DNA of 64,000 nucleotides, from NCBI RefSeq assembly GCF_012317045.1, contig NZ_CP051154.1:496001-560000 (forward strand), written 5' to 3'. The position numbers and the translations under genes were made by a program. Every line of letters starts with the position of its first letter. Position 1 is the first letter of the stretch. Origin of the DNA: Leifsonia sp. PS1209 (lineage in GTDB: Bacteria; Actinomycetota; Actinomycetes; Actinomycetales; Microbacteriaceae). This document shows positions 1 to 64,000 of the stretch, piece by piece. Under the pieces are notes generated by a model. The model ran no database searches, had not been told where the DNA came from, and saw only the letters and a program-made list of their open reading frames with translations.

Positions 1-1981
1 CACCATCGAGAACCTCGGCCGCGAGACCCGCCTCTATCCGCCGACCGACGCGTTCGCGGCGCAGGCGAACGTGGGGGCGGATGCGTTCGACGACGCCAGC
101 GATCCCGTCGCGTTCTGGGAGCGTCAGGCCGCGCGGCTGGACTGGGCGGAGCCGTGGCACACCGCTCACACCTGGGAGCCCGCGACCGCCGGCACGGACG
201 GCGAGCTGAGCATCCCGCGCGCCGAGTGGTTCGCGGGCGGCCGGCTGAACGCCGCCGTCAACTGCGTCGACCGGCACGTGGACGCCGGCAACGGAGACAG
301 GGTCGCCATCCACTTCGTCGGGGAGCCGGGCGACACGGAGACCATCACATACGGCGAGCTGCAGCGCCGGGTCGCGAAGGCGGCCAACGCGCTCACGGCC
401 CTCGGCATCGGGCAGGGCGACCGGGTGGTCGTCTACCTGCCGGTGATCCCGGAGACCATCGTCATCACGCTCGCCATCGCGCGCGTCGGCGCCATCCACT
501 CGCTCGTGTTCGGCGGGTTCTCGGCGGAGGCGCTGCGCTTCCGGGTGGAGGACACCGGCGCGAAGCTGCTCGTCACGTCCGACGGCCAGTTCCGGCGCGG
601 CACCGCGGTTCCGGTGAAGGCCAACGCCGACGCGGCCGTCGCGGGGGACAACGCCATCGAGCACGTGCTCGTGGTGCGCCGCACCGGCGACCTGACCCCG
701 GACATCCCGTGGCAGGAGGGCCGCGATGTCTGGTGGCACGACATCGTGGATGCGGCGCCGGACACCCACGAGCCGGAGTTCTTCGACGCGGAGACGCCGC
801 TGTTCATCATCTACACCTCCGGCACGACCGGCACGCCGAAGGGCGTCGTGCACACGACGGGCGGCTACCTCACCCAAGCGTCGTGGAGCCACTGGGCGCT
901 GTTCGACGCCAAGGAGTCCGACGTGTACTGGTGCACGGCCGACCTCGCCTGGGTGACGGCGCACACCTACGTGCTCTACGGTCCGTTCTCCAACGGCGCC
1001 ACCTCCGTCATCTACGAGGGGACGCCGAACACCCCGCATCCCGGGAGGCACTTCGAGATCATCGAGCGCTACGGGGTCACCACGTACTACACGGCGCCGA
1101 CGCTCATCCGGACGTTCATGACCTGGTTCCCGCATGGCCTGGGCGACGGGTGGGAGCTGTCGAGCATCCGGCTGCTCGGCACGGTCGGCGAGGCCATCAA
1201 CCCGGAGGCGTGGGTGTGGTTCAGGGAGCAGCTCGGTGCGGGAAGCGCTCCCGTGGTCGACACCTGGTGGCAGTCGGAGTCCGGTTCCGCCATCGTCGCG
1301 CCGCTGCCCGGGGTGACCGCGCTGAAACCCGGATCGGCGACCACGGCCGTGCCCGGCGTGACGGTGCGTGTCGTGGACGAGAACGGCGTGGACGTCCCGC
1401 GCGGCTCCGGCGGCTCCATCGTGATCGACGGCACCTGGCCGTCGATGGCGCGCACGGTGTGGGGCAACCCGGAGCGCTACCGGGACTCGTACTGGGCGAC
1501 GTTCGCCGACCGCGGCTACTTCCTCGCCGGTGACGGCGCCGCCGTGGACGAGGACGGCTACATCTGGCTGCTCGGCCGCCTGGACGACGTCATCAACGTG
1601 TCGGGGCACCGCCTGTCGACGATCGAGATCGAGTCGGCGCTGGTCGCGCATCCCCAGGTCGGAGAGGCCGCCGTCGTCGGCGTCGACGACGCGACCACCG
1701 GCCAGGCCGTCGCCGCGTTCGTCGTGCCGAGCGGCCAGGCGTCCACCGGGCAGCCGCCCAGCGAGCAGGTGCTGCGCGATCAGGTGACGCGGGAGATCGG
1801 CGCCATCGCGAAGCCGCGTCACATCGTCATCGTCCCCGACCTCCCCAAGACCCGCTCGGGCAAGATCATGCGCAGGCTCCTCGTCGACCTCTTCGACGGA
1901 CGCCCTCTCGGTGACACCACGTCCCTCCAGGACGAGACCGTGCCCCACACCATTCGCGCCCTGCTGCAGAACCGGGTCTGA
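1..1981 (+). CDS. acsA: Acetyl-CoA synthetase (5' end outside window)
   Basis: AMP-forming acetate:CoA ligase, making acetyl-CoA from acetate, ATP and CoA in the cytoplasm. The frame is open from base 2, and the residues before the first internal GTG (base 71) read TIENLGRETRLYPP, which looks like the usual N-terminus of Acs. The true start therefore lies upstream of the window. Visible motifs are the P-loop YTSGTTGTPKG, the substrate-site segment DTWWQSESG (usually WWQTETG), the hinge region and the C-terminal PKTRSGKIMRR, whose Lys is the residue acetylated in regulated Acs enzymes. At least 659 residues are visible, the full family length. It converges on the kinase gene with only 2 nt between the stops. 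A propionyl-CoA synthetase is possible but less likely. Confidence 0.93.
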   Translation, partial: TIENLGRETRLYPPTDAFAAQANVGADAFDDASDPVAFWERQAARLDWAEPWHTAHTWEPATAGTDGELSIPRAEWFAGGRLNAAVNCVDRHVDAGNGDRVAIHFVGEPGDTETITYGELQRRVAKAANALTALGIGQGDRVVVYLPVIPETIVITLAIARVGAIHSLVFGGFSAEALRFRVEDTGAKLLVTSDGQFRRGTAVPVKANADAAVAGDNAIEHVLVVRRTGDLTPDIPWQEGRDVWWHDIVDAAPDTHEPEFFDAETPLFIIYTSGTTGTPKGVVHTTGGYLTQASWSHWALFDAKESDVYWCTADLAWVTAHTYVLYGPFSNGATSVIYEGTPNTPHPGRHFEIIERYGVTTYYTAPTLIRTFMTWFPHGLGDGWELSSIRLLGTVGEAINPEAWVWFREQLGAGSAPVVDTWWQSESGSAIVAPLPGVTALKPGSATTAVPGVTVRVVDENGVDVPRGSGGSIVIDGTWPSMARTVWGNPERYRDSYWATFADRGYFLAGDGAAVDEDGYIWLLGRLDDVINVSGHRLSTIEIESALVAHPQVGEAAVVGVDDATTGQAVAAFVVPSGQASTGQPPSEQVLRDQVTREIGAIAKPRHIVIVPDLPKTRSGKIMRRLLVDLFDGRPLGDTTSLQDETVPHTIRALLQNRV

Positions 1982-1983
1982 GG

Positions 1984-2853
1984 CTAGTCGCGCGAAACCC
2001 CGGCGGAGGCGTGAACGCCGTCGGACTCGATGACCGCGTCGCGGAACGCGGCGGTGAGCGTGGCGAACGGCGGCCGGGCGAGAGGGTCGCGCGCGGTCAT
2101 GGCCGTCAGCAGCGCCGTCCACTGGCCGGGCAGGTCGCCCGGGATGGGCGGGTCGGCCCGCAGCCGTGCCAGGGCGGACTCCACGGCGGAGCCGGGGAAG
2201 GTGACCGTGCGCGTGAAGCACTCCAGCAGCACGAGGCCGAGCGAGTACACGTCGCTGGCCGGGGTGGCGTGCTCCCGCGACGCCTGCTCCGGGCTCAGGT
2301 AGGCGGCCGTGCCGGTCGTCGTGCCGTTCTCGTCCGGCTCCGGCCCGACGATCCCGCTGGCGATGCCGAAGTCGGTGATGCGCGCCCGTGCGCGGAACGT
2401 CGTGGTGCCGTAGGACACCAGCATGATGTTCGACGGTTTGATGTCGCGGTGCACCACCCCGTTGGCGTGCACGTATTCGAGCGCCTCCGACACGTCGTAG
2501 GCGATCTCGGCGATCTCCCGCTCGGCGAGGGTGCGCTCCACGATCGCGGTCTGCAGGTCGGTCCCCGACACCAGCTCCATCACCAGGAACGGCCGGGGGT
2601 CGTCGAGCGCCGAGTAGTCGACGCCGGCGTCGATCAGGGACACGATGCCGTGGTGGCTGAGCCGCGCGAGCGCCGCCTGCTCCCTGCGGTACTGCAGCAT
2701 CTCCTCCTCGCCACCGGAGCGGTAGACCTTGATGGCGACCTCGCGGTCGAGGAGCTCGTCCGTCGCGCGGAACACCCGTGCCTCCCCGCCCCTGCCGATG
2801 AGGGTGTGCGGCCGGTACCGGCCGAGGAGCGCGGGCACTTCGTGCTCGGACAT
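1984..2853 (-). CDS. Soluble Ser/Thr protein kinase
   Basis: Hanks-type serine/threonine kinase of 289 residues. The Gly-rich loop is GRGGEARVF (residues 20-28), with VAIK (Lys42), HRDIKPSN (catalytic Asp137) and DFG (161-163), followed by a complete C-lobe. There is no membrane segment, PASTA or other sensor domain, so it is a cytoplasmic kinase-only protein, shorter than PknA/PknB. The ATG at 2853 was chosen because its first bases overlap the glgX/treX stop as TGATG, the usual sign of translational coupling; the open frame further upstream is low-complexity shadow. Its position as last gene of the trehalose run suggests, but does not prove, that it acts on glycogen/trehalose enzymes. Target unknown. 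Confidence 0.88.
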   Translation of the reverse strand: MSEHEVPALLGRYRPHTLIGRGGEARVFRATDELLDREVAIKVYRSGGEEEMLQYRREQAALARLSHHGIVSLIDAGVDYSALDDPRPFLVMELVSGTDLQTAIVERTLAEREIAEIAYDVSEALEYVHANGVVHRDIKPSNIMLVSYGTTTFRARARITDFGIASGIVGPEPDENGTTTGTAAYLSPEQASREHATPASDVYSLGLVLLECFTRTVTFPGSAVESALARLRADPPIPGDLPGQWTALLTAMTARDPLARPPFATLTAAFRDAVIESDGVHASAGVSRD

Positions 2854-4892
2854 CAGCCGGCCCGCGAACGCAGCAGCGCGAACGAGGTCTCGCCCACGAT
2901 CAGGGACTCTGGATGCTCGACCGCGAGCTCGAGGTCGCTCGACAGTTCCAGCTCCCATGCCCCTCCGTCGGTCGCCGGGAGGGCGAAGTCGACGCCGTTC
3001 TCCGACGCGTTGAGCAGCAGCAGGAAGCTGTCCGACCCGGCGTGGCGCAGCTCGAACGCGATCGACTTGGCGTCCGCGTCCTCCCAGTCCTCGTCGGAGA
3101 ACGGCTCGCCGTCGGCACGCACGATGTGCACAGTGTCCGTCGCGCCCGTCTCCGGCGCCTGCCGGTACCAGTCAGGACGCAGAGCCGGCTCCGCCCTGCG
3201 CAACCGGATGAGCGCGGTGGTGAAGTCGCGCAGCTCGGTGTCCGCGTCGTCCCAGTGGAACCAGGAGATCTCGTTGTCCTGGCAGTACGCGTTGTTGTTG
3301 CCCTGCTGGGTGCGCCCCAGCTCGTCGCCGCCGAGGACCATCGGCACGCCGGCGGAGAGCAGCACGGTGGCGAGGAAGTTCTTCCGCTGGCGTGTGCGCC
3401 TCGCGGTGATCTCCGGGTCGTCCGTCGGGCCCTCGACGCCGTTGTTGCATGAGCGGTTGTCGGATTCGCCGTCGGCGTTGTCCTCGCCGTTCGCCTCGTT
3501 GTGCTTCTCGTCGTAGCTGGTGAGGTCGGCAAGGGTGAAGCCATCGTGGGCGGTGACGAAGTTGACGCTGGACAGCGGGGAGCGGCGGGAGTCCTCGTAG
3601 ACGTCCGGGCTGCCGAGCACGCGCTGCGAGAGCGTCGCGAGCATCCCGTCCGTGCCGCGCCAGTAATCGCGCACGTCGTCGCGGAACTTCCCGTTCCACT
3701 CCGACCAGCCGGCGGGGAACCCGCCCACCTGGTATCCGGCGGTGTCCCACGGCTCCGCGATCAGCTTGACCGTCGCGAGGGTGGGGTCCTGCTGCACGAG
3801 GGTGAGGAACGCGCTGTGCAGGCTGGCGTCTCCACCCTGCCGGGTGAGGGTGGTCGCGAGGTCGAAGCGGAACCCGTCGACGTGCATCTCGGTGACCCAG
3901 TAGCGCAGCGAGTCCATGATCAGCTGCAGCGCGGCGGGGTGGCTGACGTTGACGCTGTTGCCGGTGCCCGTCGTGTCGAAGTAGTGCGCAGCGTCGTCTT
4001 CGACGAGCCGGTAATACGCGGGGTTGTCGATGCCTTTGAAGCTGAGGGTCGGGCCGAGGTCGTTGCCCTCGGCGGTGTGGTTGTAGACCACATCGAGGAT
4101 CACTTCGAGGCCGGCAGCGTGCAGCGCCTTGACCATGCCCTTGAACTCGTCCACCTGCTGGCCGGCGTCGCCGGAGGCGGCGTACTCGCCGTGCGGGGCG
4201 AAGAACCCGATCGTGTTGTATCCCCAGTAGTTGCGCAGCCCCTTCTCCTGGAGGTGCGCATCCTGCAGGAACTGGTGCACGGGCATCAGTTCGACGGCGG
4301 TGACGCCGAGCGAGGTCAGCTTGTCGATGGCGGCGGGATGCGCCAGTCCGGCGTACGTGCCGCGCGCCTCCTCCGGCACCTCGTCGAGCAGCTTGGTGAA
4401 GCCCTTCACGTGCGTCTCGTAGACGACCGTCTCGGAGAGCGGTGTCGCCGGCGGCCGGTCGTCTCCCCAGTCGAACGAGTTCGGGTCGATGACGACGGAC
4501 AGGGCGACGTGCCCCGCTCCGTCGGTCTCGTCGAGCTGGTCCGGGTCGTCGAGGCTGTGCCCGAACACCGCCTGACCGGTGTCGAACGCGCCGGTGACCG
4601 CGCGGGCGTGCGGGTCGAGCAGCACCTTCTTGTCGTTGAAGCGGAGCCCGTTCTCCGGGTCCCACGGGCCGGAGACCCGCAGCCCGTACTTCGTGCCCGG
4701 CGTGAGCCCCGGCACGATGCCGTGGAAGACGTGCGCCGTGCGCTTGGTCAGCTCGGTCCTGGTCTCGGTGCCGTCGTCGGCGAAGACGCAGACGTACACG
4801 GCGTCCGCGTGCTCGCTGTAGACCGCCACGTTGGCGCCGCCATCGACCAGGGTGACCCCCAGCGGATACCGACGGGATGCCTGCTCGGTCAT
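2853..4892 (-). CDS. glgX: Glycogen debranching enzyme GlgX/TreX
   Basis: Isoamylase-type debranching enzyme (GH13_11, 679 residues) that hydrolyses alpha-1,6 branch points in glycogen, giving the linear maltodextrins used by TreY. It has an N-terminal CBM48-like domain followed by the GH13 barrel with DVVYNHTAEGN, DGFRFDLAT (nucleophile Asp), IAEPWD (acid/base Glu) and FVTAHDGF. The length is normal for GlgX. It follows treZ after 115 nt, and the kinase gene overlaps its stop. In Arthrobacter-type trehalose operons the equivalent gene is called treX; sequence reading alone does not separate the two names. The gap to treZ holds a CTAGA-like palindrome, so it may have its own promoter. Confidence 0.92.
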   Translation of the reverse strand: MTEQASRRYPLGVTLVDGGANVAVYSEHADAVYVCVFADDGTETRTELTKRTAHVFHGIVPGLTPGTKYGLRVSGPWDPENGLRFNDKKVLLDPHARAVTGAFDTGQAVFGHSLDDPDQLDETDGAGHVALSVVIDPNSFDWGDDRPPATPLSETVVYETHVKGFTKLLDEVPEEARGTYAGLAHPAAIDKLTSLGVTAVELMPVHQFLQDAHLQEKGLRNYWGYNTIGFFAPHGEYAASGDAGQQVDEFKGMVKALHAAGLEVILDVVYNHTAEGNDLGPTLSFKGIDNPAYYRLVEDDAAHYFDTTGTGNSVNVSHPAALQLIMDSLRYWVTEMHVDGFRFDLATTLTRQGGDASLHSAFLTLVQQDPTLATVKLIAEPWDTAGYQVGGFPAGWSEWNGKFRDDVRDYWRGTDGMLATLSQRVLGSPDVYEDSRRSPLSSVNFVTAHDGFTLADLTSYDEKHNEANGEDNADGESDNRSCNNGVEGPTDDPEITARRTRQRKNFLATVLLSAGVPMVLGGDELGRTQQGNNNAYCQDNEISWFHWDDADTELRDFTTALIRLRRAEPALRPDWYRQAPETGATDTVHIVRADGEPFSDEDWEDADAKSIAFELRHAGSDSFLLLLNASENGVDFALPATDGGAWELELSSDLELAVEHPESLIVGETSFALLRSRAG

Positions 4893-4949
4893 GCGCGTCC
4901 CGCTCGATATTCCGTTGTGTTCATGCCAGCCTCGCCTCGTGGTGAATCG

Positions 4950-4962
4950 TTAGATTATCTAG
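4950..4962. promoter_or_regulatory. Candidate MarR-type operator upstream of glgX
   Basis: TTAGA-TTA-TCTAG is one mismatch away from the CTAGA-N3-TCTAG palindromes found beside the MarR genes near 56 kb. It lies in an AT-rich island in an otherwise GC-rich gap, 58 nt before the glgX start on the minus strand. The minus strand here also reads TAGATAAT, a plausible -10 element, so a bound repressor would block initiation. Assignment to a particular regulator is inference. Confidence 0.45.
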
Positions 4963-5007
4963 ACATCGTCGCCTGCCGCCACCCGTTGACAGGCGCGGGG
5001 GCGTCCG

Positions 5008-6692
5008 CTAGCCCGCGGGCGCGACCCGCACAGCGTCGCCGAACCGGAGCAGCGCATCCGGGGTCGAACCCGCACTTTCCGGCAGGCGGTTCCCGCGCAG
5101 GTTCACCAGCACGCGCATCCCACCTCTGGTGAACGAGAACACGTCGCCGTCTGCGACGATGTCCGTCGCCCGCGCATCGGCGGGGACGGTGCGGCGCAGC
5201 GCGATGAGGTCGCGGTAGAACGCGAGCAGCCGCGCGTGCTCCTGCTGCTCCGGCTCGGACCAGTCGAGGTGCGAACGCTCGAACGTCTCCGGATTCTGCG
5301 GGTCGGGGACAACGTCGGGATCCCAGCCCATCTTCGCGAACTCGGCGATCCGGCCGCGGGCCGTCGCCTCGCCGAGCTCCTTCTCCGGGTGCGAGGTGAA
5401 GAACTGCCACGGTGTCGTCGCGCCCCACTCCTCACCCATGAACAGCATGGGCGTGAACGGCCCGAGCAGCGTGAGCGTCGCGGCGGCCGCCAGCTGCTCC
5501 TGGGTGAGCGTGGCGGTGAGCCGGTCGCCGACCGCCCTGTTTCCGATCTGGTCGTGATCCTGGCTGAACGCGACGAGCCTGGTGTGGGGGATGTCCGCAT
5601 CCAGTGGCCGTCCGTGATGGCGTTCCCGGAAGCTCGACCAGGTGCCGTCGTGGAAGAAGCCGCGGTCGAACACCTTCGCCAGCGACGCCACGCCCGCGAA
5701 GTCGGCGTAGTACCCGGTGGTCTCGCCGGTGAGGTTCGCGTGGATGGCGTGGTGCACGTCGTCGTCCCACTGGGCGCCGATGCCGTAGCCGGTGCGCGCG
5801 CGGTCACGGATGATGCGCGGGTCGTTGAGGTCGCTCTCGGCGATCAGCGTGAGCGGGCGGCCGAGCTCGGCGCTCGCCGCGTCCACCCTGGTCGCCAGCT
5901 CCTCCAGGATGTGCACGGCGCGTTCGTCGTGCAGGGCATGGACGGCATCCAGTCGCAGCCCGTCGACGTGCAGCTCGCGCAACCAGTACAGGGCGTTGTC
6001 GACGATGTACTGCCGCACCTCGTCGGACTGCGGCCCGTCGAGGTTGACCGACGCTCCCCAGGTGCTGTGGCCGTCGCCCAGATACGGGCCGTAGACCGGC
6101 AGGTAGTTGCCGCTCGGGCCGAGATGGTTGTAGACCACGTCCTGGATCACCGCGAGGCCGCGGGCGTGGCAGGCGTCGACGAACCGCTGGTATGCGGCGG
6201 GGCCGCCGTACGGCTCGTGCACCGCGTACCAGAGCACGCCGTCGTAGCCCCAGCCGTGCTCGCCGTTGAACGCGTTGACCGGCAGCAGCTCGACCGCATC
6301 CACCCCCAGCTCGACGAGGTGGTCGAGCCGGGCGATGGCGGAGTCGAGGGTTCCGATGGGGGTGAAGGTGCCGATGTGCAGTTCGTAGATCACGGCGCCG
6401 GTCAGCTCCCTGCCGCGCCACGCCCCGTCCGCCCACTCGTGCGCGGACGGGTCGAACTCGCGGCTCAGCTCGTGCACGCCGTGCGGCTGCCGCAGCGACC
6501 GGGGGTCGGGATGCGGCCCGTCTCCGTCGACCACGAAGCCGTAGTCGAGCGGGGCGTCGCCCGGCAGCGGCGCGTCGAGCTGCCACCAGCCGCCGTCCGT
6601 GCGCGTCAGGACGTGCTCTGCGCCGCTGTCTCCGCCGCCGATCACCAGGGAGACGGTGGATGCGCCGGGCGCCCACACCGGGAACCGCCGGT

Positions 6693-6696
<4 letters not shown>
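5008..6696 (-). CDS. treZ: Maltooligosyltrehalose trehalohydrolase
   Basis: Releases free trehalose from the maltooligosyltrehalose made by TreY (GH13_10, cytoplasmic, 562 residues). It has an N-terminal beta domain ([14 protein letters not shown]), then the barrel with [22 protein letters not shown] (nucleophile Asp), [10 protein letters not shown] (acid/base Glu) and [12 protein letters not shown]. The start is the GTG at 6696, which overlaps the treY stop in a GTGA 4-nt overlap. The much longer open frame upstream is Arg/Gly-rich antisense-like translation inside treY and was discarded. Coupled translation with treY fits two enzymes that act in sequence. Confidence 0.93.
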
Positions 6697-8957
<2,261 letters not shown>

Positions 8958-9109
8958 GTTTGTCATCCTCTTCGCGTCCGCCCCCGCTGGGAAGGCCCGC
9001 ATTCTCCGAAGTTCCTGGCAAGGGGGTAGAAGCGACGGGCGGGGAGTGGGAGCGTCGTTCACAGGTCGGCGGACAGCCGACGCGAATGCGTGAGAAAGGG
9101 AGGATCGTC

Positions 9110-9283
9110 ATGGGACTCGACGACAAGATCCACAACGCTGCTGAGAACGCAGGGGGCAAGGCCAAGGAAGCGGCTGGCAAGGCCACCGGCAACGAGCGCC
9201 TCGAAGCTGAGGGCAAGGCGGACCAGACCAAGGCCGACCTGAAGAACGCCGGCGAGAAGGTCAAGGACGCGTTCAAGGAATAG
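9110..9283 (+). CDS. CsbD-family stress protein
   Basis: A 57-residue, very hydrophilic, Lys/Ala/Glu-rich protein starting MGLDDKIHNAAENAGGKAKE, the typical CsbD pattern of GKAKEAAGKATGN and EGKADQTKADL. CsbD proteins are small, abundant and often induced by general stress; their molecular function is not known. A clear GGGAGG lies 6 nt before the ATG. It is divergent from treY across 150 nt, so the two may share stress-related control, although I find no convincing sigma-B-type promoter in that gap. A strong terminator follows directly. Confidence 0.9.
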   Translation: MGLDDKIHNAAENAGGKAKEAAGKATGNERLEAEGKADQTKADLKNAGEKVKDAFKE

Positions 9284-9294
9284 TCCACGAACGA

Positions 9295-9337
9295 CGAGAA
9301 ACGGCCGTACCCCGGAATGGGGTGCGGCCGTTTCTCG
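9295..9337 (+). terminator. Rho-independent terminator after csbD
   Basis: A 13-bp perfect inverted repeat, CGAGAAACGGCCG with CGGCCGTTTCTCG, encloses a second nested stem ACCCC/GGGGT. It begins 11 nt after the csbD stop. The arms carry AAA/TTT near the base instead of a separate T-run. Confidence 0.8.
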
Positions 9338-9402
9338 GTGCACAGACTCTTCACCGCGCGTTCATCTGGTGTTCACCGCTCCGCGGGAGTAAGTTCCGGA
9401 GA

Positions 9403-9675
9403 ATGGGCGACCGTGTGGAGCGCGCCAAGGCCTGGCGCGGAGTGGGTATCGGGCTGTCGTTCGCCGTTCTGGCGGCGATCGCGACCGGTGCGCTCGCCGT
9501 GGCCATCCCGACGCAGGGCGAGAATCCGCGGGCCTGGGGAGTGATCGTGTGCGGTGTTCTCACCGTCGCGATCTGCGTCCAGCTGGCCCTCCGGAACTGG
9601 CGCAGGATCCGTCATTACCGGGGCGACGACCTCCCGCTGGCGAGGGCTGGAGCGAAAAACCGTACGACCGGTTAA
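9403..9675 (+). CDS. Small two-helix membrane protein
   Basis: An unrecognised 90-residue protein. After a basic N-terminus (MGDRVERAKAWRG) come two hydrophobic helices at about residues 12-35 and 45-65, then a basic tail beginning NWRRIRHYRGDD. The ATG at 9403 follows GGAGA very closely; the GTG at 9415 with a 12-nt spacing is an alternative start. It stands alone between the csbD terminator and a convergent oxidoreductase gene. No function can be assigned. Confidence 0.6.
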   Translation: MGDRVERAKAWRGVGIGLSFAVLAAIATGALAVAIPTQGENPRAWGVIVCGVLTVAICVQLALRNWRRIRHYRGDDLPLARAGAKNRTTG

Positions 9676-9693
9676 TGCTAGTATTTTGGGCAC

Positions 9694-9751
9694 GAGGCGC
9701 CGGTGTTGGTCGACGCCGTCACGGGGGTTATGGCGCACCCGCCGGCGCCTC
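9694..9751. terminator. Possible shared terminator between convergent genes
   Basis: A 10-bp perfect inverted repeat GAGGCGCCGG / CCGGCGCCTC with a 38-nt loop lies between two convergent genes. The long loop and lack of a T-run make it a weak candidate. Confidence 0.35.
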
Positions 9752-9771
9752 TTCTCCGCTGCGCCCCCTCG

Positions 9772-10716
9772 TCACGGCAACAGGATGACCTTCCCGCCGG
9801 GGTGACCGGACTCCACCAGCCGCTGCGCATCCGCCGCCTTGCCCAGCGGGAACGTCCGCGCGATCTCGACCACGAACTCGCCGCGTGCGATCAGGTCGAG
9901 CGCAGCTCCGTACGCCTCCTCCCGCCACGCCTGCTCCTGCGGTGTGAGGGGAACGGGACTGCCACCCGCCCACGCCTGGATGCCCCACTCGGCGGCGCGT
10001 GCGCCCATCACGATGGTGCCGATCCGCGAGCGGTCGTCGACCAGTTCGAAGGACGCCTCCAGCGCTTCGTCGGTGCCAACCGCATCCAGGATGCGGTCGT
10101 AGCCCTGCGGCGCTGCGGCGCGCAGACGATCGACCAGCCCCGGTCCGTATTCCACCGGGATCGCACCGAGGGCGAGCAGGGCGTCGTGGTTGCCCGCGCT
10201 CGCCGTGGCCACCACGGTGGCGCCGTCACGTGTCGCGAACTGGATCGCCGCGCGTCCCACGCTGCCGGAGCCTCCGTGGATGAGCAGCGTCATCCCCTTC
10301 CCGACGCCCAGCGAACGCAGCGCCTGGTACGCAGTGCTCACCGGAACCCCGATCGCGGCGGCCTGCTCCCAGGTCACCGCTCCCGGCTTCCGCACCAGCT
10401 GGGCCGTGGATGCGGTGAGCTGGCTCGCGTATGCACCGTGCGCCCCGCGCACCACCACCTCATCGCCCACCGCCCAGTCCGCGACGCCGTCGCCGACCTC
10501 GGACACGACGCCGGCAGCGTCGGAACCGAGCCCGCGCGGCCCGGTGATCGGACCGCTCGGCCGCAGCGCAGACCGGATCTTCCCGTCGATCGGGTTCACT
10601 CCCGCCGCCCGCACGTCGACCACCACGCCGCCCGCCGGCGCCGTCAGAGGCGGAACGTCCACCACTTCGAGCACCTCCGGCCCGCCGAACCGCTCGTACT
10701 GCACCCGCTGCCCCAT
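9772..10716 (-). CDS. NADP-dependent quinone oxidoreductase-like (MDR)
   Basis: Zinc-free medium-chain dehydrogenase/reductase of 314 residues. The N-terminal GroES-like domain has GVNPIDGKIR and GSDAAGVVSEVG; the Rossmann part has the motif IHGGSGSVGRAAIQ, close to the AxxGxxG nucleotide-binding pattern of zeta-crystallin/quinone reductases. The zinc-binding Cys cluster of alcohol dehydrogenases is absent. The ATG at 10716 was preferred to the GTG 3 nt upstream because AGGAG is 5 nt before it. Its substrate is unknown; such proteins reduce quinones or enones with NADPH. The 3' end faces a small membrane-protein gene. Confidence 0.82.
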   Translation of the reverse strand: MGQRVQYERFGGPEVLEVVDVPPLTAPAGGVVVDVRAAGVNPIDGKIRSALRPSGPITGPRGLGSDAAGVVSEVGDGVADWAVGDEVVVRGAHGAYASQLTASTAQLVRKPGAVTWEQAAAIGVPVSTAYQALRSLGVGKGMTLLIHGGSGSVGRAAIQFATRDGATVVATASAGNHDALLALGAIPVEYGPGLVDRLRAAAPQGYDRILDAVGTDEALEASFELVDDRSRIGTIVMGARAAEWGIQAWAGGSPVPLTPQEQAWREEAYGAALDLIARGEFVVEIARTFPLGKAADAQRLVESGHPGGKVILLP

Positions 10717-10757
10717 CACCGCTCCTCTCGCCGCGTCCCCAACCCCACCCCGAAACT

Positions 10758-10819
10758 ATCGAGTCCGCACTTATGCACGCGACACGCCGGGGTGGGGCGT
10801 GCATAAGTCCGGACTCGAT
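10758..10819. repeat. Long hairpin, copy A of a dispersed repeat
   Basis: Two 23-bp arms (10758-10780 and 10797-10819) match with one mismatch; the left arm begins ATCGAGTCCGCACTTATGCA. The hairpin lies directly after the stop of the GlxA-type regulator gene and probably ends its transcript. The same element, with a few changes, occurs at 60026-60087; both have an ACGCCG-containing loop. It therefore looks like a small repeated element used as a terminator. Confidence 0.7.
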
Positions 10820-10821
10820 TT

Positions 10822-11805
10822 TCAGGGGGAGGTGAGCGCGGGCTCGCGGCGGGCGAACGCGGCGCGGTAGCGCGTCGGCGCGACGCCGACCTCCGCGTCG
10901 AAGTGGTGGCGCAGCAAGGTCGCGCTGGCGAACCCGCACTGGCGAGCCACTTCATCCACCGGCAGGTCGGTCGTCTCCAGCAGCAGCCGCGCGTGCAGGA
11001 TGCGCTGGGTGGTCAGCCACTGCATCGGCGACACCCCGGTCTCGGCGACGAAGCGGCGGGAGAAGCTGCGGGTCGACATGTGCACGCGGTCGGCGAGCCC
11101 GCTGACCGTGTGGTTCTCGTCGAGGTTCTCCGTGAGGTGGGCGAGCAGTTCGGTGAAGGTGTCGTCGGCGCAGTCCGGCACCGGCCGTTCGATGTACTGC
11201 CGCTGGCCGCCGTCGCGCTGCGGGGGGACGACCATGTTGCGTGCGATGGAGTTGGCCGTCGCGCTGCCGAGCTCCCTGCGCACCAGGTGCAGGCTCGCAT
11301 CCACCCCGGCGGAGGTGCCGGCGCTCGTGATCAGGTTGCCGTCGTCGACGAACAGCACATCGGCGTCGACGTCCGCGGCGGGGAAGCGCCGGGCGAGCGC
11401 GTCGGCGTAGCGCCAGTGCGTCGTGACCTTGCGGCCGTCGAGCAGCCCGGCCGCGCCGAGGATGAACGCGCCGGAGCACACGCTGAGCAGGATCGCGCCG
11501 CGGTCGGCCGCGCGGCGCAGAGCGTCGATCAACTCGGGCGGGTACTCGTCCCTGATGCGCGCGGCCGGCACGGCGATCAGGTCGGCGTCGTCCATCGCCT
11601 CCAGCCCGTACGGCGCGATGATCGGCGCTCCTGTCGGGTTCGGGATGGGGACGCCGGGCTCGATCGCGCACACCCGGAAGTCGAACGGCTCGATGCCGGC
11701 GTAGCTGCGGTCGAGGCCGAAGACCTCGCAGACCACGCCGAATTCGAACATGGCGAAGTCGTCGATGAGCGGCACTGCGACAGAGCGGATCATGCCCGTC
11801 AGCAT
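10822..11805 (-). CDS. GlxA-family AraC transcriptional regulator
   Basis: A 327-residue regulator. The N-terminal DJ-1/PfpI-like domain (about residues 5-175) carries the nucleophile-elbow sequence SVCSGAFILG, and the C-terminal AraC/XylS double helix-turn-helix (about 225-320) contains STRSFSRRFVAETGVSPMQWL and VARQCGFASATLLRHHF. In GlxA-type proteins the amidotransferase-like domain is thought to sense a ligand. The start could be ATG 11805 or ATG 11793; neither has a good ribosome site. It is divergent from a small unknown gene and upstream of an oxidoreductase on the same strand, which may be a target. Confidence 0.87.
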   Translation of the reverse strand: MLTGMIRSVAVPLIDDFAMFEFGVVCEVFGLDRSYAGIEPFDFRVCAIEPGVPIPNPTGAPIIAPYGLEAMDDADLIAVPAARIRDEYPPELIDALRRAADRGAILLSVCSGAFILGAAGLLDGRKVTTHWRYADALARRFPAADVDADVLFVDDGNLITSAGTSAGVDASLHLVRRELGSATANSIARNMVVPPQRDGGQRQYIERPVPDCADDTFTELLAHLTENLDENHTVSGLADRVHMSTRSFSRRFVAETGVSPMQWLTTQRILHARLLLETTDLPVDEVARQCGFASATLLRHHFDAEVGVAPTRYRAAFARREPALTSP

Positions 11806-11879
11806 ACTGGCCGAATCTTTGCGAAGGAAGACCCAAAGCCATCTCGTGGCCGAATGTTTTCTTCCGTAACGTTCATGTC

Positions 11880-12101
11880 ATGGCACAGGGAATCTTCGTA
11901 CAGGGTATGGAACACGGCTGGATCGGCCACGCGACCGGCGCCGAGAGTGCGATCGACCGCATCCCGCGTCGTCGGCGGTTCGTGTTGAGCGAGTGGCTTC
12001 CGGCAGCACTGCGGGCGCGCGGGATGCGCGTCGACCGCGAGACGGAGCGCGCGTACGCCGACCTCAGCGCGGCGCGCGACGCCCGGGAGTCCGGTCGCTG
12101 A
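11880..12101 (+). CDS. Small hypothetical protein
   Basis: A 73-residue basic protein (MAQGIFVQGMEHGWIGHATG...) that I do not recognise. It has no membrane segment, no signal peptide and no cysteine. No Shine-Dalgarno precedes the ATG. It is divergent from the GlxA-type regulator with 74 nt between them, so the two may share a regulatory region. Codon use is like the neighbours, but the short length leaves its reality uncertain. Confidence 0.45.
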   Translation: MAQGIFVQGMEHGWIGHATGAESAIDRIPRRRRFVLSEWLPAALRARGMRVDRETERAYADLSAARDARESGR

Positions 12102-12135
12102 CCGTTCCGCCGCTGCAGGACACCGGTCGTAACGC

Positions 12136-12168
12136 GGTCTAGACGGGCCGAACCTCCCGCGCTACTCT
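12136..12168 (+). promoter_or_regulatory. Candidate promoter with GTCTAGAC palindrome
   Basis: GGTCTAGACG resembles the core of HutC-subfamily GntR operators (DasR type, TGGTCTAGACCA). It overlaps the expected -35 position relative to a TACTCT -10 at 12163-12168, about 50 nt before the SHOCT protein gene. Whether any regulator binds is inference. Confidence 0.3.
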
Positions 12169-12219
12169 CAGCGCATACCCAGGCCCGCCTCGGCCGGGGT
12201 CACGGAGGGTGGGGAAATC

Positions 12220-12711
12220 ATGTGGGATAACTTCTGGAACATCATCTGGCTCTTCTTCTGGAGCTTCGCGTTCATCGCGTACTTGTTTGCGCTGTTCTCG
12301 ATCGTGGGCGACCTGTTCCGCGACCACAAGCTCAACGGCTGGTGGAAGGCGCTGTGGATCATCTTCCTGATCTTCGTGCCGTTCCTCACCGCGCTGGTCT
12401 ACCTGATCGCACGCGGGCCTGGCATGGCGGAGCGCAGCCAGAAGGAAGCGCGTCAGGTGCAGAGCGCGACCGACCAGTACATCCGGACCGTCGCGAGCAC
12501 GAGCCCGGCCGACGAGATCGCCAAGGCCAAGCAGCTCCTCGACCAGGGTGTCATCACCCAGGAGGAGTTCGCGCACCTGAAGGCCCGCGCCCTCGCGCAC
12601 GACGGAACGCCGGCCGGTGGGGCTCATGCAGCGCCGTCTGCGCCGGCACCTGCCGCCGCAGCGCCCGCCGCGCCGACACCGCCCGCACCGCCTGCTCCGC
12701 CCGCTGCCTGA
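12220..12711 (+). CDS. Membrane protein with PLDc_N-like and SHOCT domains
   Basis: A 163-residue protein with two hydrophobic helices at about residues 8-30 and 44-66 (YLFALFSIVGDLF and WWKALWIIFLIFVPFLTALV), the arrangement of phospholipase-D-nuclease N-terminal (PLDc_N) proteins. Residues about 90-125 form a SHOCT domain (ADEIAKAKQLLDQGVITQEEFAHLKAR), and the tail is Ala/Pro-rich. GGTGGGGA precedes the ATG. SHOCT is a short oligomerisation module; the family is thought to act at the membrane, but its function is unknown. Confidence 0.85.
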   Translation: MWDNFWNIIWLFFWSFAFIAYLFALFSIVGDLFRDHKLNGWWKALWIIFLIFVPFLTALVYLIARGPGMAERSQKEARQVQSATDQYIRTVASTSPADEIAKAKQLLDQGVITQEEFAHLKARALAHDGTPAGGAHAAPSAPAPAAAAPAAPTPPAPPAPPAA

Positions 12712-12853
12712 CGCAGCCCTGACGCGGCGAGCGCCCCAGAAGAAGGGGTCCGTGTTGACCGACCGGTATGCAAAGAGGTTTGCTTAAGGGGTCGGCTGGC
12801 GCAGACGCTGGGATCCAGGGGCCCTTTCGACCGCGCCGGCTACTTACCCGCTG

Positions 12854-12887
12854 CGTGTGTGGGAGGGAGCGTTCTCTCCCACACACG
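12854..12887 (-). terminator. Terminator after the 12.9-kb oxidoreductase
   Basis: A 12-bp perfect inverted repeat, CGTGTGTGGGAG with CTCCCACACACG, around a 10-nt loop. It begins 28 nt beyond the stop of the minus-strand oxidoreductase gene. Confidence 0.65.
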
Positions 12888-12914
12888 CCGGGCGGGGTCG
12901 ACGACCGTCCGTGG

Positions 12915-13916
12915 TCACTCCGGCATCGTCACGACGACCTTGCGGCCGCGCTGCGCACGGTCTGCCGCGCGGTGCGCATCCCGGATGCGCTCGAACGGCA
13001 CCGCATCCACGGCGGGGGCGGTCAGTTCGCCGGCGGCGAGCATCCCGAGCAGTGCCGTGAGGTCGCGGCGGTAGTCGTTGCGTCTCGTCGCGACCAGCCC
13101 CGGCACCGAGCACACCCGCTGCCGCTGCGCTCCGAAGCGGTGTGCTGCGGCGGTGAGCGAGCCGCGCAGCGAGTCGCCGCGCTCGTGTCCTCTGCGCCCG
13201 ACGAACGCGGTGTGCACCCAGGTGCCGCGCGGCGAGAGGGCGGTCAGCACCTCCGGTGACCCGGTGTGGTCGATGGCGGCGTCGGCCCCGCCGTCCGTCG
13301 CGTTCTTGACGCGCGCCGCCCAGAGCGGGTCGGTGTAGTCCACGAACGTCACGCCCAGTGCCTCCGCGGCTTCCCTCGACCGGGTGGATGCGCTGCCGAA
13401 CACCGTCAGCCCCTCGCGCGTGGCCAGCTGCGCGGCGTACGAACCGACTGGACCGGTGACGCCCTGGACGAGAACGCTGCCGCCTGCATCCACCTCCGCC
13501 AGCCGGAGGGCGTGGGATGCGGTCACCAGGTCGAGCGGCGCCGTCGCGGCGACCGCGCAGTCGAGTCCGTCCGGAACGGGGGCGAGGAGCGAGGCGGGGA
13601 TGACCAGTCGGGTGGCGTGCGCGCCCATTCCGGGGAGCACCCCGGCAACGCGCGCTCCGGCGCGCAGCCCCAGCACGGCCGAGACGGCCGACTCGGTCTC
13701 GAGCACGCCGACGAAGTCGTATCCGGGGACGAACCCGGGGAACGGGTGGAAGACGTAACCCCCGCGGCGCGCGAGCACGTCCGTCGATCCGACGGACGCG
13801 TGGGTGACCCGCACGACCACCTCGGTGCCGCGCGGTGCGCGCACCTCCTCGTCGACGAGCTGGACGACGTCGGCGTCGCCGAACGCGGTGATCCGCGCCG
13901 CTGTGCGCTCCGGCAC
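12915..13916 (-). CDS. MDR-superfamily zinc-independent oxidoreductase
   Basis: A 333-residue medium-chain reductase. The GroES-like N-domain contains GYVFHPFPGFVPGYDFVGVLE, and the Rossmann motif is VQGVTGPVGSYAAQLA, as in quinone reductase and tumour-protein p53-inducible-type members. No zinc-binding cysteines are visible. The start is a GTG only 3 nt after the stop of the upstream GNAT gene, so the two are probably co-transcribed; its ribosome site would lie inside the GNAT gene. It is only distantly similar in sequence to the other MDR protein at 9.8 kb. Substrate unknown. Confidence 0.8.
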   Translation of the reverse strand: MPERTAARITAFGDADVVQLVDEEVRAPRGTEVVVRVTHASVGSTDVLARRGGYVFHPFPGFVPGYDFVGVLETESAVSAVLGLRAGARVAGVLPGMGAHATRLVIPASLLAPVPDGLDCAVAATAPLDLVTASHALRLAEVDAGGSVLVQGVTGPVGSYAAQLATREGLTVFGSASTRSREAAEALGVTFVDYTDPLWAARVKNATDGGADAAIDHTGSPEVLTALSPRGTWVHTAFVGRRGHERGDSLRGSLTAAAHRFGAQRQRVCSVPGLVATRRNDYRRDLTALLGMLAAGELTAPAVDAVPFERIRDAHRAADRAQRGRKVVVTMPE

Positions 13917-13919
13917 GGT

Positions 13920-14213
13920 TCAGCCGGCCCTGCGGGCGAGCAGCCCCGACCGCTCCTGGTGCGCCTCGAACCAGTCGGCGACGTACCAGCACATCGGGAC
14001 GATCCGCAGCTCGGTGTTCGCCTCGATGTCGTTCACGGCGTATTCGACCAGCTGCGCCGCATACCCTTTCCCGCGTTTCGCGGGGGTGGTGAACGCCCTC
14101 GTCAGCGAGATCGAACCGCCCAGGATGCTGTAGTCCAGCACGCCGACCAGCTCGCCGTCGATGTGCATGGCGTACCGTTTCGCATCCGTTTCATTGCTGA
14201 ACTCCGTGGCCAT
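13920..14213 (-). CDS. Small GNAT-like acetyltransferase (YjdJ type)
   Basis: A 97-residue single-domain protein of the compact Gcn5-related class. It contains YAMHIDGELVGVLDY, the acetyl-CoA loop TPAKRGKGYAAQLVEYAV and the C-terminal PMCWYVADWFEAHQE. Full-length GNATs are about 150 residues, so this is the short form. The ATG at 14213 is the only sensible start; the long open frame upstream is antisense to the hydrolase gene. It is followed after 3 nt by the oxidoreductase gene. Its acetyl acceptor is unknown. Confidence 0.8.
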   Translation of the reverse strand: MATEFSNETDAKRYAMHIDGELVGVLDYSILGGSISLTRAFTTPAKRGKGYAAQLVEYAVNDIEANTELRIVPMCWYVADWFEAHQERSGLLARRAG

Positions 14214-14381
14214 GCGCCCATCGTACGTCCGTCGCGCACGAACGGAACCCGAGGTAGGCTGACGCCGTGGGAACCCGACCCGCACCCGATCGGGCTTCCG
14301 CGCGCTTTCCGCGTTCGAGCCACAGCAGGCCAGGCCGCAGGCGACATCCGTCGCGTGTGCACCGAAGACTCTGGAGCTGTT

Positions 14382-15158
14382 GTGACGTTCGATTCCCCGT
14401 CGCCCCTCTCGCCCGCCCATGAGGCGCTGCTCGCGCAGGTGCCGATCCGCGACAGGGCGGTGATCGAGACCGAGACGCTCGGCTACGAGCACGAAGGGGT
14501 GGCCCTCGAGGGCTACCTGGCGAGGGATGCGCAGGCCGACGAGCGCCGCCCGGCCGTCCTCCTGCTGCACGACTGGCACGGCGTCGGCGACACGGTCAGG
14601 ATGCGCGCCCAGATGCTCGCCCGCCTCGGCTATGTGGCGTTCGCGGCCGACCTCTACGGCGTCGGCGTGCGACCGCAGGGTGACGCGGCGCCCGCGGAGG
14701 CGGCGAAGTACTACAACGACCTGGCGCTGCTGCGCACCAGGGTCGCCGCCGGCTTCACGGTGCTGCAGCAGCATCCCACCGTCGACCCGGCCAGGCTCGC
14801 GGTCATCGGCTACTGCTTCGGCGGTACGGCCGCGATCGAGTTCGCGCGCACGGGAGCGCCCGCCCGCGGTGTCGTGTCGTTCCACGGCGGGCTGATCGCG
14901 CACGATCCGTCCGACGCTGCGGCGATCGCCGCCTCCCTCCTGGTGCTGACCGGCGGCGACGACCCCGTGGTGCCCCCGGATGCGGTGGTCGCGTTCGAGA
15001 ACGAGCTGCGCACCGCCCCGCACGTCGACTGGCAGGTGACCACATACTCCGGTGCGCCGCACGCGTTCACGATCCCCGGAACGGACAGGTACCGCCCGAC
15101 GGCGGACGCGCGCAGCTGGCGGGCGATGGTCTGTTTCCTCGACGAGGTGTTCGCCTGA
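14382..15158 (+). CDS. Dienelactone hydrolase-family protein
   Basis: An alpha/beta hydrolase of 258 residues. The nucleophile elbow GYCFGG carries Cys in place of Ser, typical of dienelactone hydrolases; the acid is in GGDDPVV and the His in GAPHAFT. HDWHGVGD contributes to the oxyanion region. The start is the GTG at 14382, with CTGGAG 5 nt before it; the longer open frame upstream is antisense to other genes. No chlorocatechol genes surround it, so it is more likely a general carboxylic ester or lactone hydrolase. It is divergent from the GNAT/oxidoreductase pair. Confidence 0.87.
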   Translation: MTFDSPSPLSPAHEALLAQVPIRDRAVIETETLGYEHEGVALEGYLARDAQADERRPAVLLLHDWHGVGDTVRMRAQMLARLGYVAFAADLYGVGVRPQGDAAPAEAAKYYNDLALLRTRVAAGFTVLQQHPTVDPARLAVIGYCFGGTAAIEFARTGAPARGVVSFHGGLIAHDPSDAAAIAASLLVLTGGDDPVVPPDAVVAFENELRTAPHVDWQVTTYSGAPHAFTIPGTDRYRPTADARSWRAMVCFLDEVFA

Positions 15159-15174
15159 GCGGTACCCTCGCCAG

Positions 15175-15561
15175 ATGGATCACCCGGAACTGTTCGAAAA
15201 CGGCGACCCGTTCGTCGAACGGATGCGCGCCATCTGCCTCCGCTTCCCCGACGCCGTCGAGGTCCAGACCTGGGGACGCCCCACCTTCCGCGCAGGCAAG
15301 AAAGTCTTCGCCCTCGCCGGAAGCGGCCTCGCGCGCCCATACTCCCTGGTCTTCAAGCCGGACCCGGACGAGGCGAAAGCCTTCCACGAGGACCCTCGCT
15401 TTTTCGTGCCCAAATACTGGGGAGCATCCGGCTGGCTGGGCATCGACATCGACCAGGCCGCCGACGACGCCACCTGGAAAGAGGTCGCCGAACTGATCGA
15501 AACCTCCTACCGCCAGGTGGCGTTGAAGCGCCAATTGGCGGTACTCGACGGTGTCATGTAA
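15175..15561 (+). CDS. MmcQ/YjbR-family protein
   Basis: A 128-residue protein with the DUF419/YjbR fold signature: RMRAICLRFPDAVEVQTWGRPTFRAGKKVFAL in the first half and LIETSYRQVALKRQL at the C-terminus. YjbR proteins have a CyaY-like fold and probably bind DNA; their function is not established. No ribosome site precedes the ATG, but TACCCT lies 7 nt upstream, as in leaderless actinobacterial transcripts. It sits 16 nt after the hydrolase gene. Confidence 0.78.
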   Translation: MDHPELFENGDPFVERMRAICLRFPDAVEVQTWGRPTFRAGKKVFALAGSGLARPYSLVFKPDPDEAKAFHEDPRFFVPKYWGASGWLGIDIDQAADDATWKEVAELIETSYRQVALKRQLAVLDGVM

Positions 15562-15601
15562 GCTCTAATCCGGCCCGTGAGCAGCAATGTTCGAAGGCAT
15601 T

Positions 15602-15674
15602 GCGCCCGTAGCTCAACGGATAGAGCATCTGACTACGGATCAGAAGGTTGGGGGTTCGAATCCCTCCGGGCGCA
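15602..15674 (+). tRNA. tRNA-Arg (anticodon ACG)
   Basis: A 73-nt cloverleaf. The acceptor arm GCGCCCG pairs with CGGGCGC, the anticodon stem is TCTGA/TCAGA around the loop CTACGGA, and the T-loop is TTCGAAT with discriminator base A. The anticodon ACG, read as ICG after wobble deamination, decodes CGN arginine codons; the enzyme for this, TadA, is encoded at 61.9 kb. CCA is not encoded. A terminator follows. Confidence 0.95.
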
Positions 15675-15698
15675 CACTGGTTGAGACAGTAGACACGG

Positions 15699-15720
15699 CC
15701 CCCGCTTCGGCGGGGGTTTT
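15699..15720 (+). terminator. Terminator after tRNA-Arg
   Basis: A perfect 7-bp stem, CCCCCGC-TTCG-GCGGGGG, followed directly by TTTT: a textbook intrinsic terminator 25 nt beyond the tRNA. Confidence 0.9.
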
Positions 15721-15784
15721 GTCGTTGGCGGGGGTAGGCGATCTGCCAGGCTGGACTCCGACGTCCCCCACCGAGGAGCTCCCG

Positions 15785-16180
15785 ATGCCGCGCATCACAT
15801 CCCCGCAGGCCAAAGCGACGTTCGTCGTCCTCGGGTGCGCCGCCGCGGTCGTCGCCGCCGTGTTCGGGGCGCTGGCGCTCAGCGTGACGGGTGGCCTCGT
15901 CCTGTACTGCGCGGTCCTCGGGGCCGTCATCGTGTTCGGGGCGCGGGTCTTCCGGGGCGAGGACGAGGACGCTATGGCGCCGCGACCCCTCTGGCGCATG
16001 ACCGCGAAGCCGGCCGCCGGATTCGTGCTGGCCGGGTTCTTCGCCCTCCAGGCCGTCTCGACCGGCGTCAGCGCAGCGAACGCCGACGCGTACGCGCCGC
16101 TGTACGTCGTGGCCATCGCCTTCTCGCTGGCGGTCGCGGCCGCGTACCTGAACTCGTCGCTGCGCCTGCGGCGCGGGTAG
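15785..16180 (+). CDS. Four-helix hypothetical membrane protein
   Basis: A 131-residue protein with four hydrophobic stretches (about residues 12-32, 34-53, 76-96 and 104-124) and a short charged loop RVFRGEDEDAM between the two pairs. GAGGAG lies 6 nt before the ATG. I do not recognise a family. It stands alone between the tRNA terminator and the pentose operon promoter. Confidence 0.7.
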   Translation: MPRITSPQAKATFVVLGCAAAVVAAVFGALALSVTGGLVLYCAVLGAVIVFGARVFRGEDEDAMAPRPLWRMTAKPAAGFVLAGFFALQAVSTGVSAANADAYAPLYVVAIAFSLAVAAAYLNSSLRLRRG

Positions 16181-16217
16181 CGCGCGGCACCGGACGCACA
16201 CGCTTCCACGCGTCGGC

Positions 16218-16271
16218 TTGACGCGTGGACAACTATGTACATAGACTCGCTCATGTTCATAGTTGTCCACG
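16218..16271 (+). promoter_or_regulatory. Promoter and inverted-repeat operator of the pentose operon
   Basis: TTGACG (16218-16223) and TAGACT (16242-16247) with an 18-bp spacer form a good -35/-10 pair. A perfect 14-bp inverted repeat, CGTGGACAACTATG (16224-16237) and CATAGTTGTCCACG (16258-16271), brackets the -10. A smaller palindrome, TATGTACATA, lies inside. A repressor binding here would shut off the rbsK-like operon; the GntR gene at its end is the obvious candidate. Confidence 0.7.
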
Positions 16272-16292
16272 TACAAGGAAGTACCCGAATCA

Positions 16293-17254
<962 letters not shown>

Positions 17255-17258
<4 letters not shown>

Positions 17259-18256
17259 CCGCCACCACCTCAGCGCCGCAACGGAGCGCGATCGACTTCC
17301 GCAAGATCCTGCACGCCCGTGAGGCCGGAGTGTTCGCAGCGCTGGTGCTGCTCTTCGTCCTCGGAACCGTGCTCTCGCCCAGCTTCCTGCAGGGCGGGAA
17401 CCTGCTGTCCGTCGGCCAGCAGGTCTCGCAGATCGGGATCATGGCCGTCGGGGCGACGTTCGTCATCGTCAACGGCGAGATCGATCTCTCCGTCGGCTCC
17501 ATCTACGCCCTGTCTGCGATCAGCACGGGCATGGCCATCGCCGCCGGGGTCGCCTGGCCGCTCGCGATCGTCATCGGCCTGCTCGTCGGCGTCGTCGCCG
17601 GTCTCCTCAACGGACTCGCGGTGGTGCTGCTCGGCGTCCCGTCGTTCATCGTGACGCTCGGAAGCCTCAGCGTCTTCCGCGGCGTGGCCCTGCTCATCTC
17701 CGACGGCGCCCCCATCTCGCTCAGCGCGTCGAACCCCGGTGTCGCCGAATTCAACCTGCTCGGTCAGGGCAGGCTGTTCGGCGTCATCCCGATGCAGTTG
17801 CTGTTCTTCATCGTGATCGTCGCGCTCGGGGTCGTTCTCCTCTCCCGCTCGCGGCTCGGATTCAACACGTACGCGGTGGGCGGCAACAAGGAGGCCGCTC
17901 GCCTGGTGGGCATCAACGTCTCGGGCGTGAAGGTCGCGGCGTTCGTGCTCTCCGGATTCACCGCGGCCGTCGCCGGTGTGCTCGGCCTCTCGTTCCTGTC
18001 CTACGTGCAGGGCGTCACGGGCAGCGGACTCGAACTCACCGTCATCTCGGCCGTCATCATCGGCGGGGCCGCCCTGTTCGGAGGCTCGGGCACCATGTGG
18101 GGCACCGTCATCGGCGTGGTCTTCATCGGAGTGCTTCAGAACATCCTGAACATCAACGGCATCTCGTCGTTCTGGCAGACCGTCGTCACCGGTCTCGTCA
18201 TCGTCGCCGCGGTCGCGGCGGACACCTGGCAGCGCAAACGCAAAACCCGCGCGTGA
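17255..18256 (+). CDS. rbsC: CUT2-type sugar ABC transporter permease
   Basis: A 333-residue inner-membrane permease of the RbsC/AraH family, with about 8-10 hydrophobic helices and the conserved NGEIDLSVGSIYAL segment and GGAALFGGSGTMWGTVIG near the C-terminus. It starts in the stop of the kinase gene (ATGA). Together with the binding protein and ATPase downstream it forms a monosaccharide importer. The ribose-type name reflects the family; the substrate is not proven. Confidence 0.9.
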
Positions 18257-18332
18257 CACCCGGATGCGCCGATGCAGACGCATCCGGATCAGCACCATCC
18301 AGCAGCACGTCATCACACACGAAGGAGTATTG

Positions 18333-19361
18333 ATGTCATTCCGCACCATTTCGCGCCGCGTCCTCGCGGCGGGAGCCATGACAGCCGCCCTGGCCATCGC
18401 CATCACCGGCTGCGGCGCGATCACCAACGCAACAGCAGACTCGACCTCGGGAGGCGGCTTCCAGCTCGCCGACTACATCCAGAAGCGCGTGGATGGGGGA
18501 GAGAAGCTGCGCATCAAGCTCAGCTACCACGACCCGTCGCTCGCCTTCGCCACGCCGATCGGCCAGGGGATGGAGCGGGCGGGCTCCGAGCTCGGCGCAG
18601 ACGTCCAGCTCATCGGCCCGACCGGCGGCGACGCTGCGAAGCAGGTCGCTGAGCTGCAGACCCTCATCCAGCAGAAGTCGGTCGACGGTCTGGCCGTCTC
18701 GTCCGCCAGCTCGGACGCGCTCAAGCCGGTGATCGCCGAGGCGTACAACGCGGGCATCCCGATCATCTCGTTCAACACCGACAACCCGGACTCCAAGCAG
18801 ATGGGCTTCGTCGGCCAGGACCTGAAGGCGTCGGGGAAGTCCGAGGCGGAGGAGCTGCGCAAGGCGCTCGGCGACACCGCCACGGGCAAGGTCGTCGTCT
18901 TCTCGCTCGACACCGGGGCCGGCTGGTCGAACGACCGGTTCGGCGGATTCAAGGAGGGGATGAGCGGCTCCACGCTGGAGGTCGTCGGCCCGGTGAACGT
19001 CGGCAACGAGCCGAACGCCGCGTACAACGTGGTCGACTCGACCATGTCCGGCCAGTCCGGGGTCGTGGCCATCGCCGGCCTCGACTGCTGCAGCACCACC
19101 GCATCCGCCAAGTGGGTGCAGCAGTCCGGCAACGCGGGAAAGATCACCACGGTCGGATTCGACCTCCTTCCGCAGACCGCCGAGTTCATCAAGGACGGCG
19201 TGATGACGTTCACCATCAGCCAGAACCCGTCCGAGCAGGGATACCAGGCGGTGAAGGTGCTCGTCGACTTCCTGAAGAAGGGCACCAAGATCTCCGGCGT
19301 CGACACCGGCGCGCAGATCATCACCAAGGACAACCTGTCCGAAGCAACGGTGGAGGGCTAG
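18333..19361 (+). CDS. rbsB: Sugar ABC transporter substrate-binding lipoprotein
   Basis: A 342-residue periplasmic-binding-protein-like sugar receptor with a lipoprotein signal: a basic start, a hydrophobic core and the lipobox ITGC near residue 28. The mature part follows the type I sugar-binding fold (LIQQKSVDGLAVSSASSDAL, GIPIISFNTDNPDSKQMGFVGQD). GAAGGAG lies 5 nt before the ATG, which decides the start. An adjacent Cys pair (GLDCCST) in the second lobe is unusual. It is the ligand receptor for the CUT2 importer in this operon. Confidence 0.9.
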   Translation: MSFRTISRRVLAAGAMTAALAIAITGCGAITNATADSTSGGGFQLADYIQKRVDGGEKLRIKLSYHDPSLAFATPIGQGMERAGSELGADVQLIGPTGGDAAKQVAELQTLIQQKSVDGLAVSSASSDALKPVIAEAYNAGIPIISFNTDNPDSKQMGFVGQDLKASGKSEAEELRKALGDTATGKVVVFSLDTGAGWSNDRFGGFKEGMSGSTLEVVGPVNVGNEPNAAYNVVDSTMSGQSGVVAIAGLDCCSTTASAKWVQQSGNAGKITTVGFDLLPQTAEFIKDGVMTFTISQNPSEQGYQAVKVLVDFLKKGTKISGVDTGAQIITKDNLSEATVEG

Positions 19362-19364
19362 GCC

Positions 19365-20927
19365 ATGACGTTCCCGTCGTCCGGCGACGGTGCGGCCGTG
19401 AAGCCGCGCCCCGCCATCCGCATCACCGGGCTCAGCCGCCGGTTCGGCCCGGTGCGCGCGTTGGAGGATGTGACCTTCGAGGTGCCGGAAGGCGAGGTGA
19501 CGGCCCTGCTCGGTGAGAACGGCGCAGGCAAGTCGACACTGCTGAAGGTCCTCGCGGGGCTGCAGCCGCCGAGCGACGGGACCGTCACCGTCGGCGACGC
19601 GCCGGTGACGCGCTACGACCCGCACACCATGCTCACCGAGCACGGCGTCGCCATCGTGCCGCAGGAGTTGTCGCTGCTGCCGGAGCGGACCGTGGCCGAG
19701 AACATCCTGGTCGGGGTGGAGCCCGGCAGCCGCTGGTTCCCCTCCCGTCGCAGGATGACCGCCCGCGCCACCGAACTGCTCGCCCAGCTCGACCTCAGGC
19801 TCGACCCGGCAGCGCCGGTCGGAACGCTCGACCTCGCGACGCAGCAGCTGATCGTGGTGGCGCGCTCGATCGCCCGCGGCTGCCGCATCCTGATCCTGGA
19901 CGAACCCACCTCGGTGCTGACGCCCGCGGAGTCGGAGCGCTTGTTCGCGCTCATGGCGACGCTCAAAGCGCAGGGCGCCACCATCGTCTACGTGTCGCAC
20001 AGGATGCCGGAGGTGTTCCGGCTCGCCGACCAGATCGAGGTGCTGCGCGACGGCAGGCACGTGGCCTCCTGGCGCCGGTCGGAGACCACGCCGGAACAGG
20101 CCGTGGCCGCGATGGTCGGCCGGGAGCTCGGCAACCTCAGCAGGCGTGCGGACACGACGGACGCGTCGGCCTGGCGGGATGCGCCCCCAGTGCTCGCCGT
20201 GACCGGGCTCGCCGGCCGTGCCCATCAGGACGTGACGTTCGAGGTGCGCCCGGGCGAGATCCTCGGTTTCGCCGGGCTTCCGGACAGCGGCCGCGTCGAG
20301 ATGCTGCGCAACCTGTTCGGAGCGGACAGGGGAACGGGCGGAAGCGTCGACCTGCTCGGCTCGCCGTATCAGCAGCGGTCGCCCGCGGAGTCTGTCCGGC
20401 GCAAGCTGGCGTTCGTGCCGGGTGAGCGCAGGGCGCAAGGGCTGCTGAGCACGATGAGCGTCGGCGAGAACATCGGCGTGCTCGAGGTGCGCAGGCTCAC
20501 CAGGTTCGGGCTCGTGCGCCGCCGCCAGTTCGACCGGGACGCCGCGGCCTTCTCCGCAGCGATGACGGTGAAGACCGCGTCGCTCGACACCCCCATCGTG
20601 AACCTCTCCGGAGGCAACCAGCAGAAGGCGATGCTCGGCCGCTGGATGGCCATCCAGCCCGACGTCCTCGTTCTCGACGAGCCGACACGAGGGGTGGATG
20701 TCGGTGCTCGCGCCGAGATCTACGAGCAGCTGTACGCCCTCACCGCCCGCGGGGTCGCGATCGTCTGCTCGTCGTCCGACCTGCCGGAGCTCCTGACGAT
20801 CACCGACAGGATCGCCGTCATGGCAGAGGGCCGCATCGTCGCCGTGCTCGACTCGGCGGACGCCACCGAGGAGTCGATCATGTCCGCCGCCACCGGCGCG
20901 AACGCGTCGGCCTCCTCCGCCGCATGA
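19365..20927 (+). CDS. rbsA: Sugar ABC transporter ATPase (tandem domains)
   Basis: A 520-residue CUT2 ATPase with two nucleotide-binding domains. The first has Walker A GENGAGKST and Walker B LILDEPTSVL. The second has a degenerate Walker A region (GFAGLPDSGRVEM), as is normal in RbsA/MglA proteins, with LSGGNQQKAMLGRWM and VLDEPTRGVD. It begins 3 nt after the binding-protein stop. It energises the importer formed with the permease and lipoprotein. Confidence 0.92.
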   Translation: MTFPSSGDGAAVKPRPAIRITGLSRRFGPVRALEDVTFEVPEGEVTALLGENGAGKSTLLKVLAGLQPPSDGTVTVGDAPVTRYDPHTMLTEHGVAIVPQELSLLPERTVAENILVGVEPGSRWFPSRRRMTARATELLAQLDLRLDPAAPVGTLDLATQQLIVVARSIARGCRILILDEPTSVLTPAESERLFALMATLKAQGATIVYVSHRMPEVFRLADQIEVLRDGRHVASWRRSETTPEQAVAAMVGRELGNLSRRADTTDASAWRDAPPVLAVTGLAGRAHQDVTFEVRPGEILGFAGLPDSGRVEMLRNLFGADRGTGGSVDLLGSPYQQRSPAESVRRKLAFVPGERRAQGLLSTMSVGENIGVLEVRRLTRFGLVRRRQFDRDAAAFSAAMTVKTASLDTPIVNLSGGNQQKAMLGRWMAIQPDVLVLDEPTRGVDVGARAEIYEQLYALTARGVAIVCSSSDLPELLTITDRIAVMAEGRIVAVLDSADATEESIMSAATGANASASSAA

Positions 20928-20949
20928 CCACCAGGGAAAGGACCCGACC

Positions 20950-21405
20950 ATGAAGAAGCACGGCATCCTGAACGCCGAACTGAGCGGCGCACTCGCGACG
21001 CTCGGCCACACCGATCTGATCCTCGTCGTCGACGCCGGTTTCCCCATCCCGCGCGACGCCCACCGCATCGACCTCGCGCTGGCGGAGAACCTGCCCGACC
21101 TGCGCACCGTGCTCGGCCTCATCGCCGGCGAATTGGTGGTCGAGGGCGTCGTCCGGGCGGACGACGTCGTCAGCAACAACCCCCGGCTCGACGAGTGGCT
21201 GCAGTCCACCTTCGCCGAGGCCGAGTTCAGCACGCGCACCCACGCCGAGATGCTGGGCGATGTCGCAGCCCAGGCGAAGGTCATCGTGCGAACGGGCGCC
21301 TTCGAGCCGTGGGGCAACATCGGCCTCGTCTGCGGCGTCGACGTTCCGCGCTGGTTCGGCGGCGACGGCGTGATCGCGCCCGACTATTACGCAGACCGGC
21401 TCTGA
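20950..21405 (+). CDS. rbsD: D-ribose pyranase (RbsD)
   Basis: RbsD interconverts the pyranose and furanose forms of imported sugar so that the kinase can use it. The protein is 151 residues, slightly longer than usual. MKKHGILNAELSGALATLGHTD contains the catalytic His, VVDAGFPIP follows, and the C-terminal GAFEPWGNIGLVCGV is characteristic. GGGAAAGGA precedes the ATG. Its presence shows that the operon handles a sugar that exists in pyranose form, such as ribose or 2-deoxyribose. Confidence 0.9.
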   Translation: MKKHGILNAELSGALATLGHTDLILVVDAGFPIPRDAHRIDLALAENLPDLRTVLGLIAGELVVEGVVRADDVVSNNPRLDEWLQSTFAEAEFSTRTHAEMLGDVAAQAKVIVRTGAFEPWGNIGLVCGVDVPRWFGGDGVIAPDYYADRL

Positions 21406-21481
21406 CCCGGTCGCGCATCCCCAGACCTGCACCACACCACAAGCACCGCGACCGCGGTGCCCGCGAAAGGAAACAGAAACC

Positions 21482-22189
21482 GTGACTGACACTTCGACCA
21501 CCGAGCTGATTCTGGCTCCGGCGCAACTCGCACCGTACATCCAGCACACCAAGATCGAGGTCGGCCTCACCCGCGACGAGATCGTCGCCCACGCCAAGGA
21601 GACCGTCGAGCACGGCTTCAACGCCGCGATGGTGCCCGCATCCTGGGTCGACGTGGTCGCCGCAGAACTCGCGGGCACGGGCGTCGGCATCGCGACGGCG
21701 CTCGACTTCCCGACCGTCGGGGTGACCACGAGCGCGGGCAAGGCCGCCGAGGCGGAGTCGATCGCCAAGCTCGGCGCCACCCAGCTGGACATCGGTGTGC
21801 AGATCGGCTGGCTGAAGAGCGGGATGTACGACGCGTTCCGCGACGACATCGCCGGTGTCGTGCAGGCGGCGGGCATCCCGGTCAAGGTCATGCTCGAGCT
21901 CCCGCTGCTCACCCCGGACGAGCGTCGCGCGGCCGTCGAACTGTCGATGGATGCTGGCGTTGCCTTCCTGAAGAACGCGTCGAGCGGGCAGATCGAGACG
22001 GCCAGCCCGGAGAGCGTCCGCTACCTGGTCGACCTGGCTCGTCCCGGCGTGCTGGTGAAGGCGTCCGGCTCGATCAAGAGCTACCCGCAGGCGCTCGGCC
22101 TGCTGCGCGCGGGAGCCAGCCTGCTCGGGACGAGCGCCGGCCTGTCGATCATCACCGACTCCGGCGACGAGAACACGACCAGCTACTGA
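21482..22189 (+). CDS. Divergent deoxyribose-phosphate aldolase-like protein
   Basis: A class I aldolase of the DeoC/LacD superfamily, 235 residues. The Lys pair expected for DERA is present: FLKNASSG (canonical FVKTSTG) and LVKASGSIKS (canonical VKASGGIR), with Asp in TQLDIGV. Several otherwise strict segments differ: the N-terminal IDHTLLKP is IQHTKIEV, and no CVNP-like motif is present. True DERA splits 2-deoxyribose-5-phosphate into acetaldehyde and glyceraldehyde-3-phosphate; this protein may use a related phosphate. The start is the GTG at 21482, with AAAGGA upstream. Confidence 0.78.
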   Translation: MTDTSTTELILAPAQLAPYIQHTKIEVGLTRDEIVAHAKETVEHGFNAAMVPASWVDVVAAELAGTGVGIATALDFPTVGVTTSAGKAAEAESIAKLGATQLDIGVQIGWLKSGMYDAFRDDIAGVVQAAGIPVKVMLELPLLTPDERRAAVELSMDAGVAFLKNASSGQIETASPESVRYLVDLARPGVLVKASGSIKSYPQALGLLRAGASLLGTSAGLSIITDSGDENTTSY

Positions 22190-22195
22190 CGAGCG

Positions 22196-22230
22196 CCGCC
22201 GTCCCGACTGCCGTAGTGTCGGGACGGCGG
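22196..22230 (+). terminator. Hairpin between the aldolase gene and gntR
   Basis: A perfect 13-bp stem, CCGCCGTCCCGAC with GTCGGGACGGCGG, around a 9-nt loop. There is no T-run, so it may act as a partial terminator, a processing site or an operator that sets gntR apart from the operon. Confidence 0.5.
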
Positions 22231-22252
22231 GTGCCAGTGAAAGAGGGGGAAA

Positions 22253-22993
22253 GTGACCGACGACCTCGACAGAGACGCACCCGTCGCTCTGCACAGCCAG
22301 ATTTCCGAGCGCATCCGGACCAGGATCGCCGCCGGTGAGTGGCCGGCGCACTACCGGCTGAAGAGCGAACCGGAGTTGGCGCACGACCTCGGCGTGAGCC
22401 GGGGGACGCTGCGCAGGGCCCTCACCACCCTGATCGAGGAGGGGCTGCTCCGGCAGGTCAGGGGCAAGGGAACGTTCGTCACGTCGACGACGATCGAGCC
22501 GGCCATCGCGCAGAAGCTCAGCACGCTGTCGGAGGATTTCGCCAACCAGGGGATCGTGACCGAGACGGACGTGATCGAGTGCCGCCTGATCGAGCCGCCC
22601 CGGCCGGTCGCCGCACTGCTCGACGTGTCGCCAGGAGCACGGGTGCTCAAGCTGGTCCGTTTGCGCAGCACGGACCGCGGCCCGGTGGCCCTACTGGTGA
22701 ACTACGTCCGCGCCGACCTCGCGCCCGGCATCGAGAAGACCGACTTCCGCACCACCAGCCTCTTCGGGACGCTCGAAGGCACCTACCATCTGAAGATCGG
22801 CAGCGCCCGCCGCACCTTCTCCGCCGAGGCGGCATCCGGCGACGCCGCCTCCGCCCTCGAACTGCCGATCGGCGCACCCGTCCAATACCTGCAGCAGGTC
22901 ACCTACCTGGCCGACGACCGTCCGGTCGAGTACTCCGACGTGTGGATCCACAGCGAGAAGCTGCGGGTCACCTCACTGCTCTCTCGGCGCTGA
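22253..22993 (+). CDS. GntR-family regulator, HutC/UTRA type
   Basis: A 246-residue repressor. The N-terminal winged helix (about residues 10-78) has SEPELAHDLGVSRGTLRRALTTLIEEGLL and QVRGKGTFV, and the UTRA ligand-binding domain fills about 95-240. It starts at a GTG with AGAGGGGGA before it. As the last gene of the pentose operon it most likely senses a sugar phosphate and represses the promoter at 16.2 kb. It is convergent with the WYL regulator gene, with 13 nt between the two stops. Confidence 0.88.
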   Translation: MTDDLDRDAPVALHSQISERIRTRIAAGEWPAHYRLKSEPELAHDLGVSRGTLRRALTTLIEEGLLRQVRGKGTFVTSTTIEPAIAQKLSTLSEDFANQGIVTETDVIECRLIEPPRPVAALLDVSPGARVLKLVRLRSTDRGPVALLVNYVRADLAPGIEKTDFRTTSLFGTLEGTYHLKIGSARRTFSAEAASGDAASALELPIGAPVQYLQQVTYLADDRPVEYSDVWIHSEKLRVTSLLSRR

Positions 22994-23006
22994 GCCCGGC
23001 GGGAGG

Positions 23007-23966
23007 CTACCGGCCGGCCGCGGCATAACGCCCGGCCAGCATCCCGAACGCCTCCCGCAGTTGGGCCGGTTCCACATCCTCCAGCGCCGCGTCGAATCGC
23101 CCGAGCGACGCCGCCAGCGCCACCCACGACCACGAGCCGACGTGGATGCGGCAGCGCCCGTCCCCGAGGTCGTCCACCACGGCGTCGCCCGCGAAGGGCA
23201 GCACCTCGGAGGCCGGCAGGTGCAGGATCGCGCTGCCGTGGCAGGGCCAGTCGTCGGCGTCGGCCGAGCCCTTGAAGCGGGCGGACACGTATGCGCGCAC
23301 GTCGCCTCCCGGCACCGGGCGCGGTTCGAAGCGGCGGCCGTTCGGGGTGCGGGGGCGCATCCGGTCGACGCGGAAGGTGCGCCAGTCGTCGCGATCAAGG
23401 TCCCAGGCGACCAGGTACCAGCGTTCCGCGGCGACCACGAGGTGGTGCGGTTCTGCCCGGCGGGGAGGGCGGTCGTCGTGGTCCCCGTAGTCGAACCGGA
23501 GGGTCTCCCGCCCGCGCGCGGCAGCGGACACGGCGAGCAGGACGCCCGGATCCACCGGCTGCACCGCCGCGTTCCGGCCGTTCGGGATGGTGGCGAACGC
23601 GAGCGCATCCAGTCGGTGGCGCAGACGGGACGGCATCACCTGGCGCACCGTGGTGAGCGCGCGCACCGCCGCCTCCTCCAGCCCGGCGCCGCTGACCGCG
23701 GCGGCCTGGAGGGCGACCGCGAGCGCGACGGCCTGGTCGTCGTCGAAGAGCAGCGGGGGGAGCTCGGCGCCCGCATCCAGCCGGTACCCGCCATCCGGGC
23801 CTTTCGTCGCCTGGATGCGGTAGCCCATCGCGCGCAGCCGGTCGATGTCGCGGCGCACCGTGCGGTGGCTGATGTCCAGGCGTTCGGCGAGCAGGCCGCC
23901 CGGCCAGTCCCTCCGCGCCTGCAGCAGGGAGAGCAGCACGAGCAGCCGGGAGGTGGTCGAGGTCAT
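23007..23966 (-). CDS. WYL-domain (YafY-type) transcriptional regulator
   Basis: A 319-residue protein. An N-terminal helix-turn-helix of the DeoR-like type (about residues 5-58; LAERLDISHRTVRRDIDRLRAMGY) is followed by a WYL domain with HLVVAAERWYLVAWDLDRDDWRTFRVDRM, and a C-terminal WCX-like part. WYL proteins often bind nucleic acid or nucleotide ligands. It is divergent from the VOC gene with 106 nt between the starts, which suggests it controls that gene and itself. Confidence 0.88.
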   Translation of the reverse strand: MTSTTSRLLVLLSLLQARRDWPGGLLAERLDISHRTVRRDIDRLRAMGYRIQATKGPDGGYRLDAGAELPPLLFDDDQAVALAVALQAAAVSGAGLEEAAVRALTTVRQVMPSRLRHRLDALAFATIPNGRNAAVQPVDPGVLLAVSAAARGRETLRFDYGDHDDRPPRRAEPHHLVVAAERWYLVAWDLDRDDWRTFRVDRMRPRTPNGRRFEPRPVPGGDVRAYVSARFKGSADADDWPCHGSAILHLPASEVLPFAGDAVVDDLGDGRCRIHVGSWSWVALAASLGRFDAALEDVEPAQLREAFGMLAGRYAAAGR

Positions 23967-24072
23967 GCTGCCAGCGTAGATCGGGTAGAGGACCGAAGCT
24001 GTCCTCTACTGCTGTGAGAGTGGGCGTCGACCGTCCGGAACGTCCGGGCGGAACGTCAGCGAGGAGCAGACA

Positions 24073-24498
24073 ATGTCCGTCACCACCACACCCCACCTCA
24101 ACTTCCGCGGCGACGCCAGGGCGGCGCTGGAGTTCTACCACTCCGTCTTCGGCGGGCAGCTCGTCGTCGTCACGAACGCCGAAGCCCACGCCGCGGAGAC
24201 CCCGGACGAGGCCGACCAGGTGAAGTTCGGCCAGGTCATCGGCGCGAACGGGTTCCAGGTCATGGCATACGACGTGCCGGCCAGCGTCGGCTACGACCAG
24301 GGCGACACGGCGTTCTTCGTCTCGGTGCGCGGCGAGACCGCCGACGAGATCGCCGAGCTCTGGGGAAGGCTGGCCGAGGGCTCGACCATCATCGAAGACC
24401 TCGGGCCGTCCGCGTTCTCGCCCGCGTACGGGATGCTCGCCGACAGCTTCGGTGTCGTCTGGGTGCTCGACGTGGCGGTGGCGTGGGACGCGGCGTGA
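24073..24498 (+). CDS. VOC-family protein (PhnB/glyoxalase-like)
   Basis: A 141-residue vicinal-oxygen-chelate protein of the PhnB/3-demethylubiquinone type. It begins TPHLNFRGDARAALEFYHSVFGGQ and ends SPAYGMLADSFGVVWVLDV, both typical. The usual role is metal-dependent isomerisation or antibiotic/electrophile handling; the substrate cannot be read from sequence. GAGGAG lies 6 nt before the ATG. Pairing with a divergent WYL/YafY regulator is a common actinobacterial arrangement. Confidence 0.87.
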   Translation: MSVTTTPHLNFRGDARAALEFYHSVFGGQLVVVTNAEAHAAETPDEADQVKFGQVIGANGFQVMAYDVPASVGYDQGDTAFFVSVRGETADEIAELWGRLAEGSTIIEDLGPSAFSPAYGMLADSFGVVWVLDVAVAWDAA

Positions 24499-24559
24499 GC
24501 CTCAGCCCGCGGGCGTGACTGCGGGCCGACCGCGGCGGTGCAGGGCGGGGATCCGGCGG

Positions 24560-24925
24560 TCACTCCGCCGTGCTCGGCCCCACCGCCGCGGTCCCCGCGC
24601 CCGCGGTCCCCGCGTCTCCCGCCGCATCCCCCTTGAGCTCGATCAGCAGCGTGTGCGTCGGTGTCGTGCCCACGTTCTCGCCCGAGTGCCGCTGCGCGGG
24701 CAGCCACACGGCTTCGCCCGCATCGAGGTGCACCGTGCGTTCCTTGTCCGGTGTGCGCAGGTGCCGGTCGAATTCGCTCAGCGCCACGAGCACGCTGTTC
24801 GGATGGTCGTGTTCGTTCGTGCGGAGGCCGGGCGCATCCAGGTATTCGAGCACGCGCACGTACTCGTTCTCCCAGAGCAGGTGATAGTTGTCCGGATCGG
24901 TGTCGAGCGGGTCGTCGGTGACCAT
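24560..24925 (-). CDS. Small cupin-like protein
   Basis: A 121-residue protein whose core (YHLLWENEYVRVLEYLDAPGLRTNEHDHPNSVLVAL and WLPAQRHSGENVGTTPTHTLLIEL) fits a single-domain cupin barrel, with His residues in EHDHP and RHSGEN placed for metal binding. The tail is a low-complexity Ala/Gly stretch. It lies convergent to the VOC gene and divergent from the sugar importer. Function unknown. Confidence 0.72.
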   Translation of the reverse strand: MVTDDPLDTDPDNYHLLWENEYVRVLEYLDAPGLRTNEHDHPNSVLVALSEFDRHLRTPDKERTVHLDAGEAVWLPAQRHSGENVGTTPTHTLLIELKGDAAGDAGTAGAGTAAVGPSTAE

Positions 24926-25033
24926 GCGGCGACCATACGCCCACCGGCCCCGCCGCCGCTACTACGACCGAAACACCAGTAACTGTCGCGAAACGCCCGG
25001 GAAGCGCCGCAGTTGCTGGTGGTTCGCGGACAC

Positions 25034-25070
25034 TTGCATAACGCGCCTGCCTACTGTATACAGAATACAG
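25034..25070 (+). promoter_or_regulatory. Promoter and GntR-type operator of the CUT1 importer
   Basis: TTGCAT (25034-25039) and TATACA (25057-25062) with a 17-bp spacer form a good promoter. The -10 lies inside CTGTATACAGAATACAG (25054-25070), a palindrome with 6-bp arms, CTGTAT-N5-ATACAG. The identical 17 bp recurs at 30914 beside the GntR/FCD gene, which makes that protein the likely repressor. Confidence 0.8.
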
Positions 25071-25135
25071 ACCAGGAGCGGCCCCGTACCCGTGGCCCCC
25101 GAATTGCAAGAGACACTTCAAGGAATGAGGTAGGC

Positions 25136-26434
25136 ATGTCTCGCGTCGACTCGAAGATGAGAAGGCTGGTGGCTGTGGGGGCGGCCGTCGCGTTGGCACT
25201 CAGTATGGCCGCGTGTTCAGGATCGGGATCGGGGGGTTCGGGCTCCAAGACTGTCGTCTGGTCCACCTGGGGCACTCCGGAGGAGATCGCCCGCTACAAG
25301 GACTTCGACAACCAGTTCATGAAAGAGCACCCCGACATCAAGGTGGTGCTGCAGCCGGTCGCCGACTACGGCGACTACCACACGAAGCTCCTCGCCCAGC
25401 TCGCGTCCGGCACAGCATCGGATGTGTTCTACATCGGCGACGACAAGATCGGCCAGTTCGTCAACTCGAAGGCGCTGCTGCCTCTCACCGACCTGATGAA
25501 CTCCAGCGCGAGCAAGACCAAGCCGGAGGACTTCGCGCAGGGCCTGTTCGGCGCCACCAAGAAGGGCGACCAGATCTACGCGGCGCCCAACGACTCCAAC
25601 CCGGATGCGCTCTGGTACGACAAGGTCGCGCTGAAGAAGGCCGGCGTCACCGATGACCCGGCCACCCTCGCCGCCGAGGGCAAGTGGACGACAGAGGCAT
25701 ACCTCGACATGAACGAGAAGCTCAAGAAGGCCGGGCTCACCGGATCCATGTTCTGGAACTACTGGTCCACCCACTACAGCTGGATCTCGGCGCAGGGCGG
25801 CAAGGCGTTCGACGAGTCGGGGAAGTTCGTCGCCAACACCGACCAGACCAGCGTCAAGGCGATGGATGTGCTGGCCAAGAACTTCCAGAACGGCACCTTC
25901 GTCGTCGCGGACACCCTCCCGCAGGGGGCGGGAGCCGACAGCGTCTTCGTCACCCACAAGGCGGGCTTCTTCGTGCAGGGCCGCTACACGATCGGCACCG
26001 TGAAGTCGGCGGGCGACCCGGAGAACTACGACGTCGCGCCGTGGCCGACCCCGGACGGCAAGGCCGCGCCGACGGGCACGGCCGTGAGCTACCTCGCCAT
26101 CAACGCCAAGACCAAGAACAAGGCCGCAGCGTTCGAGTTCTGGACCAACTACCTGTCGGCAGCCGGCCAGACCGAGCGGCTGAAGGGCGGAGGCAACGCC
26201 GTCCCGTCGATCAAGGGCGCGGACAAGGTCGTCCTCGACGGATACCCGGAGCACGCCCAGACGCTGCTCGACATGCGCGACATCGGGTTCGAGGACTACG
26301 CGACGGAAGCATCCGTCCCCGGCCTCTCCAGCGACATCAGCGACAAGATGCTCGCGCTCTACGAGGGCAAGGCGTCCACCAAGGCGACCCTCGACGATGT
26401 CGCGAAGATGATCGAAGACAAGACGGGCAAGTAG
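25136..26434 (+). CDS. CUT1 sugar ABC substrate-binding lipoprotein
   Basis: A 432-residue extracellular solute receptor of the maltose/multiple-sugar family. The signal peptide ends in a lipobox around SMAACSGSG; the mature part starts with TVVWSTWGTPEEIARYKDF, a common opening for this class. GAGGTAGGC precedes the ATG, which settles the start. It is followed by two permeases but no ATPase; CUT1 importers in actinobacteria often share a single MsiK-type ATPase encoded elsewhere. Neighbouring glycosidases suggest an oligosaccharide or glycoside ligand. Confidence 0.9.
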   Translation: MSRVDSKMRRLVAVGAAVALALSMAACSGSGSGGSGSKTVVWSTWGTPEEIARYKDFDNQFMKEHPDIKVVLQPVADYGDYHTKLLAQLASGTASDVFYIGDDKIGQFVNSKALLPLTDLMNSSASKTKPEDFAQGLFGATKKGDQIYAAPNDSNPDALWYDKVALKKAGVTDDPATLAAEGKWTTEAYLDMNEKLKKAGLTGSMFWNYWSTHYSWISAQGGKAFDESGKFVANTDQTSVKAMDVLAKNFQNGTFVVADTLPQGAGADSVFVTHKAGFFVQGRYTIGTVKSAGDPENYDVAPWPTPDGKAAPTGTAVSYLAINAKTKNKAAAFEFWTNYLSAAGQTERLKGGGNAVPSIKGADKVVLDGYPEHAQTLLDMRDIGFEDYATEASVPGLSSDISDKMLALYEGKASTKATLDDVAKMIEDKTGK

Positions 26435-26444
26435 GGATCGACGC

Positions 26445-27425
26445 GTGAGTGCAATCCGAGGGTCGCTGACCGAAGCCCCCGACCAGGCGGCGACGGCGAA
26501 ACCCGCAGGCACCGCGCCGGGCGGACTCCGAGGGGAGTCCGCCTGGCGGCGGCGCGACCGGCGCTGGGGCTATGTGTTCGTCGGCCCGCAGCTGATCGGC
26601 ATGGCACTGTTCGTCGTGCTGCCGTTCGCGGCGAGCCTGGTGCTCGCCTTCGCCCAGTGGGACGGTCTCAACGACCTCAGCTGGGTGGGCTTCGACAACT
26701 TCCGCAACCAGCTCTCCGACCCGCTGTTCGGCAGGGCCATCCTCAACACCCTGCTGATCGCCGTGATCACGGTTCCGGTCGGCCTCGGCCTCGCCGTCGT
26801 GATCGCGGTGGCGCTGGAGAAGCTGAAGACGAAGACGCTGTACCTGATCCTGTTCTTCGCGCCTGTGGTCACCTCGTCGGTGGCGGTTGCGATGATCTGG
26901 CAGCAGCTGTTCCGCAAAGACGGCGTGATCAGCGGCTTCATCGCCAGCGTCTTCCACGTGCCCGCCCCGGACTGGCTGGGCGATCCGCACCTCGCGCTCA
27001 TCGCGGTCTGCATCGTCTCCATCTGGTCGTCGCTCGGCCTCAACGTGATCATCTTCCTGGCCGGCCTGCAGAACATCTCTCCCGCCGTGATCGAGGCGGC
27101 GCGCATCGACGGGGCGGGGGCGCTGACGCTGTTCTTCCGCATCCGGATGCCGTTGCTGTCGCCGATCATGTTCTTCTCGTCGGTGATCGCGTTCATCAGT
27201 TCGCTGCAGACGTTCGACACTGTGTTCATCCTCACGGCGAACGCCGGCCCGGACAACGCGACCCGCACGATCGTCTACCACATCTACGATCTCGGCTTCG
27301 GGAAGTTCCAGTTCGGTCCGGCCAGCGCTGCGTCGGTGATCCTGCTGCTGATCACGCTCGTCATCACAGGCATCCAGTTCACGGCGCAGAAGAAGTTCGT
27401 CCACTACGAGGATGGTGCAGCATGA
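26445..27425 (+). CDS. CUT1 sugar ABC permease (MalF type)
   Basis: A 326-residue membrane protein with six predicted helices after a hydrophilic N-terminus of about 40 residues. The cytoplasmic EAA loop reads EAARIDGAGALTLFFRIRMPLL. It starts with a GTG 10 nt after the lipoprotein stop and overlaps the next permease as ATGA. Together the two permeases form the translocation path of the importer. Confidence 0.92.
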   Translation: MSAIRGSLTEAPDQAATAKPAGTAPGGLRGESAWRRRDRRWGYVFVGPQLIGMALFVVLPFAASLVLAFAQWDGLNDLSWVGFDNFRNQLSDPLFGRAILNTLLIAVITVPVGLGLAVVIAVALEKLKTKTLYLILFFAPVVTSSVAVAMIWQQLFRKDGVISGFIASVFHVPAPDWLGDPHLALIAVCIVSIWSSLGLNVIIFLAGLQNISPAVIEAARIDGAGALTLFFRIRMPLLSPIMFFSSVIAFISSLQTFDTVFILTANAGPDNATRTIVYHIYDLGFGKFQFGPASAASVILLLITLVITGIQFTAQKKFVHYEDGAA

Positions 27426-28288
27426 CCGCCGTATCCGGGTCAGCCCGCGAGGGCCGCGCAGGCTCCCGCGTCCGCAAGACGCTCCTCCATGTGGTGCTCG
27501 CCATCGGCGGCATCGCGATGGTGTTCCCGTTCATCTGGATGCTCATCACCTCGTTCAAGACGCTGCCCCAGCTCCTGAACGACCCGCTCAGCTTCCTCCC
27601 CACCCCGTTCACGTTCCAGAACTACGTGGATGCGTGGAACGACGCCCCGTTCGCGCAGGCGTACGTCAACAGCATTTACATCGCCGTGCTGGTCGTCATC
27701 GGCACGCTCATCACCGCCGCCATGGCCGGGTACGCGTTCGCGCGCATCCGGTTCCGCGGCAGCCGCGTGCTGTTCGTGGTGTTCCTGGCGACGCAGATGA
27801 TCCCGATGCAGGTCACGCTCATCCCGTTCTACTTCCTGATGGCGAAGCTGGGCTGGGTGGACTCGCACCTGTCGCTGATCATCCCCGCCGCCCTGGCGAA
27901 CCCGTTCGCGGTGTTCCTGATGCGCCAGTTCGTGCTGTCGCTGCCGAAGGAGCTGGAGGAGGCCGCGCTGGTCGACGGCGCAGGACGGTGGCGCATCTTC
28001 TGGAGCATCATCCTCCCGAACCTGCGCCCGGGCCTCGGAGCGCTCGCGATCATCGTGGCGCTCAGCACCTGGAACAACTTCCTGCTTCCCCTGGTGCTGC
28101 TGAACAGTCAGGATCTCTTCACGGTTCCGCTGCTGCTGCAGAGCTTCCGCGGCCAGTTCGGCTCGATCAACTATGGGCTCATCATGGCGGCGTCGGCTGT
28201 GGCGACCATCCCGATGCTGATCGCGTTCGTCATCGGCCAGCGTCGCATCCTGAACAGCATGGCGGCGTCCGGACTGGGCGGCCGATGA
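27422..28288 (+). CDS. CUT1 sugar ABC permease (MalG type)
   Basis: A 288-residue permease with six helices and the EAA loop EEAALVDGAGRWRIFWSIILP. MVFPFIWMLITSFKT near the N-terminus and TWNNFLLPLVLL are typical of MalG-type partners. Its start overlaps the first permease stop and its own stop overlaps the glycosidase start (both ATGA), so importer and glycosidase are translated together. Confidence 0.92.
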   Translation: MTAVSGSAREGRAGSRVRKTLLHVVLAIGGIAMVFPFIWMLITSFKTLPQLLNDPLSFLPTPFTFQNYVDAWNDAPFAQAYVNSIYIAVLVVIGTLITAAMAGYAFARIRFRGSRVLFVVFLATQMIPMQVTLIPFYFLMAKLGWVDSHLSLIIPAALANPFAVFLMRQFVLSLPKELEEAALVDGAGRWRIFWSIILPNLRPGLGALAIIVALSTWNNFLLPLVLLNSQDLFTVPLLLQSFRGQFGSINYGLIMAASAVATIPMLIAFVIGQRRILNSMAASGLGGR

Positions 28289-30144
28289 GCGCGGCGGCGA
28301 CGACGCGGGATGCGCGGGGCGCGGCGGCACAGGATGCGGCGGCGCTGGATGCTGCGGCACAGGATGCGGCCGACCGTGCCGCTCGGTTCCTCGACCTGGA
28401 GAACGCGCCGTTCACTCTGCCGGGGTCGCGCATCCTGGTGCAGCGGACGGACGGCGGCGTGACCGTGCGGCTGGCCGAGTACGAGCGCAGGCTCGACGAC
28501 TGCGTCGTGGTGCGGGCGCTGCGGGTGTTCGGTGCGGACGGGCGCGTCGCGGAGATCGCGGACGTGCGCCCGGAGAGCATCGCGTTCGACGGGGGAGCGA
28601 CCCTGACCTTCGACGGCCAGCGGGCGCTGAGCCTCGGCGGCGGCTCGCGGTGGACGGTCGAGCTGACCGTGCCGGGCGCGGTCGGTGCGCTCGACGCCGC
28701 TCAGGCAGGCGACGCATCCGGTGCCTGGGCGCCCGGGCTGCCGCCGGCCGGCGAGGCGTCCTGGACGGCGACCGGCGCGGACGACCTGCTGATGCGGGAG
28801 GTGGGCGGGGACACCGTCGTGCGGCTCTCGTTCCCCGGCGGAGACGGCTCGCAACTGCGGATCGCACTGGGCGCATCCACGGCGGAGAACGCGGAGGCTT
28901 CGCACGCTTCGGGTGCCCCGCACGCCTCCGCCCTCGCAGCCACCACATCCGTCTGGGCGGACTGGTTCGCCCGCACACCGCGGGTGCGTGCCGACCTCGC
29001 CGACCTCACGGCGTTCTGCTGGTGGGTGCTCGGCGCCAACATCGTCACCCTGCCCGGTCGCGGCGACGCGCGCGCCGTCGTCCCGTCGAAGATCGGCTAC
29101 GTCGGCCTCTGGCAGTGGGACGCGTACTTCATCGCGGCCGGCCTCCGCCACGGCGCCCCGGAGCTCGCACGCGAGCAGCTCGCCCTCGCGTTCGGCTTCC
29201 CGACACCGGACGGCCAGCTGCCCGACGTCGTTCACGACGACGGCGTGCTGGCGTCGAGCGACGACCTCCCGCCCGGCGACAGGGACACGCTGCGTCGCGC
29301 AGGCTCCTCCATCGCCGACCCGTCGGCGCCGATCCCGCTCACCAAGCCGCCGCTCGCGGCCTGGGCGCTGCGCTCGCTCGAAGGCCTGATCGACGACCCC
29401 GCCTGGTTCGACGAGGCGTGGGAGACGGTCGCGCGCAGCCAGGAGTGGTGGTTCGCGCATTCCGACCTCGACGGAGACGGGATGCCCGAGTACGGCCACC
29501 CGTACTCCTCCGGCCTCGACGACAGCCCAGTGTTCGACGGAGAGCTTCCCGTCGCGTCACCGGACCTCGCGGCGTACCTGATCCTGCAGGACGACCTGCT
29601 CGCATCCCGGGCCAGATCGGTGGGGGACACTGCGGCAGCCGAGCGCCACGCCGCACGAGCCGAGCGCACCCTCGCGCTGCTCGAGGCGATGTGGGACGAC
29701 GCCGCCGGGTTCTTCCGCTCCCGCGGAGCGGGCACACCGCTCTCCGCGGAGACCGCCGTCAGCCTGCTCCCGCTGCTCACCGGCCGCCTGCCCGGGCGCA
29801 TCGTGTCCAGGATGCTCGAAGCTCTCGACGACCCGGACCGGTTCGCGACGCCGTGGGCGATCCCCACGGTCGCCGCCAGGGATGCCGACTTCTCCGCAGA
29901 GCGGATGTGGCGCGGCCCGGTATGGGTCAACATCAACGCCCTCATCGCCGAGGGGCTGGCCGTCTCCGGCCACGCGGACCGCTCCCGCGAGCTGGTCGAG
30001 GCGACGCTGCGCCTGGTGCAGCACGCCGGTGGACCGCACGAGTACTTCAACCCGCTCATCGGAAGGAGGGCCAAGACGGCGACGACGTCGTTCGGCTGGT
30101 CGGCCGCGCTGTGCGTCGACCTCGCGGTGCGCGCTTCGGGCTGA
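28285..30144 (+). CDS. GH63/MGH-like (alpha/alpha)6 glycoside hydrolase
   Basis: A 619-residue protein with no signal peptide, so it acts on imported sugar. After an Ala-rich start and a beta-rich N-domain (about residues 40-210) comes an (alpha/alpha)6-barrel with LWQWDAYF, SSGLDDSPVF (likely general acid Asp), MWRGPVWVNINAL and HEYFNPLIG (likely base Glu). These match the pattern of mannosylglycerate/glucosylglycerate hydrolases and related GH63 enzymes. It is often annotated as amylo-alpha-1,6-glucosidase, for which I see no specific support. It is translationally coupled to the importer, so it probably splits the imported glycoside. Confidence 0.8.
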   Translation: MSAAATTRDARGAAAQDAAALDAAAQDAADRAARFLDLENAPFTLPGSRILVQRTDGGVTVRLAEYERRLDDCVVVRALRVFGADGRVAEIADVRPESIAFDGGATLTFDGQRALSLGGGSRWTVELTVPGAVGALDAAQAGDASGAWAPGLPPAGEASWTATGADDLLMREVGGDTVVRLSFPGGDGSQLRIALGASTAENAEASHASGAPHASALAATTSVWADWFARTPRVRADLADLTAFCWWVLGANIVTLPGRGDARAVVPSKIGYVGLWQWDAYFIAAGLRHGAPELAREQLALAFGFPTPDGQLPDVVHDDGVLASSDDLPPGDRDTLRRAGSSIADPSAPIPLTKPPLAAWALRSLEGLIDDPAWFDEAWETVARSQEWWFAHSDLDGDGMPEYGHPYSSGLDDSPVFDGELPVASPDLAAYLILQDDLLASRARSVGDTAAAERHAARAERTLALLEAMWDDAAGFFRSRGAGTPLSAETAVSLLPLLTGRLPGRIVSRMLEALDDPDRFATPWAIPTVAARDADFSAERMWRGPVWVNINALIAEGLAVSGHADRSRELVEATLRLVQHAGGPHEYFNPLIGRRAKTATTSFGWSAALCVDLAVRASG

Positions 30145-30164
30145 CGGCCGGATCGCCCCGCCGG

Positions 30165-30821
30165 TCAGCCCAGCCGCTCCCACGAGATGCCCGCGTCCGC
30201 GAGCAGACGGCGCATCCCATTGGTCCAGTTGGCGGCCAGCGCCTCTTTCGCCGCCGGCAGGTCGCCGGCGACCAAGTAGCGCGCGATGTCTGCGTGTTCG
30301 ATCGCGCTGCGTTCGACCATCACGTCGTCGGACACCAGCAGCGACTCGTAGCGGTGGATGGCGCGGCGCACGCCGGCGATCTCGTCGAGCAGCCGCTGGT
30401 TGGGGCAGGCGCTCAGCATCAGGTTGTGCCACTCGTCGTCGCGGCGGTTGACCAGCGCGTGCTGCGCGACGTCGTCGTTGAACTCGGCGGCGAGGGCGGC
30501 GAGCTGTGTGCCGATTCCGGCCAGCTCGTCGGCCGGGCTGAGGTCGAGCGCGAGGCTTTCCAGCGCCACGATGATGGGGCACAGTTCTTCGAACTCCCGG
30601 GCGCTCAGCGGCACGAACCGGAAGCCTTTGCCGTTCTCCGACTCGATCTGCCCTTCGCTTTCGAGCGCGATCAGGGCCTCCCGCAGCGGCGTGCGCGACA
30701 CGCCGAGCTCGGCGGCGAGCTGCACCTCGTTGATGCTCTCGCCGGGGCGCACGTCGCCGGCGCGCATTCTCGCGATGAGTTCTTCGCGCACCTGGGACCG
30801 CAGGTTCTTGCGCTCGATCAC
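30165..30821 (-). CDS. GntR-family regulator, FadR/FCD type
   Basis: A 218-residue regulator. The winged helix (about residues 8-70) contains ESINEVQLAAELGVSRTPLREALIALESEG, and the all-helical FCD domain with DDEWHNLMLSACPNQRLLDE and a C-terminal His (EHADIARYLVAGD) probably binds a metal-coordinated carboxylate or sugar acid. A perfect AGGAGGT lies 4 nt before the GTG start. It is divergent from the GH42 operon, and the 17-bp operator lies between them. It is the best candidate controller of both the importer and the GH42 operon. Confidence 0.9.
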   Translation of the reverse strand: MIERKNLRSQVREELIARMRAGDVRPGESINEVQLAAELGVSRTPLREALIALESEGQIESENGKGFRFVPLSAREFEELCPIIVALESLALDLSPADELAGIGTQLAALAAEFNDDVAQHALVNRRDDEWHNLMLSACPNQRLLDEIAGVRRAIHRYESLLVSDDVMVERSAIEHADIARYLVAGDLPAAKEALAANWTNGMRRLLADAGISWERLG

Positions 30822-30913
30822 TGTGACCTCCTGGTCGGTTCGTGCGTGGCCTCCCGGCCGGCCGGCGTCGCCAGCTTAGGGCTTGACCCACCGCGGGAAT
30901 CGCTTTAGCGTTA

Positions 30914-30930
30914 CTGTATACAGAATACAG
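30914..30930. promoter_or_regulatory. Second copy of the GntR operator
   Basis: CTGTATACAGAATACAG is identical over 17 bp to the site at 25054-25070. It lies 93 nt from the divergent GntR start and 87 nt before the GH42 start. A possible weak promoter for the plus strand (TTGACC at 30883, TAGCGT at 30906) ends just before it, so bound protein would sit across the start region. Confidence 0.8.
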
Positions 30931-31016
30931 TCGACGGTTGCCCGGTGTAAAGCACCACGCCGTCGCCGCGCCCAGCGCCACCCCAGAACAGCCCCAGCAC
31001 AGCCGCAAGGAGACCA

Positions 31017-33071
31017 GTGACGACCACCTCGCCGCGGACCATCCGCCTCGACGCCCTCGCATACGGCGGCGACTACAACCCCGACCAGTGGCCGGAGAGC
31101 GTCTGGGCAGAGGATGCACGCCTCATGGCCGAGGCCGGGGTCAACCTGGTCACCCTTCCCGTCTTCTCCTGGCCGCTGCTCGAACCGCGTGAGGGCGAGT
31201 ACGACTTCGCCGGCCTCGACCGCGTGATCGACCTGCTCTGGGAGCACGGCATCAGCATCGACCTGGCCACAGCGACCGCCACACCTCCCGCCTGGCTGGT
31301 CCGCGAGCATCCGGAGGTGCTGCCCTGGAACGCCGACGGCGTCCGGCTCGAGTTCGGCTCGCGGCAGACGTACTGCCCCAGCTCTCCGGTGTTCCGGGAT
31401 GCGGCCCTCCGCCTCACGCGCACCCTCGCCGAACGCTACGGCGATCATCCGGCACTCGCGCTCTGGCACGTGTCGAACGAGTACGGCGACCACGTCTCCC
31501 GCTGCTGGTGCCCGGAGTCAGCTCGCCACTTCCGCCGCTGGCTGCGCGACCGCTACGAGACGATCGACGGCCTCAACGCGGCCTGGGGCACCAGCTGCTG
31601 GGGGCAGCACTACCTCGACTTCGACCAGATCGAGCCGCCGCGCACGGCCACCGGCCCGATCAACCCTGCCCAGCTCCTCGACTTCGAGCGCTTCTCCTCC
31701 GACGCGCTGCTCGAACTCTTCCAGTCCGAGATCGACGTGCTGCGCGAGGTCACCCCCGACATCGCGGTCACCACCAACTTCATGAGCCTGTTCCGCGAGC
31801 TCGACTACTGGGACTTCGCGGACGCGGAGGACATCGTCACCGACGACGCCTACCCCGACCCCGCCGATCCGGATGCGCACATCGGCGCCGCCCTCAACTA
31901 CGGCCTCATGCGTTCCCTCAAAGACGGCCGCCCGTGGCTGCTGCTCGAACAGGCGCCGAGCGCGGTGAGCTGGCGCGAGGTCAACGTGCCGAAGGCGCCG
32001 GGTCAGATGCGCGTCGGCAGCATGCAGGCGCTCGCCCACGGCTCGGACGGCGTGCTGTTCTTCCAGTGGCGGCAGGCGAAGTTCGGTCCGGAGAAGTTCC
32101 ACTCCGCGATGCTCGGCCACCGCCGAGAGCGCAGCCGCACCTTCCAGGAGACCAAGGCGCTCGGGGCCGAACTGAAGAAGCTTGCGCCGATCAAGGGCAC
32201 CCGCGTGCGCGCATCCATCGCCCTCGTCGCGGACTGGGACTCCTGGTGGGGCGTCAGCGAACCGGAGTCCCTGCCGTCCGTGCGCCTCGACTGGCTGAAG
32301 GAGGCGCGGGCCTGGCACGCCGCCGCGTACGCGCTCGGCCAGCCGGTGGATGTCGCCCGCGCCGCCGGTCCGTACGGAGAGCACCGCGTGCTGCTCGTCC
32401 CCAACCTCTACGCAACCACCCCCGAGCAGGCGGATGCGCTCTCGGCGTTCGTCGCGGAGGGAGGCCAGCTGGTCGTCGGACCGTTCTCCGGCGTCGTCGA
32501 CCACAGCGAGCAGGTGCACGACGGAGGCGCCCCCGGCCCGCTGCGCGACCTGCTGGGCGTCGAGGTGGACGAGTGGTGGCCGCTGGCGGACGGGCAGACG
32601 GCGTCCGTCGCGTTCGGAGGCGAGCGCCACGGCGTCCGCGTCTGGAGCGAGTGGATCGATGCGGCGGACGGCACAGAGGTGCTCGCCCACTACAGCGACG
32701 GCGACCTCGCCGGGCGTCCGGCCGTCACGCGCCGCGCATCCGGTGCCGGCGCCGCCTGGTACCTGAGCGCCGGTCTCGACAGCGACGGGATGCGCGCCGT
32801 GCTCTCCGGGGTGTTCGCCGCCGCGGGCGTGCCCGTCCCCGCCTCCACCGAGCGCGACACCGACCTCGAGGTCGTCACCCGCACCGACGGCGTCACCGAC
32901 TACACGTTCGTCCTCAACCACGGGCGCCGCACGCTCACCGCTCCGCGCATCCCGGGCGGCCGCGACCTCCTCACCGACGCCGACGCCGATGCCGCCGACG
33001 GGCTGCGGCTCGGGCCCTTCGGCGTCGCCGTCATCGCCCACCCCACCCGCACAGAACCGGCCGGCGCATGA
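31017..33071 (+). CDS. Beta-galactosidase, GH42
   Basis: A 684-residue cytoplasmic beta-galactosidase. GH42 marks are GGDYNPDQWPESVWAEDARLM at the N-terminus, WHVSNEYG (acid/base Glu near residue 151), LLLEQAPSAVSWREVN (nucleophile Glu near 310) and a Cys set (YCPSSP, RCWCPES, TSCWG) that in this family holds zinc. A galactosidase trimer domain and a C-terminal beta domain follow. AAGGAG lies 4 nt before the GTG start. It is first in a five-gene operon and under the shared operator. GH42 enzymes prefer short beta-galactosides or alpha-L-arabinopyranosides. Confidence 0.93.
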   Translation: MTTTSPRTIRLDALAYGGDYNPDQWPESVWAEDARLMAEAGVNLVTLPVFSWPLLEPREGEYDFAGLDRVIDLLWEHGISIDLATATATPPAWLVREHPEVLPWNADGVRLEFGSRQTYCPSSPVFRDAALRLTRTLAERYGDHPALALWHVSNEYGDHVSRCWCPESARHFRRWLRDRYETIDGLNAAWGTSCWGQHYLDFDQIEPPRTATGPINPAQLLDFERFSSDALLELFQSEIDVLREVTPDIAVTTNFMSLFRELDYWDFADAEDIVTDDAYPDPADPDAHIGAALNYGLMRSLKDGRPWLLLEQAPSAVSWREVNVPKAPGQMRVGSMQALAHGSDGVLFFQWRQAKFGPEKFHSAMLGHRRERSRTFQETKALGAELKKLAPIKGTRVRASIALVADWDSWWGVSEPESLPSVRLDWLKEARAWHAAAYALGQPVDVARAAGPYGEHRVLLVPNLYATTPEQADALSAFVAEGGQLVVGPFSGVVDHSEQVHDGGAPGPLRDLLGVEVDEWWPLADGQTASVAFGGERHGVRVWSEWIDAADGTEVLAHYSDGDLAGRPAVTRRASGAGAAWYLSAGLDSDGMRAVLSGVFAAAGVPVPASTERDTDLEVVTRTDGVTDYTFVLNHGRRTLTAPRIPGGRDLLTDADADAADGLRLGPFGVAVIAHPTRTEPAGA

Positions 33072-33115
33072 CGCCGCAGCCATCGTCCCCACCCACCACC
33101 GACCGCGAGGCCACC

Positions 33116-34522
33116 ATGACCCAACCATTCGTCCACCCGTACGTGCCGAACACGGCGCCGGCATCCCGTCAGGCGATGCTCGACGCCGTCGGCGCGGAGT
33201 CCGTCGAGGAGTTCTACGCCGACGTGCCCGCCGACCTGCGCCTGGCCGGCCCGCTCGACCTGCCGGAGCCGCTCGTCGCCGAGCAGGACCTGGTGCGTCA
33301 CGTCGGCGGCCTGCTGCGCCGCAACCGCGCGGTGGAGCCCGGCCGGCTGTTCCTCGGCGCCGGCACGTACCAGCACGCCGTGCCCGCCGTGGTGGACGAG
33401 GTCATCAACCGCAGCGAGTTCCTCACCGCGTACGCCGGAGAGCCGTACGAGGACCACGGCCGGTTCCAGGCGCTGTTCCAGTACCAGTCGCTGATGGGCG
33501 AGCTGCTCAACCAGGATGTGGTCAACGTGCCGACGTACGACGGCTTCCAGGCCGCGGCGACCTCTCTCGCGATGGCGGGCCGCATCACCGGCCGCCGCAC
33601 CGTGCTGCTGGTGAGCGACGCGCATCCGGACAAGCTGTCCAAGGTGCGCGACTACATCGCACCGACCATCGACCTCGTCCTGGTCCCCACCGTCGACGGC
33701 GTCGCCGACGTCGCCGCGGCCACCGGGATGCTCGACGACGCGACGGCAGCGATTTGGATCGAGACCCCGAGCTACACCGGAGCACTCGAGACCGCCGTCG
33801 CCGAACTCTCCGACGCCGCCCACGCGGTCGGAGCCGTCGTCATCGTCGGCACCGACCCGATCGGTCTCGGCATCCTCACCCCGCCCGCCGATCAGGGCGC
33901 GGACATCGTCCACGGCGACATCCAGTCCCTCGGGCTGCACCCCTGGTTCGGCGGAGCGCACGCCGGTTTCATCGCCGTGCACGACGATCCCCGCTTCGTG
34001 ATGGAGCTGCCGTCGCGCCTGTTCGGCCTCGCCTCCACCGACGTGCCGGGCGAGTACGGCTTCGGCGACGTCGCATACGACCGCACCTCCTTCGCCCTCC
34101 GCGAGGAAGGGAAGGAGTGGGTCGGCACCGCCGCAGCGCTCTGGGGCATCGCGGCGGGCGTCTACCTCTCCCTGATGGGCCCGAAGGGCATGGCGGAGGT
34201 CGGAGAGACCGTCCTCGCCCGCACGGCGTACGCCTCCCGCGCCCTCGCCGCCCTTCCCGGCGTGGCGCTCGCCGACGGGGCGACGCACTTCCGCGAGTTC
34301 GTCATCGACCTCCGGGATGCGGCGCTCACCGCACCGGAACTGGTCGCCGCAGGTCGCGCATCCGGATTCGAGCCAGGCCACGCCATCGACGAGACGCACC
34401 TCCTGGTGTGCGTCACAGAGCAGAACACCCAGTCAGACATCGACGACCTCGCCGCCGTGCTCTCCGACGCCCTCGGCGCCGGTGCTGCGGCTGGCGCACA
34501 GAAGAAGGAGCAGAGCGCATGA
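33116..34522 (+). CDS. Divergent GcvPA-like (glycine decarboxylase alpha-like) protein
   Basis: A 468-residue fold-type I PLP-enzyme subunit similar along its length to glycine decarboxylase subunit 1: VPNTAPASRQAMLDAVG at the start, FLGAGTYQHAVPAVVDEVINRSEFLTAY, then LVVPTVDGVADV-like Rossmann segments and HPWFGGAHAGF. In true GcvPA the strand after SEFxTAY reads as a YQ-E-SQG pattern; here (about residues 105-112) it is AGEPYEDHG. No gcvT, gcvH or lpd is nearby. I chose the ATG at 33116, with GCGAGG 5 nt before it; the ATG at 33068 overlaps the GH42 stop. Its reaction is probably not glycine cleavage. Confidence 0.75.
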   Translation: MTQPFVHPYVPNTAPASRQAMLDAVGAESVEEFYADVPADLRLAGPLDLPEPLVAEQDLVRHVGGLLRRNRAVEPGRLFLGAGTYQHAVPAVVDEVINRSEFLTAYAGEPYEDHGRFQALFQYQSLMGELLNQDVVNVPTYDGFQAAATSLAMAGRITGRRTVLLVSDAHPDKLSKVRDYIAPTIDLVLVPTVDGVADVAAATGMLDDATAAIWIETPSYTGALETAVAELSDAAHAVGAVVIVGTDPIGLGILTPPADQGADIVHGDIQSLGLHPWFGGAHAGFIAVHDDPRFVMELPSRLFGLASTDVPGEYGFGDVAYDRTSFALREEGKEWVGTAAALWGIAAGVYLSLMGPKGMAEVGETVLARTAYASRALAALPGVALADGATHFREFVIDLRDAALTAPELVAAGRASGFEPGHAIDETHLLVCVTEQNTQSDIDDLAAVLSDALGAGAAAGAQKKEQSA

Positions 34523-36201
34523 GCCTCCCCATCGCCCCCAAACCGCCCGTGCGGCGTTTCCACCAGGCGCGCTGGGACGAGCCCGTCGTGTTCGAACTGC
34601 ACACGCCGGGCGAGCGCGGAGTGCTCGTCTCCCGCCCGGAGGCCGGCGTGCGCGAGGCCGTCGGCGACGTCGTCGCGGCGCTTCCCGCATCCCTCCGGCG
34701 CAGTGCACCGCCCGCGCTGCCGGAGATCGGGCAGATGCGGGTGCTCAAGCACTACCTGCGCCTCAGCCAGGAGAACCTCGGCGCCGACCTCAACGTCGAC
34801 GTCGGCCAGGGCACCTGCACCATGAAGTACGCGCCGAAGGTCAACGAGGCGATCATCCGGACCCCCGACCTCACCGAGCTGCACCCGCTGCAGGATCCGG
34901 CGAGCGCGCAGGGCATCCTCGAGATCGTCTGGCGCACCGAGCGGATGCTCGCCGAGATCTCGGGAATGAGCCGCGTCTCCCTGCAGACCAGCGGAGGATC
35001 GGAGGCGATCTGGGCCAACATCTCGATGATCCGCGCCTACCACGCCTCCCGCGGCGAGGCCGAGCAGCGGGATGAGGTCATCACCACGATCTTCTCCCAC
35101 CCGTCCAACGCGGCGGCGGCCAAGGCGGCGGGATACCGGGTCATCACCATCCACCCGGATGCGGACGGCTACCCCGACATCGACGCCCTCCGCACCGCGC
35201 TCTCCCCGCGCACCGCGGCGATCATGGTCACCAACCCGGAGGACACGGGCATCTACAACCCGCGCATCCGGGAGTGGGTGGAGCTCGCGCACGGTGTCGG
35301 CGCGCTCGCCTCGTACGACCAGGCCAACGCCAACGGCATCCTCGGCATCACCCGCGCCCGCGACGCCGGATTCGACGTGTGCCACTTCAACCTGCACAAG
35401 ACGTTCGGAACGCCGCACGGCTGCGGCGGCCCCGGCTCGGGAGCGAACGCCGTCTCCGAGGCGCTCGCGCCGTTCCTGCCCGGCCCGGTGGTCGAGCGCG
35501 TCGGCGACCGCTACGTCCTGGATGCCGACCGGCCGCAGTCGATCGGCTCCGTCGCCCCGTTCTACGGCGTCACCCCGAACATCGTGCGCACGTACGCCTG
35601 GATCAGCGCGCTCGGCGCGGAGGGCCTGCGCGCCGTGGCCGAGACGGCGGTGCTGAACAACAACTACCTGATGAAGCGCATCCTCGCGATCCCCGGGGCC
35701 AGCGCGCCGTACGCGACCGGCCGCCGCCGCATCGAGCAGGTGCGGTACTCCTGGCAGGAGCTGTTCGAGGAGACGGGCATCAGCTCCGAGGAGATCGGCG
35801 TCCGCGCCTCCGACTTCGGCATGCACTACTGGACCAGCCACCACCCGTACATCGTTCCGCAGCCGTTCACGCTCGAACCGACGGAGTCGTACTCGATGGC
35901 CGAACTGGACGAGTACGCCAACGTGCTCGCCGAGGTCGCCCGCGAGGCCCGCGAGACGCCGGAGGTGGTGCGCTCGGCGCCGCACAACCAGACCGTGCAC
36001 CACACCCACCACGACGACCTGGACGACCCGGATCGCTGGGCGGTGACCTGGCGGGCGTACCAGCGGAAGTACGCCGGGGCGGGAGAGGGTGCGTTCGCGC
36101 CGTTCTCCGCTCCGTCGTCCGAGGCGGCTGGCGCTGGTCCTGCGACTGGTGCTGCCGCTGGCGCTGCGTCGGCCTCCTCCTCCGACGAGGCTGCTGCGTA
36201 G
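34519..36201 (+). CDS. Divergent GcvPB-like PLP-binding subunit
   Basis: A 560-residue partner of the preceding protein, with its start overlapping (ATGA). The PLP Lys is in HFNLHKTFGTPHG near residue 294, and GTCTMKYAPKVNEAI and HPLQDPASAQG are conserved. Key motifs differ from true P-protein: SLQPAAGAHGE is SLQTSGGSEA (near 153), the HGTNPAS segment is FSHPSNAAAA (near 191-200) and DGANLNA is DQANANG. The substrate pocket is therefore remodelled. The last 30 residues are Ala/Ser-rich. The pair should form a heteromeric PLP enzyme acting on an amino acid or amino-sugar acid; the exact reaction is unknown. Confidence 0.75.
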   Translation: MSLPIAPKPPVRRFHQARWDEPVVFELHTPGERGVLVSRPEAGVREAVGDVVAALPASLRRSAPPALPEIGQMRVLKHYLRLSQENLGADLNVDVGQGTCTMKYAPKVNEAIIRTPDLTELHPLQDPASAQGILEIVWRTERMLAEISGMSRVSLQTSGGSEAIWANISMIRAYHASRGEAEQRDEVITTIFSHPSNAAAAKAAGYRVITIHPDADGYPDIDALRTALSPRTAAIMVTNPEDTGIYNPRIREWVELAHGVGALASYDQANANGILGITRARDAGFDVCHFNLHKTFGTPHGCGGPGSGANAVSEALAPFLPGPVVERVGDRYVLDADRPQSIGSVAPFYGVTPNIVRTYAWISALGAEGLRAVAETAVLNNNYLMKRILAIPGASAPYATGRRRIEQVRYSWQELFEETGISSEEIGVRASDFGMHYWTSHHPYIVPQPFTLEPTESYSMAELDEYANVLAEVAREARETPEVVRSAPHNQTVHHTHHDDLDDPDRWAVTWRAYQRKYAGAGEGAFAPFSAPSSEAAGAGPATGAAAGAASASSSDEAAA

Positions 36202-37440
36202 ATGTCCTCCCTCCGTCAGCTCCGCCCGGCGATCGGGGTGGTCGTGAACCCCGTCGCCGGGATCGGGGGACCGGCCGGCCTCGTCGGCAGCGACGGCGAG
36301 GCGGTGCAGCGCGAGGCCGCCGCGCGCGGTTCGCACGCCCGTGCCGCCGAGCGCGCTGCCGCGGCCCTCGCGGTGCTGGCGGGCGCGCATCCCGGGCTGG
36401 AGGTGCTGACGGCGTCCGGGCCGCTCGGCGAGGATGCGGTGCGCGCCGCCGGTCTCCTCCCGCGCGTCGTCTACGCTCCGGATGCGCGGCGCGGCCAAAC
36501 GGGCGACGGCCTCGTGGGCGTCGGCCTAGCGGGCGACGGCACCACGGGCGACGACACCGCGCGTGCCGTCGCGGCCTTCGTGGCCGATGGCGCCACCCTC
36601 GTGCTGTTCGCGGGTGGAGACGGCACGGCACGGGATGCGGCACGAGGCGCCCCGGCGCACACCGCGCTGCTCGGCATCCCGGCCGGGGTCAAGATGTACT
36701 CCGGCTGCTTCGCCGTCGCTCCCGCCGCAGCGGGCGCGATCGCCGCGGAGTGGCTGACCGCCGGCGGCCTGCCGACGCGCGAGGCGGAAGTCCTCGACCT
36801 TGACGAGGAGCTCCTGCGCGCCGGCCGGCCGGACCCTCGCCTGTTCGCGCTCGTCCGCGTCCCCGTCGCCCGCGAGCGCACCCAGGCACGCAAAGCGCCC
36901 ACCCCCACCAGCGAGGCCGACGCCGTCCGCCGGGCAGCGGCGGGCGCCGTCGCCGCCATGCGGCCGGGCGTGCGCTACCTGCTCGGGCCCGGAGGAACGC
37001 TCGCCGCGGTGTCGCGCGAACTGGGCGTGCCGGCCACCCCGCTCGGCGTCGACATCGTGCAGGACGGAATGCTCGTCGCACGCGACGTGTCGGAGCAGCA
37101 GGCCATCGCATCCATTGCCGGACACCCCGCGCAGGCCGTCGTGACCGTGATCGGCGGCCAGGGCTTCCTCCTCGGGCGCGGCAATCAGCAGCTCTCGCCC
37201 GCCGTGCTCGACGCCATCGGCTCCGACCCTCTGCTCGCCGGCCCCCTGATGGTTGTCGCGACCGAACAGAAACTCATCGACCTCGCCGGACGACCGCTCC
37301 TGGTCGACACCGGCGACACCAGCCTCGACGCACGCCTCGCCGGTCACCTCCGGGTGACCACCGGTCCGTCGTCGTCGAGCATCTACCCTGTCAGTGCCGC
37401 CAGTGCGGCCACCACCGAAGGAGCGCACACATGCGTCTAG
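36202..37440 (+). CDS. ATP-NAD/AcoX-type kinase-like protein
   Basis: A 412-residue protein of the NAD-kinase/AcoX superfamily. It opens with AIGVVVNPVAGIGGPAGLVGSD and carries the diagnostic GGDGTARD near residue 137, then GIPAGVKMYSGCFAV, QDGMLVARD and GGQGFLLGRGNQQLSP, which are all AcoX features. AcoX proteins are found in catabolic operons such as acetoin clusters, where their function is not settled. It begins directly at the GcvPB-like stop and overlaps the SDR start by 10 nt. It could phosphorylate NAD(H) for the SDR or phosphorylate a pathway intermediate. Confidence 0.75.
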   Translation: MSSLRQLRPAIGVVVNPVAGIGGPAGLVGSDGEAVQREAAARGSHARAAERAAAALAVLAGAHPGLEVLTASGPLGEDAVRAAGLLPRVVYAPDARRGQTGDGLVGVGLAGDGTTGDDTARAVAAFVADGATLVLFAGGDGTARDAARGAPAHTALLGIPAGVKMYSGCFAVAPAAAGAIAAEWLTAGGLPTREAEVLDLDEELLRAGRPDPRLFALVRVPVARERTQARKAPTPTSEADAVRRAAAGAVAAMRPGVRYLLGPGGTLAAVSRELGVPATPLGVDIVQDGMLVARDVSEQQAIASIAGHPAQAVVTVIGGQGFLLGRGNQQLSPAVLDAIGSDPLLAGPLMVVATEQKLIDLAGRPLLVDTGDTSLDARLAGHLRVTTGPSSSSIYPVSAASAATTEGAHTCV

Positions 37441-38189
37441 CCGACAAGTCCGCCATCGTCACCGGAGGAGCCGGCGGCATCGGTCGCGCCACCTCCCTCG
37501 CCTTCGCGGCGGAGGGCGCGCGCGTCGCCGTCGTGGATGTCGCGCCCGGCGCGGCGGAGAAAGTCGCGGAGGAGATCCGCGCGGCGGGAGGCACAGCCAT
37601 CGCCCTCACAGCAGACGTGTCGAACGAGTCGGACATCGAGCGGGTCGTCGCGGACACCGTCTCCGTGTTCGGGGGCGTCGACGTCGTCTTCAACAACGCG
37701 GGCATCATCCGCCGCACCACTGCGGTCGAGACCACGGCCGACGAGTGGGACCGCGTCTTCGGCGTCAACGTCAAAGGCATCTTCCTGATGTGCAAGCACG
37801 TCGTGCCCGTCATGGCGGCCAACGGCGGAGGATCCATCGTCAACACCGGCTCCGGATGGGGGCTCAAGGGAGGAGCGCAGGCCATCTCGTACTGCGCATC
37901 CAAGGGTGCGGTCGTCAACATGACCCGCGCGCTCGCCATCGACCACGGCCCGCAGGGCATCCGCGTCAACTCGGTGAACCCTGGGGACGTCAACACCGGG
38001 ATGCTCCGCGACGAGGCCCGCCAGCTCGGCCAGGAGGCCGGGTCGTTCCTCGCGGAAGCCGCCGACCGCCCGCTGCAGCGCATGGGGGAGCCGCAGGAGA
38101 TCGCCGCTGCCGTCGTGTGGCTCGCCTCCGACGAGTCCTCGTACGTGACCGGTTCCGCGCTCGTCGTGGACGGTGGAGGCATCGCCTAG
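37431..38189 (+). CDS. Short-chain dehydrogenase/reductase
   Basis: A 252-residue classical SDR with TGGAGGIGRA (cofactor loop, residues 12-21), NNAG, the catalytic Ser in NTGSGWG and YCASK (Tyr/Lys). VVDV after the second strand, with Asp, suggests NAD(H) over NADP(H). GAAGGAG lies 8 nt before the ATG. It is the last gene of the GH42/GcvP-like operon and overlaps the AcoX-like gene. It probably oxidises a sugar or hydroxy-acid intermediate of the pathway. Confidence 0.9.
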   Translation: MRLADKSAIVTGGAGGIGRATSLAFAAEGARVAVVDVAPGAAEKVAEEIRAAGGTAIALTADVSNESDIERVVADTVSVFGGVDVVFNNAGIIRRTTAVETTADEWDRVFGVNVKGIFLMCKHVVPVMAANGGGSIVNTGSGWGLKGGAQAISYCASKGAVVNMTRALAIDHGPQGIRVNSVNPGDVNTGMLRDEARQLGQEAGSFLAEAADRPLQRMGEPQEIAAAVVWLASDESSYVTGSALVVDGGGIA

Positions 38190-38317
38190 CGAAGCCTCCG
38201 TTCGCGTGCAATAGGAGCGGGAAAAATGCGACGCCGCAAATTTCAGGTGCGGTGTCACGAATGTCGGAGGCTTCTGCCACAATCTTCAGGTACCGAAAGC
38301 CACCCCTGGGGGAATCC

Positions 38318-40048
38318 TTGATCCTGCTCCGTCTTACCCTGCGTCACGCGCGCCCATATGTGTGGGGGATCGTGGGGGTCGTGGTCCTGCAACTGCTGTC
38401 CACGATCGCCGCGCTCTACCTGCCCAGTCTCAACGCCCAGATCGTCGACAAGGGCGTCGTCACCGGAGACACCGACTTCATCTGGAACACCGGCATGACG
38501 ATGCTCGTCGTCTGCCTCGCGCAGGTGCTGACCGCCGTCGGCGGCATCTATTTCGGCGCCAAGGTGTCGATGGCGGTCGGCCGCGACCTGCGTCGTGAGG
38601 TCTACCGCAAGGTCGATTCCCTCGACGCCCTCGACGTCGGCCGCTGGGGCACGGCGACGCTCATCACCCGCAACACGAACGACGTGCAGCAGGTGCAGAT
38701 GCTCGTGCTGATGACGCTCAACTTCATGGTGTCAACGCCGATCATGTGCATCGGCGGCATCATCATGGCCCTGCGCGAAGACATCGGGCTGTCCTGGCTG
38801 GTCTGGGTGTCCGTTCCTGTCCTGTTCGTCGTGGTGGGCATCCTGGTCGTGCTCCTGCTTCCGCTGTTCCGCGAGATGCAGGAGCGCATCGACAAGGTCA
38901 ACGGCGTGCTGCGCGAGCAGATCGTCGGCATCCGCGTCATCCGGGCGTTCGTCCGCGAGCCGTTCGAGTCGGAGCGCTACGCGGAGGCCAACCTGGCACT
39001 CACCAAGGTGTCGGTGCGGGTCGGCAACATCTTCGTCCTGATGTTCCCCGTCATCATGGTCATCCTGCACCTCGCGACGGCCGCCGTCCTCTGGTTCGGC
39101 GGACAGCGCGTGGATGCCGGTCAGATGCAGGTGGGCTCGCTCACCGCGTTCCTGCAATACCTGCTGATGATCCTCACCGCGGTCATGATGGGCGTGTTCA
39201 TGGTGATGATGATCCCGCGCGCCGTCGTCTGCGCCGGGCGCATCGACGAGGTGCTGTCGACCGAGGCGTCCGACGCCGGGCGAGCAGGGGATGCGCCGCT
39301 GCCGTCCTCCGGCAGGGTCGAGTTCCGGGGTGTCACCTTCGGATACCCCGGTGCGGAAAAGCCGGTGCTGAGCGACATCGACTTCGTCGCCGAGCAGGGC
39401 AAGATGACGGCCATCGTCGGATCGACCGGCGCAGGCAAGACCACGCTGGTCAACCTCGTGCCCAACCTCTACACGGCGCAGCAGGGCACCGTCACCATCG
39501 GAGGGGTGCGGGTCGACTCGCTCACCAGGGCGCAGCTCGCCGGCGTGCTCGGGCTCGTCCCGCAGCGTCCGTACCTCTTCTCCGGCACGATCGCATCGAA
39601 CCTCCGGTTCGGCCGGCCCGACGCCACGGACGAGGAGCTGTGGGAGGCGCTCCGCGTCGCCCAGGCCGAAGACTTCGTGCTGGCCAAGGAGGGCGGGCTC
39701 GACGCGCGCATCTCCCAGGGCGGCACCAACGTCTCCGGCGGTCAGCGCCAGCGACTCTGCATCGCCAGGGCGCTGGTCTCGCAGCCGCAGGTGTACCTCT
39801 TCGACGACTCGTTCTCGGCCCTCGACGTCGCGACGGACGCCCGCCTTCGCGCGGCCCTCGCCGACGCGACGAGAGACGCAGCGGTGATCGTGGTCGCACA
39901 GCGCGTGTCGACCATCCGCGAGGCGGACACCATCATCGTCCTCGACGACGGCCGCATCGTCGGTCGCGGAACCCATGACGAACTCCTCGAGACGAGCGAG
40001 ACCTACCGCGAGATCGTCGAATCGCAGCTGAGCCTGGAGGTGGCCTGA
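38318..40048 (+). CDS. ABC exporter half, degenerate-site subunit
   Basis: A 576-residue half transporter with six membrane helices followed by an ATPase domain: Walker A GSTGAGKTT, signature VSGGQRQRL and Walker B VYLFDDSFSALD. The residue after the Walker B Asp is Asp, not the catalytic Glu, which marks the inactive site of heterodimeric exporters (TM287/TM288 or BmrCD type). The TTG at 38318, with GGGGGA 4 nt before it, gives the usual N-terminus LILLRLTLRHARPY; the ATG at 38261 has no ribosome site. Partner is the next gene. Confidence 0.87.
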   Translation: MILLRLTLRHARPYVWGIVGVVVLQLLSTIAALYLPSLNAQIVDKGVVTGDTDFIWNTGMTMLVVCLAQVLTAVGGIYFGAKVSMAVGRDLRREVYRKVDSLDALDVGRWGTATLITRNTNDVQQVQMLVLMTLNFMVSTPIMCIGGIIMALREDIGLSWLVWVSVPVLFVVVGILVVLLLPLFREMQERIDKVNGVLREQIVGIRVIRAFVREPFESERYAEANLALTKVSVRVGNIFVLMFPVIMVILHLATAAVLWFGGQRVDAGQMQVGSLTAFLQYLLMILTAVMMGVFMVMMIPRAVVCAGRIDEVLSTEASDAGRAGDAPLPSSGRVEFRGVTFGYPGAEKPVLSDIDFVAEQGKMTAIVGSTGAGKTTLVNLVPNLYTAQQGTVTIGGVRVDSLTRAQLAGVLGLVPQRPYLFSGTIASNLRFGRPDATDEELWEALRVAQAEDFVLAKEGGLDARISQGGTNVSGGQRQRLCIARALVSQPQVYLFDDSFSALDVATDARLRAALADATRDAAVIVVAQRVSTIREADTIIVLDDGRIVGRGTHDELLETSETYREIVESQLSLEVA

Positions 40049-40049
40049 G

Positions 40050-42191
40050 ATGGCACGCAAGCGTGCGGACGACGTCCTCGAACGCGACGACGTCACGGCC
40101 CCCGAGGTCGAAGACTACGAGTTCACCCCCACCGAGGCAGACGGCGACATGTTCGGCGGAGCCCCGGCCAAGAAGGCGCAGAACTTCTGGCCGTCTCTGC
40201 GCAGGCTGCTCGGCCTGCTCCGTCCGGAGCGCGTGCAGTTCTCGTTCGTGGTCGGGCTCGTCGTCATCTCGGTGATCCTCACCGTCATCGCGCCGAAGAT
40301 CCTCGGTTCGGCGATGGATGTGATCTACCGCGGCGTGATCGGCAAGGGGCTCCCCGCCGGCCAGTCGCTCGACCAGCAGATCGAGCAGGCACGCGCGGCG
40401 GGCAACGACCAGTTCGCCGACATGCTCGCCAAGACCCAACCCATCCCGGGCGTCGGCATCGACTTCGTCGAGCTGAGCCGTCTCATCTTCATCGTGCTCG
40501 CCATCTACCTGGTGGCCTCGTTCCTGATGTGGGCGCAGGGCTACGTGCTCAACGCCCTCGTCATGCGCGTCGTCTACCGTCTGCGCGCCGACGTCGAGAC
40601 CAAGCTCAACAGGCTGCCGCTCAGCTACTTCGACACCCGCCAGCGCGGTGACCTGATGTCGCGCGTCACGAACGACGTCGACAACATCCAGGCCGCGCTG
40701 CAGCAGGCGTTCTCGCAGCTGGTCCAGTCGGTGCTCACCGTGCTCGGCATCACGATCATGATGTTCATCGTCTCGTGGCAGCTCGCCCTCATCGCCCTGA
40801 TCGCGCTGCCGCTGTCCGGCATCATCGCCGGCGTGATCGGCTCGCGCTCGCAGAAGCTGTTCGCGGCGCAGTGGAAGAACACCGGCTCGCTCAACGGTCA
40901 CATCGAGGAGTCGTACTCCGGGCTCGAGCTGGTCCGCGCCTTCGGCCGCGACGAGGTCATGCTCGCCGAGTTCGACGAGCGCAACGAGAAGCTCTACCGG
41001 GCATCCTTCGGCGCGCAGTTCGTGTCCGGCACGATCATGCCGGCGATGACGTTCGTGTCCTACCTGTCCTACGTGCTGATCGCCGTCGTCGGCGGCCTCC
41101 GCGTCGCGACAGGGCAGATGACGCTCGGAGACGCGACGGCGTTCATCCAGTACTCGCGCGAGTTCACGCAGCCGATCACCCAGGTGGCCGGCATCGCGAA
41201 CATGCTGCAGTCCGGTGTCGCCTCCGCGGAGCGCACGTTCGAGTTCCTCGACGCCGACGAGCAAGACCCGGACGACGTCAAGGCGGAGCTCCCGGAGCGC
41301 ACGGACGGTCACGTCGAGTTCGAGAACGTCTCGTTCAGCTACTCGCCGGCCACGCCGCTCATCGAAGATCTCTCGTTCTCGGTCGAGCCGGGGCACACGG
41401 TCGCGATCGTCGGCCCGACCGGCGCGGGCAAGACCACCCTGGTCAACCTCGTGATGCGCTTCTACGAGCTGAACTCCGGCCGCATCCTGCTCGACGGCAT
41501 CGACATCACCGAACTGGCGAGGGCCGAACTGCGCGAGCAGGTCGGCATGGTGCTGCAGGACGCCTGGCTGTTCGGCGGCACGATCCGCGAGAACATCCGC
41601 TACGGCCGCCTCGACGCCACCGACGAGGAGGTGGTCGACGCGGCGAAGGCCACGATGGTCGACCGGTTCGTGCGTCAGCTGCCGGACGGCTACGACACGG
41701 TCCTCGACGCGGACGGCGGAAGCGTCTCGGCCGGTGAGCGCCAGCTCATCACCATCGCGCGCGCGTTCATCGCCAACCCGTCCCTGCTCATCCTCGACGA
41801 GGCCACCTCCTCCGTCGACACCCGCACCGAGCTGCTGGTGCAGCAGGCGATGGCGGCCCTCCGCACCGACCGCACCTCGTTCGTGATCGCCCACCGCCTG
41901 TCCACGATCCGGGATGCGCACACCATCCTGGTCATGGAGAACGGCGCCATCGTGGAGCAGGGCAACCACGAAACCCTCCTCGGCCGCCGCGGCGCGTACT
42001 ACGACCTCTACATGACGCAGTTCCGTGGCGAAGACGCGGAGGCGGAGGCCGAGCTCCTCGAAGCGGCCGCCGTGCCGCCCGGCGTCGAGTCGGGTGCGTT
42101 CGGTGGGGCGGCTGCGGCTGAGTCGGCCGAGACTGTGTCCGTTGAGGCTGTGTCCGATCCGGCAGGGGACGGCAGCACGCCCGCGAGCTAA
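40050..42191 (+). CDS. ABC exporter half, catalytic subunit
   Basis: A 713-residue partner with a charged N-terminal extension of about 45 residues, six membrane helices with a loop insertion (residues about 105-145) after the first pair, then the ATPase: GPTGAGKTT, VSAGERQL (variant signature) and LLILDEATSSVD with the catalytic Glu. The Ala/Glu-rich C-terminus is extended. It begins 1 nt after the first half. Together they should form a heterodimeric drug, lipid or peptide exporter; the substrate is unknown. Confidence 0.9.
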   Translation: MARKRADDVLERDDVTAPEVEDYEFTPTEADGDMFGGAPAKKAQNFWPSLRRLLGLLRPERVQFSFVVGLVVISVILTVIAPKILGSAMDVIYRGVIGKGLPAGQSLDQQIEQARAAGNDQFADMLAKTQPIPGVGIDFVELSRLIFIVLAIYLVASFLMWAQGYVLNALVMRVVYRLRADVETKLNRLPLSYFDTRQRGDLMSRVTNDVDNIQAALQQAFSQLVQSVLTVLGITIMMFIVSWQLALIALIALPLSGIIAGVIGSRSQKLFAAQWKNTGSLNGHIEESYSGLELVRAFGRDEVMLAEFDERNEKLYRASFGAQFVSGTIMPAMTFVSYLSYVLIAVVGGLRVATGQMTLGDATAFIQYSREFTQPITQVAGIANMLQSGVASAERTFEFLDADEQDPDDVKAELPERTDGHVEFENVSFSYSPATPLIEDLSFSVEPGHTVAIVGPTGAGKTTLVNLVMRFYELNSGRILLDGIDITELARAELREQVGMVLQDAWLFGGTIRENIRYGRLDATDEEVVDAAKATMVDRFVRQLPDGYDTVLDADGGSVSAGERQLITIARAFIANPSLLILDEATSSVDTRTELLVQQAMAALRTDRTSFVIAHRLSTIRDAHTILVMENGAIVEQGNHETLLGRRGAYYDLYMTQFRGEDAEAEAELLEAAAVPPGVESGAFGGAAAAESAETVSVEAVSDPAGDGSTPAS

Positions 42192-42242
42192 GCTGTGTGC
42201 GTCCGGGGCCGTGGGCGCCCCGGGCGCACAAAGGGGGATGCC

Positions 42243-42965
42243 GTGAATCCGATCGTTCCGCTCTGGGCGCCGTACTACGGTGCACCGCTCGGTGCCGCAT
42301 TCGTGCGGTTCTGGAAGAAGTACGCACGCTTCGACGGCCGGGCCAGCCGCAGCGAATACTGGTGGTGGTTCTTCGTCAACGCGATCGTCGGCCTGGTGCT
42401 GTACATCCTCTTGCTGGTCCTCGGCCTCTCCGGCGCCACCACCGACGACAGCGGCCGCTCGGTTCCGGGCCCCGGCTTCGCCGTCGGCATCGTCCTGCTC
42501 GTCCTCTGGGGTCTGGCCACCATCGTCCCGGGCATCGCGCTGACCGCGCGACGACTCCACGACGTGAACCTGAGCGGCTGGCTGATCCTCCTCGTCCTCA
42601 TCCCGAGCCTCGGCGGCATCGCCATCTTCGTGATGACGCTCCTCCCGCCGAACCCGGCAGGCGCCCGCTTCGACCGCCCGGACTCCGAGGTCCCCGGCTA
42701 CGTCCCGGTCGTCCCCGGCGCCGCCCTCCCTCCCCGCGACTACGGCTGGCCCGAGTCCCCGCTTCCCTACGCGAGCCCCGCGGGCGGCCAGCCCCTCTAC
42801 GCCTCCCCGCAGACCCCGCAGCCCGCCGCGCCGCCGTCCGCGCCGCCGGCACCATCGTCGCCCCAGCCACCTGTCGCACCGCCTGCCGCTCCGCCGACCC
42901 AGCCGCCCGCGCCGCCGACGCAGCCGCCCGCGCCGCCAGCCCCACCGGCCCCACCCGCGCCCTGA
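42243..42965 (+). CDS. DUF805 membrane protein with Pro-rich tail
   Basis: A 240-residue protein. The DUF805 core (about residues 20-140) has KKYARFDGRASRSEYWWWFF, three to four membrane helices and TARRLHDVNLSGW. The last 90 residues are Pro/Ala-rich repeats such as PPTQPPAPP, probably disordered and possibly crossing or facing the wall. AAGGGGGA precedes the GTG start. DUF805 proteins have no known biochemical role. A strong terminator follows. Confidence 0.88.
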   Translation: MNPIVPLWAPYYGAPLGAAFVRFWKKYARFDGRASRSEYWWWFFVNAIVGLVLYILLLVLGLSGATTDDSGRSVPGPGFAVGIVLLVLWGLATIVPGIALTARRLHDVNLSGWLILLVLIPSLGGIAIFVMTLLPPNPAGARFDRPDSEVPGYVPVVPGAALPPRDYGWPESPLPYASPAGGQPLYASPQTPQPAAPPSAPPAPSSPQPPVAPPAAPPTQPPAPPTQPPAPPAPPAPPAP

Positions 42966-42981
42966 CCGCTACCGCACGCAG

Positions 42982-43015
42982 AACGGCCCCCGATGCCGGA
43001 GCATCGGGGGCCGTT
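42982..43015. terminator. Bidirectional terminator
   Basis: A perfect 15-bp stem, AACGGCCCCCGATGC with GCATCGGGGGCCGTT, and a CGGA tetraloop, between the DUF805 gene and the convergent HesB-like gene. Confidence 0.88.
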
Positions 43016-43038
43016 CGTCGCGCGGGGCGTTCGCGTCG

Positions 43039-43320
43039 TTACGCGAGTGCGCCGATCGCGAAGCTGACTGCGCCCTGGTCGTCCACCTGGGCGTCGAGGA
43101 TCTTGTCGTCGAGGGCGACCGCGGCGCCCTCTTCGAGGAACAGGCGTGCTCCGCCGGACTCGACCACCTGGTCGGCGGGCTCCGGCGCGGGGGTGACCGC
43201 CGCCGCGAAGGACGTGTTCTGAGGGTTGTTGCTGCTGATGCGCAGTCCGGCCTCGTCCTGCGGGGCCTGCTCGGTGAGCGTCTTGACGATCGTGCTGGCG
43301 TTCTCTGTCAGGGTGAGCAT
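43039..43320 (-). CDS. HesB/IscA-like protein without cysteines
   Basis: A 93-residue protein with the A-type iron-sulfur carrier outline (MLTLTENASTIVKTL at the start, GLRISS, ARLFLEEGAAVALDDKILDAQVD). It contains no Cys at all, whereas true IscA/HesB proteins need three for cluster binding. It therefore cannot be an ordinary Fe-S carrier; many actinobacteria have such Cys-less forms with unknown role. AAGGAG lies 6 nt before the ATG. Confidence 0.78.
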   Translation of the reverse strand: MLTLTENASTIVKTLTEQAPQDEAGLRISSNNPQNTSFAAAVTPAPEPADQVVESGGARLFLEEGAAVALDDKILDAQVDDQGAVSFAIGALA

Positions 43321-43443
43321 GGTGCTCTCCTTTCCGTTTGTTTCCAGGAGTCGCCTACGCTCCCGCACCGGCCGCGACCCTGCAAGGGGAATCGCCGTCA
43401 TTGCCAGGGAACACTCACCTGCGGCCCCCTCTAGGCTCGACCA

Positions 43444-43668
43444 ATGGACTCTCTCATACCGGTCATCTGGTTGTGGCTCGCCATCATGACGGGCGGACTC
43501 GCGCAGGCCAAGGGCCGTTCCGGCTGGACCTGGTTCGTGCTCGGCCTCCTGCTCGGCCCGATCGCCGCGACCTGGCTGGTCGCCTGGAAACAGTTCCAGC
43601 CGACCACCCCAACCGCTCCCGCGAGCTCCACTCCGCCGTCACCGACCCCGGAGGCCGACCCCTCCTAG
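43444..43668 (+). CDS. Small membrane protein, PLDc_N-like
   Basis: A 74-residue protein with two hydrophobic stretches (about residues 4-20 and 28-47; GWTWFVLGLLLGPIAATWLVAW) and a Pro/Thr-rich tail. The short helix pair resembles single PLDc_N-type modules. No ribosome site is evident; a TCTAGGCT -10-like sequence lies close upstream, so it may be leaderless. Function unknown. Confidence 0.6.
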   Translation: MDSLIPVIWLWLAIMTGGLAQAKGRSGWTWFVLGLLLGPIAATWLVAWKQFQPTTPTAPASSTPPSPTPEADPS

Positions 43669-43696
43669 CCGTCGCGCAGCAAAGCCGCCCCGCGCG

Positions 43697-44242
43697 TCAA
43701 GCCCCGACGACCGCCACGAATTCACGGTTGAACGCGGGCAGGTCGTCGGGTTTCCGCGACGACACGAGCACGAACGGTCCCTCGTCCAGCACGACCTCCT
43801 CGTCCACCCAGCGGGCTCCGGCGTTGCGGTAGTCCGTCTGCAGGCTCGGCCAGCTCGTCAGCGCGCGGTCGGCAACCACCCCTGCTTCGATCAGCACCCA
43901 CCCGCCGTGGCAGATCACGCCGATCGGTTTGCCGGCCGCAGCGAACGCCGACACCAGAGCCACCGCATCCGGTTGCGTGCGCACGAAGTCGCCGTTCGCC
44001 ACCCCGCCGGGGAGCATCAGTGCGTCGTAGTCGTCGGCCGTCGCGTCGGCCAGGGTCACGTCGACCGGGAACGTGTCGGCCGGGGTCAGGTGGTTGAACG
44101 CCTGCACCTCTCCCGCCTTCTCGGAGACCAGGACCGGCGTTCCGCCTTCGTCGGCGACCGCTTTCCACGGCTCCACGAGCTCTGCCTGTTCGATGCCTTC
44201 CTCCGCCACCAGGAACGCGACCTTCTTGCCGTTGAGTGCCAT
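43697..44242 (-). CDS. PfpI/DJ-1-family protein
   Basis: A 181-residue type 1 glutamine-amidotransferase-like protein: KKVAFLVAEEGIEQAELVEPW, DALMLPGGVANGDFVR and the nucleophile elbow GVICHGGWVL with Cys. Close relatives are annotated as PfpI proteases or YraA/YhbO-type stress proteins (protein/DNA deglycase activity has been claimed for them). AAGGAG lies 6 nt before the ATG. It is divergent from the aldo-keto reductase. Confidence 0.9.
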   Translation of the reverse strand: MALNGKKVAFLVAEEGIEQAELVEPWKAVADEGGTPVLVSEKAGEVQAFNHLTPADTFPVDVTLADATADDYDALMLPGGVANGDFVRTQPDAVALVSAFAAAGKPIGVICHGGWVLIEAGVVADRALTSWPSLQTDYRNAGARWVDEEVVLDEGPFVLVSSRKPDDLPAFNREFVAVVGA

Positions 44243-44297
44243 TTTCTCTCCTTCTCTCCCATCCACCTGTACGCCTGTGACGCGGCAGAATGAACCC

Positions 44298-45122
44298 ATG
44301 ACGCACATCCCGGAGCTTCTTCTCAACGACGGCAACCGCATCCCGCAGCTGGGCTTCGGCGTGTACAAGATCCCGGATGCGGAGACCCCGGATGCGGTGC
44401 TCACCGCCATCGACGCCGGGTACCGGCACATCGACACGGCTGCGTTCTACGAGAACGAGCGCGGGGTGGGCGAGGGCATCCGCCAGAGCGGCCTCGACCG
44501 CGACGAAGTGTTCGTGACCACCAAGGTGTGGTGGAACCAGAACGGCTACGACAGCACCCTCCGCTCGTTCGACGAAAGCCTCGATCGGCTCGGCTTCGAC
44601 AGCGTCGACCTGTTCCTCATCCACTGGCCTGCGCCGAAGCACGACAAGTACGTCGACACCTGGCGTGCGCTGGAGACGATCCGGGATGAGGGGCGAGCCA
44701 GGTCGATCGGCGTCGCCAACTTCCACATCCATCACCTGGAGCGGCTCGCGCGAGAGACGGACACGGTGCCCGCCGTCAACCAGGTGGAGCTGCACCCGTG
44801 GCTTCCGCAGGCGGAGGTGCGCGCGTACGGCGCGGAGCACGGCATCGTCACCGAGGCGTGGTCGCCGCTCGCTCGCGGCCGCATCCTCGGGAACGAACCG
44901 CTCGCGCGCATCGCAGCGAAACACGGCGTGACGCCGGCGCAGGTCGTGATCCGCTGGCAGCTTCAGCTCGGCAACGTCGTCATCCCGAAGTCGGTCACCC
45001 CCGACCGCATCCGCCAGAACCTCGACGTCTTCTCGTTCGAGCTCGACGCCGACGACCTCGCCACCATCGCCACCCTCGAGTCCGGCGAGCGCACCGGCCG
45101 CGACCCCGACGACCTCGGCTGA
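44298..45122 (+). CDS. Aldo/keto reductase (2,5-diketogluconate reductase type)
   Basis: A 274-residue NADPH-dependent reductase of the AKR5 group. The catalytic tetrad is in GYRHIDTAAFYENE (Asp, Tyr), VTTKVWW (Lys) and LIHWPAP (His); NADPH contacts include IPKSVTPDRIRQN near the C-terminus. Such enzymes reduce keto-sugars, methylglyoxal and other aldehydes. No clear ribosome site precedes the ATG. Its stop lies 29 nt from the convergent oligopeptidase gene. Confidence 0.9.
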   Translation: MTHIPELLLNDGNRIPQLGFGVYKIPDAETPDAVLTAIDAGYRHIDTAAFYENERGVGEGIRQSGLDRDEVFVTTKVWWNQNGYDSTLRSFDESLDRLGFDSVDLFLIHWPAPKHDKYVDTWRALETIRDEGRARSIGVANFHIHHLERLARETDTVPAVNQVELHPWLPQAEVRAYGAEHGIVTEAWSPLARGRILGNEPLARIAAKHGVTPAQVVIRWQLQLGNVVIPKSVTPDRIRQNLDVFSFELDADDLATIATLESGERTGRDPDDLG

Positions 45123-45151
45123 CGCCCGCCCCGGCGCCGCCGCGCCCTGCG

Positions 45152-47284
45152 CTACTCGCCGGTCGGGTGCGCGCCGACCGCGTCGACGAGCCAGGCGTAG
45201 GCGAACGCCCGCTCCCGCCACGCCGAATACCGGCCGGACACCCCGCCGTGCCCGGCAGCCATCTCGATCTTCAGCAGCGCGTCGGCTCCCACCTCGCGCA
45301 GCCGCGCCACCCATTTCGCGGGTTCCACGTACAGCACGCGGGTGTCGTTGAGGCTGGTCACGGCCAGGATGCGCGGGTAGTGGGTGTCGTGCACGTTCTC
45401 GACCGGGGAGTACGACTTCATGTACGCGTACACCTCCTCGTCGTGCAGCGGGTCGCCCCACTCGTCCCACTCGATCACCGTCAGCGGAAGCGACGGGTCC
45501 AGGATGCTCGTGAGCGGGTCGACGAACGGCACCTCCGCCAAAATCCCCGAGAAGTATTTCGGCGCCAGGTTCGCGACGGCGCCCATCAGCAGGCCGCCCG
45601 CGCTGCCGCCCTGCGCCGCGAGCCGGTCCGGAGCCGTCCATCCGGTGTCGATCAGGTGTCGCGCGCTGTCCACGAAGTCGGTGAACGTGTTCTTCTTGTG
45701 CAGCTTCTTGCCGTGCTCGTACCAGAGCCGTCCCAGCTCGCCGCCGCCGCGCACGTGCGCGATGGCGAACACGATGCCTCGGTCGAGCAGGCTGAGCCGG
45801 GGGATGCCGAACGACGGGTCCATGCTCGCCTCGTACGACCCGTACCCGTAGAGCACGAGCGGCGCGGGCTCGCCCGGCGTGACCAGGTCGCGCCGGTACA
45901 CCAGTGAGATCGGGATGCGCGTGCCGTCCTTCGCGGTCGCCCACTCGCGCTTCTGGGCGAACAGCGCAGGGTCGAACTCTCCGAGCACGGCCTGCTGTTT
46001 GCGCATCCGGAGCTCGCGGGTGCGCACGTCGTAGTCGTACACGGTGGAGGGGGTGACGAAGCTGCCGTAGCCGAGGCGCAGGGTCGGCTGGGTCCATTCG
46101 GGGTTGCCGCCGGCGCCGACGGTGAAGAGTTCTTCGTCGAAGTGCAGCTCGTGCAGGGTGTCGTCGGCGGCGCCTCCGTCTTCCGGCACGCACGCGACGG
46201 CCACGCGGGTGAGCCCCTCCCTGCGGTATTCGACGGCGACGAAGTCGCGGAACGCATCCACCCCTTCGAGCCGGACGTCGGGGTTGTGGGGGAGCAGCAC
46301 GCGCCTGGCGCCCTGCGGGTCGTCGGCGGCCACGCTCACCAGCTCGAAGTTGACGGCGTCGTCGTTGTGCACGATCAGCAGCCGGTCGCGCCCGCCGACC
46401 ACGGCGTGCTCGACGTCGTACTCGACGCCCTCCTTGCGCGGCCAGACAACGGCGAACTCGCCGGTCGGGTCGCTCGACCGCAGCAGCCACGCCTCGCTGG
46501 TGATGTTCGACCCGGCCTCGATGACCAGGAAGTCGCGGCTGCGGGTGAGCCCGACGCCGATCCAGTAGCGCTCGTCCGGCTCGTGGAACACCTGCACGTC
46601 GGTGCCGGGTGCGCCGTCCCCGACCCTGTGCCGCCACACCGTGTCCGGACGCCAGGCGTCGTCGACGGTCGTGTAGAAGATGTACTCGCCGCCCTGATCG
46701 AACAGCGCACCGGATGCGGTGTCCTCGATCTCGTCGGGGAACTCCACCCCGTCGTCCACCAGCGACCGCACCCGGATCGTGTACCGCTCGTCGCCTTCGG
46801 TGTCGACCGCCCACAGCAGCCGCGTGCCGTCGGCGCTCACGTCGAAGCTGCCGAGCGCGTAGAACTCGTGCCCCTCCGCCTCGGCGTTGTCGTCGAGCAG
46901 GATCTGCTCACCCGGCAGCCCGTTGCGCTGCGCCTCCTCGTCGAGCGCCGGCGGCTCCCAGTCGTCAGCGCCGGCGATGGGTGCGCGGCAGTGGATGCCG
47001 TACTGCTTCCCCTCGACCGTCCGCGTGTAATACCACCAGTCGCCTTCGCGGGTGGGGACGCTCAGATCGGTCTCGCGGGTGCGCCCTTTGATCTCTTCGA
47101 AGATCTGCTCGCGCAGCAGCGCCAGGTTCTCGGTGCGGGCGTTGGTGTACGCGTTCTCCTCGTGCAGGTGGGCGACGACGGCCGGGTCGTCCTTGTCGCG
47201 CAGCCACTCGTACTGGTCGATGTACACGTCCCCGTGATGGATGCGTTCTGTCGGCTTCTTCGGCGTGATCGGCGGCGTGAGCAT
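45152..47284 (-). CDS. Prolyl oligopeptidase-family S9 peptidase (oligopeptidase B-like)
   Basis: A 710-residue cytoplasmic serine peptidase. The N-terminal beta-propeller (about residues 70-400) is followed by an alpha/beta hydrolase domain with GGSAGGLLMG (nucleophile Ser), LYGYGSYEASMDPSF and AGHGGVSGR with the catalytic His. YIDQYEWLRDKDDP near the start is typical. The pattern fits PtrB, which cuts short peptides after Arg/Lys. No signal peptide. The FUSC gene ends 9 nt before it on the same strand, so the two may be co-transcribed. Confidence 0.92.
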   Translation of the reverse strand: MLTPPITPKKPTERIHHGDVYIDQYEWLRDKDDPAVVAHLHEENAYTNARTENLALLREQIFEEIKGRTRETDLSVPTREGDWWYYTRTVEGKQYGIHCRAPIAGADDWEPPALDEEAQRNGLPGEQILLDDNAEAEGHEFYALGSFDVSADGTRLLWAVDTEGDERYTIRVRSLVDDGVEFPDEIEDTASGALFDQGGEYIFYTTVDDAWRPDTVWRHRVGDGAPGTDVQVFHEPDERYWIGVGLTRSRDFLVIEAGSNITSEAWLLRSSDPTGEFAVVWPRKEGVEYDVEHAVVGGRDRLLIVHNDDAVNFELVSVAADDPQGARRVLLPHNPDVRLEGVDAFRDFVAVEYRREGLTRVAVACVPEDGGAADDTLHELHFDEELFTVGAGGNPEWTQPTLRLGYGSFVTPSTVYDYDVRTRELRMRKQQAVLGEFDPALFAQKREWATAKDGTRIPISLVYRRDLVTPGEPAPLVLYGYGSYEASMDPSFGIPRLSLLDRGIVFAIAHVRGGGELGRLWYEHGKKLHKKNTFTDFVDSARHLIDTGWTAPDRLAAQGGSAGGLLMGAVANLAPKYFSGILAEVPFVDPLTSILDPSLPLTVIEWDEWGDPLHDEEVYAYMKSYSPVENVHDTHYPRILAVTSLNDTRVLYVEPAKWVARLREVGADALLKIEMAAGHGGVSGRYSAWRERAFAYAWLVDAVGAHPTGE

Positions 47285-47293
47285 TCCATCAGG

Positions 47294-48766
47294 CTACCGT
47301 CCGCCATCCCGCCCGCGCCCGTCGAGCTCGGCCCCGAGCGCCAGCAGAGTCGAGTGGATGCGCGCGAAGTCGACCGGCGCCGCGAGGCTCTTCCGCGCCG
47401 CCCCGACCGCGCGCCGCAGCCGCCCAGTGGTGGCGTCGCCTCCCACGCCATCACCCGCGAGCCGCGCATCCACTGCGGGCCCCAGCGCGAGCGCCGCCTC
47501 GATGCAGTCGATCGCCCTGATCGTCTTCCGCCCGCCCACGGCGCGCCGCGCCCGGTGCACCGGCGCCAGCTGTTCGACGCGGGCCAAGGATGCGCGGAAC
47601 GCCTCGACCCGCTCGTCCTGCGGCACAGCGGGGTCGGCCGGGGCGAACACCGCACCGAGCGCCACCAGCATCTCCGACAGTCGCTTGCGCACCACATCGT
47701 CGGAGCGGACGGGCAGCACGAACCACGCCGCCGCGATCCCGATCACCGCACCGGTCACGATCGCGAGCACCCGCTCGCCGAGCACCGCCCAGAGCGACGC
47801 TCCCGTCGGCGCGACGCCGAGCAGTCCCTGGAGCAGCGCGACGGCGAGCGTCACGGCCAGCGCCCAGAACGCGTAACTGTATCCGCGTAGCCAGGTGCCG
47901 ACGAACAGGGCCGCGAAGATGACGACGACCGCGAGCATCCCGGTCGGCTCCGCCACGAACGTGAACGCCACGGCGACGATCGTGCCGCCGAGCGCCCCCG
48001 CCACCCGCAGCGCGCTCTTGTGCACCACATCCCCGCGCCCCCGGTTGCCGGAATTGACGATGAACGCGGTCAGCACGGTCCACATCGCATGGTCGGGGAA
48101 CAGCAGCCACCCAGCGACGAACGCCGCGGCGAGGGCCGCCGCCATCTGCAGCGCCATGCGGGTGCTCGCCGGGAGGCGGCGGGGCGCAGGGACGGCAGCG
48201 GCGGCCGCCCCGGCACCCTCGCCCGCTCGTGCACCCTCGCCCGCCCCAGCAACCTCACCCACAACAGCAACCCCCGCCAGCACCCCAACCTCCCTGGCGA
48301 CCGCCACCCACGCAACAGCCACCACGGACGCGCCGACCAGCAGCACCAGATCCAGCCACCACCGCCCGGTCTGCGCACCCGCCCCCGGGGCGACGAGGAT
48401 CGCTGTGAACGGCAGCGTGACCAACGCCCCCAGCCGCGCAATCCTCCCGCCGAAACGCCGCATCCAGATCGGCACGCTCATCCCGGCCACGAACGCGACC
48501 GCGCCGACCACCGGCGCCGCGACGAGCAGCCACCCGACTCCCGCCGCCACCAGCCCGATAACGGGAAGCAGCGCCGCCGACCGCGCGAACTCACCCCGCG
48601 ATGCGAACGTCCTCCGCGACAGCGTCAGGGCCACCACGGTCGCAAGCACAGCGGTGCCGTACCCGCCACCGACAGCGACCGCGATCCACCACATAGTCGC
48701 GCACGCCCCCGCGGCGGCCGCGACGGAGATCAGGGCGGAGAGCCCGGCGCGGGCCACGGGATGCAT
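47294..48766 (-). CDS. FUSC-family membrane protein
   Basis: A 490-residue protein with two blocks of membrane helices (about residues 10-165 and 205-345) separated by an Ala/Gly-rich loop containing AGEGARAGEGAG. The second block carries MWTVLTAFIVNSGNRGRGDVVHKSALRVAGALGG, the signature of FUSC/aromatic-acid exporter-like proteins; a cytoplasmic helical domain follows. These proteins are proposed efflux components. No membrane-fusion partner is encoded nearby. Confidence 0.85.
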   Translation of the reverse strand: MHPVARAGLSALISVAAAAGACATMWWIAVAVGGGYGTAVLATVVALTLSRRTFASRGEFARSAALLPVIGLVAAGVGWLLVAAPVVGAVAFVAGMSVPIWMRRFGGRIARLGALVTLPFTAILVAPGAGAQTGRWWLDLVLLVGASVVAVAWVAVAREVGVLAGVAVVGEVAGAGEGARAGEGAGAAAAAVPAPRRLPASTRMALQMAAALAAAFVAGWLLFPDHAMWTVLTAFIVNSGNRGRGDVVHKSALRVAGALGGTIVAVAFTFVAEPTGMLAVVVIFAALFVGTWLRGYSYAFWALAVTLAVALLQGLLGVAPTGASLWAVLGERVLAIVTGAVIGIAAAWFVLPVRSDDVVRKRLSEMLVALGAVFAPADPAVPQDERVEAFRASLARVEQLAPVHRARRAVGGRKTIRAIDCIEAALALGPAVDARLAGDGVGGDATTGRLRRAVGAARKSLAAPVDFARIHSTLLALGAELDGRGRDGGR

Positions 48767-48844
48767 GGGTGCATTTTCTCACCCGCCCGGCGTTCCGCCA
48801 CGACCCGCCCCGGCCCGCCACACCCCACCGGCTACTCTGAACAG

Positions 48845-50554
48845 ATGAGCGAGAAATGGTGGCAGTCCGCCGTCGTCTACCAGGTGTATCCCCGGAGTTT
48901 CGCGGACAGCAACGGTGACGGCATCGGCGATCTGCGTGGTGTCATCGACCATCTCGACCACCTGGATGCGCTCGGCGTCGATGTGGTCTGGCTCTCGCCG
49001 ATCTATGCGTCGCCGCACGATGACAACGGCTACGACATCAGCGACTATCGCGCCATCGACCCCGCGTTCGGCACCTTCGACGACTTCGACGAGCTGTTGC
49101 AGGAGCTGCACGCGCGCGGCATGAAGCTCGTGATGGATCTGGTCGTCAATCACACCTCCGACGAGCACGCGTGGTTCGTCGAGTCGTCCGCAGGGCCGGA
49201 CAGCCCGAAGCGCGACTGGTACTGGTGGCGTCCGCCGCGCGACGGCAAGGCTCCGGGCGAGAGCGGTGCGGAGCCGAACAACTGGGGGTCGTTCTTCTCC
49301 GGGTCGGCCTGGCAGCTCGATCAGGCGAGCGGCGAGTACTACCTGCACCTGTTCTCCCGCAAGCAGCCCGACCTCAACTGGGAGAACCCGGAGGTGCGGG
49401 ATGCGGTCTACGAGATGATGAACTGGTGGCTCGACCGCGGCGTCGACGGGTTCCGGATGGACGTCATCAACCTCATCTCGAAGGTGCAGGACCTGCCGGA
49501 CGGCGTCGTTCCTCCCGGCGCGCTCTACGGGGACGGCTACCCGTTCTACGGGCAGGGGCCGCGCATCCACGAGTTCCTGCACGAGATGCATGAGCGTGTT
49601 TTCGCGGGGCGCGACGACCGGTATCTCACGGTAGGAGAGATGCCCGGCGTCACCGTCGACCAGGCTCAGCTGTTCACCGATCCGGCGCGCGGCGAGCTGG
49701 ACATGGTGTTCCAGTTCGAGCACGTCGACCTCGACCACGGGCCCGGCGGCAAGTGGGATCACCGCCCGGCGTCGGTGCTCGACCTCAAGCGGTCGTTCGC
49801 GAAGTGGCAGGACGGCCTCGCCGAGCGCGGCTGGAACAGCCTGTACTGGAACAACCACGACCAGCCGCGCGTGGTCAGCCGGTTCGGCGACGACGGGGAT
49901 GCGCGCATCCCGTCGGCGAAGGCGCTCGCCACCGTGCTGCACCTGCAGCGGGGCACGCCGTACGTCTACCAGGGTGAGGAGCTCGGGATGACGAACGTGC
50001 CGTTCCGCGGCATCGAGGACTTCCGTGACATCGAGACCCTCAACCACTACGCGGAGGCCGTCGACGTGCTCGGCGCCCCGGCCGAGGAGGTGCTGGCCGC
50101 GCTGCGCACCACGAGCAGGGACAATGCCCGCACTCCGGTGCAGTGGTCGGATGCGCCGAACGCCGGGTTCACGACGGGCACGCCGTGGATCCCGGTGAAC
50201 CCGAACTTCCGCGAGGTCAACGCGGCGGCGGAACGGCGCGACCCTGACTCGGTGTTCGCGTACTACCGCAGCCTCATCGACCTGCGGCATCACGACGAGC
50301 GCGTCTCCAGCGGAACGCTCGAGATGGTGCTCCCCGAGCACCCCCAGGTGTTCGCGTACACGAGGACGCTCGGTGCGCGCCAACTACTCGTGCTCGTCAA
50401 CCTCACCGGAGAGCAGGCGGACTACGAGCTTCCGGATGCGGAGGCCTGGGCGGGTGCGCCGACCGTACTGAGCAACCTCCCGGATGCGCGGGGCGGGGTC
50501 ACCGGGACGCTCGCGCCGTGGCAGGCCCTCGTGCTCTCCCGCGACGACGCCTGA
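48845..50554 (+). CDS. Alpha-glucosidase / oligo-1,6-glucosidase, GH13
   Basis: A 569-residue cytoplasmic GH13 enzyme, probably subfamily 31. It begins WWQSAVVYQVYPRSFADSNGDGIGDL; catalytic sites are in GVDGFRMDVIN (nucleophile Asp), YLTVGEMPGV (Glu) and WNNHDQPRVVSRFG (Asp), with domain B in between. It hydrolyses terminal alpha-glucosidic bonds of isomalto- or malto-oligosaccharides, or sucrose or trehalulose. A TACTCT lies 7-8 nt before the ATG with no ribosome site, so the message may be leaderless. The long open frame upstream is antisense to the FUSC gene. Confidence 0.92.
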   Translation: MSEKWWQSAVVYQVYPRSFADSNGDGIGDLRGVIDHLDHLDALGVDVVWLSPIYASPHDDNGYDISDYRAIDPAFGTFDDFDELLQELHARGMKLVMDLVVNHTSDEHAWFVESSAGPDSPKRDWYWWRPPRDGKAPGESGAEPNNWGSFFSGSAWQLDQASGEYYLHLFSRKQPDLNWENPEVRDAVYEMMNWWLDRGVDGFRMDVINLISKVQDLPDGVVPPGALYGDGYPFYGQGPRIHEFLHEMHERVFAGRDDRYLTVGEMPGVTVDQAQLFTDPARGELDMVFQFEHVDLDHGPGGKWDHRPASVLDLKRSFAKWQDGLAERGWNSLYWNNHDQPRVVSRFGDDGDARIPSAKALATVLHLQRGTPYVYQGEELGMTNVPFRGIEDFRDIETLNHYAEAVDVLGAPAEEVLAALRTTSRDNARTPVQWSDAPNAGFTTGTPWIPVNPNFREVNAAAERRDPDSVFAYYRSLIDLRHHDERVSSGTLEMVLPEHPQVFAYTRTLGARQLLVLVNLTGEQADYELPDAEAWAGAPTVLSNLPDARGGVTGTLAPWQALVLSRDDA

Positions 50555-50646
50555 GCCGAAAAGTCAGGCACCGCTTGCCACCAGAGGCGGGCGGGTGTCT
50601 GATGAGCCCCAGGGAAGCTCTGCGGGGCAGAGCCGGGGAGGCGGTC

Positions 50647-51087
50647 ATGGGCAGCTACGTCGCACGGGCCGAAGTGGATGTGCGCGCGCCGCGTTCGGCG
50701 GTGTGGCGGGTGCTCACGTCCAACGGTGCGCATCCGGAGATCATGTTCGGCGCCGACGTGCAGTCGGACTGGCGCATCGGGAGCCGCATCGTCTGGCGCG
50801 GCGAGTGGAACGGGAAGACGTTCGAGGATCACGGGCGCGTGATCGAGTTGCAGGAGCCGAGCAGGATCGTGCTCACGCACTTCAGCCCGCTGAGCGGGTC
50901 GGACGACGTCCCGGAGAACTACCACTCGTTGCGGTTCGAGCTGGATGAGACGCCGACCGGTACTCACGTCACGCTCGACCAGGACAACAACCCGACAGCG
51001 GAGGCGGCGGAGCACTCCCGGGAGAACTGGACGACGATGCTCGCCGGCGTGAAGGCGGTCGCGGAGCGCGCAGCTTCTAAGCCGTGA
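50647..51087 (+). CDS. SRPBCC-domain (AHSA1-like) protein
   Basis: A 146-residue START/Bet v1-fold protein: VARAEVDVRAPRSAVWRVLTSNG, SRIVWRGEWNGKTFEDHGRVIELQEPSRIVLTHFS and ENWTTMLAGVKAVAERA. These single-domain proteins bind small hydrophobic ligands; the role here is unknown. GGGAGG lies 5 nt before the ATG. Its 3' end overlaps the convergent TetR gene by 11 nt. Confidence 0.87.
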   Translation: MGSYVARAEVDVRAPRSAVWRVLTSNGAHPEIMFGADVQSDWRIGSRIVWRGEWNGKTFEDHGRVIELQEPSRIVLTHFSPLSGSDDVPENYHSLRFELDETPTGTHVTLDQDNNPTAEAAEHSRENWTTMLAGVKAVAERAASKP

Positions 51088-51661
51088 TCGCCTCGTTCAG
51101 GTACGCGCCGATGAACACGTCGAACGCGGACACCGTCTTCTCCTTGTCGCCGGTGAGCAGATAGCCGAAGTGGAGACCGGCCGCGGTGTCGGCGAGCCAG
51201 TGGGCGAGCACTGCGGCGCGCCGCTTCTCGACGCCATTGCTGGTGAGCCAGCGCTGCACGACCGCGAGCCAGTCGGTGAACGACGTGGTGATGCGTGTGC
51301 CGATCTCCGGGTCGATCGGTTCGAGCGCGCCGGCCTCGAACTGCAGGCGCAGGCCGGTGCGGTTGCCCTCGCGGAGCGAGTGGCGGAAGGCCTCGCTGTA
51401 CCAGTCCGCGAACTGCTGACGGTCGAAACCGGCGATGTCGACGCCGACGGCCGCCTCGGACTGCTGGCGCACACCCTCCTCGAGGATGGCGTCGATCATG
51501 CCCTGACGCGAGCCGAAATGGTAGACGAAGGAGTACGTGCTGACCCCGAGGGAGCTCGCCAGACTGCGAAAGGTCATCCGCGACAGAGGCTCGGTCGCAA
51601 CATGTTCCATGATGCGGCCCAAAAGCTCTGGCTTTCGACTGGGGTCTGGTGTACGTCCCAC
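51077..51661 (-). CDS. TetR/AcrR-family regulator
   Basis: A 194-residue repressor. The N-terminal helix-turn-helix (about residues 10-55) reads MTFRSLASSLGVSTYSFVYHFGSRQGMIDAILEEG; the rest is a helical ligand domain. It starts with a GTG at 51661. The target is not evident; it overlaps the SRPBCC gene convergently and lies 88 nt after the penicillin-binding-protein stop on the opposite side. Confidence 0.88.
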   Translation of the reverse strand: MGRTPDPSRKPELLGRIMEHVATEPLSRMTFRSLASSLGVSTYSFVYHFGSRQGMIDAILEEGVRQQSEAAVGVDIAGFDRQQFADWYSEAFRHSLREGNRTGLRLQFEAGALEPIDPEIGTRITTSFTDWLAVVQRWLTSNGVEKRRAAVLAHWLADTAAGLHFGYLLTGDKEKTVSAFDVFIGAYLNEAITA

Positions 51662-51748
51662 GCGATAACCATAAGCGAGCCGCCGCTCACGAAGGAAGGC
51701 AAATCAGGGTATAAAAACCGGAATCCCAATATCGCTTTCGGGGCCGCG

Positions 51749-54067
51749 TCAGCCGCGTCCTGGAGGGTTGCCGCCGCCGTTGCCCGGACCGCCGTTGCCC
51801 GGACCGCCGCCGTTGCCCTGGCCGCCGTTGCCGCCGCCCGCGGGGGGAGCGGGAGCGGTGGGTGCGGTCGGCGTCGGCGGCTTCGGCGCAGGCGGAGCCT
51901 TCGTGAACTTCGCATCCGGCCCGGGGAACGCCGTCCCGCCGTAGACGGCGTTGAGCGCGGCCAGGATCGGCTTGGCGATGGCGAACTTCACATTGCCGCC
52001 TCCGATGCCGTTGAACGACTGGCTGCGCAGCGCGACCGCGCCTTCCACGTTGCCGACCCAGGTGGCCTGGGCGACCTTGGTGGTGGAGGTGACGAGCCAG
52101 TTCTCCAGCGAGTCGTCCGTCGTGCCGGTCTTGCCGAAGATCGGGATGCCGTCGTTCGGGTTGGCCGAGGTGGCCGTTCCTCCGCGGAGCACGCCCTGCA
52201 GTGCGAAGATCGCGGCCGCCGCGACACCGGGATCGATCGGTGTGGTCGAGCACTGCGTCTTCGGAACGGCGTGCTCCGTGCCGTCAGCGTTCAGGATCTT
52301 GTCGATGGCGATCGGGCTGCAGGCGACGCCATTGTTGGCGATGCCCGCGTACGCGGTGGCCATCGTGATCGGGGCGATGTAGTTGGTGCCGAGCACGGAG
52401 GAGGGGTTGGCCATGAAACGGTTGGCCTCTTCGTCCGCGCCGTGGACGAGCAGATCCTGCGCGCGCTGCTTGATGCCGCACAGGTCGAGCTTGGTGGCCA
52501 TCTGGGCGAAGATCGTGTTGATCGACTGCGCCGTGGCGTTCATCACGGTGGTGCTGCTGACCGATTCGCCCTCGTCGTTCGAGACCGGCCACGGCGCTCC
52601 GCCGATGTCCTGGCACGGATCGCTGGAGTGGAACGACGACTGCGGGAACAGGTGTTGCGTGCCGTTGACGGACTCGTACAGCGAATGACCCTCCTGCAGC
52701 CATTCGAGGAGGTCGAACGCCTTGTACGCCGAACCGGTCTGGAAGCCTTCCGACCCGCCATCCACGTAGTCGGTGTTGTAGTTGACGGCCGTGGTCGCCG
52801 GAGCAGGGGCCGCGGTGTTGTCGTACGGCCGGTTCTGCACCATCGTCACGACGCGTCCCGTTCCCACTTCCACCGACACGTTGGAGGAGCCGAGGTCGAG
52901 GTACGGGCTCGCGGGCGGGATGTACGCGGCGATGGATGCCTGGGCCGCCCCCTGCAGGTCGAGGTTGAGGGTGGTGTAGATCTTCAGGCCGCCGCGGTTG
53001 AGGAAGCCGGAGCGGTCGTCGCTCGTCTTGCCGAAGATCGCGTTGTTCTCGATCTGGCGCTCGACGTAGTCGCAGAAGAATGCCGCGTTGAACTGCTGGG
53101 CCGTCATGCAGCCGTTCTGCACCGGAGTGATCTTGGGCTCGACCTTGGTCGCCTTCGCCGCGTCGTGCTCCGCCGTGGTGATCTTGCCGTTGGCGAGCAT
53201 CCGGTCGAGCACGTAGTTGCGGCGGTCGAGCGTCTCCTTGTATCCGTCGGCCGCGCCGTTCTCCTTGCTGGTGGGCTTGTCGATGCGCAGGTTGTCCGGG
53301 TTGTTCAGGATGGCGATGAGCGTGGCGGCCTGCTGCAGGTTGAGAGCTTTCGCAGAGACGCCGAAGTAGTATTCGGCCGCCTGCTGAACGCCGTAGGTGC
53401 GGCCGCCGAACAGAGCGATGTTGAGGTAGCTCTGCAGGATCTGGTTCTTGGTGTATTCCTTCTCGAGACCGATTGCGTAGCGCATCTCCTTGAGCTTGCG
53501 CACCGGGTCGACCTCTGTGGCGTCGTTGTAGCAGGACTCGTATGCCGTGAGCTGCTTCTTCTGCACGGCGGCCGTGGCCGTCACATCCGGCTGCTTGTTC
53601 TCGCAGCGCTGCACCAGGATGTTCTTGACGTACTGCTGCGTGATCGACGAACCGCCCTGCACGTCTTTGTGGAGGGCCGTGAGCATCGCGCCGCGGATCG
53701 TGCCCGTGACGTCGACGCCGCCGTGCTCGTAGAACCGCGGGTCCTCCGTGGCGATGGCGGCGTCTTTGAGGTTCTGCGAGATGTCGTCCCAGCCGACCTC
53801 CACGCGGTTCTGCGAATAGAAGGTCGCGATGGGCACGTCTTTGCCCCCGGACTTCGCGTACATCGTCGATGCCTGCGCGAGCGGCTCGACTTTGATGTAC
53901 TCGGGGAGGCCGTCGAAGACGCCGATTGTCGAGTCGGCTGCCGACCCGGTCAGCGCGACGGCCGGCGTGACGGCGGCGGCGCCGAGCACCCCCGCGACGG
54001 CGCTGAGCGCCACGAACCCCAGGAGCGCGGGCGCCCATCCCCATTTGCTGCGACCCGAAGATTTCAT
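51749..54067 (-). CDS. Class A penicillin-binding protein
   Basis: A bifunctional peptidoglycan synthase of 772 residues, anchored by one N-terminal helix (about residues 12-40). The glycosyltransferase domain (about 75-290) has ATEDPRFYEHGGVD with the catalytic Glu and GGSSITQQYVKN. The transpeptidase has TGSAYKAF (SxxK), AQSINTIF (SxN) and FGKTGTTDD (KTG). The tail beyond about 720 is Pro-rich then Gly/Asn-rich (GGGNGGQGNGG type), probably lying in the wall. No PASTA domains. It is a PonA-type enzyme; most actinobacteria have two. Confidence 0.93.
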   Translation of the reverse strand: MKSSGRSKWGWAPALLGFVALSAVAGVLGAAAVTPAVALTGSAADSTIGVFDGLPEYIKVEPLAQASTMYAKSGGKDVPIATFYSQNRVEVGWDDISQNLKDAAIATEDPRFYEHGGVDVTGTIRGAMLTALHKDVQGGSSITQQYVKNILVQRCENKQPDVTATAAVQKKQLTAYESCYNDATEVDPVRKLKEMRYAIGLEKEYTKNQILQSYLNIALFGGRTYGVQQAAEYYFGVSAKALNLQQAATLIAILNNPDNLRIDKPTSKENGAADGYKETLDRRNYVLDRMLANGKITTAEHDAAKATKVEPKITPVQNGCMTAQQFNAAFFCDYVERQIENNAIFGKTSDDRSGFLNRGGLKIYTTLNLDLQGAAQASIAAYIPPASPYLDLGSSNVSVEVGTGRVVTMVQNRPYDNTAAPAPATTAVNYNTDYVDGGSEGFQTGSAYKAFDLLEWLQEGHSLYESVNGTQHLFPQSSFHSSDPCQDIGGAPWPVSNDEGESVSSTTVMNATAQSINTIFAQMATKLDLCGIKQRAQDLLVHGADEEANRFMANPSSVLGTNYIAPITMATAYAGIANNGVACSPIAIDKILNADGTEHAVPKTQCSTTPIDPGVAAAAIFALQGVLRGGTATSANPNDGIPIFGKTGTTDDSLENWLVTSTTKVAQATWVGNVEGAVALRSQSFNGIGGGNVKFAIAKPILAALNAVYGGTAFPGPDAKFTKAPPAPKPPTPTAPTAPAPPAGGGNGGQGNGGGPGNGGPGNGGGNPPGRG

Positions 54068-54151
54068 GGCGTCATGATACGCGGCGAGGTTGGCGGTTTC
54101 ACCGGGACACCCGTCAGGTTGGGGAGAAGCACGGGATGTGGATGGACCGTG

Positions 54152-54667
54152 TCACTCGGCCCGGAGCTTGTCGCAGAGCTCGGCCAGGCGGTCGAGCTCA
54201 GCGGGGTCGAGCCGTCCGCCGACGCGTTCGGTGATCGTCCGCATGTGCTCGACGGCGACCCGCCGGAACATCTCGAAGCCGGAGTCCGTCATCCGGATCA
54301 CCGTGCCGCGCGCATCCGACGGCTCCGGGCATTTCGCGACGAGTCCGCGGGCGACCAGCCTGTCGACCAGCCTGCTCACGCTGGGCTGCGTGAGCAGCAC
54401 GTGCTTGTTGAGATCGCGCAGGCGGAGCGAGCGGTCGGGCTGCCTGGAGAGGTTGAACAGCACGTCGTACTCGTTGAACGAGATGTCCCTGGTCGGGAAC
54501 TCGGCGGCGAGGGTGCGCATCACGGCGACCTGGGCGCGGAACAGCGACTCCCACGCCGACACGGCGTTGACGCGCGCAGCCGCGCGCCGCGCGTCGCCCG
54601 TCCGCTCGCCGGTTCCGGCGTGCGTGCCGGTTCGCTCGCCGGTGCTCGCTTGCGCCTCTGTACGCAT
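54152..54667 (-). CDS. MarR-family regulator 1
   Basis: A 171-residue protein with a Thr/Gly/Ala-rich N-terminal extension of about 30 residues, then the winged helix with LRLRDLNKHVLLTQPSVSRLVDRLVARGLV and the wing PSDARGTVIRMTDSGFEMF. GAGGAGG lies 10 nt before the ATG. It is not closely similar to the two other MarR proteins next to it. Its position behind the penicillin-binding-protein gene gives no clear target. Confidence 0.87.
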   Translation of the reverse strand: MRTEAQASTGERTGTHAGTGERTGDARRAAARVNAVSAWESLFRAQVAVMRTLAAEFPTRDISFNEYDVLFNLSRQPDRSLRLRDLNKHVLLTQPSVSRLVDRLVARGLVAKCPEPSDARGTVIRMTDSGFEMFRRVAVEHMRTITERVGGRLDPAELDRLAELCDKLRAE

Positions 54668-54790
54668 GATGCTGCTGCCTCCTCGGGTGGGACGAATGCT
54701 CGATGCATTCGCATCCTTCCACCAACCGGTGACAGTTCCATCCGTGCCAGCACGGGATCCTGGATGTGGCGGGACCGGCGTTAACAGATT

Positions 54791-54824
54791 GAGGGCCGGC
54801 CGCAGAGGCTAGCGGCCGGCCCTC
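54791..54824. terminator. GC-rich hairpin in the MarR intergenic gap
   Basis: A perfect 13-bp stem, GAGGGCCGGCCGC with GCGGCCGGCCCTC, and an 8-nt loop. It probably ends minus-strand transcription from the MarR pair; there is no T-run on that side. The rest of the 289-nt gap 54668-54956 holds no gene that I can support. Confidence 0.55.
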
Positions 54825-54900
54825 TCCCTTGCACCAAGAGTGTCCTGCAATCACATTCCGCGTTGGCTGCCACAGCAAACAACTAACGCTCTTGAACTAT

Positions 54901-54940
54901 ATAACGAAGAGGTAACGGGATCTAGTTATCTGTTCGTTAT
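54901..54940. promoter_or_regulatory. AT-rich imperfect hairpin after the MarR pair
   Basis: The 16-nt arms ATAACGAAGAGGTAAC and GTTATCTGTTCGTTAT pair at 14 of 16 positions around GGGATCTA, and a TTTTT run follows on the plus strand. The stretch 54880-54960 is far richer in A and T than its surroundings. It could be an intrinsic terminator or an operator (TCTAGTTATC resembles part of the MarR sites). Confidence 0.45.
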
Positions 54941-54956
54941 TTTTGCTGCGAATTTT

Positions 54957-55457
54957 CTATGTGCGCTTTCGAGCCGGCTCAGCGTCCTCGTTCAGGTGGT
55001 CGAGGGTCTCGGTGAGGCGCCCGAGGAACGCGCTGACGACGCGCGCCTGATCCTCGTCGAGCGACGCGGCGACGGCCAACAGTCTGTCGTGCATCTGCCC
55101 GAGGGTCTCTCTGACCTCTACGTCGGCGCCGGGGGTGGCGGTGATGACGATGCTTCGCCGGTCGTTCGGGTGCGGCGCCCGCTGGATGTGCCCGGATGCG
55201 CTGAGCCGGTCGAGCATGATCGTGATCGACGACGACTTCATGCCGAGCAGGGCAGCGAGATCGGCGGGCGTGGCCAGCCGGCCCTCTTCTTCGGCGCGGA
55301 GCAGGAAGCGCAGTGCGCGCAGATCGGCCTCGCCCATCTTCATGGACTCGCGGGTGCGTCTGCGCATCGCCTGTTCGACCGCGCGGTAGGTGCGCAGCGA
55401 GCGGAGGACGCGCACCGTGCTGGCAGGCGCCGTTTCAAACCAAGGGTGTTCGGGCAT
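54957..55457 (-). CDS. MarR-family regulator 2
   Basis: A 166-residue winged-helix regulator: AEEEGRLATPADLAALLGMKSSSITIMLDRLSASGHI, wing HPNDRRSIVITATP. It closely resembles the next MarR protein in layout and sequence (TYRAVEQAMRRRTRESMKMGEADLRALRFLLRA against its counterpart), so the two are probably paralogues from a local duplication. It follows that gene by 32 nt and is likely co-transcribed. Confidence 0.9.
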   Translation of the reverse strand: MPEHPWFETAPASTVRVLRSLRTYRAVEQAMRRRTRESMKMGEADLRALRFLLRAEEEGRLATPADLAALLGMKSSSITIMLDRLSASGHIQRAPHPNDRRSIVITATPGADVEVRETLGQMHDRLLAVAASLDEDQARVVSAFLGRLTETLDHLNEDAEPARKRT

Positions 55458-55489
55458 ACGACCGCCAGTTTACCCGGCGTGTCGCGACG

Positions 55490-56044
55490 TCAGTGCTTCG
55501 CCCTGTCGGCGGTCCTGTCGCCCGCTCGGTCCGTGGCCGGGCGCGCGCTGTCGATGTGGTCGACGGCGTCGCGCAGGCGGTCGATGAAGTCCACGATCGT
55601 GTCCGCGTCCTCGTCGGAGAGGGAGGCTGCGACCTCGACCAGCTCTTCGCGGATGTCGCCGAGAATGGCCTTGTGCAGCTCGTCCGTCGGAACGGTGGGC
55701 ACGATGATGAGCGCGCGCCTGTCGAACGGGCTCGGCTCGCGCCGGACGTGCCCGGCCTTCTCGAGCCTGTCCAGGAGGATCGTGATGGAGGAGCTCTGCA
55801 CGCCGAGGTAGTCGGCGAGCTCCTTCGGCCCGACGTTGACGCCGCGCTCGTTCGCCCGGAGGAGGTAGCGGAGCGCCGAGATGTCGTTCTCGCTCATCCG
55901 CATCGCCTGCTCCGAGCGTCGCTGCATGGCCGCGTCAGCGGCTCCGTACGCTCGCATGGCTTCGAGGACGGCCACGGCTCTCTCCCGTTCCGCCTCCGGT
56001 CCGTACCAGTAATGAGGCGTCGAACCCTGTTTGTTCGTCGTCAT
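55490..56044 (-). CDS. MarR-family regulator 3
   Basis: A 184-residue winged-helix regulator with ERGVNVGPKELADYLGVQSSSITILLDRLEKAGHV and the wing SPFDRRALIIVPT, and a basic, Asp/Arg-rich tail. It is the upstream member of a tandem paralogous pair. Just before its start the sequence contains several CTAG words, including CTAGTCAATCTAG, consistent with autoregulation. Confidence 0.9.
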   Translation of the reverse strand: MTTNKQGSTPHYWYGPEAERERAVAVLEAMRAYGAADAAMQRRSEQAMRMSENDISALRYLLRANERGVNVGPKELADYLGVQSSSITILLDRLEKAGHVRREPSPFDRRALIIVPTVPTDELHKAILGDIREELVEVAASLSDEDADTIVDFIDRLRDAVDHIDSARPATDRAGDRTADRAKH

Positions 56045-56070
56045 GCACTAGATGATAGACCAACTACAAG

Positions 56071-56083
56071 CTAGTCAATCTAG
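56071..56083. promoter_or_regulatory. Candidate MarR operator before the MarR pair
   Basis: CTAGT-CAA-TCTAG is one mismatch from the CTAGA-N3-TCTAG palindrome, 27 nt upstream of the MarR 3 start. A related CTAGATGATAG lies at 56048. CTAG is a rare word in this GC-rich sequence. Confidence 0.55.
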
Positions 56084-56092
56084 CGATGCCCG

Positions 56093-56470
56093 CTAGACCG
56101 CCACCGGCGTGGCCATCGCCGACGCGTTCGTCAGCGCGGCTGCGGGGGTGCGCTGCCTGCGCTTGGACAGCGAGGTGACCTCGACGGGCTCCGGAGGAAC
56201 GACGACTCCGGCCGACCTGCTGGCCATCTCCATCATCAGCTCGAGCCAGGCGTCGTTGAGGCGGTCGGCCGAGTCCCGGCTGAACTCGTAGCGCAGCGGG
56301 ATGGCGTTGTCGATCCAGACCGAGTGCCTGCCCGGCGTCGAATGCTCCGTGGTCCAGCTCAACAGGAAGGGCTCCCTGCGCCGCAGTTTGACCGTGATAA
56401 CCGCTTGGATATGGGCGAGGACCCGATCCTCGAACTCGAATCCTTCGCCGTCGTACACCAGCACACCCAT
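56093..56470 (-). CDS. DUF7882-like protein
   Basis: A 125-residue protein of a family that I know mainly from Microbacteriaceae. Its core MGVLVYDGEGFEFEDRVLAH, LRRREPFLLSWT and SVWIDNAIPLRYEF fits that family; database entries are sometimes mislabelled as DNA ligase. The second half ends in a basic linker. GGGGAG lies 6 nt before the ATG; the longer frame upstream adds MMGARRDGERV. It precedes the MarR pair on the same strand. Function unknown. Confidence 0.75.
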   Translation of the reverse strand: MGVLVYDGEGFEFEDRVLAHIQAVITVKLRRREPFLLSWTTEHSTPGRHSVWIDNAIPLRYEFSRDSADRLNDAWLELMMEMASRSAGVVVPPEPVEVTSLSKRRQRTPAAALTNASAMATPVAV

Positions 56471-56529
56471 GACACGCTCCCCATCTCGTCGTGCGCCCAT
56501 CATGGCGACAACACGAGGATAGCGTATTA

Positions 56530-56542
56530 CTAGATCGTCTAG
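56530..56542. promoter_or_regulatory. MarR-type palindrome, site 1 in the divergent gap
   Basis: CTAGA-TCG-TCTAG, a perfect 5-3-5 palindrome, lies 60 nt before the DUF7882-like start on the minus strand. The same palindrome with another spacer occurs at 56639. The 215-nt gap 56471-56685 between divergent genes contains no further gene. Confidence 0.65.
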
Positions 56543-56638
56543 CTACGCATGTTCGGGAATATTCATTGCTGTAGCTACTAGCGTATCCGGAGCCGTGAAT
56601 CAACCCCCCTGCCCAAATTTGTCTCAGCGTCGGACTAT

Positions 56639-56651
56639 CTAGAGAATCTAG
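56639..56651. promoter_or_regulatory. MarR-type palindrome, site 2 in the divergent gap
   Basis: CTAGA-GAA-TCTAG, a perfect 5-3-5 palindrome, lies 35 nt before the plus-strand start at 56686, where it would overlap the promoter of that gene. Confidence 0.65.
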
Positions 56652-56685
56652 TTATCCATCACCGAGAAGCTCGAAAGGGCACACC

Positions 56686-57015
56686 ATGACGATCGCGAGA
56701 GACGCACCGGCGCCGATGACGGCACCCTCTCTGGACGCAGCAGGCGCCGCAGGCACCACCCAGCCGGCGGGAGGCACGGAGTGCGTGACCTGGCGCATCC
56801 CCACGGCGGGACTCTGGGTCGCCGAGACTCCATCCGCCTACCTCGGGATGGTCGACCACAGCCGTGACGGGTTCGTCGCCACCAGCAGTACGGGCCGCGA
56901 CCTGGGCGTCTTCGCCACCCTCGCCGACGCTCAGCTCGCGGTCTACCGCACCTGGTCGACGCCGGATGCTGCACCGCGCGCCGGCTGGACGTTCCGCGGC
57001 TCGGCCGCCCACTAG
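56686..57015 (+). CDS. Small hypothetical protein under MarR-type sites
   Basis: A 109-residue protein that I do not recognise. After an Ala/Pro-rich start of about 30 residues comes a compact domain: VTWRIPTAGLWVAETPSAYLGMVD, GFVATSSTGRDLGVF and TLADAQLAVYRTW. There are no membrane segments. GAAAGGG precedes the ATG. It is followed after 48 nt by a tiny membrane-protein gene and is divergent from the DUF7882-like gene, with two CTAGA palindromes between them. Confidence 0.7.
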   Translation: MTIARDAPAPMTAPSLDAAGAAGTTQPAGGTECVTWRIPTAGLWVAETPSAYLGMVDHSRDGFVATSSTGRDLGVFATLADAQLAVYRTWSTPDAAPRAGWTFRGSAAH

Positions 57016-57063
57016 CTCTCTTAGACCTCCCGACCGTCCCCAACTAGAAGGAATCACCTCGAA

Positions 57064-57219
57064 ATGCTCGCCCTCATCATCGTCCTGCTCGTCGTCTGGG
57101 CCATCCTGGCCGTCCTCGGCTTCGCCATCAAGGGACTCCTGTGGCTCGCGATCCTCGGTCTCGTCTTCTTCGTGATCACCGCGATCGTCGGATTCATCCG
57201 ACGCAACAGCAGGGCCTGA
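57064..57219 (+). CDS. 51-residue hydrophobic membrane peptide
   Basis: The reading starts MLALIIVLLVVWAILAVLGF and continues with a second hydrophobic stretch LLWLAILGLVFFVITAIVG, ending RRNSRA. Almost every residue is hydrophobic except one Lys between the helices and the basic end, so it should form a two-helix hairpin in the membrane, as small stress-induced peptides do. GAAGGA lies 12 nt before the ATG. A very strong terminator follows 15 nt after the stop, which supports a real gene. Confidence 0.7.
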   Translation: MLALIIVLLVVWAILAVLGFAIKGLLWLAILGLVFFVITAIVGFIRRNSRA

Positions 57220-57234
57220 ACGCACCATACGAAC

Positions 57235-57280
57235 AGAGCGGGCCTCCCCGGCGACCACGGTCGCGGGGGAGGCCCGCTCT
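57235..57280 (+). terminator. Terminator after the membrane peptide gene
   Basis: A 15-bp perfect stem, AGAGCGGGCCTCCCC with GGGGAGGCCCGCTCT, around a 16-nt loop, followed by TCGTGTTCC. Confidence 0.85.
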
Positions 57281-57318
57281 TCGTGTTCCCGGGCATGCTG
57301 GACAGAGCACTCGAAAGC

Positions 57319-57340
57319 GAATACTCTAAACAAAGTATTC
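57319..57340 (+). promoter_or_regulatory. Candidate PadR autoregulatory operator
   Basis: GAATACT-N8-AGTATTC, a 7-bp perfect inverted repeat, lies 10 nt before the padR start and overlaps a likely -10 region (TACTCTAAA). The ATACT...AGTAT form and 8-nt gap fit PadR-type sites. Confidence 0.65.
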
Positions 57341-57350
57341 GGAGGTGAAC

Positions 57351-58025
57351 ATGTCCAAACGCGCGATCTCGAACCCGCTGGCCCTCGCGGTGCTGTCCTG
57401 CCTGTGGGAGCGGCCGATGTACCCGTACGAGATGACCACGTCCATGCGCGAGCGCGGCAAGGAAGACAGTATCCGCCTCAACTTCGGATCCCTCTACGCG
57501 GTCATCAAGTCGCTGGAGAAGCACGGCTTCATCGTCGCCACCCAGACCGAGCGGGAGGGCAACCGCCCGGAGCGCGTGGTCTACGAGATCACCGACGCGG
57601 GCCGTCGCGAGGCCGACGAGTGGCTGAGCGAGCTCATCGACACCCCCGTCAAGGAGTACCCGGCCATCGAGACCGGCCTCTCCCTCCTCCCGATGCTCCC
57701 GCCGCAGACTGCGCTCGAACTCCTGGAGAAGCGGGTGGAGCGGCTCGACGACGAGATCGCCTCCCGGCACCGCCAGCTCGACGAGATCGGCGACAGCCTC
57801 CCCGAGCTGTTCATGGTCGAATTCCACTACCGCCAGGCGGTGCTGGATGCGGAGCGCGCGTACATCGCGGGGCTCGCATCGCGCATCCGGGACGGGTCGA
57901 TCGGCGGCCTGCAGATGTGGGAGGGGCTGCACGCGCTCCTCCGCGAAGGACTCAGCATGGCCGACATCCAGCAGAGGGTGTCGGCGGGCGACTTCGGGCA
58001 GGAGGTGGCCGACCTGCTGGGCTAG
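57351..58025 (+). CDS. PadR-family regulator
   Basis: A 224-residue protein: an N-terminal PadR winged helix (ISNPLALAVLSCLWERPMYPYEMTT, LNFGSLYAVIKSLEKHGFI, ERVVYEITDAGRREADEWL) and a C-terminal helical Vir_act_alpha-like domain. The ATG at 57351, with GGAGG 5 nt before it, is preferred over the in-frame GTG at 57345. It precedes an ABC ATPase/permease pair, the classic arrangement in which PadR represses drug efflux until ligand binds. Confidence 0.9.
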   Translation: MSKRAISNPLALAVLSCLWERPMYPYEMTTSMRERGKEDSIRLNFGSLYAVIKSLEKHGFIVATQTEREGNRPERVVYEITDAGRREADEWLSELIDTPVKEYPAIETGLSLLPMLPPQTALELLEKRVERLDDEIASRHRQLDEIGDSLPELFMVEFHYRQAVLDAERAYIAGLASRIRDGSIGGLQMWEGLHALLREGLSMADIQQRVSAGDFGQEVADLLG

Positions 58026-58035
58026 AAAACGAACC

Positions 58036-58067
58036 GATGGCCGGAGAGCGGCAACTCTCCGGCCATC
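58036..58067 (+). terminator. Hairpin after padR
   Basis: A perfect 13-bp stem, GATGGCCGGAGAG with CTCTCCGGCCATC, and a CGGCAA loop, 10 nt after the padR stop. Without a T-run it may only attenuate transcription into the ABC genes. Confidence 0.6.
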
Positions 58068-58116
58068 CAAACCCCAGTCGTTCCGTGAGGAACCTGCGTC
58101 AACAGTCACCGAGGGT

Positions 58117-58129
58117 CCATTTCCAATGG
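58117..58129 (+). promoter_or_regulatory. Small palindrome before the ABC genes
   Basis: CCATT-TCC-AATGG, a perfect 5-3-5 palindrome, 47 nt before the ABC ATPase start. Possible operator; nothing else supports it. Confidence 0.3.
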
Positions 58130-58176
58130 TATCGCGCGGGTCTCTCACGAACGGCTTCACTCGAAAGGAAGCCATC

Positions 58177-59193
58177 GTGACAACCGAATATCCGTCGGCG
58201 CTCATCGCCGACGATCTCAGAAAGTCCTACCCGGCCGGCAGGGGCAAGCCGCCCGTGCGCGCCGTCGACGGCCTCAGCTTCACCGCTGAGACCGGCACCA
58301 TCTTCGGGCTGCTCGGCCCCAACGGCGCAGGCAAGTCCACCACCATCAAGATCCTCTCGACGCTCGCCCGTGCGGACTCCGGCCGCGCGATCGTCGCGGG
58401 CATCGACGTGGCCAGGCATCCGGGCAGGGTGCGCTGTTCGATCGGGTTCGTGGCGCAGAAGTCCGTCGCGGATCCGACGGACACCGGCGCAGAGAACCTG
58501 GTGCTCGCCGGCAGGCTGCAGGGCCTGTCCGGTCGGGATGCGCGCGCACGGGCCGCAGAGTTGCTCAGCCGGTTCGGTCTGGCGGAGCACGCCACCCGCC
58601 AGGTGAAGACGTACTCGGGCGGCATGTCCCGCAAGCTCGACGTCGCCATCGGCCTGATGCACCGACCGGCCGTGCTGTTCCTGGACGAGCCGACCACCGG
58701 CCTCGACCCGGAGGCGCGGGCGGAACTGTGGGCGGAGATCGAGCGGATGACCGCGTTCGAGAACATGACCGTGCTGCTCACCACGCACTACCTGGAGGAG
58801 GCGGACAGGCTCGCCAAACGGCTCGCCATCGTCGACAGGGGAACGGTCGTGACGGCCGGGACCCCGGAGGAGCTGAAGAACGACCTCCGCGGCGACGCCG
58901 TGATCGTCGAGCTCACCGCGGACGGCGACCCGTTCGCCGCCCTGACCGCCCTCGGACGAGTGGATGCGCTGAGCGAGGTCGGCGGCGACGGCCGCACCCT
59001 GCGCGCCCGCGCAGACAGCGGGGCCGCCACGCTCCCGCTCGCGCTCGCAGCGCTCGAGGCAGCAGGCATCGCCGTCGCGTCCGCGACCGTCGCTCGGCCG
59101 AGCCTCGACGACGTCTACCTGCGGCACACCGGCCGCACCCTCACGAAAGCTCAGGAGACCGCGCAGGACGCAGCATTGGAGAACGCATCATGA
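58177..59193 (+). CDS. DrrA-like ABC transporter ATPase
   Basis: A 338-residue ATPase: Walker A GPNGAGKST, signature YSGGMSRKLDVAIGL, Walker B VLFLDEPTTGLD and the H-loop LTTHYLEEADRL. The C-terminal 90 residues form the usual DrrA-type accessory domain. AAAGGAA lies 6 nt before the GTG start; the open frame upstream was discarded. It pairs with the permease overlapping its stop. The substrate is probably a hydrophobic drug or lipid. Confidence 0.92.
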   Translation: MTTEYPSALIADDLRKSYPAGRGKPPVRAVDGLSFTAETGTIFGLLGPNGAGKSTTIKILSTLARADSGRAIVAGIDVARHPGRVRCSIGFVAQKSVADPTDTGAENLVLAGRLQGLSGRDARARAAELLSRFGLAEHATRQVKTYSGGMSRKLDVAIGLMHRPAVLFLDEPTTGLDPEARAELWAEIERMTAFENMTVLLTTHYLEEADRLAKRLAIVDRGTVVTAGTPEELKNDLRGDAVIVELTADGDPFAALTALGRVDALSEVGGDGRTLRARADSGAATLPLALAALEAAGIAVASATVARPSLDDVYLRHTGRTLTKAQETAQDAALENAS

Positions 59194-60017
59194 CCGCCAT
59201 CGCCCCCACCAGGATCCACTCGGAGCGCACGGCGTCCGGGCCGTCGTTCTTCACCCACACCGCCGTGCTGACCGCGCGCTTGCTGCGCGCTGCCTGGCGG
59301 ATGCCGGTGTTCCTCGTGATGAACCTGGTGCAGCCGATCATCTGGCTGCTGCTGTTCGGGCAGCTGTTCAAGGCTGTCGTGCAGATCCCGGGCTTCGGCA
59401 ACGGGCAGAGCTATCTGGAGTTCCTGACGCCCGGGATCGTGATGATGATGGCGCTGTTCGGCAGCGCGTGGTCGGGCACGGTCTACATCCAGGACATGCA
59501 GCGCGGTGTGATGGACAGGTTCCTCACGTCGCCGACCAGCCGTCCGGCGATGATCGTGTCCACCCTCGTCTACCAGTCGATCCTGGCCGTGGTGCAGTCG
59601 CTCGTCGTGCTCGGGATCGCGTTCTGGGCCGGGGCACGGTTCGAGGGCGGGTTCACCGGGATCGTGCTGCTGCTGCTCGCGGTCGTGCTGCTGACGGCGG
59701 TGTTCTGCTCGCTCTCGAACGCGGTCGCGCTGCTGGCGAAGGAGCAGACGGCGCTGATCGGCATCTCACAGCTGATCACGCTGCCTCTGATGTTCCTCAG
59801 CTCCGCGATCATGAACACGAAGCTCTCCCCGGAGTGGGTGCAGAACGTCGCGGCGTACAACCCGTTCGAGTGGGCGGTGATCGTCGGCCGTCAGGCGCTC
59901 TCCGCGCATCCCGACTGGCCGTCGCTCTGGCTGCACGTCGGCCTGCTCGCCGCGCTCACCGTCGTGATGGCCGCTCTCGCCACCTCGGCCTTCCGCGCCT
60001 ACCAGCGTTCCGCCTGA
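59190..60017 (+). CDS. ABC-2-type transporter permease (DrrB-like)
   Basis: A 275-residue membrane protein with six helices. GSAWSGTVYIQDMQRGVMDRFLTSPTSRPAMIV is the conserved DrrB/ABC-2 loop, and ITLPLMFLSSAIM and NPFEWAVIVGRQAL follow. It overlaps the ATPase stop as ATGA. It forms the channel of the PadR-controlled efflux pump and ends at a hairpin repeat shared with the next, convergent gene. Confidence 0.92.
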   Translation: MTAIAPTRIHSERTASGPSFFTHTAVLTARLLRAAWRMPVFLVMNLVQPIIWLLLFGQLFKAVVQIPGFGNGQSYLEFLTPGIVMMMALFGSAWSGTVYIQDMQRGVMDRFLTSPTSRPAMIVSTLVYQSILAVVQSLVVLGIAFWAGARFEGGFTGIVLLLLAVVLLTAVFCSLSNAVALLAKEQTALIGISQLITLPLMFLSSAIMNTKLSPEWVQNVAAYNPFEWAVIVGRQALSAHPDWPSLWLHVGLLAALTVVMAALATSAFRAYQRSA

Positions 60018-60025
60018 CCCGAACA

Positions 60026-60087
60026 ATCGAGTCCGAAGTTATTCACGCGCCACGCCGAGTGGCACCGTGAAGAACTTCGGACTCGAT
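60026..60087. repeat. Long hairpin, copy B of a dispersed repeat
   Basis: Two 22-bp arms (60026-60047 and 60066-60087) match with one mismatch; the left arm begins ATCGAGTCCGAAGTTATTCA. It lies between convergent genes, where it should terminate both. It is clearly related to the hairpin at 10758-10819 over both arms and the ACGCCG loop. Confidence 0.7.
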
Positions 60088-60098
60088 GGCGTGGTGGC

Positions 60099-60839
60099 TT
60101 AGAACAGGTCGGGGGAGGGGGCGGACGCGTGCCGGATGGACACGTCGGCGTGACGGTCGAAGCGGTAGCCGACGCCGCGGACGGTGCGGACGATGTCCTC
60201 GTACCGTCCGAGCTTCGAGCGCAGGCGGCGCACGTGGACGTCGATGGTGCGCTCGTTCGGCACCTCGTCGTCCGCGGAGCCCCACAGCGACGAGATCAGC
60301 TCGGCGCGCTCGATGGTGCGGCCCTCGCGCAGCACCAGGTACTGCAGGAGCTCGAACTCCTTGTACGTGAGCGCGGCGGTCTGGTTGTCGAGGAGGAGGC
60401 GCTTGCGCGAGATGTCGACGACGACGCCACCGGATGCGCGGTCCTCGTCCTCGTCCGGCGTCACCTGGTGGCGGTGCTTGGCGATGGCGGAGGGGTCCTG
60501 CAGGGCGAGGCGGACGACATCCACGTCGCGTCCACCGGCTCCTTCTGGAGCGAGTGCGACGGCGGCGTACGTCTCTGCGGACGGTGCGATCTCGGCGGTG
60601 AGGCGCTTCAGGGCTTCGACGATGCGGCCGAGGTCGGTGCCGGCTGCAGCGGCCTTGGCCTCGTCGATGCCGACGTAGAGGACGAATCCGCGGGCCTCGG
60701 TGCCGTTCGGCACGGCGCGGATCTGGGTGGCGGGGACGGCGGGGGCGGCGGCCGGCGTCGGAACCGCTGCTGCGGGAGCCGGGGCTGCCGCGAGGTGACG
60801 GCTGGGGGAGTAAGCGGTGTCGATGGTTGCCAGAGACAT
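60099..60839 (-). CDS. Orphan OmpR-type winged-helix regulator
   Basis: A 246-residue protein whose C-terminal 100 residues are an OmpR/PhoB DNA-binding domain: LTYKEFELLQYLVLREGRTIERAELISSLWG and ERTIDVHVRRLRSKLGRYEDIVRTVRGVGYRF. The N-terminal part has no receiver domain or phospho-Asp; it is an Ala/Pro-rich linker and then a small domain (FVLYVGIDEAKAAAAGTD) that I do not recognise. No histidine kinase is nearby. AAAGGA lies 8 nt before the ATG. It seems to have a leader of about 340 nt. Confidence 0.87.
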   Translation of the reverse strand: MSLATIDTAYSPSRHLAAAPAPAAAVPTPAAAPAVPATQIRAVPNGTEARGFVLYVGIDEAKAAAAGTDLGRIVEALKRLTAEIAPSAETYAAVALAPEGAGGRDVDVVRLALQDPSAIAKHRHQVTPDEDEDRASGGVVVDISRKRLLLDNQTAALTYKEFELLQYLVLREGRTIERAELISSLWGSADDEVPNERTIDVHVRRLRSKLGRYEDIVRTVRGVGYRFDRHADVSIRHASAPSPDLF

Positions 60840-60898
60840 GGGATGGGTCCTTTGCGATGATGCGGTGAATCCCCTGCCGGATACGGCGTCCCCGGTGG

Positions 60899-60915
60899 CG
60901 TCGAAACGTTCGACG
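60899..60915. promoter_or_regulatory. Palindrome in the leader of the winged-helix gene
   Basis: CGTCGAA-ACG-TTCGACG, a perfect 7-3-7 palindrome, 60 nt before the start codon. It could be an operator or an RNA hairpin. The rest of the gap 60840-61279 (440 nt) shows no ORF, tRNA or known riboswitch that I can support. Confidence 0.4.
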
Positions 60916-61185
60916 TGTACAGGTAGGTGGCGGGGTGCGAGGATTCGCGAGTGTGTGTTGGGCCTGAGAGCGGCCGGTGTGCGGATGCGTGAGTGTGGCG
61001 CATCCGGGGAGCTGGTAGCCCTGTCCCGACTCAGTGGGTCGGCGGGCGGCTGGCTCGGCGAAGGGTCGTCAGATTAGCGACACATTCGGCAACACATGAC
61101 CGAGTCGCGGCCGGGCATCATCATGCCGGCATCCCCAGGGGCCTCGAAGGAGGTCAGGGTACGCGAGTTGTCAGTCATGCATTGA

Positions 61186-61215
61186 AGTAAAGCGTCCCGT
61201 GACGGCCCGTGTCAA
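61186..61215 (-). promoter_or_regulatory. Promoter of the winged-helix regulator gene
   Basis: On the minus strand TTGACA (61215-61210) and TTTACT (61191-61186) are separated by 18 bp, the best consensus match in the gap. It would give a transcript starting near 61179 with a long leader. Confidence 0.55.
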
Positions 61216-61279
61216 ATCATTACGGAATGTTGCGACGTCTCTGTCACATTCGTGGCTGCCGTCAGCAGGGGTGGACGGG

Positions 61280-61912
61280 TCAGACCGTGCCGTAGAGGCG
61301 GTCACCGGCGTCGCCGAGGCCGGGCACGATGTAGCCGTTCTCGTTGAGGCGCTCGTCGAGGGCGCCGAGCACGATGGTCACGTCGCGGCCCTCCGTCGCC
61401 TTCTCCAGGGCGGCGATGCCCTCCGGGGCGGCGAGGATGCAGATGGCGGTGACGTCGACAGCTCCGCGCTTGAAGAGGAACTCGATGGCGGCGCCGAGCG
61501 AGCCTCCCGTCGCGAGCATCGGGTCGAGCACGAAGCACTGGCGGTCGGAGAGGTCGTCCGGCAGGCGCTCCGCGTACGTGGTCGGCTCGAACGTCACCTC
61601 GTTGCGCGCCATACCGAGGAAGCCGACCTCGGCGGTCGGCATCAGGCGGACCATGCCCTCGAGCATCCCGAGTCCGGCACGCAGGATGGGGACGACCAGT
61701 GGACGCGGCTCGCTGAGGGTGACGCCCGTGGTGGTGGTGACCGGCGTCTCGATCTCGACCGGCTCGACCTTGACGGCGCGGGTCGCTTCGTACGCGAGCA
61801 GTGTCACGAGTTCCTCGGTGAGCGCGCGGAACACCGGAGACGGGGTGTGCTTGTTGCGCAACACCGTCAGCTTGTGGGTGATGAGGGGGTGGTCGGCAAC
61901 GTGCACTCGCAT
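61280..61912 (-). CDS. upp: Uracil phosphoribosyltransferase
   Basis: Salvages uracil to UMP with PRPP (210 residues, cytoplasmic). It has [21 protein letters not shown] at the start, the PRPP loop [11 protein letters not shown] and the C-terminal [14 protein letters not shown] uracil-binding segment, all highly typical. No ribosome site precedes the ATG, but TAGCCT lies 6 nt upstream on the minus strand, so the message is probably leaderless. It is divergent from tadA. Confidence 0.96.
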
Positions 61913-61953
61913 AGGCTCAAGGCTAACCGACGTTTCCCCCGTGAGGAGCCCGC

Positions 61954-62421
61954 GTGAGTCTGGCCGTCCCCGACGACTACGAGCAGTGGATGCGCCGCGC
62001 CATCGCCGACGCGCGGCTCGCCTTCGACACCGGCGACGTCCCGGTCGCCGCGCTGGTCGTCGACGAGCAGGGTGAGGTCATCGGGACCGGCCGCAACGAG
62101 CGCGAGCTGCACAACGACCCGACCGCCCACGCGGAGGTGCTCGCGCTGCGCGAGGCAGCAGCATCCCGGGACGACTGGCACCTGGAGGGATGCACGCTCG
62201 TCGTCACCCTCGAACCGTGCGTGATGTGCGCGGGCGCCGTGCTGGCCGCCCGGGTGCCGCGCGTGGTGTTCGGCGCCTGGGACGAGAAGGCTGGGGCGGC
62301 GGGGTCGGTGTACGACGTGCTGCGCGACCGCAGGCTGAATCACCGGGTCGAGGTGTACGCGGGCGTGCTGGCCGAGGACTGCGCCGACCTGCTGCTGGAC
62401 TTCTTCCGCGCGAAGCGCTGA
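61954..62421 (+). CDS. tadA: tRNA adenosine deaminase
   Basis: Zinc-dependent deaminase (155 residues) that turns A34 of tRNA-Arg(ACG) into inosine. Zinc ligands and catalytic Glu are in [10 protein letters not shown] and [26 protein letters not shown] is typical. GAGGAG lies 5 nt before the GTG start. Its substrate tRNA is encoded at 15.6 kb in this same window. Divergent from upp. Confidence 0.94.
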
Positions 62422-62466
62422 GGGCGCGGCGGCGGCGCGCGCGGCACGGACGCAGCCGGCGGCGCG

Positions 62467-63165
62467 CTACGGCAGCTGCGCCAGCCACTCCGAGAACGCG
62501 GCACGGGATGCGGCCTGCATCGCCGCCGAGTACTGCTCGCGGTCGCGGCGCATGGCGTCGGGGTCGATCGCATGCTCGTCCAGCTCGTTGTACCCGTCGG
62601 ACACCCAGCGCTCGTGCATCTCGTCGGTCACTTCCGGGTGGAACTGCACGGCGAGGGCGAAGTCCCCGATGGCGAACGCCTCGTTGGAGTAGTCGCTCGA
62701 GGATGCCAGCAGCGTCGCGCGCTCCGGCAGGTCGAACGTGTCGCCGTGCCACTCCACGACGGGGACGCCGTCGAAGTGCCTGATCGGCGACTCCGCTCCC
62801 GCCGCCGTCGGCTCGACCCTGCGGAAGCCGATCTGCATCGTGCCGCCCTTGTAGACACGCTCGCCGAGGGCGCCGGCCATGAGCTGCGCGCCGAGGCACA
62901 CCCCGAGCGTCGGGAGCTCGGTGTCGAGTCTCTGCCTGATGAGGGCCTGCTCGTGCGCCAGGTGCGGGAACTCGCGCGTTTGGTATGCGCCCATCTCTCC
63001 GCCGAGGATGACGAGGAGGTCGGCCGTCTCCGCATCCACTGCCGTCAGATCCTCGGTCGTCGCGTCGACCACGCTGACCTCGTAGCCGTGCTCGGCCAGG
63101 ACCGGCCCGATGTTGCCGAGGTGGATGGTGGGGTCGTGCTGCAGCACGACGGCGCGGCGGGTCAC
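62467..63165 (-). CDS. Class I glutamine amidotransferase (GuaA-like)
   Basis: A 232-residue single-domain amidotransferase: LGVCLGAQLMAGALG with the nucleophile Cys and AVQFHPEVT with the catalytic His and Glu. There is no synthetase domain and no partner nearby. It starts at a GTG that overlaps the stop of the cation transporter gene as GTGA. Such stand-alone proteins include gamma-glutamyl hydrolases and toxic-peptide or polyamine amidases; the target is unknown. Confidence 0.87.
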   Translation of the reverse strand: MTRRAVVLQHDPTIHLGNIGPVLAEHGYEVSVVDATTEDLTAVDAETADLLVILGGEMGAYQTREFPHLAHEQALIRQRLDTELPTLGVCLGAQLMAGALGERVYKGGTMQIGFRRVEPTAAGAESPIRHFDGVPVVEWHGDTFDLPERATLLASSSDYSNEAFAIGDFALAVQFHPEVTDEMHERWVSDGYNELDEHAIDPDAMRRDREQYSAAMQAASRAAFSEWLAQLP

Positions 63166-64000
63166 TCGAGGCCCTTGATGACGATGGCGTCCGTGGCCGG
63201 GTGCTTCTCGTTGGGGTCGATCCACACATCCGGTTCGATGTAGATGACGCGCGCGGACGGCACGGCGGCACGGATGCGGCGCTCGACGCTGTCGATGGCC
63301 GCAGCGACCTCGGAGAGCCTGCGCTCGCCGTAGATCGCGAGCTTCACGCCCACCAGCAGCTCGTCCGGCCCGAGGTACAGCGTCTTCATGTGGATGATGC
63401 GCTCGGCCTCGTCGCCGTCGAGGATCGCCTTCTCGATGGCCGCGACGTCTTCGTCGCTCGCGCCCTCGCCCACCAGCAGGCTCTTCGTCTCCATGCCCAG
63501 GATGACGGCCACGGTGATCAGCAGCGCGCCGATGAGGAGCGTGCCGATCGCATCCCACACCCCGTTGTGCGTGATGATCGTGAGGCCGACGCCCAGCAGC
63601 GCGAACACCAGACCGGTGAGCGCCGCGACGTCTTCGAGCAGCACGACCGGCAGCTCGGGGGCCTTGGCGCGGCGGATGAACTGCGGCCACGACATGCTCT
63701 TCTTGTGCGGGCGGGACTCGTGCACCGCCGTGCGGAGCGAGAACGACTCCAGGCCGATCGCGATGACCAGCACCAGCAGCGGAAGCCACCAGTTCTCGAG
63801 TGGATGCGGGTGCGTCAGCTTCTCGATGCCCTCGTACAGGGAGAACACGCCACCGACGGAGAACAGGATGATCGAGACGACGAACGCGTAGACGTAGCGC
63901 TCGCGGCCGTAGCCGAAGGGATGCTCCTTGTCCGCCTTCTTCTTCGCCTGGCGTCCGCCGAGCAGCAGGAGCAGCTGATTACCGGAGTCCGCTACCGAGT
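63162..64000 (-). CDS. Cation diffusion facilitator (5' end outside window)
   Basis: The frame is open to the window edge and reads SVADSGNQLLLLLG then HPFGYGRERYVYAFVVSI, the typical start of the CDF fold, where the first Asp is a metal-site residue. The remaining membrane helices and the cytoplasmic C-domain (DGDEAERIIHMKTLYLGPDELLVG) follow. The visible 279 residues lack only the N-terminal helix or two. It exports divalent metal such as zinc or manganese in exchange for protons. It is translationally coupled to the amidotransferase gene. Confidence 0.92.
   Translation of the reverse strand, partial: SVADSGNQLLLLLGGRQAKKKADKEHPFGYGRERYVYAFVVSIILFSVGGVFSLYEGIEKLTHPHPLENWWLPLLVLVIAIGLESFSLRTAVHESRPHKKSMSWPQFIRRAKAPELPVVLLEDVAALTGLVFALLGVGLTIITHNGVWDAIGTLLIGALLITVAVILGMETKSLLVGEGASDEDVAAIEKAILDGDEAERIIHMKTLYLGPDELLVGVKLAIYGERRLSEVAAAIDSVERRIRAAVPSARVIYIEPDVWIDPNEKHPATDAIVIKGLE

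Follow-up and report, generated by a model that had tools for sequence, protein, structure and literature searches.

Which reaction is catalysed by a pair of P-protein-like subunits whose genes lie in an operon for sugar hydrolysis? We asked this question for a stretch of 64,000 nucleotides (the window) from Leifsonia sp. PS1209, in which the genes for the GcvPA-like subunit PA and the GcvPB-like subunit PB follow a glycosidase gene. The host is a soil-type bacterium. To our knowledge, P-protein is known only as a glycine decarboxylase. PA and PB are annotated as glycine dehydrogenase because the NCBIfam GcvPA and GcvPB models score above their curated cut-offs (429.2 against 364 bits for PA, 560.4 against 441 bits for PB). 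Judged from their sequences, PA and PB are a remodelled second P-protein-like pair in a conserved neighbourhood with glycosidases. With a probability of about 0.72, an estimate that excludes the detailed chemistry, this pair has left glycine cleavage and serves a pathway for amino-bearing glycosides.

Gene layout and a shared palindrome

The coordinates and the Pfam assignments agree with the earlier note, which had described the GH42, PA, PB, AcoX/NAD-kinase-like and SDR genes as one plus-strand operon (Table 1). The start of PB overlaps the end of PA by 4 bases, the AcoX-like gene abuts PB without a gap, and the SDR gene overlaps the AcoX-like gene by 10 bases; an alternative ATG of PA at 33068 would overlap the GH42 stop by 4 bases. 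A Pfam search assigned families to all five products, including all three domains of the GH42 protein, while an NCBIfam search named PA, PB and the SDRs and left the AcoX-like protein without a family. The five genes are nevertheless only part of the unit, as the operon for a solute-binding protein, two permeases and a second glycosidase (25136-30144) and the divergent GntR gene belong with them. An ABC exporter pair at 38261-42191 was rejected as a further member, with a match to ABC1 in only 2 of the best 80 loci.

Table 1. Features of the PA/PB locus (positions in the window).
Feature	Position	Strand	Remarks
17-bp palindrome CTGTATACAGAATACAG (CTGTAT-N5-ATACAG)	25054..25070	.	proposed GntR operator; immediately 5' of the SBP gene
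Extracellular solute-binding protein (SBP_bac_1)	25136..26434	+	
ABC transporter permease 1 (BPD_transp_1)	26445..27425	+	
ABC transporter permease 2 (BPD_transp_1)	27422..28288	+	
MGH1-like (GH63-clan) glycoside hydrolase	28285..30144	+	remotely related to YgjK and to mannosyl-/glucosylglycerate hydrolases
GntR/FCD transcriptional regulator	30165..30821	-	divergent
Palindrome copy 2, identical 17 bp	30914..30930	.	between GntR and GH42
GH42 beta-galactosidase-type glycosidase	31017..33071	+	Pfam 500.5 bits
PA, GcvPA-like alpha subunit	33116..34522	+	deleted Tyr; altered H-protein-facing motif
PB, GcvPB-like PLP-binding beta subunit	34519..36201	+	PLP lysine K294
AcoX/ATP-NAD-kinase-like protein	36202..37440	+	GGDGT at residues 138-142
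Classical SDR dehydrogenase	37431..38189	+	S141, Y154, K158, N113

One copy of the 17-bp palindrome is located 5' of the transporter/glycosidase operon and an identical one 5' of the PA/PB operon. These are the only two perfect copies in the genome of 4.09 Mb, which has a single one-mismatch site elsewhere; the control gave 0 occurrences, and 0.01 copies are expected by chance in the window. From this shared palindrome we infer control by GntR, which would act on both operons via the identical predicted operators. Among the best 80 loci the palindrome is absent from 37, including all Chloroflexota loci, and it is lacking at the PA/PB locus in 7 of 21 other carrier genomes. As it stands, the common palindrome delineates a defined regulon for growth tests.

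The GH63-clan enzyme and YgjK are not orthologues: the two share only 27% identity over 200 residues, so that linkage specificity cannot be taken over from YgjK, and with 69.6 bits the window enzyme stays below the cut-off of 625 of the YgjK model PRK10137, which the corresponding enzyme of an Actinomadura locus narrowly misses (L058, 615.6 bits). In E. coli, ygjK clusters with ebgA and the amino-acid permease gene ygjI, and the ebgR-ebgA-ebgC-ygjI-ygjJ-ygjK cluster likewise combines a beta-galactosidase, a GH63 glucosidase and an amino-acid permease; unlike in the window, however, no PA, PB, AcoX or SDR is annotated there.

PA and PB form a separate clade with altered motifs

In a tree of the beta subunit, all 22 divergent PB rows (the window, 14 chosen close rows and 7 plasmid rows) fall on one side of a single branch with a bootstrap and an SH-aLRT support of 100 each and a stem of 1.23. 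The canonical rows comprised 14 two-subunit proteins drawn from 29 and 8 fused proteins drawn from 23; an earlier tree held 56 rows. Together with the changed pocket residues, this places the pair outside true P-protein, as the earlier note had supposed. Since the clade branches inside the two-subunit lineage, PA and PB are derived from P-protein. The clade reaches Chloroflexota, Alphaproteobacteria and one haloarchaeon.

PA and PB are not the only P-protein of the genome, as canonical gcvT, gcvH and gcvP genes (gcvT-gcvH-gcvP) are encoded elsewhere. Likewise, a canonical full-strength P-protein is present in 31 of 34 carrier genomes, with fragments in two and none in one. When GcvH and GcvT of this genome were used as tblastn queries, no match at E<=1e-6 was obtained in 87 related loci.

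The alpha subunit has lost motifs of the canonical protein. In the alignment, the segment YTPYQPEVSQG of canonical PA corresponds to YAG-EPYEDHG in the window, with one residue deleted. The equivalent of human Tyr164, the second Tyr of YTPYQ, is missing in all 84 divergent PA rows and kept in 52/52 canonical rows, in line with the loss of the YQ-E-SQG segment that had been read from the window. Both tyrosines of this motif are listed in the active-site tables of PMC7259800. In the same rows EWVG mostly takes the place of the SNIC motif. At the position of human Lys376, 80/84 divergent rows have an acidic residue and 52/52 canonical ones K or R, Arg is retained at human Arg373 in 1/84 (His in 22), and the Ile372 column contains Ala in 79/84. 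When the interface of the docking model in PMC7259800 is taken as reference, the H-protein-facing basic residues and the SNIC motif are largely absent from divergent PA. The replacement of this H-facing motif suggests that PA/PB no longer docks H-protein.

The beta subunit, on the other hand, keeps its cofactor residues, while its pocket has changed. K294, H194 and D267, the PLP residues, are present in 77/77 divergent and 52/52 canonical PB rows; N291 and H293 are also common to canonical P-protein. Aligned to the canonical segments, window PB contains HFNLHKTFGTPHG around the PLP lysine, SLQTSGGSEA for SLQPAAGAHGE, HPSNAAA for HGTNPAS and DQANANG for DGANLNA, precisely the pattern of retention and change that had been pointed out before. 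P195 and Q268 are fixed in the clade (77/77 rows each), whereas the SGGSEA segment is fixed only in part: E162 occurs in 6/77 rows, and I164, where canonical PB has Glu, in 75/77. PB also yields weak HMM matches to fold-type-I enzymes, among them cysteine desulfurases. The predicted PB model has a mean pLDDT of 64.7; in the segments 1-125 and 490-560 most residues score less than 50.

AcoX as a regular neighbour

The survey took the 80 best loci of a longer scan and is therefore biased to close relatives. Among the 51 of them with full flanks, PA-PB-AcoX-SDR is complete in 49 and AcoX is present in 50; 46 contain GH42, 43 contain the GH63-clan enzyme, 42 have both glycosidases and four have neither (L036, L038, L057, L083). 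The GH42-PA-PB-AcoX-SDR neighbourhood proposed in the earlier note is accordingly conserved with glycosidases in most of these loci, but several relatives have no nearby glycosidase, and the wider core is reduced to PA-PB-AcoX. In 4 of 18 extra loci AcoX does not adjoin PA/PB (L148, L149, L163, L190). Whereas loci of two-subunit P-protein (T. thermophilus 1wyt) have gcvT/gcvH nearby, PA/PB loci have AcoX instead. The two types are homologous over most of their length and agree in subunit order, PLP lysine and cofactor residues; the separate clade, the deleted active-site Tyr, the lost H-facing motif and the new pocket residues set PA/PB apart.

Amino-type genes stand beside some relatives. In Arthrobacter (L038), an amino-acid ABC transporter, an amidohydrolase and an SDR lie behind a perfect operator. 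Amino-acid permeases adjoin PA/PB relatives in L186 and L187, and a peptide-type ABC transporter and an M20 deacylase are found in L151, L161 and L190; outside L038 these neighbours belong to relatives at ~44-55% identity, for which the substrate may differ.

The AcoX-like protein comprises NAD_kinase and NAD_kinase_C domains with a GGDGT motif, an arrangement that we take to be shared by AcoX of acetoin operons. There, the partner is acetoin dehydrogenase, while here it is a PLP enzyme. PMC9676059 refers to AcoX as a predicted NAD kinase and cites a paper whose title speaks of an unknown protein. The single sequence gave no match to solved structures, its profile gave weak local matches only, and Foldseek with the predicted model returned nothing at E<=0.001. 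In a second Foldseek look unrelated binding proteins scored as high as kinases, and thus no subgroup could be chosen. In Peptoclostridium, AcoX is located next to another PLP enzyme, a single case to which we attach no weight.

Proposed pathway and alternatives

The best reading of the sequences is that PA and PB constitute a two-subunit PLP enzyme descended from bacterial two-subunit P-protein, which would work independently of H-protein and, jointly with AcoX, on an amino compound other than glycine. This reading draws on the clade, the motif losses, the conserved gene set, the common palindrome and the amino-type genes beside some relatives. The role of the pair is probably the breakdown of sugar-linked amino compounds. 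A small glycoside would enter through the ABC transporter and lose its sugars intracellularly to the GH63-clan enzyme and GH42; the amino-bearing aglycone, presumably an amino or hydroxy-amino acid, would then be degraded by AcoX, PA/PB and the SDR. In the chemistry that we rate likeliest, AcoX, predicted to belong to the NAD/diacylglycerol-kinase fold group, would phosphorylate a hydroxyl, PA/PB would form an aldimine and then cleave or eliminate the activated group, and the SDR may oxidise or reduce the carbonyl or alcohol product. The catalytic Ser-Tyr-Lys-Asn residues of the SDR are conserved in at least 95% of 74 rows.

Such a logic, a kinase followed by a PLP enzyme acting on an amino compound, would be that of mammalian hydroxylysine kinase and phosphohydroxylysine phospholyase, although the protein families differ from AcoX and PA/PB. 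A scan of 8 window proteins revealed neither an APH-type kinase nor a class III PLP phospholyase; in one relative (L018) an APH kinase follows the core. As a tentative candidate we name (glucosyl)galactosyl-hydroxylysine; a general scan revealed no collagen-specific gene among the scanned part of the neighbours. More speculatively, PA-PB-AcoX may be an unrecognised system, in which a P-protein-fold PLP lyase works on a substrate activated by the AcoX kinase instead of with a lipoyl carrier. Here it would break down a glycosylated hydroxy-amino acid such as this one, and elsewhere other amino compounds. In the listed titles and abstract openings of openly licensed PMC papers, the terms used retrieved neither a description of a P-protein relative with AcoX nor a bacterial glucosylgalactosyl-hydroxylysine pathway. 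If the kinase-lyase reading is true, AcoX gains a biochemical role. The tight pairing of AcoX with PA/PB renders its function directly testable. Sphingolipid breakdown, considered by analogy to a kinase and a lyase, was rejected, as the sphingosine-lyase matches are weak.

PA/PB might instead be a plain H-protein-free amino-acid decarboxylase converting the aglycone to an amine, with the SDR oxidising a hydroxyl and AcoX only supplying NADP. P-protein chemistry is decarboxylation, the PLP lysine, the stacking His and the Asp are retained, AcoX carries the GGDGT kinase motif, and the Gemmobacter cluster contains an amine oxidase gene. Still, we consider this doubtful: if AcoX did no more than supply NADP, there would be no need for the tight link to PA/PB seen in nearly all full-flank loci, and Asp36 of the SDR presumably indicates NAD as cofactor.

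It is rather unlikely that the regulon merely unites two unrelated functions responding to the same inducing signal, namely galactoside use by the ABC transporter and both glycosidases and a separate PA/PB/AcoX/SDR pathway. Some loci indeed contain the core without glycosidases, and other transporters lie beside relatives, but both halves share the identical palindrome with the regulator gene between them, in Actinomycetota the core is accompanied by a beta-galactosidase and a GH63-clan enzyme, and the same holds for two Chloroflexota loci (L064, L068), with a GH2 beta-galactosidase in place of GH42 beside the MGH1-like enzyme.

A retro-aldolase or another C-C lyase, splitting a beta-hydroxy amino acid into glycine and an aldehyde for the SDR or other dehydrogenases, appears improbable. 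In P-protein, glycine is already bound as an aldimine, the weak matches of PB to fold-type-I enzymes would be compatible with it, and alcohol dehydrogenases (L185) and acyl-CoA synthetases (L186, L187) adjoin relatives; yet AcoX would be left without a role, single-gene threonine aldolases already perform such cleavage, and the SGGSEA motif of the window is not conserved across the clade.

Finally, a second glycine decarboxylase isoform that employs the GcvH of the genome and is merely located in a sugar operon is highly improbable despite the NCBIfam scores and the presence of GcvH, as the tree with its long stem, the deleted Tyr and altered H-facing motif, the lack of GcvH/GcvT matches in related loci and the canonical gcvT-gcvH-gcvP genes speak against it. 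With cofactor residues kept and partner motifs lost in a clade spanning several phyla, the names gcvPA and gcvPB would be wrong there and would mislead models of one-carbon metabolism.

Family assignment and phylogenetic position

The five genes that the earlier note had read as one operon indeed lie on the plus strand, overlapping or separated by short gaps, and Pfam places their products in GH42, GDC-P (the alpha subunit, PA), PLP-fold domains with GcvP2_C (the PLP-binding beta subunit, PB), ATP-NAD kinase (the AcoX-like protein) and SDR. NCBIfam names PA as GcvPA (429.2 bits, curated cut-off 364) and PB as GcvPB (560.4 bits, cut-off 441), as it does most relatives bearing NCBI names among the matches listed; its search of the window proteins returned no family for the AcoX-like protein. 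The closest PB proteins listed are mostly from Leifsonia.

A 56-row tree grouped all 28 divergent, window-type PB rows together (SH-aLRT 100, stem 1.45 changes per column). Plasmid tblastn yielded 22 records, eight at 44-50% identity and the remaining 14 at about 40% or less; seven of these eight were added to the tree rows. A careful tree built from a selected subset (44 rows) placed its 22 divergent rows on one branch (bootstrap 100, SH-aLRT 100, stem 1.23) originating inside the two-subunit canonical lineage. As proposed, the pair thus stands apart from true P-protein, the glycine decarboxylase of the glycine cleavage system, from which it is descended. Carriers are scattered but uncommon: 8/301 in Chloroflexota (counting the centre and sites with at least 53% identity, of which one is partial), 4/158 in one class of this phylum, and 3/396 in Actinomycetota, counting the window genome.

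Taken together, PA and PB constitute a real, conserved clade which, annotated as glycine dehydrogenase, is most likely something else. A working glycine cleavage P-protein would agree with the family names; however, the pair fails several of its defining tests. It is not the sole P-protein of the window genome (4.09 Mb, single contig), which encodes a fused P-protein elsewhere, alongside the single GcvH match and with GcvT adjoining. Moreover, among the 34 carrier genomes searched, all with a whole or partial divergent alpha subunit, 31 also encode a full-strength canonical P-protein and two contain fragments; one, a metagenome bin, is without it. In line with the reported absence of gcvT and gcvH beside the pair, tblastn gave no match to the GcvH or GcvT of the window genome in 87 related loci.

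Residue changes in PA and PB

The three altered PB segments and the altered alpha segment are genuine, and the alignment places them at the canonical positions. K294, H194 and D267 of PB are common to all 77 divergent and all 52 canonical rows. Q268 (canonical G), P195 (G) and D242 (T) occur in 77/77 divergent rows, and G273 (A), E406/Q407 (H/E), W438 (P), H442 (F) and I164 (E) in 74 to 76 of them. The SGGSEA segment of the window is not typical, since position 162 is Ala in 59/77 and Glu in 6/77.

All 84 divergent PA rows have lost the second Tyr of YTPYQ by deletion. KATSNIC of the canonical alpha subunit is changed to EGKEWVG. The P-protein residues named in PMC7259800 include Tyr161, Tyr164, Gly618, Thr894 and Trp897 in the active site and, from a docking model, Gln366, Ile372, Arg373 and Lys376 at the H-protein interface. 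Human numbering was transferred by phmmer alignments to 6i33; the offset used, 43, agrees with Tyr161, Tyr164, Gln366 and Thr894. The Lys376 column holds Glu or Asp in 80/84 divergent PA rows versus K/R in 52/52 canonical ones, the Ile372 column Ala in 79/84, and the Arg373 column Leu (29), His (22), Val (15), Ile (9), Gln (5), Arg (1) and others. The plasmid and basal Chloroflexota groups have the deleted Tyr, the lost SNIC, NPxDxG and SHxP in common; in other pocket residues they differ from the window group, so that their substrates may differ from its substrate.

Of the earlier proposal of a remodelled PLP enzyme with a new substrate, the remodelling holds: the clade is separate, the segments are changed, and P-protein homology and cofactor residues are kept, while the genomic partner differs from that of glycine decarboxylase. 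The pair should still function as a PLP enzyme; that its substrate is a different one is our inference.

Conserved neighbourhood and putative operator

Among the best 80 loci of the scan, PA lies immediately upstream of PB in every case, with one copy (L057) interrupted by a stop. The anticipated neighbourhood is largely conserved among the 51 of these loci that span at least 21.4 kb. Of them, 49 contain the whole PA-PB-AcoX-SDR set within the locus (any close SDR may account for the SDR match), 46 have GH42, 43 a GH63-clan (MGH1-like) glycosidase, 42 both glycosidases and 4 neither, and 47 have GntR. AcoX was also found near PA/PB in 14 of 18 further loci (11 genomic, some short, and 7 plasmid). 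Two Chloroflexota loci (L064, L068) combine an MGH1-like enzyme with a GH2 beta-galactosidase. The ABC exporter pair does not travel with the core, as ABC1 was matched in 2/80 of the best loci.

Coordinates of features in the window and in relatives' loci (L-numbers)
Locus	Position	Strand	Feature
Window	25054-25070		Palindrome
Window	25136-30144	+	SBP-permease-permease-GH63-clan operon
Window	30165-30821	-	GntR gene
Window	30914-30930		Palindrome
Window	31017-38189	+	GH42-PA-PB-AcoX-SDR operon
Window	38261-42191		Two ABC exporter-type proteins (ABC_membrane + ABC_tran), after SDR
L018, Acidimicrobiia bin	5135-6127		APH-type kinase after PA-PB-AcoX-SDR
L038, Arthrobacter	16484-21578		Perfect operator before amidohydrolase, amino-acid-type ABC transporter, second SDR
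L038	20918-21578		Second SDR beside core
L053	12724-13500, 14434-15186		Second SDR beside core
L063	11567-12322		Second SDR beside core
L149, Chloroflexota	2179-3558		Tryptophanase/tyrosine phenol-lyase homologue near PA/PB
L162, one Chloroflexota genome	2668-3717		Gfo/Idh/MocA oxidoreductase between PB and AcoX
L192, Peptoclostridium	7617-9693		Class I/II PLP aminotransferase gene overlapped by AcoX gene, SDR nearby

The second SDR occurs in some Chloroflexota and in Arthrobacter (L038 versus L063, 43% identity). The Peptoclostridium stretch has no annotated PA/PB.

One copy of the 17-bp palindrome CTGTATACAGAATACAG ends 66 positions upstream of the start of the SBP gene, the other 87 positions upstream of that of GH42. 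These are the only perfect copies in the whole window genome, which contains one further copy with one mismatch and none of a control pattern; the chance expectation in the window is 0.01. With at most one mismatch, the palindrome is present in 43 of the best 80 loci, none of them from Chloroflexota, and in rearranged gene orders (L021, L033, L038, L058) it moves along with the genes. In 21 other carrier genomes we observed 32 sites versus 12 for the control, 22 of the 32 being at the PA/PB locus by our count; the six perfect sites are all located there, and seven genomes have no site at this locus. From its position, GntR is inferred to bind the palindrome. In our reading, a single regulon comprises the transporter and the two glycosidases together with PA, PB, AcoX and SDR.

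Clues to the substrate

Several neighbourhoods together point to an amino compound: besides the Arthrobacter genes behind the operator, Rhodococcus L187 and Gemmobacter L186 contain amino-acid permeases, SDRs and acyl-CoA synthetase-type proteins, with an ArgE/DapE deacylase in the former and an amine oxidase in the latter; L151 and L161 a peptide-type solute-binding protein, an M20 deacylase and a muconate-cycloisomerase-like protein; and haloarchaeal L190 an M20 protein and a dipeptide ABC transporter. The picture differs in Sphingomonas L185, Paracoccus L188 and Roseicitreum L191, where dehydrogenases, further oxidoreductases and transporters of other kinds predominate.

The pairing of a beta-galactosidase with a GH63-clan enzyme is reminiscent of the Glc-alpha1,2-Gal disaccharide linked to hydroxylysine in collagen, as described in PMC8626586. 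The GH63-clan enzyme of Actinomadura L058 closely resembles YgjK (479 bits, 36% identity), and the E. coli ygjK gene neighbours ebgA and ygjI, which encodes an amino-acid permease. YgjK prefers Glc-alpha1,2-Gal. The window enzyme (27% identity over 200 residues) is not a YgjK orthologue, and hydroxylysine is therefore a candidate substrate rather than a conclusion.

The kinase of the Acidimicrobiia bin matches the first part of PRK06148 with 203 bits; this family includes hydroxylysine and ethanolamine kinases.
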